NCBI GenBank assembly: GCA_028717885.1
Contig: JAQUMX010000012.1
Span: forward strand, 1-40,400
Direction: 5' to 3'
Length of the DNA stretch: 40,400 nucleotides
Origin: Candidatus Omnitrophota bacterium
GTDB lineage: Bacteria; Omnitrophota; Gorgyraeia; Gygaellales; Profunditerraquicolaceae
Every line of letters starts with the position of its first letter. The stretch's first letter is position 1. Shown here piece by piece: positions 1-40,400 of the stretch. Under the pieces are notes generated by a model, which was not told where the DNA came from, searched no databases, and was given only the letters and a program-made list of their open reading frames with translations. The position numbers and the translations under genes are program-made.

Positions 1-1995
1 GAAGAAGCGATTAAAGCTTTTAAGACCGTTGTCTATCAATATTGTTACGCCCAGGCATGGGATCCGCGCGGCTGGTTCTGGTTGGTGGCAAAGGCTGCCC
101 GGGAAAGTATCGTGAAATTAAGGCCCAATGAGAATCTTCCTGCGTCGCCCTGTGCAGATATCAATGTTGTGGAAGCTGCTCCGATTAAGGTCAGCCAAAC
201 ACCGACAAAAATAACCCTCTACGATTCCGGCAAAGAGGACTTTGTAAATTATACTAAGTATGGCGAGTTTAAGAATATCGGCACCAAGGATTATAAATAT
301 ATTGTGAAGGACCAGGAAGGCTTAAGCGCTGCCGTCGGAGAAGGGGTATATCCGAACACTACCTCAATCAGATGGGACCCGGGATACAAAAAAGCCGTAA
401 AAGAAAAAAGATTGGACGGCTCGCATTGGGATTTCCTGCATTCCCCGGATTTGGAAGCTGCGTTTTTAAAATGGGCAACCGCTCCTGAACCGCAAGGGGT
501 AAAATTATATTATACCGCAATGATTTTGGAAAAATCCGGCTTAGTAAAACAGGCGATTAAATGTTATTATTCGATCATCGTGAATTTCCCCGGGGCTTAC
601 GGCTGGACCTATTGGCATACCCCTTGGTATGTGGGGCAGGCAGCAATCCCGAAAATAAAGAACCTCCTGCGGCGTAACCCGAGTTTTGGGCATAAGCTGG
701 TGGATGCGGACATTAAAATCATCAATGGTTTTGACCATGATGTCTCCAATGATATAGTAGTGACTAATCCAGGAAAATTCATTAAAGTAAATCCTTTGGA
801 AAAATTAAAGCCTAAGCCCGATGTCAGTTTATTAAGTATTAAGAAACGTTTAGGCAAGGGCAAGGTGCATTTAGTGCAATATGAAACCGGGGATTGGCAA
901 TTGCTGGTGAATGACAAGCCGTATGTGATTCAAGGCGTGACTTACGCGCCGACTAAAGTCGGAGAATCTCCTGATAACGGCACCCAGACTAACTGGATGG
1001 AAGATGATTTTAACAAGAACGGTAAAGCCGACGGCCCATACGACGCCTTTGTAGATAAAAATAAAAATAATAAACAAGACGCAGATGAGCCGTCTGTGGG
1101 CGATTTTAAATTGATGAAAGAAATGGGGATTAATACCATCAGGCTTTATCATCAGCCTTTTACCGTGCATAAAGAAATTCTAAGCGACCTTTATAAGAAT
1201 TACGGCATCATGGTGATCATGGGCGACTTCTTTGGAAAATACGCAATCGGTTCCGGCGCGCCGTGGAATCCCGGCACTGATTATACCAATGAAGAACAGA
1301 AGCAAAAGATGACTGAATCCGTGTTAAAGATGGTCCAGGATTACAAGGATGAGCCGTATATTTTATTTTGGCTGTTGGGAAATGAGAATGTTTATGGCTA
1401 TGGATGTAACGCCGATAAAGAGCCGGATGCGTTCTTTAAGTTTGCTAATGAAGTGGCGTTGAAGATTAAAGAGATTGATCCCGAACATCCAGTAGCGATT
1501 TGTAGCGGCGACAATTTATATTTGGATAAATTTGCCGTTGATGCCCCGGACGTGGATATCTTCGGCACAAATGCATATCGCGGTGATTTTGGTTTTGGTT
1601 TGCTTTGGCGCCAGGTAAAAGAGGCTGCGGGCAAGCCGGTTTTTATCACGGAATTTGGCTGCCCTGCTTATGGCGAAGGCATCTCGCTTGATGAGGCAGA
1701 AAATCTTCAGGCAGAATACCATCGCGGATGCTGGGAGGATATTGACGGTAATATGGCTTTTCAGAACGGAGAAGGCAATTCTCTCGGAGCCGTAGTTTTC
1801 GAATGGGTAGATGAGTGGTGGAAAGCTTATGAGCCTTTTGTGCATGATACTAAAGGGTTATTTACCGGCCCATTTCCCGACGGATATATGCACGAAGAGT
1901 GGCTGGGGGTAACCAGCCAGGGGGACGGCAAGTCTAGCCCCTTCTTACGGCGGTTAAGGCAAGCATATTATATGTACAAGAAAAGTTGGAAGTAA
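1..1995 (+). CDS. Glycoside hydrolase (clan GH-A/GH2-like TIM barrel) with TPR-like N-terminal region; 5' end truncated by window
   Basis: The frame is open from base 1 (EEAIKAFKTVVYQYCYAQAWDPRGWFWLVAKAA...), so the track start at 82 is internal. GNENVYGYG (acid/base-type NE) and FITEFGCPAYG (nucleophile-type E) resemble clan GH-A motifs. Homologous to the CDS at 3310. Confidence 0.75.
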   Translation, partial: EEAIKAFKTVVYQYCYAQAWDPRGWFWLVAKAARESIVKLRPNENLPASPCADINVVEAAPIKVSQTPTKITLYDSGKEDFVNYTKYGEFKNIGTKDYKYIVKDQEGLSAAVGEGVYPNTTSIRWDPGYKKAVKEKRLDGSHWDFLHSPDLEAAFLKWATAPEPQGVKLYYTAMILEKSGLVKQAIKCYYSIIVNFPGAYGWTYWHTPWYVGQAAIPKIKNLLRRNPSFGHKLVDADIKIINGFDHDVSNDIVVTNPGKFIKVNPLEKLKPKPDVSLLSIKKRLGKGKVHLVQYETGDWQLLVNDKPYVIQGVTYAPTKVGESPDNGTQTNWMEDDFNKNGKADGPYDAFVDKNKNNKQDADEPSVGDFKLMKEMGINTIRLYHQPFTVHKEILSDLYKNYGIMVIMGDFFGKYAIGSGAPWNPGTDYTNEEQKQKMTESVLKMVQDYKDEPYILFWLLGNENVYGYGCNADKEPDAFFKFANEVALKIKEIDPEHPVAICSGDNLYLDKFAVDAPDVDIFGTNAYRGDFGFGLLWRQVKEAAGKPVFITEFGCPAYGEGISLDEAENLQAEYHRGCWEDIDGNMAFQNGEGNSLGAVVFEWVDEWWKAYEPFVHDTKGLFTGPFPDGYMHEEWLGVTSQGDGKSSPFLRRLRQAYYMYKKSWK

Positions 1996-2000
1996 TGCTG

Positions 2001-2033
2001 ACACCCCGCGCTTATGCGGAGTTGCGCGGGTGT
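2001..2033 (+). other. GC-rich inverted repeat (ACACCCCGCGC...GCGCGGGTGT), possible attenuator or mRNA-end hairpin
   Basis: Arms complementary except for one bulged C; directly after the stop of the upstream CDS; no strong T-run follows. Confidence 0.5.
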
Positions 2034-2132
2034 TGACTTTGTGGTCAAGAAAGGAGGCAACACAAGAAGCATAAATTAAAAAATCAAAATCCAAATTGAA
2101 AAAAATAATACCATAAGAAGGAGGAAAGAGGA

Positions 2133-3329
2133 ATGAAAAAGTTTTTTTTAACAATGCTGGCAGTATTTGGCGGTTTAAGCCTGGTCTTCGCCGCAGAGTC
2201 CATGAAGCCCACTGCTACCGTTACTACTGCTGCTGCAGGTAACAAAGCAAAAGAATTTGTCGTTTACATCGACAAAACCTCGCCGGATAACCATTATATC
2301 CCTTCCGGATGGATGGGGGATTATGGCGATATCAAGATCAACGACCAGGCAACTGACAATCCGCATTCCGGGACAAACTGTATCCGCTTTGATTTTTCTG
2401 CCAAGAAAATCCAAAACCAGGGATGGGCAGGGGTATATTGGCAGAATCCTGCGAATAACTGGGGAGCCAAAAAAGGCGGTTTTGATTTAACCGGAATGAC
2501 CAAGTTAACTTTCTGGGCCCGCGGCGCAAAAGGCGGCGAGATTTTGCAGAAAGTTAAAATCGGCGGCATGGGAATGGAGCCAAAGGCTACCTATCCCGAT
2601 TCTTCATCTACTGAAATGGGGCCGATCGAATTAACAGATACATGGAAACAATATACGGTTAACCTCGTAGGAAAAGACCTTTCCTATATTGCCGGCGGTT
2701 TCTGCTGGGTAATTACCGCAGATCAGAATCCTAATGGCGCAACCTTCTATTTTGATGACATCAAATTCGAGGCTGATCCGACGATGAAAGCAGAAAGCAA
2801 AAAACAGGAAAATATGCCGTTCTATGTTTATTCAGACGGACGTTCAGCAAGCAATCACTATATTCCTTCCGGTTGGATGCCTAACGCAGGAACTGGTAAG
2901 GATATCAAGTACGAAGCAGCAAGTAAGGAAGATCCATATTTAGGCGACACCTGTATCAGAATTGCCTACAAGGATGTTTCCGGAAACAAATGGGCCGGCA
3001 TCTATTGGCAGAACCCGGCAAATAACTGGGGTACGGTAGATGGCGGTTTCGATCTTTCTAAGGCGACTAAATTCACCTTCTGGGCACGCGGTGAAAAAGG
3101 CGGAGAAAGAATCGAAGAGTTTAAAGTCGGCGGTATTATGGGCGAATTTTCCGATTCGGATGTGTCGAATATCGGCCCGGTAATCCTGAATAAGGAATGG
3201 ACCCAATATACTATAGACCTAAAAGGCAAAGACTTATCCTATATTATCGGAGGTTTTTGCTGGGCAACTAATGTTGATGTGAATCCTGAAGGAGTAACAT
3301 TCTATCTAGATGAGCTTAAGTACGAATAA
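2133..3329 (+). CDS. Secreted protein with two tandem homologous carbohydrate-binding-like (jelly-roll-type) domains
   Basis: Signal peptide MKKFFLTMLAVFGGLSLVFA; AGGAGG-type SD; internal duplication (NHYIPSGWM / WAG[VI]YWQNPANNWG / FDLxxxTKxTFWARGxKGGE / GKDLSYIxGGFCW). Confidence 0.75.
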   Translation: MKKFFLTMLAVFGGLSLVFAAESMKPTATVTTAAAGNKAKEFVVYIDKTSPDNHYIPSGWMGDYGDIKINDQATDNPHSGTNCIRFDFSAKKIQNQGWAGVYWQNPANNWGAKKGGFDLTGMTKLTFWARGAKGGEILQKVKIGGMGMEPKATYPDSSSTEMGPIELTDTWKQYTVNLVGKDLSYIAGGFCWVITADQNPNGATFYFDDIKFEADPTMKAESKKQENMPFYVYSDGRSASNHYIPSGWMPNAGTGKDIKYEAASKEDPYLGDTCIRIAYKDVSGNKWAGIYWQNPANNWGTVDGGFDLSKATKFTFWARGEKGGERIEEFKVGGIMGEFSDSDVSNIGPVILNKEWTQYTIDLKGKDLSYIIGGFCWATNVDVNPEGVTFYLDELKYE

Positions 3330-4611
3330 ACAAAATTGCAAGTCGGAAGTTAAAAGTCAAAAGAGGGGCCGCAAGTTTTTTTCACTTGCGGCCTGCTCTT
3401 TATTGCTGTTTTCTATCTTTATGATGGGGATGGCAAAAGCCCCGCAATCGGCGCAGGTTTTCGTGAAAAAACTTTCTAATGGCGGTTATCAGCTTATAGT
3501 AGAAAGAAGGCCTTATATTATCAAAGGGGTTTGTTATAACCCGATACCCGTTGGAGAGAACCACGAATATGATTGGTGGTCTGACCCGAATAAACCCTGG
3601 ATTGCCGACGGAAAACTTATGAAGGCAATGGGCGTAAATACGATCCGTCTTTATCAGTCGCACGATAACCCTGAAGAAGTAAGGGCAGTAATCAGGGACT
3701 TATACCAACTATACGGCATTCGCACGGTAATGGGGGATTGGCTGGGCTACTGGGAATACCCCTGCCCATTTTACGGAAATAAAGATTTTCAGGAAAAAGT
3801 AAAAAAAGAAGTTTTGAATATGGTAGAAGAATATAAGAATGAACCGGGTATGCTTTTTTGGGTATTAGGCAATGAAAATAATTATTCTTGTTTAGGTACG
3901 GTGCGCCCCTGGTCCAGCGAAGAGGTCGACCAGGAAAAAGACCCCTTAAAACAGAAAGCCTTAAAGGCAAAGATTTATTATTCTTTCGTTAATGAGCTGG
4001 CGCAAGAAATCAAAAATATTGACCCTAATCATCCGGTGGCAATGGGAAACGGGGAATTGGTCGGCCTGGGATATGCCAAAGAGTATGCGCCGAATATTGA
4101 CATTATTGCCTGTATTATCTATCGGGGAAAGACCTTCGGGAATCTTTTTAAGTCATTAAAAGCGACTTTTGACAAGCCTGTTTTTATTGCCGAATTTGGC
4201 GCTGACGCCTACGATGCCAATTTGCAGAAGGAAGACCAGAATATGCAGGCTTTTTTCTTAGAATCGCAGTGGCGCCAGATTTATGAGAATTTAGCCAACG
4301 GCAAAGATGGGGAGGGTAATTGCCTGGGAGGAACGGTTTTCGAGTGGAGTGATGAATGGTGGAAACATGAAGAGGGTAGTTCCGACGGCTGGAAAACGCA
4401 CGATACCCTGGCAGGCTGGTTAAATGCCAGTTATTATTTCGATATCAAAGCAAAAGATAATATGAATATGAATGAGGAATGGTTCGGGTTAGTTGCTTTA
4501 TCTCCGGAGATTGCAGACGGGCTTAATAAGCGCATTCCCCGTAAGGCCTATTATGTGGTGAGGGATTTCTGGAAAAAACCGGACTTAAATCACAAGAAAA
4601 GGAAAAGGTAA
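3310..4611 (+). CDS. Secreted glycoside hydrolase (clan GH-A/GH2-like), homologous to the first CDS
   Basis: Signal-peptide-like N-terminus (KFFSLAACSLLLFSIFMMGMAKA); YIIKGVCYNPIPVGE, LGNENNYS, FIAEFGADAYD, FEWSDEWWK shared with CDS 1. Exact start uncertain. Confidence 0.75.
   Translation: MSLSTNKQNCKSEVKSQKRGRKFFSLAACSLLLFSIFMMGMAKAPQSAQVFVKKLSNGGYQLIVERRPYIIKGVCYNPIPVGENHEYDWWSDPNKPWIADGKLMKAMGVNTIRLYQSHDNPEEVRAVIRDLYQLYGIRTVMGDWLGYWEYPCPFYGNKDFQEKVKKEVLNMVEEYKNEPGMLFWVLGNENNYSCLGTVRPWSSEEVDQEKDPLKQKALKAKIYYSFVNELAQEIKNIDPNHPVAMGNGELVGLGYAKEYAPNIDIIACIIYRGKTFGNLFKSLKATFDKPVFIAEFGADAYDANLQKEDQNMQAFFLESQWRQIYENLANGKDGEGNCLGGTVFEWSDEWWKHEEGSSDGWKTHDTLAGWLNASYYFDIKAKDNMNMNEEWFGLVALSPEIADGLNKRIPRKAYYVVRDFWKKPDLNHKKRKR
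3362..3399 (+). other. Strong inverted repeat GGCCGCAAGT-TTTTTTC-ACTTGCGGCC
   Basis: Perfect 10-bp arms (3367-3376 / 3384-3393), extendable by AGAG/CTCT; lies in the signal-peptide coding region of the 3310 CDS. Confidence 0.7.
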
Positions 4612-4617
4612 ATACAA

Positions 4618-6261
4618 ATGACAAAACCCAAAATTCAAATGTCAAATCCGAAGAATAAAGTTTTATCATTGGTTATTTGTGTTTTGGGCTTATTTTGGAT
4701 TTTGTGCTTTTGTATTTGCCGTTATTCTTTTGCCGAGGAAAACAAGTTAACCGTTCTTTCCAAGCAGGTCATGGAGGCAAAAACAGACACCGGGCTTTTC
4801 CCCGTTTTCGAAGAAATCAAAGGAATTTATTTTAAAGACAATAAATACCCGGAGTTCCTCGATTTTTTAAAATCTGTCGGGCGTAAGAAGAGAAATCTGC
4901 AAGGCCTCCTCAACTATTACACGGCGCTAGCGCGTTATAACCAGCTAAAGTATTTGGAAGATATCCAGGATTGGAATGAATACTTTTCCGAAGGAGATAG
5001 CTACCGCGCAGAGTTGGAGAAAAGTTTGAATGCGGCAATTAAAGATTCCAAGGCCGGGGATGCGCTTAATCTATCTGCGCTGTTTCTATCGTATCGATAT
5101 CATAAAGAAAAACAGGACGGTTTGGCTACGGATGCGCTTAAGGCAATCGTGACTAGCGCCGGAGAATTTGCCAAGAAAAACTCCGATACCGCGCTTTTAA
5201 AAGATATCGCGGATCAGCTGATGGTAGGCGGCGAAAAGGCCGAATCGAGAAAATTATACGACCTCTATGTGGAAAAATTATCTACTTCTTCGATGAAGGG
5301 CCCAGAGCTGGGTAATATTGCGCAGGATTTTTACAATAAGGGCAACCTGGAATTATCCGAAGCTGTCTTCGATGCTTATATTAAGCAGTCTGCGGATGCG
5401 TTTCCTAAAGAGGAATTGGTTGCGTTCCTGGTCAATATCGCGAAAAATTTTGCTTATAAAGATAATGGGGTTTCTGACCCGGCTTACGCAGAACGAATCT
5501 TTCAGGAATTGGAAAAAAGAGGGGGGATAGAAGCATTTAACGAAGACTTAATGTATTTGCGCGCCTTTAACTTAGAAAAAATGCAGGACGCAAAAGCGGC
5601 AAAAGAAATTTATATGTTACTGCTTAAAACATATAAACCCAGCAAATACGCCGATGAGGCAGAATTTAAAATCGCGGTCTTCGATACCTATCTTTTGAAT
5701 AACCTCGAAGAAGGCAAAAGCTATTTTGAGGGCTTGGCGAAAAAAGAAAAAATTTCCCCACAGGTAATTTCTGCTTTTTACCAGTTGGGCCTTTTAAGCC
5801 AATGGAAAGAAGATTTTACCGGAGCACTTAATTACTACAATCAGCTGGCCACATTAGCGAAAACCGATTTTCAGGACGAGGTAAATTTGGCTCAGGAAAG
5901 AATCAAGGAGATCAATGACAAAAAGCCTCTGGAATATAATTTAAGGGCCTTTCTGGATGCCGCTTTAAAATCATCTGCTCAAACAGGAAAGGTCAGCCTC
6001 ATCTCCAAGCCTTACAAGGCAAAAAGAAACAGCGAGGTGCTTGTAGATTCCAATATCGTAGTCCCGGAAAGCGGCTGTACCCAGGTAGAATTGCAATATC
6101 TTTGGTCCGGAGACCTGGGTGGCACGGCCCCTGCCAGTACGCAGTCTTCATTTTCCACAAAGTACCAGTATTCAGGCACAAAAATCATTAATGTCGTGGT
6201 GGTAAATCCCAGCGGGATTACGGATTACGGCCTGGATTTGGTGGATACCTCCTCCGATTAA
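4618..6261 (+). CDS. Secreted/membrane-anchored tetratricopeptide-repeat-like protein
   Basis: N-terminal hydrophobic segment, alpha-helical repeat character (BamD/TPR-like), C-terminal Ig-like segment (SEVLVDSNIVVPESGCTQVELQYLWSGDLG). Confidence 0.6.
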   Translation: MTKPKIQMSNPKNKVLSLVICVLGLFWILCFCICRYSFAEENKLTVLSKQVMEAKTDTGLFPVFEEIKGIYFKDNKYPEFLDFLKSVGRKKRNLQGLLNYYTALARYNQLKYLEDIQDWNEYFSEGDSYRAELEKSLNAAIKDSKAGDALNLSALFLSYRYHKEKQDGLATDALKAIVTSAGEFAKKNSDTALLKDIADQLMVGGEKAESRKLYDLYVEKLSTSSMKGPELGNIAQDFYNKGNLELSEAVFDAYIKQSADAFPKEELVAFLVNIAKNFAYKDNGVSDPAYAERIFQELEKRGGIEAFNEDLMYLRAFNLEKMQDAKAAKEIYMLLLKTYKPSKYADEAEFKIAVFDTYLLNNLEEGKSYFEGLAKKEKISPQVISAFYQLGLLSQWKEDFTGALNYYNQLATLAKTDFQDEVNLAQERIKEINDKKPLEYNLRAFLDAALKSSAQTGKVSLISKPYKAKRNSEVLVDSNIVVPESGCTQVELQYLWSGDLGGTAPASTQSSFSTKYQYSGTKIINVVVVNPSGITDYGLDLVDTSSD

Positions 6262-6288
6262 TAAAACTCCTAAACTATTTAAAAATAC

Positions 6289-6317
6289 TTGACTTATAAC
6301 TTCTTTAGTAGTATAAA
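6289..6317 (+). promoter_or_regulatory. Candidate sigma70 promoter TTGACT-N17-TATAAA
   Basis: -35 at 6289-6294, -10 at 6312-6317, 17-bp spacer, upstream of the ROK gene. Confidence 0.6.
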
Positions 6318-6324
6318 TAAATGA

Positions 6325-6491
6325 AGTCAAAATTTACGGAACGAAGTGAACGTAAATTTTATGACTGAATTTATCCTTGACACGTATCTTTATTAAAGAT
6401 TTTTGTAAGTGTCAAGGATTAATTCGCACACGCGGGAGATAATTAGGGCTAGCCGCTATAACTTACTCGAGTTATCGTGTTCGTAAGTTAT
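6325..6491 (+). promoter_or_regulatory. Structured leader or operator region with three strong inverted repeats upstream of the ROK gene
   Basis: IR1 6325-6366 (AAAATTTACG/CGTAAATTTT plus AGTC/GACT); IR2 6373-6419 (ATCCTTGACAC/GTGTCAAGGAT with nested ATCTTTA/TAAAGAT); IR3 6458-6491 (ATAACTTAC/GTAAGTTAT). Confidence 0.6.
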
Positions 6492-6523
6492 GTGCTCATT
6501 AACTTTTTTACTACTAATTGGTT

Positions 6524-7756
6524 ATGCGCACAACTGATTTCGAAAAAGAGGCTTTAAGCGAAAAAGAAAAGCGCAATATCAGTATTCTGGATATTTTGCG
6601 CCGCCGCGGACCGGTGAGCCGGCCGGATATCTCCAAGGAGATGGGGGTAAATGTCGTCACCATTTCCAACTATATCGATGATTTTATCCGGCAGAATATC
6701 GTTTATGAAAAGGAACTGGATATTTCTGAAGGCGGCAGAAGGCCAGCCCTCCTGGATTTAAACCCACGCGCAGGATACATTATCGGTGTCGGGTTAAATC
6801 TCATGAACATGGTCGGCCTCCTGATAGATTTTAAAGGCAACATCATTACCAAGACCCAGATTGCCCGCCCAAAACCGTCGGTGAGGGAAATTACCGAATG
6901 CGTCCTGGAAATTATCCGCGAAATCTTAAGGCGTTCCAAAGAATATACCCCGCAGATTAAAGGTATCGGCGTAGGTATCGCCGGGTTGGTGAATAAAAGA
7001 GACGGCTCCATTCATTGGCCGCAGAAGATGGACCATTATTATGCCTATGCGTCGGTAGATATGCCTTTTAAAAGCTTGATCGAGCGCGAATTTAACCTCC
7101 CGACATTAATCGAGAATGATGCTACCGCCGCCTGTTTCGGCGAACATTGGCTGGATTTAAAACGCGATTTTAAAAATGTGCTTTATATGTTTAGCGGTGT
7201 GGGCTGCGGAATTATGGTCAATGGCGAAATGTATAACGGCACAGATGGTTTCGCCGGAGAAATCTCGATCTATAATTACAAGGAACAGGATGCTTTTAAA
7301 TGCGATGTGGGTAAGGATTGTTTCTTAAAACGCTGGGAGATAGATTTAGGGATTATTGACGATACGCGTTCGCTATTGGCCCGGGATAAAGAAGGGGCGG
7401 AGCGGTTTTTTAAGCTTACTTCAAGTAATATCAATAACGTAGATTTAAAAAGTGTTTTTATTGCGGCCCGCGCAAAGGATGCGATTGCTAGTGAAGCGTT
7501 GAAATTAGCCAGCCGCAGGCTGGGAATAAAGATAGCATTTTTAGCCAACCTCTTTAACCCTCAGATCGTGATTATCGGAGGCGGTTTTGAAGAGGCCGGC
7601 GATGAGTTCTTGAATAATTGCGTACTTACCGTCAAAGACTGGGCTTTTAGGGAAGTAACGGAAAATTTAAAAATCGTTTATTCGCAACTACGGGAAAATG
7701 CCGTAGCACTCGGGGCAGCGAGTCTCGTAATGCAAAAGACCTTTGCCCTTTCTTAA
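6524..7756 (+). CDS. ROK family transcriptional regulator (HTH + ROK/sugar kinase-like domain)
   Basis: N-terminal HTH (ILRRRGPVSRPDISKEMGVNVVTISNYI) and ROK domain (IGVGLN..., IENDATAACFGEHW, FSGVGCGIMVNGEMYNGTDGFAGEI). ATG at 6524 preferred over TTG at 6518. Confidence 0.85.
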   Translation: MRTTDFEKEALSEKEKRNISILDILRRRGPVSRPDISKEMGVNVVTISNYIDDFIRQNIVYEKELDISEGGRRPALLDLNPRAGYIIGVGLNLMNMVGLLIDFKGNIITKTQIARPKPSVREITECVLEIIREILRRSKEYTPQIKGIGVGIAGLVNKRDGSIHWPQKMDHYYAYASVDMPFKSLIEREFNLPTLIENDATAACFGEHWLDLKRDFKNVLYMFSGVGCGIMVNGEMYNGTDGFAGEISIYNYKEQDAFKCDVGKDCFLKRWEIDLGIIDDTRSLLARDKEGAERFFKLTSSNINNVDLKSVFIAARAKDAIASEALKLASRRLGIKIAFLANLFNPQIVIIGGGFEEAGDEFLNNCVLTVKDWAFREVTENLKIVYSQLRENAVALGAASLVMQKTFALS

Positions 7757-7771
7757 AGGCTATAAAAGCCG

Positions 7772-8989
7772 ATGGAGCAAAAAATAAAATTTATTATTAT
7801 CGGGCTCATCGCGGTCTTGGTGGTGAGTTTTGCTCTTAATATCTTTACCCTCCTTTCAAAAGAACAGGCCCTGCGCAGCAATAATACCCTTCAGGAAGAT
7901 AAATCCTCTTTACTTAAGGAAGTCGAAACCAGTAAACAAAAAGTAGGCCAGCTACAGAAGCAGCTTATCGAGCTTAACCAGGGGGTTGATAAGCTTAATA
8001 AAGAAAAAGAGGAGATCCAGAAAAAATATGATTTGGTAGATAAAGCCCGCCAGACTTTAGTGGACCAGGTAAAAGCCCTAAAAGAGAAAGAAGCCTCGTC
8101 TAAAACTTCCGCTTCAGCTACTGCACAGCCAGCAAGCAATGCTTTGGGTAATGATGCTTATTGGGCCGGGATCTTAAAGCAGAAAAAAGATCTGGAATGG
8201 CAATTAGATACGGTGCGCAGCGAACTAAAAACCGCGCAGATCAATAATGAACAACTGCAAAAAGAAAAGAGCGCTTTGGAGCTGGAGGCGGGCAACCTCG
8301 GCCGGGAAAAACAGGATTTAGGCAGGCAATATGAATTTGTCCAGAAGCAACTGGAATATAACAAGAAGATGATGGAATCTATCGCCCTGGAGTTAGTCGG
8401 AGAAAAGAATGACAAGTTGCAGATCCAGGATTCATTTAAGGCGATTAAAACCGAGAATGCAATGCTGCGCCGGCAGTTAAAGAACCTTAATGACCGAAAA
8501 ATTAGCCTGGAGAGGAAGCTTGCCACTGCCCAGGAAAAATCTCATACGTTGGAATCCAGGTTTAATGAGATGGATGTGCTTTTAAAGGATAAGATGCTGC
8601 AACTGGAAAAGATTAGTAGGACTGTTCCCTCTTCGGAGGCCACGGCAAAAGAGGAGCCGGTAGAGTTGACTCCGATAGTAGTGCGGCCGCCATCCGAAAC
8701 AACTACTATGCCTTCAATAACTACGCCCGCGGCCGAAACTTCTGCTGCAAGCATTCCGCAGAAAGAAGGAAAAATTTCTGCGGTTAATCGGGATAATAAT
8801 TTCGTGATCATCGACCTCGGCGAAGAACAAAGTGCCAGAGTGGGCGATGTGTTTAATGTTTATAATAAAGCCAATAAGCCTATCGGGGTAGTAGAAATCA
8901 TCGAGACGCGCAAGGCCATCTCTGCTTGCGACATCCAGAGAGAAAACGAAAAAATCCAGGTGGGTGATAAGGTAAGGCTGAAATCATGA
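7772..8989 (+). CDS. Membrane-anchored coiled-coil protein with C-terminal SH3/FlgT-C-like domain
   Basis: N-terminal TM helix, long heptad-rich coiled coil, C-terminal GKISAVNRDNNFVIIDLGEEQSARVGDVFNVY...VGDKVRL. Confidence 0.6.
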   Translation: MEQKIKFIIIGLIAVLVVSFALNIFTLLSKEQALRSNNTLQEDKSSLLKEVETSKQKVGQLQKQLIELNQGVDKLNKEKEEIQKKYDLVDKARQTLVDQVKALKEKEASSKTSASATAQPASNALGNDAYWAGILKQKKDLEWQLDTVRSELKTAQINNEQLQKEKSALELEAGNLGREKQDLGRQYEFVQKQLEYNKKMMESIALELVGEKNDKLQIQDSFKAIKTENAMLRRQLKNLNDRKISLERKLATAQEKSHTLESRFNEMDVLLKDKMLQLEKISRTVPSSEATAKEEPVELTPIVVRPPSETTTMPSITTPAAETSAASIPQKEGKISAVNRDNNFVIIDLGEEQSARVGDVFNVYNKANKPIGVVEIIETRKAISACDIQRENEKIQVGDKVRLKS

Positions 8990-10014
8990 GAGAAAAAAAA
9001 CCCGACCAGGATAAGAAGAGCAACTCCATCGAAGATGTCGCCCGCCTTGCCGGAGTTTCCATCGCCACAGTTTCCCGTGTATTAAATAAATTCGCCTCTG
9101 TAAAAGAAAGAAACCGCGTAAAAGTAGTGAATGCCATTAAGCAGCTGCGCTTTCAGCCTTCGGTATTTGCCCAGAGGCTGGCTAGCGGAAAAAGCAATGT
9201 TGTGGCATTGGTAATTCCCCGTTATGAGGGGATGTTTTATTCCTTCTATGTACTGGAACTTATCCGCGGAATCGGCACGCTCTGCGAAGCTTTAAAATTG
9301 GATTTGTTGCTGCAGTTAACCGACACTCGTACGCCGTTAAATTTAAAAGCCGCCGGCGGAATAATTTTTGCCGATATTATCGGCAACCGCCCGCAGTTGG
9401 AAGATGCGTTCAATGCCGGAATACCCTGTGTAGTAATCAATAATTACATCGAAGACTTAAAAGTCAATTGTATTGCCGTGGATAATATAGGAGGTGCTGA
9501 GGCGGCAGTAAATTATTTAATTAGCCTTGGCCACCGTAAGATCGCTCATATTAGCGGAGATTTAATCACCCAGCCGGCAGCCTTACGCCTGCAAGGGTAT
9601 ACGTTGGCTTTAAAAAGAAATGAAATTGCTTTGCGCCAGGACTATATTTTTAAAACCGATTACTCCCGCGGGCAGGCAAGGCAAGCAGCAGAAAAAATCA
9701 TTAAGATGGATGACCGCCCGACTGCGGTCTTTGTTTCCTCCGATTCTATGGCGCTTGAGGTAATGGCAGTAGCAAGGGAATTAGGCAAAGAAATCCCCAA
9801 GGACCTTTCGATTGTAGGCTTTGATGATAACCCTTCCGGGTTATATGGGCCGGTGGCATTGACTACCGTGCGGCAGCCTTTGGTAAAAATGGCCCAGGAG
9901 AGTGTCAAGCGGCTTTCATTTTTAATGACCGCGAAAAACGCTGCGAAAGTGGAAAAGACCATTCTTCCCACTGAACTGGTGATCAGGGAGTCAGCCAGCC
10001 CTATCGGTTCTTAA
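8986..10014 (+). CDS. LacI family transcriptional regulator
   Basis: SIEDVARLAGVSIATVSRVLNKFASVKERNRVKV HTH and periplasmic-binding-like effector domain (IVGFDDNPSGLYGPVALTTVRQP); ATGA overlap with the upstream gene. Confidence 0.9.
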   Translation: MREKKPDQDKKSNSIEDVARLAGVSIATVSRVLNKFASVKERNRVKVVNAIKQLRFQPSVFAQRLASGKSNVVALVIPRYEGMFYSFYVLELIRGIGTLCEALKLDLLLQLTDTRTPLNLKAAGGIIFADIIGNRPQLEDAFNAGIPCVVINNYIEDLKVNCIAVDNIGGAEAAVNYLISLGHRKIAHISGDLITQPAALRLQGYTLALKRNEIALRQDYIFKTDYSRGQARQAAEKIIKMDDRPTAVFVSSDSMALEVMAVARELGKEIPKDLSIVGFDDNPSGLYGPVALTTVRQPLVKMAQESVKRLSFLMTAKNAAKVEKTILPTELVIRESASPIGS

Positions 10015-10060
10015 TACAATTTATAGTATAATTTCCAAAAAAACATACCATATATAGTAT
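10014..10060 (+). promoter_or_regulatory. Pair of NrdR-box-like sequences
   Basis: ATACAATTTATAGTAT (10014-10029) and ATACCATATATAGTAT (10045-10060), each close to the NrdR consensus ACACWATATATWGTGT; start-to-start spacing 31 bp. Confidence 0.7.
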
Positions 10061-10066
10061 TTTTTA

Positions 10067-10094
10067 TTGACAAAATTTTTTCGCGTGATATATT
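10067..10094 (+). promoter_or_regulatory. Promoter TTGACA-N16-TATATT for nrdJ
   Basis: -35 10067-10072, -10 10089-10094, with a TG upstream of the -10; just downstream of the NrdR-like boxes. Confidence 0.65.
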
Positions 10095-10133
10095 GAATTC
10101 GGGTTGAATTTAAATATTAATGGGAGGTGGAGG

Positions 10134-12425
10134 ATGTCGTTACAGTTATCAGAAAACGCCTTGAAGGTATTGGAGAAAAGATACCTCAAGAAGGATGAAA
10201 GCGGCAAAGTGATCGAAACCCCGGAGGAATTATTCTTAAGGGTTTCCAAGGCAATTGCCGCGGCGGATAAGCTTTATAAAAAGACGGATAGCGAGGTGAA
10301 TGCCTTGGCGGAGGCTTTTTATAATGCTATGACGCAGTTGGAATTTGTGCCGAACTCGCCGTGCCTGATGAATGCCGGCAGGGAGCTCGGGCAGCTAAGT
10401 GCCTGTTTTACTTTGCCTGTGGAAGATTCCATGGAATCGATTTTCGAGACCCTGAAGGCTACAGCGATGATCCATAAATCCGGCGGAGGTACCGGATTTT
10501 CATTTTCGCGGCTGCGCCCGAAATGTTCGGTAGTAAGGACTACCGGAGGTGTGGCATCGGGCCCGGTTTCTTTTATGCGCGTATATGATGCGGCTACCGA
10601 AGCGGTAAAACAGGGTGGCACGCGGCGCGGTGCGAACATGGGGATCTTACGCGTGGATCATCCGGACATCCTGCAATTTATTACCTGCAAAGAAAATAAT
10701 AAAGAGATCACTAATTTCAATATTTCCGTGGCAATTACCGAGGAGTTTATGCGAAGGTTAGCCGAAGGAAAAGATTACGAGGTAATCGATCCGCATACCA
10801 AAAAGGCAGTAAAACGTCTTAATAGTAAAGAAGTTTTCGATTTGATTGTTAAGCAGGCGCATAAGAACGGCGAACCGGGGATCATCTTTATCGACCGGGT
10901 AAATCAATACAATCCTACTCCTAAGCTGGGGAACATGGAAAGTACGAACCCCTGCGGAGAGCAGCCGCTTTTGCCTTATGAATCCTGCGACTTAGGCTCG
11001 ATTAATTTAGCAAGGGGCTATAAAAAAACAACCAGCGGTAATTTTGAAATTGACTGGGATAAATTAAAACAGACTACCCGGCTGGCAGTGCATTTTCTCG
11101 ATAACCTGATCGACGTAAATAAATTCCCGCTTCCGGAAATCGAGAAGGCAACGAAGCTCACCCGTAAAATCGGCTTAGGTGTAATGGGCTGGGCAAGCCT
11201 TTTAATCCGTTTAGGTATTCCTTATGATTCCGAAGAAGCAGTGGCCTTAGCGGAAAAAGTAATGGGTTTTATTTTGAACGAGGCTACGAAAAAATCCCAG
11301 GAATTGGGCAAAGAAAAAGGCACATTCCCGGCATTCCGCGGCAGTATTTACGATAAAAAAGAAGGCGGAATGAAAATGCGTAATGCTACCCTTACTACGA
11401 TTGCCCCTACCGGCACAATCAGTATTATTGCCGGCCCGTGCTCCTCGGGGATCGAGCCGTTGTTCGCGATATCTTATTACCGCAATGTTATGGATAATGA
11501 CAAATTAGTGGAAGTGGATCCCTTGTTTGAAGAGATTGCCAAGGAACGCAGGTTCTATTCCCGGGAACTGATGGAAAAAATCGCCGAGAAATCTTCTTTA
11601 AAAGAAATCGACGGCATTCCGGAAGACGTAAAAAGGATTTTTGTTACCGCCCATGATATCTCTCCGGAATGGCACGTGCGCATGCAGGCAGCATTCCAGA
11701 AATATGTGCATAATGCCACTTCCAAAACCATTAATTTTCCGCATGAAGCTACTATCGAGGATGTGCGTAAGAGTTATTCTTTGGCCTATGAATTATGCTG
11801 CAAAGGCATTACGATTTACCGCGATAGAAGCCGCGAAGAGCAGGTATTAAATGTCGGCACCACCGCCCCTAAAGCGCAGGAGATCTCTGTAACTGCGCCA
11901 AAAGAAATCGCTCCACGCCCGCGCCCGGAAGTAATTATCGGCACCACCACTAAAGTCGCTACCGGCTGCGGCAATCTTTATGTCACGATCAATGTTGATG
12001 AAGAAGGCAGGCCATTCGAGCTCTTTACGCAGATGGGTAAGGCCGGCGGCTGCGCCGCTTCGCAGTTGGAGGCAATCGGCAGATTAGTATCTTTAGGCTT
12101 TCGTTCCGGTATCGAAGTAAAATCAATGATTGACCAATTGCGCAATATCCGTTGCCCCAGCCCCTCATGGGAAAAGGGCCAGAGAATATTCTCCTGCGCC
12201 GATGCCATTGCCCGCGTGATCGAAAAAAGGCTGGTAAATGCCCAGGAAAAAAGCGAAGCCCTGGAAACTTCAATGGTAGCAATGAAGCATTCGTATCAGG
12301 ATGAGCATTTGCTTGCGGATTTAAAGCATGCGGATATTGTCGGCGTCTGCCCCGATTGCGGAGGAGCGCTGCGCCACGAAGAGGGTTGTGTTAAGTGCCA
12401 TGCCTGCGGTTTTTCGAAATGCTAA
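10134..12425 (+). CDS. nrdJ: Adenosylcobalamin-dependent (class II) ribonucleoside-diphosphate reductase
   Basis: NrdJ-like motifs: SACFTLPVEDSMESIFETLKATAMIHKSGGGTGFSFSRLRP, NPCGEQPLLPYESCDLGSINLARG, APTGTISIIAGPCSSGIEPLFA; C-terminal TSCPD domain and Cys-rich tail. ATG at 10134 has a GGAGGTGGAGG SD; the track start at 10104 is upstream. Confidence 0.93.
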   Translation: MSLQLSENALKVLEKRYLKKDESGKVIETPEELFLRVSKAIAAADKLYKKTDSEVNALAEAFYNAMTQLEFVPNSPCLMNAGRELGQLSACFTLPVEDSMESIFETLKATAMIHKSGGGTGFSFSRLRPKCSVVRTTGGVASGPVSFMRVYDAATEAVKQGGTRRGANMGILRVDHPDILQFITCKENNKEITNFNISVAITEEFMRRLAEGKDYEVIDPHTKKAVKRLNSKEVFDLIVKQAHKNGEPGIIFIDRVNQYNPTPKLGNMESTNPCGEQPLLPYESCDLGSINLARGYKKTTSGNFEIDWDKLKQTTRLAVHFLDNLIDVNKFPLPEIEKATKLTRKIGLGVMGWASLLIRLGIPYDSEEAVALAEKVMGFILNEATKKSQELGKEKGTFPAFRGSIYDKKEGGMKMRNATLTTIAPTGTISIIAGPCSSGIEPLFAISYYRNVMDNDKLVEVDPLFEEIAKERRFYSRELMEKIAEKSSLKEIDGIPEDVKRIFVTAHDISPEWHVRMQAAFQKYVHNATSKTINFPHEATIEDVRKSYSLAYELCCKGITIYRDRSREEQVLNVGTTAPKAQEISVTAPKEIAPRPRPEVIIGTTTKVATGCGNLYVTINVDEEGRPFELFTQMGKAGGCAASQLEAIGRLVSLGFRSGIEVKSMIDQLRNIRCPSPSWEKGQRIFSCADAIARVIEKRLVNAQEKSEALETSMVAMKHSYQDEHLLADLKHADIVGVCPDCGGALRHEEGCVKCHACGFSKC

Positions 12426-13712
12426 ATGGCCAAGAAAATCCTCTACATAGTTCTCGACGGTTTAAGTGATGAACCTGTTGAAGAATTAAATAATAAGACC
12501 CCCCTGGAAGCTGCAGTTACAACTTGCCTTGGCCGCTTGGCACAAACCGGAAAGACCGGGTTAGTTTACCCTCTAAAAAAAGGGGTGGTCCCGGATTCTG
12601 ATACTGCGGTTATCGGCCTTTTGGGCTATGATCCTTATAAATACTATACCGGCAGAGGCCCGTTGGAATCTTTTGCTGCCGGCTTAAAAGTAAATGACGG
12701 CGATGTAGCGTTAAGGATAAATTTCGCAACTTGCGCTGCAGATGGCGTAACAATCGAAGACCGCCGGGTAGCCAGGTCTCTGGAAGCCGAAGAAGCAGAA
12801 GCCCTTGCCAAAGAAATCAACTCAAAAGTTACTCTTTCCCAGGCAACATTCGAATTTAAGAATACAGTCGGCCATCGGGGAGTTCTAGTAATCCGCGGGA
12901 TGCGCTCGAAATTATCCGGCGCTATCAGCAATACCGACCCTGCGCACGTAAGAGAAGGGGTATTTAGTAACCCAAAGGAAAATTTCGAAAACGTAATCGT
13001 AAAGTCAGTGCCGTTACCGGGCTTTGAGGATTCGGTGGAAGCCAAAATCACCGCGGAACTGGTCAATGAATTTACCGAGGCAAGCAAAAGAGTACTGGAA
13101 AATTCTGCTCTGAACAAAAAGAGGGTTGCCGAAAAAAAACTTCCGGCAAACCTCATCCTTTGCCGCGATGCCGGCGACCGCCTGCCGAAATTTCCCGATA
13201 TTAACGCGCTTTACGATTTAAAGTTCGGCTGTTTTGTAGAGATGCCGGTTGAGCGCGCGATTGCCTTATTAACCGGCATGGAAATTATCGAAGTGCCTTC
13301 CTCAAGCGGGCATTTGGATGTGGATTATCCGGTTTGGGCAAAAATAGCGCTGGATGCCTTGACAGAATACGACGGCATTTACGTGCATTTAAAAGGCCCG
13401 GATGAATCCGCGCATGACGGAAATTACTTAAAGAAAAAAGAGATTATCGAAGCAATCGATAAATTTTTCTTTGCCAGTTTGCTGCCGAAATTAGACGTGG
13501 CTAACACGATAATTGCGGTAACCACGGATCATTGCACGAGCAGTATTTCGAAAACACATTGCGCCGGGCCCGTGCCGCTGGTTATTTCCGGAGCTAACAC
13601 CTTGCCTGACGGCTCCTTAGAGTTCTCTGAAAAGGCAGCTAAATTGGGCGCTCTCGGCGAAATTAACGGCCAAGAAATCCTGCCACTTCTGGTAAAGTCT
13701 GTAAAAACCTAA
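12426..13712 (+). CDS. apgM: Cofactor-independent phosphoglycerate mutase, archaeal type (ApgM family)
   Basis: MAKKILYIVLDGLSDEP, DSDTAVIGLLGYDPYKYYTGRGPLE, VHLKGPDESAHDGN, TTDHCTSSISKTHCAGPVPLVI. Confidence 0.88.
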   Translation: MAKKILYIVLDGLSDEPVEELNNKTPLEAAVTTCLGRLAQTGKTGLVYPLKKGVVPDSDTAVIGLLGYDPYKYYTGRGPLESFAAGLKVNDGDVALRINFATCAADGVTIEDRRVARSLEAEEAEALAKEINSKVTLSQATFEFKNTVGHRGVLVIRGMRSKLSGAISNTDPAHVREGVFSNPKENFENVIVKSVPLPGFEDSVEAKITAELVNEFTEASKRVLENSALNKKRVAEKKLPANLILCRDAGDRLPKFPDINALYDLKFGCFVEMPVERAIALLTGMEIIEVPSSSGHLDVDYPVWAKIALDALTEYDGIYVHLKGPDESAHDGNYLKKKEIIEAIDKFFFASLLPKLDVANTIIAVTTDHCTSSISKTHCAGPVPLVISGANTLPDGSLEFSEKAAKLGALGEINGQEILPLLVKSVKT

Positions 13713-13720
13713 AAATTAAA

Positions 13721-15580
13721 ATGAATAATTATGAAACAATCGTTATCGGCGCAGGGCATGCCGGGATCGAAGCGGCATTAGCTTGTGCCCGTATGGGAAT
13801 AAAAACTTTGCTCCTTACTTTACGGCGCAATTCTATCGGACTAATGAGCTGCAATCCGGCGATTGGCGGCGTGGGCAAGGGGCAATTAGTCAAAGAGATC
13901 GACGCTTTAGGCGGTGAAATGGCTAAGGCCGCGGATAAGTGCGGCATACAGTTTCGCATCTTGAATGCTTCGAAGGGCGCAGCAGTGCAGTCTTCGCGTG
14001 CGCAAATCGATATGCAGGCTTATCAGGATTATATGTTTAAAATCCTGGAGAATCAGCCGTGCCTGGAAATTAAAGAAGCAGAAATTAAGCAAATTTTAGC
14101 CGAAGATAATATTGCTAAGGGGGTATTGACCGCGCAAAACGAAGAACTCCTTGGGCAAACTGTAATCATTTGCACCGGTACATTCCTGGACGGCGTGATT
14201 CATGTAGGTTTAAATAACCATGAGGGCGGCAGGATCAATGAGCCGGCAGCAATTGGCTTAGGGGCAAACTTAAGCGTTTTGGGTTTTAAGCTTTTACGTT
14301 TTAAAACCGGCACTTGCCCGCGCTTGGATAAAGGGACAATAGATTTTTCCCAATTGACCGTACAAAATGGGGATAATCCGCCTAAACCGTTCTCATTCTC
14401 GACAAAAATAATTACTCAGCCCCAGGTCCCCTGTTACATTACCTATACGAATAAAAAGACCCATGAGGTAATTTTAAATAATTTAGGCCGGTCTCCGTTA
14501 TATTCCGGTAAAATTAAGGCCACCGGCGTACGTTATTGCCCTTCGATAGAAGATAAAATCGTCAAATTCCGCGAAAAAGAAAGGCACCAGATTTTCTTAG
14601 AGCCTCAAGGCTATGAAACCAGCGGGATTTATCCTAATGGGGTTTCTACCAGCCTGCCGGAAGAGGTGCAATTGGAAATTTTACACTCGATTAAAGGCTT
14701 AGAAGAGGTGAAGGTAATACGTTTTGGTTATGGCATTGAATATACCATGTCAGAGCCTACTCAACTTTATCCAACCTTGGAAACAAAATTAATCAAAAAT
14801 CTGTATTTCGCAGGCCAGATCAATGGTACAACCGGTTATGAAGAGGCTGCGGCGCAAGGGCTGATTGCCGGGATTAATGCCGGGTTAAAAGTAAAGAAAG
14901 AAGAGCCTTTAATTTTAGACCGCGCTAGCGGTTATATCGGGGTTCTAATCGATGACCTGGCTACTAAAGGCACACAAGAACCATACCGGATGTTTACTTC
15001 CCGGGTCGAATACCGCTTGATCCTTAGGGAAGATAATGCGGACCTGCGTTTACGTAAAATCGGATATGGTTTAGGGTTGGTTACAAAACAAGATTATGCC
15101 TTTACCGAGAAAAAAATCCAGGCAATTAAAGAGGGGGAACATCTATTACAAGCTACCCGGATTAAGCCGACAGAAGATATCAACCGGCAATTAGCTCAAA
15201 TTGGCACTTCTGAATTAAAGAAGGTAGCTACCCTGGAAGAGATTTTAAAGCGGCCGCAAGTTAAGTTAACGGATCTCAAGGCGCTTAAAGGGGTAAACCT
15301 GGATATTCCAGAATTTGCTTTGCAGGCAATTGAAATCGAGGTAAAATATGCTGGGTTTATCGCAAGGCAGCTTAAGGAAGTCGAGCGTTTTAAAAACCTG
15401 GAAAAAATAAAATTGCCCGGAAAAATAGATTACGCGCAAATCTCCGGGCTTTCGAGGGAAATCAGGGAAAAACTGGCTAAATTTAAGCCGCTTAATTTAG
15501 GGCAGGCTTCGCGGATTTCCGGAGTGACTCCCGCGGCAATTTCCATCCTCATGGTTTATTTAAGGAAGATTAATGGCTAA
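13721..15580 (+). CDS. mnmG: tRNA uridine-5-carboxymethylaminomethyl(34) synthesis enzyme MnmG (GidA)
   Basis: IVIGAGHAGIEAALACARMG, SCNPAIGGVGKGQLVKEIDALGGEM, FAGQINGTTGYEEAAAQGLIAGINAG, PYRMFTSRVEYRLILREDNAD. Confidence 0.95.
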   Translation: MNNYETIVIGAGHAGIEAALACARMGIKTLLLTLRRNSIGLMSCNPAIGGVGKGQLVKEIDALGGEMAKAADKCGIQFRILNASKGAAVQSSRAQIDMQAYQDYMFKILENQPCLEIKEAEIKQILAEDNIAKGVLTAQNEELLGQTVIICTGTFLDGVIHVGLNNHEGGRINEPAAIGLGANLSVLGFKLLRFKTGTCPRLDKGTIDFSQLTVQNGDNPPKPFSFSTKIITQPQVPCYITYTNKKTHEVILNNLGRSPLYSGKIKATGVRYCPSIEDKIVKFREKERHQIFLEPQGYETSGIYPNGVSTSLPEEVQLEILHSIKGLEEVKVIRFGYGIEYTMSEPTQLYPTLETKLIKNLYFAGQINGTTGYEEAAAQGLIAGINAGLKVKKEEPLILDRASGYIGVLIDDLATKGTQEPYRMFTSRVEYRLILREDNADLRLRKIGYGLGLVTKQDYAFTEKKIQAIKEGEHLLQATRIKPTEDINRQLAQIGTSELKKVATLEEILKRPQVKLTDLKALKGVNLDIPEFALQAIEIEVKYAGFIARQLKEVERFKNLEKIKLPGKIDYAQISGLSREIREKLAKFKPLNLGQASRISGVTPAAISILMVYLRKING

Positions 15581-16244
15581 AAAAAGTTATAATGCGCAGT
15601 TAAAAAAATATTGCCTGGCCCAGGGCATCGATTTATTTGGGGTTGCCGATATCGAAAAAATCAAAAAAGATTTTTTGATTAGCCCCAATCTTCAGGAAAA
15701 ACTTAATTGCGCAGTTTCTTTAGGGGTGCGGCTATCCGGCGGGGTTTTGGAGGAAATCAAGAATGCCCCTACCAGGCTTTATTTTCACCACTACCGTACC
15801 GCCAATGTTTATCTGGACCAGGCCGCATTAAAGATAGCTCATTTTATCGAGAGAAAAAATTATCTCGCTGTGCCTATCCCAGCTTCGCAAATAGTGGATT
15901 GGGAGAAACAAACCGGGCATCTATCGCATAAGCATATCGGGGTATTGGCGGGTTTAGGATGGATCGGCAGGAATAATTTGCTGGTGAATAAAAACTTAGG
16001 CTGCCATTTTCGTTTAGCGACGATCCTGACCGATATGCCTTTAAAGGCGGATCAAGCGAGTAAGGATTCCTGCGCCGGATGCAGATTATGCGTCGAGGTT
16101 TGTCCAGCCGGAGCAATTAAGGAAAAGCCGGAAGATTTCAGCCACCTGGTTTGTTTCGAAAAATTAAAAGAATTCCAAAAAAAGCGCCTGACCGATCAGT
16201 ATATCTGCGGGGTTTGCGTCAATGCGTGTAGGGGAGGAAAATAA
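15573..16244 (+). CDS. Short epoxyqueuosine reductase (QueG)-like 4Fe-4S protein
   Basis: HKHIGVLAGLGWIGRNNLLV and CAGCRLCVEVCPAGAI motifs; 223 aa, shorter than canonical QueG. Confidence 0.65.
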   Translation: MAKKSYNAQLKKYCLAQGIDLFGVADIEKIKKDFLISPNLQEKLNCAVSLGVRLSGGVLEEIKNAPTRLYFHHYRTANVYLDQAALKIAHFIERKNYLAVPIPASQIVDWEKQTGHLSHKHIGVLAGLGWIGRNNLLVNKNLGCHFRLATILTDMPLKADQASKDSCAGCRLCVEVCPAGAIKEKPEDFSHLVCFEKLKEFQKKRLTDQYICGVCVNACRGGK

Positions 16245-16936
16245 TGCAGGAAAAGATCCTGATCGTGGACGATGAGAAAGATATCGTAAAGATGCTCGAC
16301 TATAATTTGAAAAAAGAAGGATACAGGACGATCAGCGCCTATGACGGAGAATACGCTTTGGACCTGGCGGGCAGGGAGCATCCGGACCTGATCATCCTGG
16401 ATTTAATGCTTCCGGGCTTAAGCGGGCTGGAGGTTTGCAAGGCTTTGAAAAAGGATAGTAAAACCGCGGTAGTCCCGATTATTATGCTCACTGCGAAAAC
16501 CCAGGAAGCGGATAAGATCGTAGGGCTGGAACTTGGCGCGGACGACTATATGACCAAGCCTTTTAGCCCAAGAGAATTAATCGCCCGGATTAAGGCGGTA
16601 TTGCGCAGGGTAAAAGAAAAGGAAAAATTACCGGAGATTTTCCTAAGCGGAGATTTAAAAATCGATTTTGGAAAGATTGCCGTTTTAGTCAAGGAAAGGC
16701 CGGTTGAACTTACCGCAAAGGAATTTGAACTTTTAAAAACTTTGCTTAAGGCAAAAGGAAGAGTCTTATCCCGTGATTATCTGTTGGATACGATCTGGGG
16801 CTTCGATAATGCTCTGGAAATTCAAACCCGCACCGTGGATGTGCATATCCGTTCTTTAAGAAAAAAACTAAAAACCGAAGCAAAGCGGATCATCACGGTA
16901 AAGAATTACGGATACAGGTTCGAGGGCGAAAGCTAA
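16244..16936 (+). CDS. phoB: Response regulator, OmpR/PhoB family
   Basis: Receiver domain (ILIVDDEKDIVKMLDYNL, DLIILDLMLPGLSGLEVCK) plus winged-helix domain; upstream of a PhoR-like kinase and pst genes. Confidence 0.85.
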   Translation: MQEKILIVDDEKDIVKMLDYNLKKEGYRTISAYDGEYALDLAGREHPDLIILDLMLPGLSGLEVCKALKKDSKTAVVPIIMLTAKTQEADKIVGLELGADDYMTKPFSPRELIARIKAVLRRVKEKEKLPEIFLSGDLKIDFGKIAVLVKERPVELTAKEFELLKTLLKAKGRVLSRDYLLDTIWGFDNALEIQTRTVDVHIRSLRKKLKTEAKRIITVKNYGYRFEGES

Positions 16937-16939
16937 GCG

Positions 16940-18046
16940 ATGATTTTCTTTAAGAAAAAGCTTAAAGAATTGAATACGGTAATCGCAGGGCTGCAGGAAA
17001 AAATCTTTTTTCTAGAGCGAGAAAGCCGCAAAGACCAGGCAATCTTAAATAGCATGATTGAAGGAGTGGTTGTCCTTGCCGCCGATACCAGGATCACTTC
17101 TCTTAACCCCACCGTCGAAAAAATTTTCGGTATCGATGCCCAAGAAGCTACCGGCAAACTTTTTTTAGAGGCAATCCGCAATAATGAATTAAACGAATTG
17201 GTAAGCGACGTGCTGGAAAAAAAAGAATTTATCTCTAAGGAGATCTCCACGGTCTGGCCGTTAAAAAAGCATTTTGAAATTAATGCTTCGCCGATCCTGG
17301 AAGATAAAGAAATCCGGGGCTGCTTACTGGTCATACACGATATTACCGAAATCCGGAAATTAGAGACCATGCGCAGGGATTTTGTGGCGAATGTTTCGCA
17401 TGAGTTAAAAACCCCGCTTACTTCGATCAAAGGATTTATCGAAACTTTGCTGGAAGGCGCTTTAGATGATAAGGAAAATAGCCGGCATTTCTTAGAGATC
17501 ATCCGGGACCATGCGAACCGGCTGGATAGCCTTACCCAGGATCTGCTGATTTTGTCATCTGCCGAGTCGAAAGAGGCCCAGCTCGATCTATCTTCTATCG
17601 ATTTAAAAGAATTGGCCGACAAAGTGCTTTTGGGGTTTAAGGCGCAGCTTAAGAAAAAAGATATCAGTATCCGCAATGAAATCCCCGCAGGGCTAACCGT
17701 GCAAGCTGATAGCGATAAAATCGAGCAGGTCTTGACAAATTTAATCGATAATGCGATCAAATTTAACCGCGAAAAAGGCTGGGTGAGGATCTACAGCGAA
17801 GAAACGCACAGCAAAATCAAGGTTGGCGTAGAGGATTCCGGTTTTGGAATTCCGGAAAAAGATTTGCCGCGCATCTTCGAGCGTTTTTACCGGGTGGATA
17901 AAGCGCGTTCGCGGGAGCTGGGAGGGACCGGCTTAGGGCTTTCAATCGTAAAACACATTGTTGAGCTGCACGGCGGCAGTGTTGGTCTTGAAAGTACCGA
18001 AGGCCTGGGCTCGAATTTTTTCTTTTCTTTGCAAAAACATGATTAA
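16940..18046 (+). CDS. phoR: PAS domain sensor histidine kinase, PhoR-like, without an obvious transmembrane segment
   Basis: PAS (AILNSMIEGVVVLAADTRITSLNPTVEKIFG), HisKA (FVANVSHELKTPLTSIKGFIETL), HATPase (NLIDNAIKFN, GTGLGLSIVKHIVELHGG). Confidence 0.82.
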   Translation: MIFFKKKLKELNTVIAGLQEKIFFLERESRKDQAILNSMIEGVVVLAADTRITSLNPTVEKIFGIDAQEATGKLFLEAIRNNELNELVSDVLEKKEFISKEISTVWPLKKHFEINASPILEDKEIRGCLLVIHDITEIRKLETMRRDFVANVSHELKTPLTSIKGFIETLLEGALDDKENSRHFLEIIRDHANRLDSLTQDLLILSSAESKEAQLDLSSIDLKELADKVLLGFKAQLKKKDISIRNEIPAGLTVQADSDKIEQVLTNLIDNAIKFNREKGWVRIYSEETHSKIKVGVEDSGFGIPEKDLPRIFERFYRVDKARSRELGGTGLGLSIVKHIVELHGGSVGLESTEGLGSNFFFSLQKHD

Positions 18047-18269
18047 TCCGGATAAATGGTATTTTAGGACTTCCGTGCTGGTAATCGCCATTCTCTCTCT
18101 CGGGCCCCTGGCATTGCCGTTACTCTGGTTGAATCAACGTTTTCGCCTGCGTTCAAAAATCCTCATTACCGCCGCTACCGTCATTATTACCTACTATTCA
18201 ATCATCCTCACGCAATATTCTCTGAAGGAACTTAAAAACTCTTACCAGGAAATCTTCAAACAGCTCTAA
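18039..18269 (+). CDS. Small two-TM membrane protein (76 aa)
   Basis: ATG at 18039 overlaps the phoR stop; two hydrophobic stretches (TSVLVIAILSLGPLALPLLWL; KILITAATVIITYYSIILTQ). The longer track ORF from 17958 lies inside phoR. Confidence 0.55.
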   Translation: MINPDKWYFRTSVLVIAILSLGPLALPLLWLNQRFRLRSKILITAATVIITYYSIILTQYSLKELKNSYQEIFKQL

Positions 18270-18283
18270 GCGAACTTCTCCTG

Positions 18284-18320
18284 CTTTAACAATCTTTTAC
18301 CTACATTTTACCTTACCTTC
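18284..18320 (+). promoter_or_regulatory. Candidate PHO box array A (11-bp period)
   Basis: 7-mers CTTTAAC-N4-TTTTACC-N4-TTTTACC starting at 18284, 18295 and 18306. Confidence 0.55.
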
Positions 18321-18376
18321 AAATAAAATTAATGGCCTTGGTTTATACTTTTGTTGAAAATAGCGGCCGCTCAATA

Positions 18377-18409
18377 TTTTACATAGATTTTACATAGATT
18401 TAGCATGGA
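18377..18409 (+). promoter_or_regulatory. Candidate PHO box array B (11-bp period)
   Basis: TTTTACATAGA TTTTACATAGA TTTAGCATGGA: two exact 11-mers and one degenerate copy upstream of the DUF2490-like/pst operon. Confidence 0.65.
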
Positions 18410-18450
18410 TTAAACCCAAGAAAGATAAAATAAAGAAAGGCGGATGAAGA

Positions 18451-19110
18451 ATGAAACTAACAAAAATCTTATTTTTTGGATTATTTTTGATCGGCATAGC
18501 TCTGCGAGCCTATGCGTTTGATGACGGAGACTTTCAGATCTGGAATCAGGAAACTCAAGAGAAAAAAATCAGCAATAATACCAGGATTACGGCAGAAGAA
18601 GAGTTCCGGCTGGGGAATAATGCAGGTAATTTCTACTATCAACATTACGACTTAGGTATTGTGCATGATTTCAATAAATTTTTAGGAGCCGGATTCGGGT
18701 TTCGTTATGTGTTAGAAAAGAGCAATAGCCCGAAATTCCAGGAAGAAGATATGCCTTATTTGCTTGGGTTGCTGAATTGGGAGTTGGCAGGCACAAAATT
18801 TAACAGCCGCAGCCGTTTTGAATACCGGCACTTTGATTATAAAAGCGATTTCTGGCGCTATCGCAATAAAATCACCGCCCGGTTTCCCTGGAAATTCACG
18901 AAATTAGAGATCCAGCCGTTTTTGGCCGATGAGGGGTTCCTGACTTTTAACCGGGTGATGTTTAGTGAAAACAGGTTTTATGCCGGAGTTGGGATGAGTT
19001 TAACCAAAAATTTAAAGCTTGATATCTATTATCTGTTACGTAGCAACCGCAGTTCCGGTAATTGGAATAATGCAAATGTTTTTGGCACCAGTTTAAAAAT
19101 ATCATTTTAA
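18451..19110 (+). CDS. DUF2490-like outer-membrane beta-barrel protein, putative phosphate-starvation porin
   Basis: Signal peptide; FDDGDFQIWNQE...RITAEEEFRLG...FEYRHF...FWRYRNKITARFP; alternating strands ending in LKISF. Confidence 0.65.
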   Translation: MKLTKILFFGLFLIGIALRAYAFDDGDFQIWNQETQEKKISNNTRITAEEEFRLGNNAGNFYYQHYDLGIVHDFNKFLGAGFGFRYVLEKSNSPKFQEEDMPYLLGLLNWELAGTKFNSRSRFEYRHFDYKSDFWRYRNKITARFPWKFTKLEIQPFLADEGFLTFNRVMFSENRFYAGVGMSLTKNLKLDIYYLLRSNRSSGNWNNANVFGTSLKISF

Positions 19111-19113
19111 ATA

Positions 19114-19124
19114 GGGGGGGGGGG
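19114..19124 (+). repeat. Homopolymeric G(11) tract at the pstS ribosome-binding site
   Basis: ATAGGGGGGGGGGGATATG; ends 2 nt before the pstS ATG at 19127. Confidence 0.8.
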
Positions 19125-19126
19125 AT

Positions 19127-19978
19127 ATGTTAAAGAAAGCTTTATTAGTTTTTGCTTGGTTATTCTTTTTTGGGATTGCTTTTGCCGCAAGCGGGAAAAA
19201 TTCCATTCAGGTAAAAGGCTCGGATACGATGGTTAATTTGGGCCAGGCCTGGGCAGAAAAATATATGGAGGAAAATCCCGGCGGCTTTGTGGCAGTTACC
19301 GGTGGAGGTTCAGGCACGGGGTTTTCCAGTATAATTAGCGGCACCTGCGATATTGCTATGGCTTCCAGGAATATTAAAAATAAAGAGATCGAACTGGCAA
19401 AGCAAAGAGGGGTTAATCCTTTTGAAATTAAAGCTGCGCTTGATGGTTTGGCAGTGGTAGTAAATCCAAAGAATCCGGTAGGTAAATTGGCCTTAGAGCA
19501 ATTAGCAGGGATTTTTACCGGCAAGATTACCAATTGGAAAGAGGTAGGCGGAGAGGATAAAAAAATCGTGCTCCTTTCGCGCGAGGTAAATTCCGGCACG
19601 CACGTTTATTTTAAAGAGCATGTTTTACGTAAAGGCAATCCGGGAGGAAAAGAAGAATTTGCTCCCAGCGCTTTAATGCTGCCTTCTTCCCAGGCAATTG
19701 CCGATGAAGTAGCAGCTAATGCCGAGGCAATCGGCTATTACGGAATGGGGTATATATCCTCGAAGCAAAAACCAATTGCCGTTGCAAAAGATGCAAAGTC
19801 GGAATATGTTGTTCCAACTATTGATAATGTGGTAAGCGGCAAATACCCGATTTCCCGGCCGCTATTTCTCTATACTAACGGCGAGCCGCAGGGGTTAGTA
19901 AAGAAATTCGTGGATTATGCGCTTTCCAAAGAAGGCCAGGAGATAGTTCTAAAGACTGATTTTGTGCCTGTAAGATAA
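19127..19978 (+). CDS. pstS: Phosphate ABC transporter substrate-binding protein PstS
   Basis: IQVKGSDTMVNLGQAWAEKY, VTGGGSGTGFSSIISGTCDIAMASR, REVNSGTHVYFKEHVL; genomic context. Confidence 0.93.
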   Translation: MLKKALLVFAWLFFFGIAFAASGKNSIQVKGSDTMVNLGQAWAEKYMEENPGGFVAVTGGGSGTGFSSIISGTCDIAMASRNIKNKEIELAKQRGVNPFEIKAALDGLAVVVNPKNPVGKLALEQLAGIFTGKITNWKEVGGEDKKIVLLSREVNSGTHVYFKEHVLRKGNPGGKEEFAPSALMLPSSQAIADEVAANAEAIGYYGMGYISSKQKPIAVAKDAKSEYVVPTIDNVVSGKYPISRPLFLYTNGEPQGLVKKFVDYALSKEGQEIVLKTDFVPVR

Positions 19979-20008
19979 TTATCATACTTCGCCAGATAAA
20001 AGCATGAG

Positions 20009-20878
20009 GTGTTCGTGCGAAAGCTAAAAGAATTTATTATCGAGAAGCTGATTCTGGTCTGCGGGCTGGCTTCTATATTTTTCGTAGTCCTGATTTTTTT
20101 ATTCCTGCTCAAGGAAGGGTTATCGGTTTTTAAAAGTATCAGTTTGCCGGATTTTCTTTTCGGGAAAAACTGGTATCCGATTTCCGACCCCCCGCAATTA
20201 GGAATTCTGCCTTTAATCCTGGGTTCGCTTCTGGTTACTGTAGGAGCAGCAGCGATCTCCATTCCTTTGGGCGTGGGAGCTGCGATTTATATCGCGGAAA
20301 TTGCACCGGCTAAATCCAAAGAAGTGCTCAAGGCGGGAATTGAATTATTAGCGGCAATCCCCAGTGTGGTCTTAGGTTTTATCGGCATGGTGACACTAGT
20401 ACCATGGGTAAAAAATATTTTCCATTTGCCCACAGGCCTGACCGCGCTTTCCGGGTCGATCATGCTTGCCTTTATGGCCACACCTACGATTGTTTCGATT
20501 GCGGAAGATGCGCTTTATTCCGTGCCTAAAACCTATAAGGAAGGCGCTTTTGCTTTGGGTGCAACTCATTGGCAGACGATTTACCGCGTTTTATTGCCCG
20601 CTGCTTCCAGCGGTATTTTAGCGGCAGTTATGTTGGGCATTGGCAGGGTTATTGGCGAGACCATGGCGGTAATGATGATTACGGGAAATTCGGCAATTAT
20701 ACCCAATAGTATTTTACAACCAGTGCGCACCTTAACCGCAACCATTGCCGCGGAAATGGGGGAGGCAGTAGTGGGCAGCGAACACTACTTTGCCTTATTT
20801 GCCATCGGCATAGTTTTGTTTGTGATCAGTTTTGCGGTTAATGTCACTGCAGACCTCTTTTTACATAAAAGGAAATAA
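20009..20878 (+). CDS. pstC: Phosphate ABC transporter permease PstC
   Basis: Multi-TM permease, AIPSVVLGFIGMVTLVPW, EGAFALGATHWQTIYRVLLPAA; GTG start; pst context. Confidence 0.9.
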   Translation: MFVRKLKEFIIEKLILVCGLASIFFVVLIFLFLLKEGLSVFKSISLPDFLFGKNWYPISDPPQLGILPLILGSLLVTVGAAAISIPLGVGAAIYIAEIAPAKSKEVLKAGIELLAAIPSVVLGFIGMVTLVPWVKNIFHLPTGLTALSGSIMLAFMATPTIVSIAEDALYSVPKTYKEGAFALGATHWQTIYRVLLPAASSGILAAVMLGIGRVIGETMAVMMITGNSAIIPNSILQPVRTLTATIAAEMGEAVVGSEHYFALFAIGIVLFVISFAVNVTADLFLHKRK

Positions 20879-21726
20879 TGCGCAACTCCCGTCGTAGCGA
20901 AAAAATTGCTTTCTTTTTTCTCTTCCTCGCAACACTTCTAATTGTTGTTCCGGTAGGGCTAATCATTGCTATTATTATCCAGAAAGGCCTACCGGCAATT
21001 AATTGGCAGTTTCTTTCTGATATGCCGCGCTCCGGTATGCGCGCCGGAGGGATCCTCCCGGCAATTGTCGGGACAATTTACCTGGTAGGAGGGGCGATTC
21101 TTTTTGCCTTGCCGATTGGCTTGTTAGCGGCGATCTACTTAAGCGAATATTCCAGGGATAATTTATTGACCCGGATGATTAAATTGGCAATTGTCAATTT
21201 GGCCGGTGTGCCTTCCGTAGTCTACGGGCTTTTTGGCCTGGCTTTGTTCGTAGTTTTCTGTAAATTCGGCGCTTCGATTCTTTCCGGGTCTTTAACCTTG
21301 GGGATTATGATCCTGCCTTTGATTATTACTTCTTCGCGCGAAGCTTTGGAAAGCGTGCCTGATTCTTTTCGCGAGGTAAGCCTTTCTTTGGGAGCAAGCA
21401 AATGGCAGACGATCCGCCACATTGTTTTGCCGAATGCGGTTCCCGGAATCCTTACCGGAACGATTTTAGGCTTAGGCAGGGCAGCCGGAGAAACTGCGCC
21501 GATTCTTTTCACCGTCGCTGCTTTCTATCTGCCGCAATTACCGAAATCACTTTTTGACCAGGCAATGGCATTGCCTTATCATCTCTATGTAATTTCTACC
21601 CAGGTGCCTAATGTCGATGAAAAGATCAGGTATGGCACCGCCCTGGTTTTGCTGTTTCTGGTTTTATTTATGAATTTGGTGGCAATTATCATCCGTTACC
21701 ATTTCAGAAAGAAGAAAAAATGGTGA
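20878..21726 (+). CDS. pstA: Phosphate ABC transporter permease PstA
   Basis: AGVPSVVYGLFGLALFVVF, SLSLGASKWQTIRHIVLPNAVPGILTGTILGLGRAAGETAPILFT. Confidence 0.92.
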   Translation: MRNSRRSEKIAFFFLFLATLLIVVPVGLIIAIIIQKGLPAINWQFLSDMPRSGMRAGGILPAIVGTIYLVGGAILFALPIGLLAAIYLSEYSRDNLLTRMIKLAIVNLAGVPSVVYGLFGLALFVVFCKFGASILSGSLTLGIMILPLIITSSREALESVPDSFREVSLSLGASKWQTIRHIVLPNAVPGILTGTILGLGRAAGETAPILFTVAAFYLPQLPKSLFDQAMALPYHLYVISTQVPNVDEKIRYGTALVLLFLVLFMNLVAIIIRYHFRKKKKW

Positions 21727-22466
21727 AGGTGGAAGTAAAAAACCTGAATACCTGGTTTGGCCTGTTACATGTTTTAAAAGGGGTCACTATCGATATTCAA
21801 GCGAATGAAATTTTAAGCGCAATCGGGCCTTCGAACAGCGGAAAAACAACGTTCCTGCGCATGTTAAACCGTTTGAATGAGCTGGAAACGAATTTTAAAA
21901 TGGAAGGGCTTGTCAATTTAGAAGGCAAGGATGTGCGCGCAATCGATGTGGAGCTGTTGCGTAAAAAAGTCGGCATGGTTTTTGCGCTGCCGCTGCCTTT
22001 GCCATTATCGATTTTTGAAAATGTGGCTTACGGGGTGAGGATGCACGGCATGCATAACAAAGGGAAAATTATTGAAAGGGTAGAAGAGGCATTAAAAAAA
22101 GCTTATATTTGGGAAGAGGTAAAAGACAGGCTGGAAGAATCTGCTTTTAAATTATCAGGAGGGCAACAGCAGAGGCTTTGCATTGCCAGGACCCTGGCAG
22201 TCGAACCGGAAGTAATTTTATTCGACGAGCCTTGCTCCGGGCTAGACCCCATTTCTACCGCCAAGGTCGAGGAGGCAATGTTAAAATTAAAAGAAAATTA
22301 TACAATCGTACTGGTGACGAACAACGTAAAACAGGCAGCGCGCGTGGGAGACCGCACCGCTTTTTTTCTTTCCGGAGAATTGGTGGAATTGGATAAAACT
22401 GAAAAGATGTTTACTGCTCCGGCTGATCAACGCACCGATGATTATATCAGAGGAAAATTCGGATAA
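21720..22466 (+). CDS. pstB: PstB-like ABC ATPase 1, degenerate Q-loop and H-loop
   Basis: Walker A GPSNSGKTT; Q-loop position VFALPLPLPLS; signature LSGGQQQRLCIAR; Walker B VILFDEP; H-loop TNN. Confidence 0.85.
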   Translation: MVKVEVKNLNTWFGLLHVLKGVTIDIQANEILSAIGPSNSGKTTFLRMLNRLNELETNFKMEGLVNLEGKDVRAIDVELLRKKVGMVFALPLPLPLSIFENVAYGVRMHGMHNKGKIIERVEEALKKAYIWEEVKDRLEESAFKLSGGQQQRLCIARTLAVEPEVILFDEPCSGLDPISTAKVEEAMLKLKENYTIVLVTNNVKQAARVGDRTAFFLSGELVELDKTEKMFTAPADQRTDDYIRGKFG

Positions 22467-23222
22467 ATGGCGAAAATCAAAGTAAATAATTTGAATCTTT
22501 GGTACGGAAGTTTTCAGGCGCTAAAGGGCGTGTACGCGAATTTTGCCGAAAAGAAAATTACCGCGATTATCGGGCCTAGCGGATGCGGAAAGTCGACAAT
22601 GCTGCGGGTCTTTAACCGGATGAATGACCTGATTGAAGGCGTGCGCACCTCCGGAGAAATTATTATCGATAACCTTAATGTGTTGGGTGAAGAAACGGAT
22701 TTGGTAGCGTTACGCAAAAAAGTCGGAATAGTTTTTCAGCGGCCGAACCCGTTTCCGCTTTCGGTTTATGAGAATATTGTTTTCGGTATCCGCGTGCATG
22801 AACAGCCAAGAAAGAAGGCTGAGCTTAACGGAATAGTTGAAGAGAGTTTAAAATCCGTGCTTTTGTGGGATGAGCTAAAGGATAAATTAAAAATGCCGGC
22901 CCTGCACTTGTCTTTGGAGCAGAAACAGAGGCTTTGTATTGCGCGTTTGATTGCGGTTAAGCCGGATGTGGTTTTGATGGATGAGCCGTGTTCGACTTTG
23001 GACCCTCAGGCAACCGCGAGAATAGAAGAATTAATGCGTGAACTTCGCAAAAATTATACTATAATTATAGTCACGCATAATATGCAGCAGGCAGCGCGGG
23101 TTTCCGATGATACCGGATTCATGCTTTTGGGTGAACTGGTGGAATTTGGGGCAACGCACGAGATTTTTACCGCGCCGAAAGACAAGCGCACCGAGGATTA
23201 CATTACCGGAAGATACGGTTAA
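22467..23222 (+). CDS. pstB: PstB-like ABC ATPase 2, degenerate signature motif
   Basis: Walker A GPSGCGKST; Q-loop VFQRPNPFPLS; signature LSLEQKQRLCIAR; Walker B VVLMDEP; H-loop THN. Confidence 0.88.
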   Translation: MAKIKVNNLNLWYGSFQALKGVYANFAEKKITAIIGPSGCGKSTMLRVFNRMNDLIEGVRTSGEIIIDNLNVLGEETDLVALRKKVGIVFQRPNPFPLSVYENIVFGIRVHEQPRKKAELNGIVEESLKSVLLWDELKDKLKMPALHLSLEQKQRLCIARLIAVKPDVVLMDEPCSTLDPQATARIEELMRELRKNYTIIIVTHNMQQAARVSDDTGFMLLGELVEFGATHEIFTAPKDKRTEDYITGRYG

Positions 23223-23233
23223 GCGGAGGAAAA

Positions 23234-23902
23234 ATGCAAAGACACCTGGATGATGAATTAAAAGAGCTGCATAAAGATATTTTGCGTATGGGCGTTTTAA
23301 CCCAGGAAGCGATTTTTAAATCTATCGAAGCGTTAAAGAACCGCGATAAAGCGCAAGCAGAAGAAGTGATTACTGCGGACAGCAAAATTGACGAATTAGA
23401 GCTGGCAGTAGACGAGAAATGTATTGACCTGATTGCACGCTATCAGCCGATGGCCACGGATTTACGTTTTATTACTACCGGCATGAAGATTAATTCTGAC
23501 CTGGAGAGGATTGCTGACCTGGCAGTGGATATTTCGCAGCGCGTGCAGCAGATTGTGGATAAGCCGATATTGAAGCCGTTGGTGGATATCCCTAAACTTT
23601 CTCAGATCGCCCAGAATATGGTGCGCGATGCGATCAATGCTTTTGTCGAGCATGACGTGGCTTTGGCGAAAAGCGTAGTCCTCTCCGATAGCGAAGCGGA
23701 TAAATTGCGCAATGCCGTGCATGATGAATTGCTCAATGATTATATCCTGCGTGATCCGGCAACGGCGGACCGCGCTATTCCTTTATTATTGATTTCCCGC
23801 CATTTGGAGCGCATTTGCGACCATACGACTAATATCGCCGAAGACGTAATTTATATGGTTGAGGCGAAAGTAGTCAGGCACCATCCGGAGGAGCTCAAAT
23901 AA
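23234..23902 (+). CDS. phoU: Phosphate signalling complex protein PhoU
   Basis: Two PhoU helical repeats; YQPMATDLRFITTGMKINSDLERIADLAVDI; LLISRHLERICDHTTNIAEDVIYMVEA. Confidence 0.95.
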   Translation: MQRHLDDELKELHKDILRMGVLTQEAIFKSIEALKNRDKAQAEEVITADSKIDELELAVDEKCIDLIARYQPMATDLRFITTGMKINSDLERIADLAVDISQRVQQIVDKPILKPLVDIPKLSQIAQNMVRDAINAFVEHDVALAKSVVLSDSEADKLRNAVHDELLNDYILRDPATADRAIPLLLISRHLERICDHTTNIAEDVIYMVEAKVVRHHPEELK

Positions 23903-23906
23903 CCGG

Positions 23907-24470
23907 ATGGAAAACCTCTTACAGGCTGACATTAATAGCTTAATCAGGAACTTCGGAGATATCGGGCTTTTCTTAGGGATGTTCCTGGAATCCAGCATTT
24001 TTCCCATTCCTTCCGAAGCAGTAGTGGTAGCTGCCGGAGCGATCGGTATTCCTTTAGCTTCGATTATAATTTTCGGCTCCCTGGGCGCTACTTTAGGCTC
24101 AATTGTCGGCTATTCTATCGGCAGGTATGCTGCGGTGCCGGTGATTTTGCGCTACGGAAAATTTGTTTTTATTAAGCCGCACCATTTGCAAAAGGCCGAG
24201 GCTTTTGCCAAAAAATACGGGCCATGGAGCGTATTTTTGGGCAGGCTTTTACCGATCATTCCTTTTAAAGTTTTCTCTGTTTCCGCAGGGATAGCTAAGC
24301 TCCCTTTTATTCCTTTTATTATCTGTACTATGCTGGGCGTCTTGCCCAGGATGTATCTTTTGGGGGTTTTTGGCTCGGTTCTGATTAAGTACAAACGGCC
24401 CGCGTTTTTGGTTTTAATTGCCGCAATTGCAATATTTTTCATCTTTAGACTAAAGAAACAGCGTCAATAA
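23907..24470 (+). CDS. DedA family membrane protein
   Basis: GLFLGMFLESSIFPIPSEAVVVAAG; FAKKYGPWSVFLGRLLPIIPFKVFSVSAGIAKLPF. Confidence 0.85.
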   Translation: MENLLQADINSLIRNFGDIGLFLGMFLESSIFPIPSEAVVVAAGAIGIPLASIIIFGSLGATLGSIVGYSIGRYAAVPVILRYGKFVFIKPHHLQKAEAFAKKYGPWSVFLGRLLPIIPFKVFSVSAGIAKLPFIPFIICTMLGVLPRMYLLGVFGSVLIKYKRPAFLVLIAAIAIFFIFRLKKQRQ

Positions 24471-24474
24471 TCTC

Positions 24475-24503
24475 TTGACCCCGCCTGCTTAGTATTATAT
24501 ACT
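24475..24503 (+). promoter_or_regulatory. Promoter TTGACC-N17-TATACT
   Basis: -35 24475-24480, -10 24498-24503, in the gap upstream of the receiver gene. Confidence 0.6.
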
Positions 24504-24543
24504 ATTTTCTTAAGTAAAAACTCACCTTTTTTTCGGAGCAGCT

Positions 24544-24909
24544 ATGCATTCAGCGAAGATATTGGTAGTGGATGATGAGAAGGAGATTTGCGAGATTACC
24601 CGCGAATTCCTGCAAAAGAAGCATTATCACTGTTTTTGCGCTTATTCTGCGCAAGAAGCGCTGGAATTAGTGAAAAAAGAGCACCCGCAGGCAGTATTAT
24701 TGGATATCAGGCTGGGGGATGCTTCCGGCTTGGATGTTTTGCCAAAAATCAAAAAATTTGACCAGAGAATTAAGGTAATTATGGTTACCGGCTTGGGGGA
24801 TGATCAGACGATCAATGAGGCAAAATCTAAAGGCGCAGATGATTTTCTGATTAAGCCTTTTACCGCTACTTTCCTAAGCGAATTGTTGGCAAAGAAATTA
24901 TCTAGTTAA
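24544..24909 (+). CDS. Stand-alone response regulator receiver (CheY-like)
   Basis: ILVVDDEKEICEITREFL, AVLLDIRLGDASGLDVLPKI, KGADDFLIKPF; no output domain. Confidence 0.85.
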   Translation: MHSAKILVVDDEKEICEITREFLQKKHYHCFCAYSAQEALELVKKEHPQAVLLDIRLGDASGLDVLPKIKKFDQRIKVIMVTGLGDDQTINEAKSKGADDFLIKPFTATFLSELLAKKLSS

Positions 24910-24922
24910 AACGGAGGAAAAT

Positions 24923-25408
24923 ATGGATGAAATTTTGGAAATTCTGGAAAAAGACTGCCGGGCAAGTACCGAAGAGATTGCAAGAATGCTGAAGAAAAAA
25001 CCCGAGAGCGTAAAACAGGCGATTAAGAAGTATGAAAAGGAAGGCGTAATTTTAAAATATAAAGCTGTAATCAATAATGAGCTGATCAAGGATGCCGATG
25101 CAGAAGTGAGGGCGTTGATCGAGGTCAATATCTTGCCGCAAAAGGATTTAGGGTTTGACCGGATTGCCGAGCGGATTTATTCCTTTCCGGAAGTTTCCAG
25201 CTGTTATTTGATTTCCGGCACTTATGATTTGCTTTTAATCGTCGAGGGGAAAGACTTGCATACCGTAGCAAGGTTTGTGGCGGAAAAGCTTGCGCCTTTA
25301 GAGCATGTAAGAGGCACAGCGACACATTTCTTACTGAAAAAATACAAGGAAGACGGAGTTATACTGAAACATAAAGAAGAAAACAAGAGAATAGCGATAT
25401 CATATTAA
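24923..25408 (+). CDS. Lrp/AsnC family transcriptional regulator
   Basis: N-terminal HTH (ILEILEKDCRASTEEIARMLKKKPESVKQAIKKYEKEGVI) and RAM-type domain. Confidence 0.85.
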   Translation: MDEILEILEKDCRASTEEIARMLKKKPESVKQAIKKYEKEGVILKYKAVINNELIKDADAEVRALIEVNILPQKDLGFDRIAERIYSFPEVSSCYLISGTYDLLLIVEGKDLHTVARFVAEKLAPLEHVRGTATHFLLKKYKEDGVILKHKEENKRIAISY

Positions 25409-25415
25409 TTGCTTT

Positions 25416-25449
25416 CAGTCATCAGCTTTCAGCTGAAGGCTGATGACTG
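25416..25449 (+). repeat. 34-bp near-perfect palindrome, possible dispersed repeat
   Basis: CAGTCATCAGCTTTCAGCTGAAGGCTGATGACTG; one mismatched symmetry position; followed by further TGATAGCTGATAGC. Confidence 0.75.
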
Positions 25450-25464
25450 ATAGCTGATAGCCCA

Positions 25465-26643
25465 ATGAAAAATTTAATCTCTAAGAAAGTTCAGGAAATG
25501 CAGCCTTCCGGCATCCGGAAATTTTTTGACCTGGTGCTAGGGATGAAGGAAGTAATTTCCTTAGGCGTGGGGGAGCCGGATTTTGTTACTCCCTGGAGTA
25601 TCCGCGAAGCAGGGATTTATTCTCTGGAGGAAGGTTTTACTTCCTATACTTCAAACAAGGGGCTGTATAAATTAAGGCTGGGAATCTCGCGTTATTTGGA
25701 GAGCCGCCATAATTTGAAATACTCTCCGGATGAAGAGATCCTGATTACCGTCGGGGTAAGCGAGGCAGTGGATTTAGGCTTACGCACTTTGATTAATCCT
25801 GGAGATAAAATTTTAATCCCGGTTCCCAGTTATGTTTCTTACGGCCCGGTAGCCGAGCTTGCCGGAGGCGTGCCTATATATATCGATACAAAAGAGGATA
25901 ATTTTCGGCTTACTCCTAAAAGGCTAAAGCAATATTTACACAAGAAGCCCAAGGCAATCATCTTAAATTATCCCACTAATCCTACGGGCGTTTGTTATAC
26001 GAAAAAAGAATTAAGCGAGATCAATAAAATTTTGTTGAAGCATAATATTTTCTGCATTACAGACGAAGTTTATGGCGATTTAAGCTATGATTTCGAGCAC
26101 ACGCCTTTTCCTACATTGCCGGGGGCAAGGAATAATACGCTTTACTTAAACGGTTTTTCCAAGAGCTATGCCATGACCGGCTGGCGCGTAGGGTTCGCCT
26201 GTGGGCCGAAAGAAGTAATTGCTGCCATGACCAAGATCCATCAGTACACGATCATGTGCGTAGCGATAACCAGCCAGATGGCTGCTTACGAAGCTTTGAT
26301 TACCGGAAGAAAGCCGGTAGAGGAAATGAAACGGGAGTATCGCAGAAGAAGAGAACTGATAATCCCGGGGTTAAATAAATTAGGCCTGGATTGTATTATG
26401 CCTGAAGGCGCATTTTATGCTTTTCCGAGCGTAAAAAGAACCGGGATGAAAGCTTTGGAATTTGCCGAAGGCCTGCTTAAGGAAGAAAAAGTCGCAGTTG
26501 TGCCGGGTACGGCTTTCGGAGCCAGTTATGCCGACTATCTACGAATTTCCTATGCCTCTAGCTATGAAAATTTAAAAGAGGCGTTAATCCGTATAGAAAG
26601 ATTTTTAACTAAGAAAGGGGTAAGCAATGGCAAAAAGGACTAA
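25465..26643 (+). CDS. Pyridoxal-phosphate aminotransferase, class I/II
   Basis: SLGVGEPDFVTPWSIREA, LNYPTNPTGVCYTKKEL, NGFSKSYAMTGWRVGFACGP, LRISYASSYENLKEAL. Confidence 0.92.
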   Translation: MKNLISKKVQEMQPSGIRKFFDLVLGMKEVISLGVGEPDFVTPWSIREAGIYSLEEGFTSYTSNKGLYKLRLGISRYLESRHNLKYSPDEEILITVGVSEAVDLGLRTLINPGDKILIPVPSYVSYGPVAELAGGVPIYIDTKEDNFRLTPKRLKQYLHKKPKAIILNYPTNPTGVCYTKKELSEINKILLKHNIFCITDEVYGDLSYDFEHTPFPTLPGARNNTLYLNGFSKSYAMTGWRVGFACGPKEVIAAMTKIHQYTIMCVAITSQMAAYEALITGRKPVEEMKREYRRRRELIIPGLNKLGLDCIMPEGAFYAFPSVKRTGMKALEFAEGLLKEEKVAVVPGTAFGASYADYLRISYASSYENLKEALIRIERFLTKKGVSNGKKD

Positions 26644-27958
26644 AGCAGAGATCTTGAAAATCGCCAAAGATCGCAAAGTAAAATTTATCCGCCTCTGGTT
26701 TACCGATGTTTTAGGGTTTCTTAAAGGTTTTGCAATTACCGTCGATGAATTAGAGGGGGCACTTGAAGAAGGAATGGGTTTTGACGGCTCTTCGATCGAA
26801 GGGTTTGCACGTATCGAAGAATCCGATATGATTGCCCGGCCTGACCCGGATACTTTCGCGATTATCCCCTGGCGTAGCGGGGATGAATATAGTGTGGCGA
26901 GAATGTTCTGCGATATTTATGAGCCAAGCGGCAAGCCCTTTGAAGGAGACCCGCGTTATGTTTTAAAACGCAATCTCGCTAAAGCAAAAGAACTGGGTTT
27001 TAGCTATAACGTAGGCCCGGAACTGGAATATTTTTATTTTAAAGATGCCACTCATCCGGCAACACTTGACCAGGGGGGCTATTTTGATTTAGTGCCTTTG
27101 GATGTGGCGCAGGATTTACGAAGAGACACAATACTTACCATGCAATCTTTAGGGATCAATGTTGAATACAGCCATCATGAAGTGGCTCCTTCCCAGCATG
27201 AAATCGATTTACGCTATACCGACGCTTTGACCATGGCGGATAATGTAATGACTTATCGCATGGTGGTAAAAGAAACCGCGCGTAACCACGGTGTTTATGC
27301 TACTTTTATGCCTAAGCCGATTTTTGGCATTAATGGCTCGGGGATGCATGTGCACCAGTCTTTGTTTAAGGGCAATAAAAACGCCTTTTTTGATGCAAAA
27401 GGAAGATATCATCTTTCTGAAGCAGGCATGTCTTATACAGCAGGCTTGCTTAAGCATGCGCAGGAAATTACCGCGATTACCAGCCAGTGGGTAAATTCCT
27501 ATAAACGCTTAGTGCCGGGTTATGAAGCGCCGGTTTATATCTGCTGGGCAAATATGAACCGTTCAGCATTGATCCGCGTGCCGATGTACAAGCCGGGAAA
27601 AGAAAAAGCTACGCGTATCGAGTACCGTTCGCCGGACCCTGCATGCAATCCTTACCTTGCGTTTGCCGTGATGCTGGCAGCTGGTTTAGACGGGATGAAA
27701 AACAAATTGAAACTTGGCAATCCAGCCAACGATAATATTTACCACATGACCGAGAAAGAAAGAAACGCGCTTGGGATTAAATCCCTGCCTGAGGACCTCT
27801 TGGAAGCAATCCGCATTGCCGAAAACAGCAGCCTGATCAAGGATTGCCTGGGGCAGAAATTATTCGAGTACTTTATCCGTAACAAAAAAATGGAGTGGGA
27901 TGAATATAAAGCGCAGGTAACCCAATACGAAGTCGATAAATACCTGCCGATCCTTTAA
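26627..27958 (+). CDS. glnA: Glutamine synthetase type I
   Basis: FDGSSIEGFARIEESDMIARPDP, MPKPIFGINGSGMHVHQSL, RIEYRSPDPACNPYLAFAVMLAAGLDG. Confidence 0.96.
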   Translation: MAKRTKAEILKIAKDRKVKFIRLWFTDVLGFLKGFAITVDELEGALEEGMGFDGSSIEGFARIEESDMIARPDPDTFAIIPWRSGDEYSVARMFCDIYEPSGKPFEGDPRYVLKRNLAKAKELGFSYNVGPELEYFYFKDATHPATLDQGGYFDLVPLDVAQDLRRDTILTMQSLGINVEYSHHEVAPSQHEIDLRYTDALTMADNVMTYRMVVKETARNHGVYATFMPKPIFGINGSGMHVHQSLFKGNKNAFFDAKGRYHLSEAGMSYTAGLLKHAQEITAITSQWVNSYKRLVPGYEAPVYICWANMNRSALIRVPMYKPGKEKATRIEYRSPDPACNPYLAFAVMLAAGLDGMKNKLKLGNPANDNIYHMTEKERNALGIKSLPEDLLEAIRIAENSSLIKDCLGQKLFEYFIRNKKMEWDEYKAQVTQYEVDKYLPIL

Positions 27959-27966
27959 TTTGTGCA

Positions 27967-28692
27967 ATGGCAAAGAGTGATAAGCATTACAAGGTTTACC
28001 TGGAACAGATCGAGTTGCTTTCGAAAGTAGCAAACCTGATTACCTCCGGGCTCTATCTGGAAGAGCTTTTAAAAATTATCGTCCAGATCACGGCGCAGAT
28101 CATGCATTCGAAAATCTGCTCTCTTATGTTGCTGGACCCGGATAAAAAAGAATTGGTAGTCAAGGCTACCCAGTCTATCTCCGAAAGCTACAATAAGAAG
28201 CCGAATATAAAATTAGGAGAAGGCCTTGCCGGGATCGTGGCAAAAGAGAATAAGCCGCTCTGTGTCCTGGATGTAAAAAAAGACGAGCGTTATTTAAGCC
28301 GTGATATTGCTAAGAAAGAAAGCCTTTGTTCTTTGGCAAGTGTGCCATTGGCGGTTAAAGGAAAAGTGATCGGAGTGCTAAATGTCTACACCTCCAAAAA
28401 ACATGTTTTTTCCAAGCCGGAACTTGCGGTTTTAACCGCTGTAGCGGGCCAGGCGGCAGTGGCAATTGAGAATGCTGAACTGGATTTAAAAGTACGTAGC
28501 GCCGAAGAGGCGTTGACTACCAGGAAACTGGTCGAGCGCGCAAAAGATATTCTCTCCCAGGAAGCAAATATTACGGCTTCCGAGGCATTTCGTTTGATTC
28601 AGAAACAAAGCATGGACACCAGAAAGACCATGCGGGAAATCGCAGAAGCGATTATTCTAGCGAAAGATTTAAAAAATAAGGGCCCAAGATAA
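27967..28692 (+). CDS. GAF-ANTAR domain protein (putative RNA-binding antiterminator)
   Basis: GAF domain (ICSLMLLDPDKKELVVKATQSIS, LGEGLAGIVAKENKPLCV, AVLTAVAGQAAVAIENAEL) followed by ANTAR (KLVERAKDILSQEANITASEAFRLIQKQSMDTRKTMREIAEAII). Confidence 0.85.
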   Translation: MAKSDKHYKVYLEQIELLSKVANLITSGLYLEELLKIIVQITAQIMHSKICSLMLLDPDKKELVVKATQSISESYNKKPNIKLGEGLAGIVAKENKPLCVLDVKKDERYLSRDIAKKESLCSLASVPLAVKGKVIGVLNVYTSKKHVFSKPELAVLTAVAGQAAVAIENAELDLKVRSAEEALTTRKLVERAKDILSQEANITASEAFRLIQKQSMDTRKTMREIAEAIILAKDLKNKGPR

Positions 28693-28698
28693 CTATCG

Positions 28699-28926
28699 GT
28701 GGAAAAGAAAAATTTTTATCGCTGGGTCAGGGTTTACGGCCTTTTGTCCTACATTCCGTTAATACTGGCAGCAGGACCGTTAGCCGGTTATTTTCTGGGT
28801 GATTATTTGGAAAAGAAATTCGGCTGGCCGGATTTTGTGGAAATTATTTTTGCCGGGATAGGTTTTGTTTCCGCAGCCATGGAAACCGCCAGGATTATTA
28901 AATTAGTAGCTAAACTGGAGAAATAG
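28699..28926 (+). CDS. AtpZ/AtpI family protein
   Basis: Small two-TM protein with GPLAGYFLGDYLEKKFGWPDF, immediately upstream of atp genes; GTG start. Confidence 0.65.
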   Translation: MEKKNFYRWVRVYGLLSYIPLILAAGPLAGYFLGDYLEKKFGWPDFVEIIFAGIGFVSAAMETARIIKLVAKLEK

Positions 28927-28933
28927 AAGTTTG

Positions 28934-29209
28934 ATGAACGGTTTATTTCTTTGGATTGTGGGGTTCTTAACAGCTTTTGTCTGGTCAGCTTTAAATTTCC
29001 TTTTTACTTCCCGCCTTTTACGCGCGGCAATCATCGAACGCTCCCGCACAAAAACATTATTGATCCTTCTGGTAAAATTCCCTTTGTTATATTTCGTCGG
29101 GTATTTAGTCCTGGCTTCCAGGAGATTCCCGCTTTCTAGCATTCTTTTAGGTTTGATCCCGATTTTAGCAATCGTAGGAGTATCGAAGTTATGCATGAAG
29201 CGCGCTTGA
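28934..29209 (+). CDS. Small membrane protein, ATP synthase subunit I-like
   Basis: Hydrophobic helices; location directly before atpB; ATG at 28934. Confidence 0.5.
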   Translation: MNGLFLWIVGFLTAFVWSALNFLFTSRLLRAAIIERSRTKTLLILLVKFPLLYFVGYLVLASRRFPLSSILLGLIPILAIVGVSKLCMKRA

Positions 29210-29961
29210 GCGGACCGGAACTGCCGAATATCATTACTTTGCTTTTCGAAAGGTTTCCGGAAAATCCTTTATTGAAATTTCTCTATTATTGGGAGCCGGT
29301 GGTGTATTCATTGCTGATTGCCGGCATGATTATCCTGATAGGGTTCTTTGCCACGCGTAAATTGGAATTTTTGCCTAGGGGGCGGCTGCAGACGGCAATT
29401 GAAGCCCTGGCAGGCGGGTTGGATGATTTTGTTTGCGGGATCTTAGGCCCGGCAGGCAGGAAATTTACCCCATTTCTCGGTACGTTATTTTTTTATATTC
29501 TTTTTATGAACCTTTCCGGGTTAGTCCCTTTCTTAAAGCCTTCGACTTCCAGCTGGTCAACAACACTGGCACTGGCAATCTGCGTTTTTCTTTATGTGCA
29601 ATATGCGGCAATAAGAAAATTGGGGTTTGTAGGTTATCTCGACCATTTAGCGGGTAAGCCAAGGGGCATACTCGGATTATCAATTGTCCTGCCCGTACTT
29701 TTATTCTTTATGCATATACTTTCGGAATTGATTAAGCCGATCAGCCTGTCTTTACGTTTGCGCAGCAATATCTGGGGCGATGATTTGCTTTTGGCAGTGC
29801 TGGCAAATTTTGGTTTAGGGGGCGTGCCACTTTTATTATTCAATACTTTTTTAGGAATGCTTACTGCGGTAGTGCAGGCGGTAGTTTTTTGCCTTTTAAG
29901 TACGATATATTTCGCAGTTTTTTTACTCGAAGAAGAGGAAAAAACAACAGCTACAACATAG
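29191..29961 (+). CDS. atpB: F0F1 ATP synthase subunit a
   Basis: ISLSLRLRSNIWGDDLLLAVL (essential-Arg region), multi-TM, operon position. Confidence 0.92.
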   Translation: MHEARLSGPELPNIITLLFERFPENPLLKFLYYWEPVVYSLLIAGMIILIGFFATRKLEFLPRGRLQTAIEALAGGLDDFVCGILGPAGRKFTPFLGTLFFYILFMNLSGLVPFLKPSTSSWSTTLALAICVFLYVQYAAIRKLGFVGYLDHLAGKPRGILGLSIVLPVLLFFMHILSELIKPISLSLRLRSNIWGDDLLLAVLANFGLGGVPLLLFNTFLGMLTAVVQAVVFCLLSTIYFAVFLLEEEEKTTATT

Positions 29962-29969
29962 GAGGAAAC

Positions 29970-30200
29970 ATGGATTACAAATTTGCACTTGCAATTGCTT
30001 TGCCCATCGGGCTGGCATTGGCAGCAATCGGCTCTACCTGGGGCCTGGGCCGCACAGTCAGTTCCGCGATGGACGCTACAGCCAGGCAGCCTGAAGCAGC
30101 TACGAAAATCCTGATCAATATGACAATCGGCTGCGCTTTTATCGAAGCAATCACGATTTACGTGCTGGTATTTGCTTTTGTCGTTGCGGGAAAATTATAA
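29970..30200 (+). CDS. atpE: F0F1 ATP synthase subunit c
   Basis: Two-helix hairpin with ARQPEA loop and ion-binding Glu (CAFIEAITIY); GGAGGA SD before the ATG at 29970. Confidence 0.92.
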   Translation: MDYKFALAIALPIGLALAAIGSTWGLGRTVSSAMDATARQPEAATKILINMTIGCAFIEAITIYVLVFAFVVAGKL

Positions 30201-30203
30201 TTT

Positions 30204-30704
30204 ATGGAACTCTTAAAGATGTTAAGTTCCAATGAAATTGTTGCGCAAGTAGTGAGTTTCCTGCTGCTGCTTTTTTTATTGCGCACTTTCTTCTGGAAAA
30301 AAATCCTCAAAGTCCTGGATGCCAGGAGGGAAAGGATTGCCGCTGATTTTGCGAAAATCCAGGATATGCAGGCACAAGCCAGCCAATTAAAAACCGACCT
30401 GGAAGCAAAATTAAGTTCCATCGAAGAAACGGCAAGGCAGGAGATCCATGAGGCAAGGGAAGAAGCGAAAAAAATAAGCGAAGAAGCAAAGAAAAAGGCT
30501 AATGAAGAGGCGCAGGAGATTATCGAAACTGCCCGTACCAATATTAAATTCGAAATGGACAAAGCCAAGCAGGAATTAAAAGACCAGATCATTGATTTAA
30601 CGATTAAGGCTACTGAAGATATTATTCAGGAAAAACTGACTGCAGATAATGATAAGAAATTAATCGAAGATTTCCTGCGCAGGGTGGAAAAAGGGAATGA
30701 GTAA
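30204..30704 (+). CDS. atpF: F0F1 ATP synthase subunit b
   Basis: N-terminal TM then long charged helix; operon position. Confidence 0.9.
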   Translation: MELLKMLSSNEIVAQVVSFLLLLFLLRTFFWKKILKVLDARRERIAADFAKIQDMQAQASQLKTDLEAKLSSIEETARQEIHEAREEAKKISEEAKKKANEEAQEIIETARTNIKFEMDKAKQELKDQIIDLTIKATEDIIQEKLTADNDKKLIEDFLRRVEKGNE

Positions 30705-31242
30705 AAGAATTGCCGTAAAAAGGTACTCGGAAGGGTTTGTCGCTTACGCAAAAGAAACCGTAGGCTTGGAAAGGATCCTCGCAGACCTGAAAAATTTAAA
30801 GAGTGTTTTACGGGATAACTCGGAATTCCTGCAATTCTTAAGGAACCCTGAGATTACCCACCTCGAGAAATTAGAGACCATTGATAAAGTATTGAACCAG
30901 GATTTCTCAAAAGAGACCGGTTTTTTCTTGAAGCTGCTCCTGGAAAAAGAGCGCATCGAATTAATCAATGATATCGTCGAGTACATCAGGATAAACTATG
31001 CGTACCAGGGGGAAACCGAGGCTTTATTAAAAACTTCTTTTCCATTAGATTTAGAGCTGGTAGAAAGAATCGAGAAATCTTTAGAGAAAAAGTTCCAGAG
31101 AAAATTCAAGTTTTTTATTGACCTGGATGCCCGGCTTTTAGGCGGGGTACAAGTGACTATGGGTAACAGGATCATTGATGGTTCGGTAAAAAGGCGGCTG
31201 GAAGAGCTGCGGGAGCAACTAAACAGCATAAGGATTTATTAA
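30697..31242 (+). CDS. atpH: F0F1 ATP synthase subunit delta
   Basis: Delta/OSCP features (LLGGVQVTMGNRIIDGSVKRRLEELREQL). Confidence 0.9.
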   Translation: MSKRIAVKRYSEGFVAYAKETVGLERILADLKNLKSVLRDNSEFLQFLRNPEITHLEKLETIDKVLNQDFSKETGFFLKLLLEKERIELINDIVEYIRINYAYQGETEALLKTSFPLDLELVERIEKSLEKKFQRKFKFFIDLDARLLGGVQVTMGNRIIDGSVKRRLEELREQLNSIRIY

Positions 31243-32766
31243 ATGGCGCTTAAACCTGACGAAATCACTGCAATTATCAAGAAAGAATTGGAAAAATACC
31301 AAAGCCGGTTAAGGGTAGAATCTATCGGTACCGTGACACAGGTAGGCGATGCGATTGCGCGCATTTACGGGTTAGATGATGTCATGGCGGGTGAATTGGT
31401 GCAATTTCCCAATAATGTCACCGGCATGGTTTTAAACCTCGAAGAAGATAGTGTCGGCGCGGTAATTTTCGGTACGGATAATCCTGATCAGACGATTAAA
31501 GAGGGCGATATTGTCAAGAGAACCGGTAAGATTGCCCAGGTGCCGGTAGGGGATGCATTAGTTGGCAGGGTAGTAAATGCTTTAGGCCGTTCGGTTGACG
31601 GCAAGGGGCCGATTACTTCGGAAAAGTACCGGCCGCTGGAAATGGGCGCGCCTAATGTAGTGCAGCGCCAGCCGGTAAATGAGTCCTTGGAGACCGGGAT
31701 TAAGGCAATTGACGCGATGATTCCCATTGGCCGGGGGCAACGCGAATTGATTATCGGCGACCGGCAAACCGGAAAAACCGCAATTGTCCTGGATACGATT
31801 ATTAATCAGAAGAATAAAGAGGTATTTTGTATTTATGTGGCAATAGGGCAGAAAATTTCCAGTATTGTGGAAGTATCCGAAATATTAAGAAAGCACGGGG
31901 CAATGCAATATACCACGATTATCAGCGCTTCTTCCCGGGCGAGCGCCTCCTTGCAGTATTTAGCGCCTTATGCCGGATGCGCTATCGGAGAGGAATTTAT
32001 GTATTCCGGAAAAGACGTATTAATTATTTACGATGACCTCTCTAAGCATGCCCAGGCATACCGGCAATTATCATTGTTGCTGCGCCGGCCTCCGGGAAGA
32101 GAAGCTTATCCGGGTGATATTTTTTATTTACATTCCCGGCTCCTGGAAAGGGCGGCAAAATTAAACGACGAATTAGGCGCAGGCTCGATGACCGCTATTC
32201 CGATTGTAGAAACTCAAGCCGGAGATATTACCAGCTATATTCCGACTAATGTGATTTCCATTACTGACGGCCAGATTTATTTGGAGAATGATTTATTTTA
32301 TGCGGGGGTGCGGCCTGCTATTAATGTCGGGTTATCGGTTTCCCGCGTGGGAGGCAAGGCGCAAAAAAAAGCCATGCGCAAAGTTGCGGGAAAGCTGCGT
32401 TTGGATCTGGCGCAATACCGCGAATTGGTAGCCTTTACCCAATTCGGCACGGAATTGGATAAGACTACACAGGCGCAATTAAACCGCGGAGAGAAAGTAG
32501 TAGAAATCTTAAAACAAAACCAGTTTGCTCCTCTGGCAATTTCCGAACAGGTGATAATTATCTATTGCGCAACTCAAGGCTGGCTGGATATAATCGATAC
32601 GCATAAAATCAGGAAATTCGAAACGGAATTTTTTCAGTATTTGGAGAATAATGCTCCACAGATTAAACGGGCAATCGAAGAAAAAGATGATTTGGATGCG
32701 GAATTGGCGCAAAAATTAGAGCACTCCTTTACAAAGTTCAAAGAAGCTTTTTTAAAGAATAATTAA
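31243..32766 (+). CDS. atpA: F0F1 ATP synthase subunit alpha
   Basis: [53 protein letters not shown]. Confidence 0.97.
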
Positions 32767-32768
32767 CT

Positions 32769-35034
<2,266 letters not shown>

Positions 35035-35037
35035 CCG

Positions 35038-35295
35038 ATGGATAAAGATTTTTTTGTTTCGATTGCAAGTCCGGAAAAAACAATTTATGAGGGAAAGGCA
35101 GTTTCTCTGATCGTGCCTGCAGAGTTGGGATATTTAGGCGTCTTGGCAAACCATGCGCCCTTCATGGCCAATACAGTATCGGGAAAAATTATTATCCGCC
35201 AGCCCTCTGGAGAATCACTGACACTACAGGCGCAGAGCAAGGGGTTTTTGGAAGTTTTGCAGAACCGCGTTACACTTCTTTTATCCGCAGTTTGA
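35038..35295 (+). CDS. atpC: F0F1 ATP synthase subunit epsilon, short form (85 aa)
   Basis: SPEKTIYEGKAVSLIVPAELGYLGVLANHAPFMANTVSGKIII beta-sandwich; ends without a C-terminal helical hairpin. Confidence 0.88.
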   Translation: MDKDFFVSIASPEKTIYEGKAVSLIVPAELGYLGVLANHAPFMANTVSGKIIIRQPSGESLTLQAQSKGFLEVLQNRVTLLLSAV

Positions 35296-35305
35296 TTTTC
35301 TTTTC

Positions 35306-35333
35306 TTGCAAAAGCCACGCCGTTTGATAAAAT
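35306..35333 (+). promoter_or_regulatory. Candidate promoter TTGCAA-N16-TAAAAT
   Basis: -35 35306-35311, -10 35328-35333, 8 nt before the autotransporter ATG. Confidence 0.45.
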
Positions 35334-35341
35334 AATAATTA

Positions 35342-38300
35342 ATGAAGAGAAAAATTGTTTTTCAATTCATTATTTTTGTTTTTTCTTCAATTTATCCTGC
35401 CTTTGCCGATACCTATACCTGGCAAGAAACTAATGACGGTAACTGGGCAACGACCTCCAACTGGTCTCCTGCCGGCGCCCCCGGAACAGGAGACAGCGTT
35501 ACTTTTAACAGCGCGAGCGATAATGCCATCATAGATGTAGGAAGCGGTCTTACGATCAAGGACATACAGTTCGATACTGCCAGCGCGGCGGCGTATACCA
35601 TAGGTAGCGGCGGGGCGAAAAGCCAGACCCTTACCCTGGATGATGGCGGGTCGATAACAATGAGCAGCGCTGTCGCAAATAACGAAACGATCAATTCCAA
35701 CATAACACTCGGCAATGGTACCGCTACCGCGTCTTTTAGCCTTACCAATGATACCGCAGGCAATGCACTGACTATTGCCGGTGCTATTACCGGTTCCACA
35801 GGAGCATATACCAGGACTTTGACTGTTACTGGTGACGGGACTATTACTTTAAGCGGCGCTATCACTGATGGCGGCGGTACCGTTGGGCTCACAAAAAGCG
35901 GTAGCGGTACACTAAATACGTCTGGCATCAATACTTATACCGGTACGACCAGAATCAGCGGCGGTACACTTGTGACCGGTTCCTATGCTCTTTCCAGTAC
36001 CAGCGCGATGGTATTAGATGATGTAGCGGGGGCAGAGTTATCAATAACTTTGGCTAATCCGACACTTACATCGGCTGTCGGTTCGCTCTCCGGAGGCGGT
36101 AGTAACGGCGGTAATGTTTCTTTAGGCGGCAAGATGCTTACTATTGGCGACGATAATACCGACACTACATATGCTGGTGTAATAAGTGGAGGTGTTGGTA
36201 GGATAACCAAGGTTGGCACTGGCACGCTTACGCTTACAGGCGCTAATACGTACGGTGGTATGAACTACCTCAATGGCGGTGCGATAAAAATAAACGCTTC
36301 GAATAATATAGGAAGCGCTGGTAGTGTGAATAAACTATTTTTTAACGGCGGCACCCTTGAATCAAGCGGCAATACTTATTCTCTAGGCACTACCCGTACT
36401 ATTACCCTAAACGGTGGCAACGGCGCTATCCAGACCGACGCCGATACTCTTACTGTCGACGGCACCGTCGATACCAACGGTAATACCTTCACCGTAAAAG
36501 GCGCAGGTGATACTGTAGTTAGCGGTGTAATAAGCGATACCGGCAATATTTCTAAATCCGGCACCGGCACCTTAACCTTAAGCGGCAATAATACCTATAC
36601 AGGCACAACTACATTAAGCGAAGGCACCCTTAAAGCAGGAATTGCCACTTCAGCCTTAGGCTCTAACTCTGCAGTTACCGTCTCTTCAGGCTCTACCCTT
36701 GACCTAAACGGCTACGACGAAACTCTAGGTTCTCTCGCCGGTGCAGGCACCTTAACCAACGAAGGAGCCACAGATAATACTGTGACAATAGGAGGTGACA
36801 ATACCTCTACTACATTTTCCGGCTTGATCAAAGACGGCACAACCAATAAGACCCTTCTTGCCAAATCCGGCACTGGTACTCTCACCTTAAGCTCTGCCAG
36901 TACCTTTAGCGGCGGTACCACCATAAGTAGCGGTACTTTAGCTGTCGGCAACAGCACTGCCTTAGGCATCGGTAATATTACCAATAGCGCGACATTAGAT
37001 TTAGGCACGACTAATTTCACTCCTAGCGGTAGCTACACCCAGAGCTCCGGTTCCACCTTAAAGCTGACCGCGAATTCTTCTTCTAACTTCGGCAAGCTTA
37101 CAGATAACTCTGTATCCTTGGATGGCAATAGCACAGTTGCCGTTACTTTAGGAGGGTATATTCCTAACAATGCTACATTAAAAGTAGTAGATACTTCTGC
37201 CTCAGGTATTGGCTCAACTCCATCTACCATTACCTCCAGCAACTCCAAAATAAGCTTCTCGGCTTCCGGCTCTAGCGGTGATTTAGTCTTGACTGCCAAC
37301 CGTTCCGCTAGCGGATTCCAGAGCTTAGGCAATAATTCCAATGCCAATGCCGTAGGCAATGTACTTGATAACATCAATGACCCTACCTCTGATATGGCCA
37401 CTGTTCTTAATACCCTGGATAGCCTCTCCAGCGGCGATGTTACCTACTCTGAAAATACCCTTACCCCCATAGCAGATGGCGCAGTTACCCAATCCTCTAA
37501 CCAGGTATTAAACCAATTCTTAAACAATGTCTCTGATCATTTAAACAATGTCCATTTCGCCAAAGCTGCCAATACTTCTACCGGTATCTCAACCGGAGAA
37601 GGTTATTTAAATAACCTGGATATCTGGGCGCAAGCCCTGGGCGATTATGCCCATCAGGGAGCCAGAGGCTTAAGTAATGGCTACAACGCTACTACCTGGG
37701 GCTTGAGTGGCGGGGCGGACCTGCCTCTAGGCAACAAGCCTCTTCGTTTAGGAATAGGCTTAGGCTATGGGCAGACCTACATCCGTTCCAAGGATAATTG
37801 CGCGCGTACCAACGTGGACAGCATCCCGTTTATTATTTACTCTAGCTACGATCATCCCAAATATCATTTTTACCTGGATTCCGCATTCACTTTTAACTAT
37901 AACATGTATAAAGGCTCCCGCCAGGCTACAGTAGGCTCTATAGAACGCACTGCTGCTTCTGATTACCACGGCCAGCAATATTCCTGCTACTTCGAAGGCG
38001 GCTATACCTTTGGTCTTGCTTATAAAAAACTCCTGCTTACCCCCATAGGCTCTTTTAACTATGCGCACCTGCGCCTGTCTTCCTACACGGAAAGTAACGC
38101 CGATTCTCTGAACCTGCATGTTGACCATCAGGATTACAATATGGTACAAACCGGTATCGGCTTTAAATTATCCCGTATGATCAAACGTAAATTCGCTACC
38201 CTTAATCCTGACATCCATTTCAAATGGCTCTATGATTTTATTGCAGATAACCAATCAACCACTGCCAGCTTTACCGGCGGTGGTACTGCATTCGCCACTT

Positions 38301-38455
38301 CCGGGTTTAAGCCTGCTAAATCCAGTTATAACTTCGGGCTTAAGCTTAACCTCTCCACCAACCGCAGCATTGGCCTTGACCTTGGCTACGACTTCCTCTT
38401 CAAGGAAGATTACTATGAGCACGCTGGGACAGTAAAGGCAAAATACAGCTTTTAA
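35342..38455 (+). CDS. Autotransporter (type Va) with PATR-type beta-helix passenger and C-terminal beta-barrel
   Basis: Signal peptide ending AFA|DTYTW; repeated GTGTLTLSGNNTYTGTTTLSEGTLKAG units; C-terminal autotransporter beta-domain ending KAKYSF. Confidence 0.88.
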   Translation: MKRKIVFQFIIFVFSSIYPAFADTYTWQETNDGNWATTSNWSPAGAPGTGDSVTFNSASDNAIIDVGSGLTIKDIQFDTASAAAYTIGSGGAKSQTLTLDDGGSITMSSAVANNETINSNITLGNGTATASFSLTNDTAGNALTIAGAITGSTGAYTRTLTVTGDGTITLSGAITDGGGTVGLTKSGSGTLNTSGINTYTGTTRISGGTLVTGSYALSSTSAMVLDDVAGAELSITLANPTLTSAVGSLSGGGSNGGNVSLGGKMLTIGDDNTDTTYAGVISGGVGRITKVGTGTLTLTGANTYGGMNYLNGGAIKINASNNIGSAGSVNKLFFNGGTLESSGNTYSLGTTRTITLNGGNGAIQTDADTLTVDGTVDTNGNTFTVKGAGDTVVSGVISDTGNISKSGTGTLTLSGNNTYTGTTTLSEGTLKAGIATSALGSNSAVTVSSGSTLDLNGYDETLGSLAGAGTLTNEGATDNTVTIGGDNTSTTFSGLIKDGTTNKTLLAKSGTGTLTLSSASTFSGGTTISSGTLAVGNSTALGIGNITNSATLDLGTTNFTPSGSYTQSSGSTLKLTANSSSNFGKLTDNSVSLDGNSTVAVTLGGYIPNNATLKVVDTSASGIGSTPSTITSSNSKISFSASGSSGDLVLTANRSASGFQSLGNNSNANAVGNVLDNINDPTSDMATVLNTLDSLSSGDVTYSENTLTPIADGAVTQSSNQVLNQFLNNVSDHLNNVHFAKAANTSTGISTGEGYLNNLDIWAQALGDYAHQGARGLSNGYNATTWGLSGGADLPLGNKPLRLGIGLGYGQTYIRSKDNCARTNVDSIPFIIYSSYDHPKYHFYLDSAFTFNYNMYKGSRQATVGSIERTAASDYHGQQYSCYFEGGYTFGLAYKKLLLTPIGSFNYAHLRLSSYTESNADSLNLHVDHQDYNMVQTGIGFKLSRMIKRKFATLNPDIHFKWLYDFIADNQSTTASFTGGGTAFATSGFKPAKSSYNFGLKLNLSTNRSIGLDLGYDFLFKEDYYEHAGTVKAKYSF

Positions 38456-38471
38456 AACGCAGTTTTTTTAA

Positions 38472-39323
38472 ATGAAAATAAAAATTCGTGCTACGATTAT
38501 TGCGGGCGTAATGATTTCAGGCGCATTAGCAGGCTGTGCAACGCTGGATTCGGGTTATCATGCTGCGAGGACGCTTGTTCTTAAACACAATTTTCAAACG
38601 GAGTATATAAAAACGGATCTTTGTACGCTTACCGCATTACATAATTTTCAAAAACCCGGCGCAGCGCTTACGGTTTATATCGAAGGCGACGGTTTAGCCT
38701 GGCGCAGCCGCAACCAGCTTTCTGCTGACCCGACTCCTTTAGAGCCGTTGGTTTTATCGCTTGCAATTATGGACCCTGCTAAAAATGTGGCTTATCTTGC
38801 CAGGCCCGGGCAATTGACGCTGGCAGGAAAACCGGATTGCGACCCTGCTTATTGGTCGCAGAAACGTTTTTCCCCGGAAGTTATAAGCGCGATTGATTCG
38901 GCATTGGGCCGTTTAAAAGAAGAAAGCCGGGCAAAGGAAATAAATCTTATTGGCTATTCCGGGGGCGCGGCAATCGCCGTGATTCTGGCTGCAGGGCGCG
39001 ATGACGTAGCAAGCTTACGCACAATCGCCGGAAATCTGGATCAGGCAGCAGTAGCATCTTATCATAACGTAACTGCGCTTGAAGGTTCATTAAACCCCAT
39101 AGATTTTGCGGATAGAGTTTCGCACATTGCGCAGCGCCATTTTATCGCTGCCCATGACGAAATTATCCCTTTTTACGTAACAGAATCGTTTGCCACCAGA
39201 ATTGGCGATGCTACTGATGCCAGTATTACTATTGTAGAAAAGACAACTCATCAGCGTGGCTGGGGAAGAGTTTGGCCGGCACTTCTTGAGATTCCTTTAT
39301 ACGCGGGGCTTAAAAAAAATTGA
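38472..39323 (+). CDS. Putative lipoprotein alpha/beta-hydrolase
   Basis: Lipobox GALAGC; nucleophile-elbow-like LIGYSGGAAIAVILA; late His in TTHQRGWGRVWP. Confidence 0.6.
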   Translation: MKIKIRATIIAGVMISGALAGCATLDSGYHAARTLVLKHNFQTEYIKTDLCTLTALHNFQKPGAALTVYIEGDGLAWRSRNQLSADPTPLEPLVLSLAIMDPAKNVAYLARPGQLTLAGKPDCDPAYWSQKRFSPEVISAIDSALGRLKEESRAKEINLIGYSGGAAIAVILAAGRDDVASLRTIAGNLDQAAVASYHNVTALEGSLNPIDFADRVSHIAQRHFIAAHDEIIPFYVTESFATRIGDATDASITIVEKTTHQRGWGRVWPALLEIPLYAGLKKN

Positions 39324-39348
39324 CAAGGGATTTATTTTAGGCTAAGAT
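39320..39348 (+). promoter_or_regulatory. Candidate promoter TTGACA-N17-TAAGAT overlapping the hydrolase stop codon
   Basis: -35 39320-39325, -10 39343-39348. Confidence 0.5.
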
Positions 39349-39402
39349 ACCGCAATATAAATGCTTAATCTCTTTTAGTTTCTCGAATTGAGTGGCTAAT
39401 AG

Positions 39403-39564
39403 AGAGCGGCCTCGCTCATTATTTACCTGCCGTTCCTGCAGAAGATTTTTTCTACTTCGGCGATCGGCTGGAAAGAATGGCTGGTATTATTCCTGTTTAT
39501 GACAGTAATTTTCTGGCTGGAGGAATTAAGAAAGAGGTTTCTTGTTAAGGGAAATAAGCCTTGA
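39403..39564 (+). pseudogene. C-terminal remnant of a cation-transporting P-type ATPase
   Basis: Reading frame from 39403: RAASLIIYLPFLQKIFSTSAIGWKEWLVLFLFMTVIFWLEELRKRFLVKGNKP*, resembling Ca2+/cation P-type ATPase C-termini; an in-frame TAG lies upstream and no intact upstream ORF exists. Confidence 0.6.
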
Positions 39565-39588
39565 CAAGGTTGCTAGGCATGTTATAAT
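39561..39588 (+). promoter_or_regulatory. Near-consensus sigma70 promoter TTGACA-N16-TATAAT
   Basis: -35 39561-39566, -10 39583-39588. Confidence 0.8.
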
Positions 39589-39604
39589 TTAAATGAAAAT
39601 TGAA

Positions 39605-39621
39605 GGCACAAGGTATGTGCC
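39605..39621 (+). promoter_or_regulatory. Leader hairpin A with AAGG loop
   Basis: GGCAC-AAGGTAT-GTGCC. Confidence 0.6.
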
Positions 39622-39634
39622 AAAAGAGAAGGAC

Positions 39635-39663
39635 AAAGGCGTTTCACAAGAACGCCTTTTTTT
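39635..39663 (+). terminator. Intrinsic terminator T1
   Basis: AAAGGCGTT-TCACAAG-AACGCCTTTTTTT: 9-bp stem and T7 run. Confidence 0.85.
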
Positions 39664-39714
39664 GTTGTCTTTCGCTTTTCTATGTAGAAAAAAATAAAGG
39701 AATGTTTCCTTAAA

Positions 39715-39733
39715 GTCGGCAAGGATTGCTGAC
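39715..39733 (+). promoter_or_regulatory. Leader hairpin B with AAGG loop
   Basis: GTCGGC-AAGGATT-GCTGAC (one G-U pair). Confidence 0.55.
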
Positions 39734-39761
39734 AGAGGCAACCTTTCTTTAGTTAAACAAT

Positions 39762-39805
39762 GGCGTTTTATGCCGTATTTTCCTGCGGCGTAAAACGCCT
39801 TTTTT
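39762..39805 (+). terminator. Intrinsic terminator T2 immediately upstream of the GAF-ANTAR ATG
   Basis: GGCGTTTTA-(TGCCG...CGGCG)-TAAAACGCC then TTTTTT; ends 6 nt before the ATG at 39812. Confidence 0.85.
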
Positions 39806-39811
39806 ATTTCC

Positions 39812-40400
39812 ATGCATAAATCATTTACCGAACAAATTAAGGCATTGGCAAAGATCAGTAAGGCAATCACCTCGGATTTCTATCTGGATGATATTTTACG
39901 CCTGATAGTCAATGTTACTGCTGAGCTTTTGGATTCCAATATTTGTTCTCTGATGCTCCTGGATGAAAAAACCGGGGAATTGCAGGTGCGTGCCACGCAA
40001 AGTATAAGCGAAGAATACAACAAGAAGCCCGCGCTTAAATTAGGGGAGGGCATTGCCGGAAAGGCCGCCCAGGAGAATAAGCCGATTGCCATCAAGGATG
40101 TTGCCAAGGAAAAGGAATATAAGCATAAAGACATTGCCAGAAAAGAAGGCTTGGTTTCATTATTGTGTGTTCCTCTGTCAGTAAAGGGAAGGGTGATCGG
40201 GGTAATTAATTGTTATACGCCTAAACTCCATGTTTTTAGCGAAGAAGAGATCGAGGTATTGACTACGATTGCTAACCAGGCGGCAGTGGCAATTGAGAAT
40301 ACGGAATTAATGAAGAAGAGCAAGACTTTTCAAGAAGAGTTGGAAATGCGTAAACGTATTGAGCGTGCCAAGGGAATATTGATGCGCGATGAACATTTAA
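39812..40400 (+). CDS. GAF-ANTAR domain protein, paralog of 27967..28692; 3' end truncated by window
   Basis: Manual translation: MHKSFTEQIKALAKISKAITSDFYLDDILRLIVNVTAELLDSNICSLMLLDEKTGELQVRATQSISEEYNKKPALKLGEGIAGKAAQENKPIAIKDV...EMRKRIERAKGILMRDEHL (start of ANTAR). Absent from the ORF track because it runs off the edge. Confidence 0.85.
   Translation, partial: MHKSFTEQIKALAKISKAITSDFYLDDILRLIVNVTAELLDSNICSLMLLDEKTGELQVRATQSISEEYNKKPALKLGEGIAGKAAQENKPIAIKDVAKEKEYKHKDIARKEGLVSLLCVPLSVKGRVIGVINCYTPKLHVFSEEEIEVLTTIANQAAVAIENTELMKKSKTFQEELEMRKRIERAKGILMRDEHL

What the first reader, a model, noticed from the sequence alone, without database searches (positions are those of the whole stretch)
39561..39812. 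Tandem [AAGG-loop hairpin + terminator] leader upstream of a GAF-ANTAR gene: candidate autoregulatory antitermination system
A near-consensus promoter (TTGACA-N16-TATAAT) is followed by hairpin A (GGCAC-AAGGTAT-GTGCC), terminator T1 (AAAGGCGTT...AACGCCTTTTTTT), hairpin B (GTCGGC-AAGGATT-GCTGAC) and terminator T2 (GGCGTTTTA...TAAAACGCCTTTTTT). T2 ends 6 nt before the ATG of a gene encoding a predicted ANTAR RNA-binding protein. The unit occurs twice, with the same AAGG loop start and the same GGCGTT/AACGCC terminator core. Established knowledge: ANTAR proteins (AmiR, NasR, EutV families) bind stem-loops whose loops carry A at position 1 and G at position 4, and prevent terminator formation; the AAGG loops fit A1/G4. 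Caveats: the loops here are 7 nt (or 5 nt if A-U closes) rather than the usual 6, and I did not find a clean second A1/G4 hairpin directly beside each terminator. There is no Shine-Dalgarno between T2 and the ATG, so T2 could also block translation.
Basis: partly seen in the sequence, partly recalled or inferred. Interest (0 to 1): 0.82.

Follow-up and report, generated by a model that had tools for sequence, protein, structure and literature searches.

The report
Triple ANTAR attenuator before nitrogen regulator
An uncultured Omnitrophota bacterium appears to switch its nitrogen-assimilation genes on with a known kind of RNA switch (a protein that stops transcription from ending early), here stacked three times in front of the gene for the switch protein itself.

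Summary
A consensus promoter, hairpin A, terminator T1, hairpin B and a second terminator stand before a GAF-ANTAR gene that the contig end cuts off. This gives the published ANTAR dual-hairpin antiterminator. A covariance model built only from P1+P2 hairpins of other genes in other genomes finds exactly two sites in the whole own genome at E<=1: the leader of glnA and this leader. The leader is conserved before orthologous GAF-ANTAR genes, where glutamate synthase, amt, glnK and glnA follow. The relatives are Candidatus Omnitrophota.

The leader is better read as three tandem units, the middle one with a poor U-tract. Differences from the textbook motif: 7-nt P1 loops, a P1 nested inside the second terminator hairpin, and an extra 'outer stem' that only read-through RNA can form. 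It is a new member of a known kind (ANTAR attenuation of nitrogen genes) in a phylum where I found no report of it. Whether its own product or the glnA-linked second GAF-ANTAR protein acts on it is open.

The parts
39561..39588 (+). Promoter TTGACA-N16-TATAAT with TG before the -10
   Evidence: 12/12. TTGACA and a -10 hexamer at the same place in 16 relatives.
39605..39621 (+).
   Evidence: Five of five pairs show changes on both sides over 88 aligned sites. Model hits.
39631..39644 (+). P2 of unit 1: GGAC-AAAGGC-GTTT, hexaloop with A1 and G4, overlaps the 5' arm of T1; 9-nt linker from P1
   Evidence: Folds when RNA ends at 39645. Matched by model R3, which contains no terminator and no leader sequence.
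39635..39663 (+). T1, intrinsic terminator AAAGGCGTTT..AACGCCTTT plus U-run
   Evidence: conserved in all leaders.
39622..39679 (+). Outer stem around T1 (39622-39626/39675-39679 and 39628-39636/39665-39673); only read-through RNA can form it
   Evidence: fold; consensus fold of 7 leaders; own-own duplex stronger than cross-genome, permutation p 0.0004 over 24 leaders, none in 22 other sites.
39676..39691 (+). P1 of unit 2: TTTTC-TATGTA-GAAAA (G4 kept; loops AGCGTAA, AGTGTTT in relatives)
39697..39711 (+). Candidate P2 of unit 2: AAGG-AATGTTT-CCTT (A1, G4)
   Evidence: Sequence; relatives have hexaloops AATGTT, AATGCA here; weakest of the three P2s.
39695..39751 (+). T2-like hairpin of unit 2; poor U-tract in the window, better in relatives
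   Evidence: -22.2 kcal/mol, z -3.9; consensus fold with changes on both sides.
39715..39733 (+).
   Evidence: with P2 of unit 3 it is matched weakly by R3 at 39721-39771, E 0.17.
39755..39768 (+). P2 of unit 3: AAAC-AATGGC-GTTT, hexaloop A1/G4, overlaps the 5' arm of T3; 21-nt linker from P1
39762..39805 (+).
39812..40399 (+). GAF-ANTAR gene, class ii (196 aa, cut by contig end)
   Evidence: Pfam GAF_2 1e-26; ANTAR 3.3e-5, first half only; aligned with full-length orthologues.
26627..27958 (+). glnA next to the second GAF-ANTAR gene (context)
27967..28692 (+). Second GAF-ANTAR gene (class i), a possible alternative regulator of the leader
   Evidence: ANTAR 4e-18.

Best explanation
The leader is a stack of three ANTAR-type transcription attenuators. 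RNA polymerase starts at the consensus promoter. Without active ANTAR protein, the U-tailed hairpins T1 and T3 (and perhaps the weak T2) end transcription before the GAF-ANTAR gene. When the GAF domain reports nitrogen need, ANTAR dimers bind the A1/G4 loops of P1 and P2 in each unit. Holding P2 folded takes away the 5' arm of the terminator, so polymerase goes on into the GAF-ANTAR gene and, as relatives suggest, the nitrogen-assimilation genes behind it. Shown here: the sequence elements, mutual exclusion of P2 and T, conservation and covariation of P1, conservation of P2, the same motif before nitrogen genes, and conserved RNA-contact residues in orthologues. Inferred: protein binding, antitermination itself, the signal (glutamine or 2-oxoglutarate would fit), which of the two GAF-ANTAR proteins acts, and what lies downstream in this organism.
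For: R3, a P1+P2 model from 21 sites before other genes in other genomes, without terminators and without the window, gives only two own-genome matches at E<=1: glnA leader E 3.2e-5 and window unit 1 E 0.0065. The glnA leader (L248 5258-5334, 22 nt before the ATG) has a P1 hexaloop GCAC-ACCGTA-GTGC and P2 over its terminator, in a contig with amt, glnK and gltB. Over 88 aligned sites 90% of P1/P2 cells pair, against 29-54% when slid by 1-3 columns; 62 cells changed on both sides against 21.7 in shuffles. Position 4 is G in 76/76 P1 loops and 73/74 P2 loops. Orthologous genes share leader and promoter and are followed by glutamate synthase FMN-domain protein, amt, glnK, glnA, gltB. Sites in relatives precede glnA, GSIII, amt, glnK, gltB. 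Motif and ANTAR domain co-occur (p 0.001-0.01). EutV contact residues R142, K143, K149, E160, Y164, R168, M172, R175 are kept in the full-length orthologue.
Against: P1 loops here have 7 nt, not 6. P2 of unit 1 is weak in the window (two G-U pairs). The linker in unit 3 (21 nt) is longer than the 5-12 nt that works in E. faecalis (PMC3369931). R1-R3 were trained on sites chosen by eye or by similarity, so loop letters of weaker hits are partly model-driven. The window's ANTAR domain is truncated. No expression data.
Confidence: 0.87

Rival explanations
1. Cascade instead of autoregulation: the leader is an ANTAR attenuator, but the protein that opens it is the glnA-linked class i GAF-ANTAR, and the class ii protein is a target.
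For: Both genes are in this genome. Several relatives with only one ANTAR match, such as G089, G090 and G094, still carry several sites before amt, GSIII, glnK and sigma-like genes, so one ANTAR protein suffices for the regulon.
Against: Class i has F for EutV Tyr164 and Q for Arg168 by motif register, while class ii keeps both. The leader is tied to class ii genes across the phylum.
Confidence: 0.3
2. Two ordinary terminators in series with incidental hairpins, insulating the gene from upstream transcription.
For: T1 and T3 are good intrinsic terminators.
Against: They lie between a conserved consensus promoter and its gene. The P1 and P2 loops are conserved, P1 covaries, and the same combination stands before nitrogen genes elsewhere.
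Confidence: 0.04
3. Attenuation by another agent (riboswitch, T-box, leader peptide, or another RNA-binding protein) that uses these hairpins.
For: Rfam holds no match that says otherwise; antiterminator protein binding was not tested.
Against: No Rfam match to known riboswitches or T-box; the loop rule (G4 in nearly all), the P2/terminator overlap and the nitrogen gene set are those published for ANTAR (PMC3369931, PMC8934654), and the gene behind the leader encodes an ANTAR protein.
Confidence: 0.05
4. Control mainly at translation: T3, 12 nt before the ATG, hides the start site.
For: No Shine-Dalgarno before 39812; ANTAR RNAs of actinobacteria often cover the ribosome site (PMC8164766).
Against: T1 and T3 both carry long U-runs, and many genes in the window lack a Shine-Dalgarno. 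It could act in addition.
Confidence: 0.08

Closest known systems
ANTAR dual-hairpin antiterminator of Enterococcus faecalis eut (EutV; PMC3369931, PMC8934654)
   Same: Two hairpins with A1/G4 loops, P2 overlapping the terminator's 5' arm, ANTAR protein encoded in the same system, several attenuators in one regulon.
   Different: EutV has a receiver domain, here a GAF domain; eut P1 loops are hexaloops, here mostly 7 nt in ANTAR-gene leaders; eut has single attenuators in several places, here three are stacked in one leader, with a P1 inside the previous terminator hairpin and an outer stem around T1.
ANTAR nitrogen regulons predicted in Desulfotomaculum and Pelobacter (PMC3369931)
   Same: Attenuators before glutamate synthase, P-II, ammonium transporter and glutamine synthetase genes.
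   Different: Another phylum. The paper counts 13 attenuators in six units of D. acetoxidans, so stacking may already exist there; I could not compare the leaders.
NasR and AmiR systems
   Same: ANTAR output domain, A1/G4 hairpin before an intrinsic terminator, nitrogen metabolism. NasR ANTAR is a sequence relative (4akk).
   Different: Other sensor domains and other genes.

Membership tests
ANTAR-target dual-hairpin RNA | Two stem-loops with A at loop position 1 and G at position 4 | tested here: met
   Units 1 and 3 in the window; G4 in 76/76 P1 and 73/74 P2 loops of relatives, A1 in 68/76 and 60/74.
ANTAR-target dual-hairpin RNA | Both loops are hexanucleotides | tested here: inconclusive
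   P2 loops are 6 nt in units 1 and 3. P1 loops are 7 nt in units 1 and 3; relatives show 44 with 7 nt and 32 with 6 nt. R3, trained on 6-nt P1 sites, aligns the extra base as an insertion.
ANTAR-target dual-hairpin RNA | P2 overlaps and excludes an intrinsic terminator | tested here: met
   P2 39631-39644 against T1 39635-39659; P2 39755-39768 against T3 39762-39799.
ANTAR-target dual-hairpin RNA | Linker between hairpins short (5-12 nt in E. faecalis; 2-25 accepted in actinobacteria) | tested here: met
   9 nt in unit 1, 5 nt in unit 2, 21 nt in unit 3, the last beyond the E. faecalis range (PMC3369931, PMC8164766).
ANTAR-target dual-hairpin RNA | Binds an ANTAR protein and antiterminates | not testable with these tools
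   Needs EMSA and in vitro transcription.
ANTAR-domain regulator | Complete three-helix ANTAR domain above Pfam cut-off | tested here: inconclusive
   Cut by the contig end: 24.0 bits on the protein, 27.7 in the genome search, cut-off 27.3. Full-length orthologues score over 75 bits.
ANTAR-domain regulator | RNA-contact residues of EutV (Tyr164, Met172, Arg142, Lys149, Glu160, Arg168, Arg175) | tested here: met
   Kept in orthologue L059 aligned to EutV 6wsh/6ww6; only R142, K143 and K149 fall in the window's truncated protein.

The most novel reading that the evidence does not exclude
The three attenuators are mechanically coupled. The outer stem around T1, which only RNA read past T1 can form, uses the P2 5' arm of unit 1 and the P1 5' arm of unit 2. 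If polymerase leaks through T1 without ANTAR protein, the outer stem forms and hides the next ANTAR site, so the leak is stopped downstream; if the protein holds P2, the next site stays free. The stack would then be a leak-proof, switch-like attenuator and not three independent gates.
Probability: 0.2. Interest if true: 0.7.

Novelty: new member of a known kind. Interest (0 to 1): 0.46.

Why it matters
Omnitrophota are uncultured, and the library I could search holds no report of how they control nitrogen genes by RNA. A conserved ANTAR attenuator before glnA, amt, glnK, glutamate synthase and the regulator gene gives a concrete, testable nitrogen circuit for the phylum. It shows that ANTAR attenuation of nitrogen genes extends to candidate phyla, and that the P1 loop may have 7 nt, which strict hexaloop searches would miss. 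The stacked arrangement poses an open question: why three attenuators in one leader.

Tried and rejected
Rfam at gathering thresholds: no match in the window. R1's other own-genome hits that I opened (C14, C24) lie among ribosomal-protein/TrkA-like and pyrophosphatase-like genes and look like plain terminators; R3 does not report them. Some reverse-strand R1 hits are terminator symmetry and were left out of the loop counts. The first alignment of non-leader sites (A6) misplaced P2 in three rows, so a smaller set (A7) was used. Rejected: pairing of A1 with loop base 7, because base 7 varies among A, C, G and T in relatives. Papers on GnfR and Clostridium NitR were not found in the open library, so those systems are not used as evidence. 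The covariation of P2 alone is modest (two pairs with changes on both sides): its support is mainly conservation and the R3 test.

Full report
Observation. The single strand from 39600 to 39812 folds at -82.5 kcal/mol against -47.7 (sd 4.2) for shuffles. The contig ends at 40400, inside the gene, so the ANTAR domain is only half present.

What was missed. Each terminator's 5' arm can form another small hairpin with an A1/G4 hexaloop: GGAC-AAAGGC-GTTT (39631-39644) at T1 and AAAC-AATGGC-GTTT (39755-39768) at the last terminator. P2 and terminator therefore exclude each other. RNA ending at 39645 folds into P1 plus P2; RNA ending at 39663 folds into P1 plus T1. That is the published anatomy of an ANTAR antiterminator (PMC3369931, PMC8934654).

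Relatives. ANTAR domains occur in 91 of 108 genomes of the same family. Named contigs with the same lengths as some of these loci are Candidatus Omnitrophota MAGs. About 25 genomes carry a second, high-scoring class (class ii) of GAF-ANTAR gene; most of those whose upstream region is held have the same leader: TTGACA, a -10 hexamer 16-17 nt away, P1, P2/T1, and usually a middle and a last unit. Behind the gene come a glutamate synthase FMN-domain protein, often a small sigma-70-like protein, Amt, GlnK, glutamine synthetase and GltB.

Independent tests. (a) Leave-one-out: model R2 from 19 relatives finds window 39602-39663 at E 2.2e-12; the next window match is 0.03. (b) Model R3 was built only from P1+P2 of 21 sites before other genes in other genomes, with no terminator. 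In the whole own genome it reports two sites at E<=1: the leader of a glutamine synthetase gene on contig C39 (E 3.2e-5) and this leader (E 0.0065). Unit 3 (39721-39771) is a weak further match, E 0.17 in 49 kb. (c) Over 88 aligned sites, all five P1 pairs show changes on both sides; cells pair at 90% against 29-54% when partners are slid by 1 to 3 columns. P2 varies less (two pairs with changes on both sides), so for P2 the argument is conservation and test (b). (d) G at loop position 4 in 76 of 76 P1 loops and 73 of 74 P2 loops; the models favour these letters, so this is not fully independent. (e) Of 66 non-leader matches examined, most stand 10-250 nt before glnA, type III glnA, amt, glnK, gltB, a sigma-like gene or a conserved exported-protein gene of the same clusters. 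(f) Motif and ANTAR domain co-occur (65 of 91 against 5 of 17 genomes at E<0.01, p 0.001, not corrected for relatedness).

The protein. The orthologue in L059 aligns with EutV (6wsh/6ww6) and keeps the residues that contact RNA in the crystal structure: R142, K143, K149, E160, Y164, R168, M172, R175. The GAF domain's nearest named models are PtsP and NifA (far below their cut-offs). That is only a lead; from general knowledge both of those GAF domains respond to nitrogen status (glutamine or 2-oxoglutarate).

Three units, not two. Between T1 and hairpin B lie TTTTC-TATGTA-GAAAA (39676-39691) and AAGG-AATGTTT-CCTT (39697-39711), followed by a long hairpin 39695-39751 whose loop holds hairpin B. 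Many relatives have a clear middle attenuator (GGAT-AATGAC-GTCC overlapping a good terminator). In the window this middle terminator has a poor U-tract and may be a remnant. Hairpin B is then P1 of the third unit, nested in the second terminator hairpin.

Outer stem. In leaders of this kind, the purine-rich stretch before T1 pairs with the pyrimidine-rich stretch just after its U-run. Own-own duplexes are stronger than cross-genome ones (-10.2 against -8.4 kcal/mol, permutation p 0.0004, 24 leaders), and nothing is seen in 22 other sites. I noticed it by eye before testing, and the leaders are related. Only read-through RNA can form it, and it uses the P1 arm of the next unit, hence the coupling hypothesis in the section on the most novel reading.

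Deviation from the motif. P1 loops have 7 nt in units 1 and 3 and in most ANTAR-gene leaders, also outside Omnitrophota, but 6 nt at most other sites. Base 7 varies, so it is not a sixth pair. The linker in unit 3 is 21 nt.

Who acts. A second GAF-ANTAR gene lies 12 kb upstream behind glnA (27967-28692). Some relatives with a single ANTAR match still have several sites. The leader could thus be opened by its own product, by the other protein, or by both.

Verdict. A real, conserved ANTAR attenuator stack before a GAF-ANTAR gene; new member of a known kind. The literature search in the open library found no ANTAR RNA reported for Omnitrophota; subscription papers were not searched.

Noticed in passing
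27967-28692: Second GAF-ANTAR gene directly behind glnA and before the ATP synthase genes; Y164 and R168 of EutV are F and Q by motif register.
   Followed up: partly
L248 (G000:C39) 1-8378: Contig with amt, glnK, an ANTAR-type leader 22 nt before glnA, then gltB; it begins with what looks like the 3' half of a terminator before amt. Possibly the continuation of the window's operon.
   Followed up: partly
L248 30-190: Three near-identical hairpin-bearing repeats of about 46 bp between the terminator remnant and amt.
   Followed up: no
21720-23222: Two adjacent PstB-like ABC genes; the first has an unusual Walker A (GPSNSGKTT).
   Followed up: no
35342-38455: 1037-aa protein with repeated strand motifs and a C-terminal autotransporter-like barrel, between the ATP synthase genes and the leader.
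   Followed up: no
L062 4530-5063 and relatives: Small sigma-70/ECF-like protein conserved in the ANTAR/amt gene clusters, itself often preceded by an ANTAR-type site across the phylum.
   Followed up: partly
L113 379-435, L106 1501-1561: Motif matches before a KdpA-like gene and a hybrid-cluster-protein-like gene, outside classic nitrogen assimilation.
   Followed up: no
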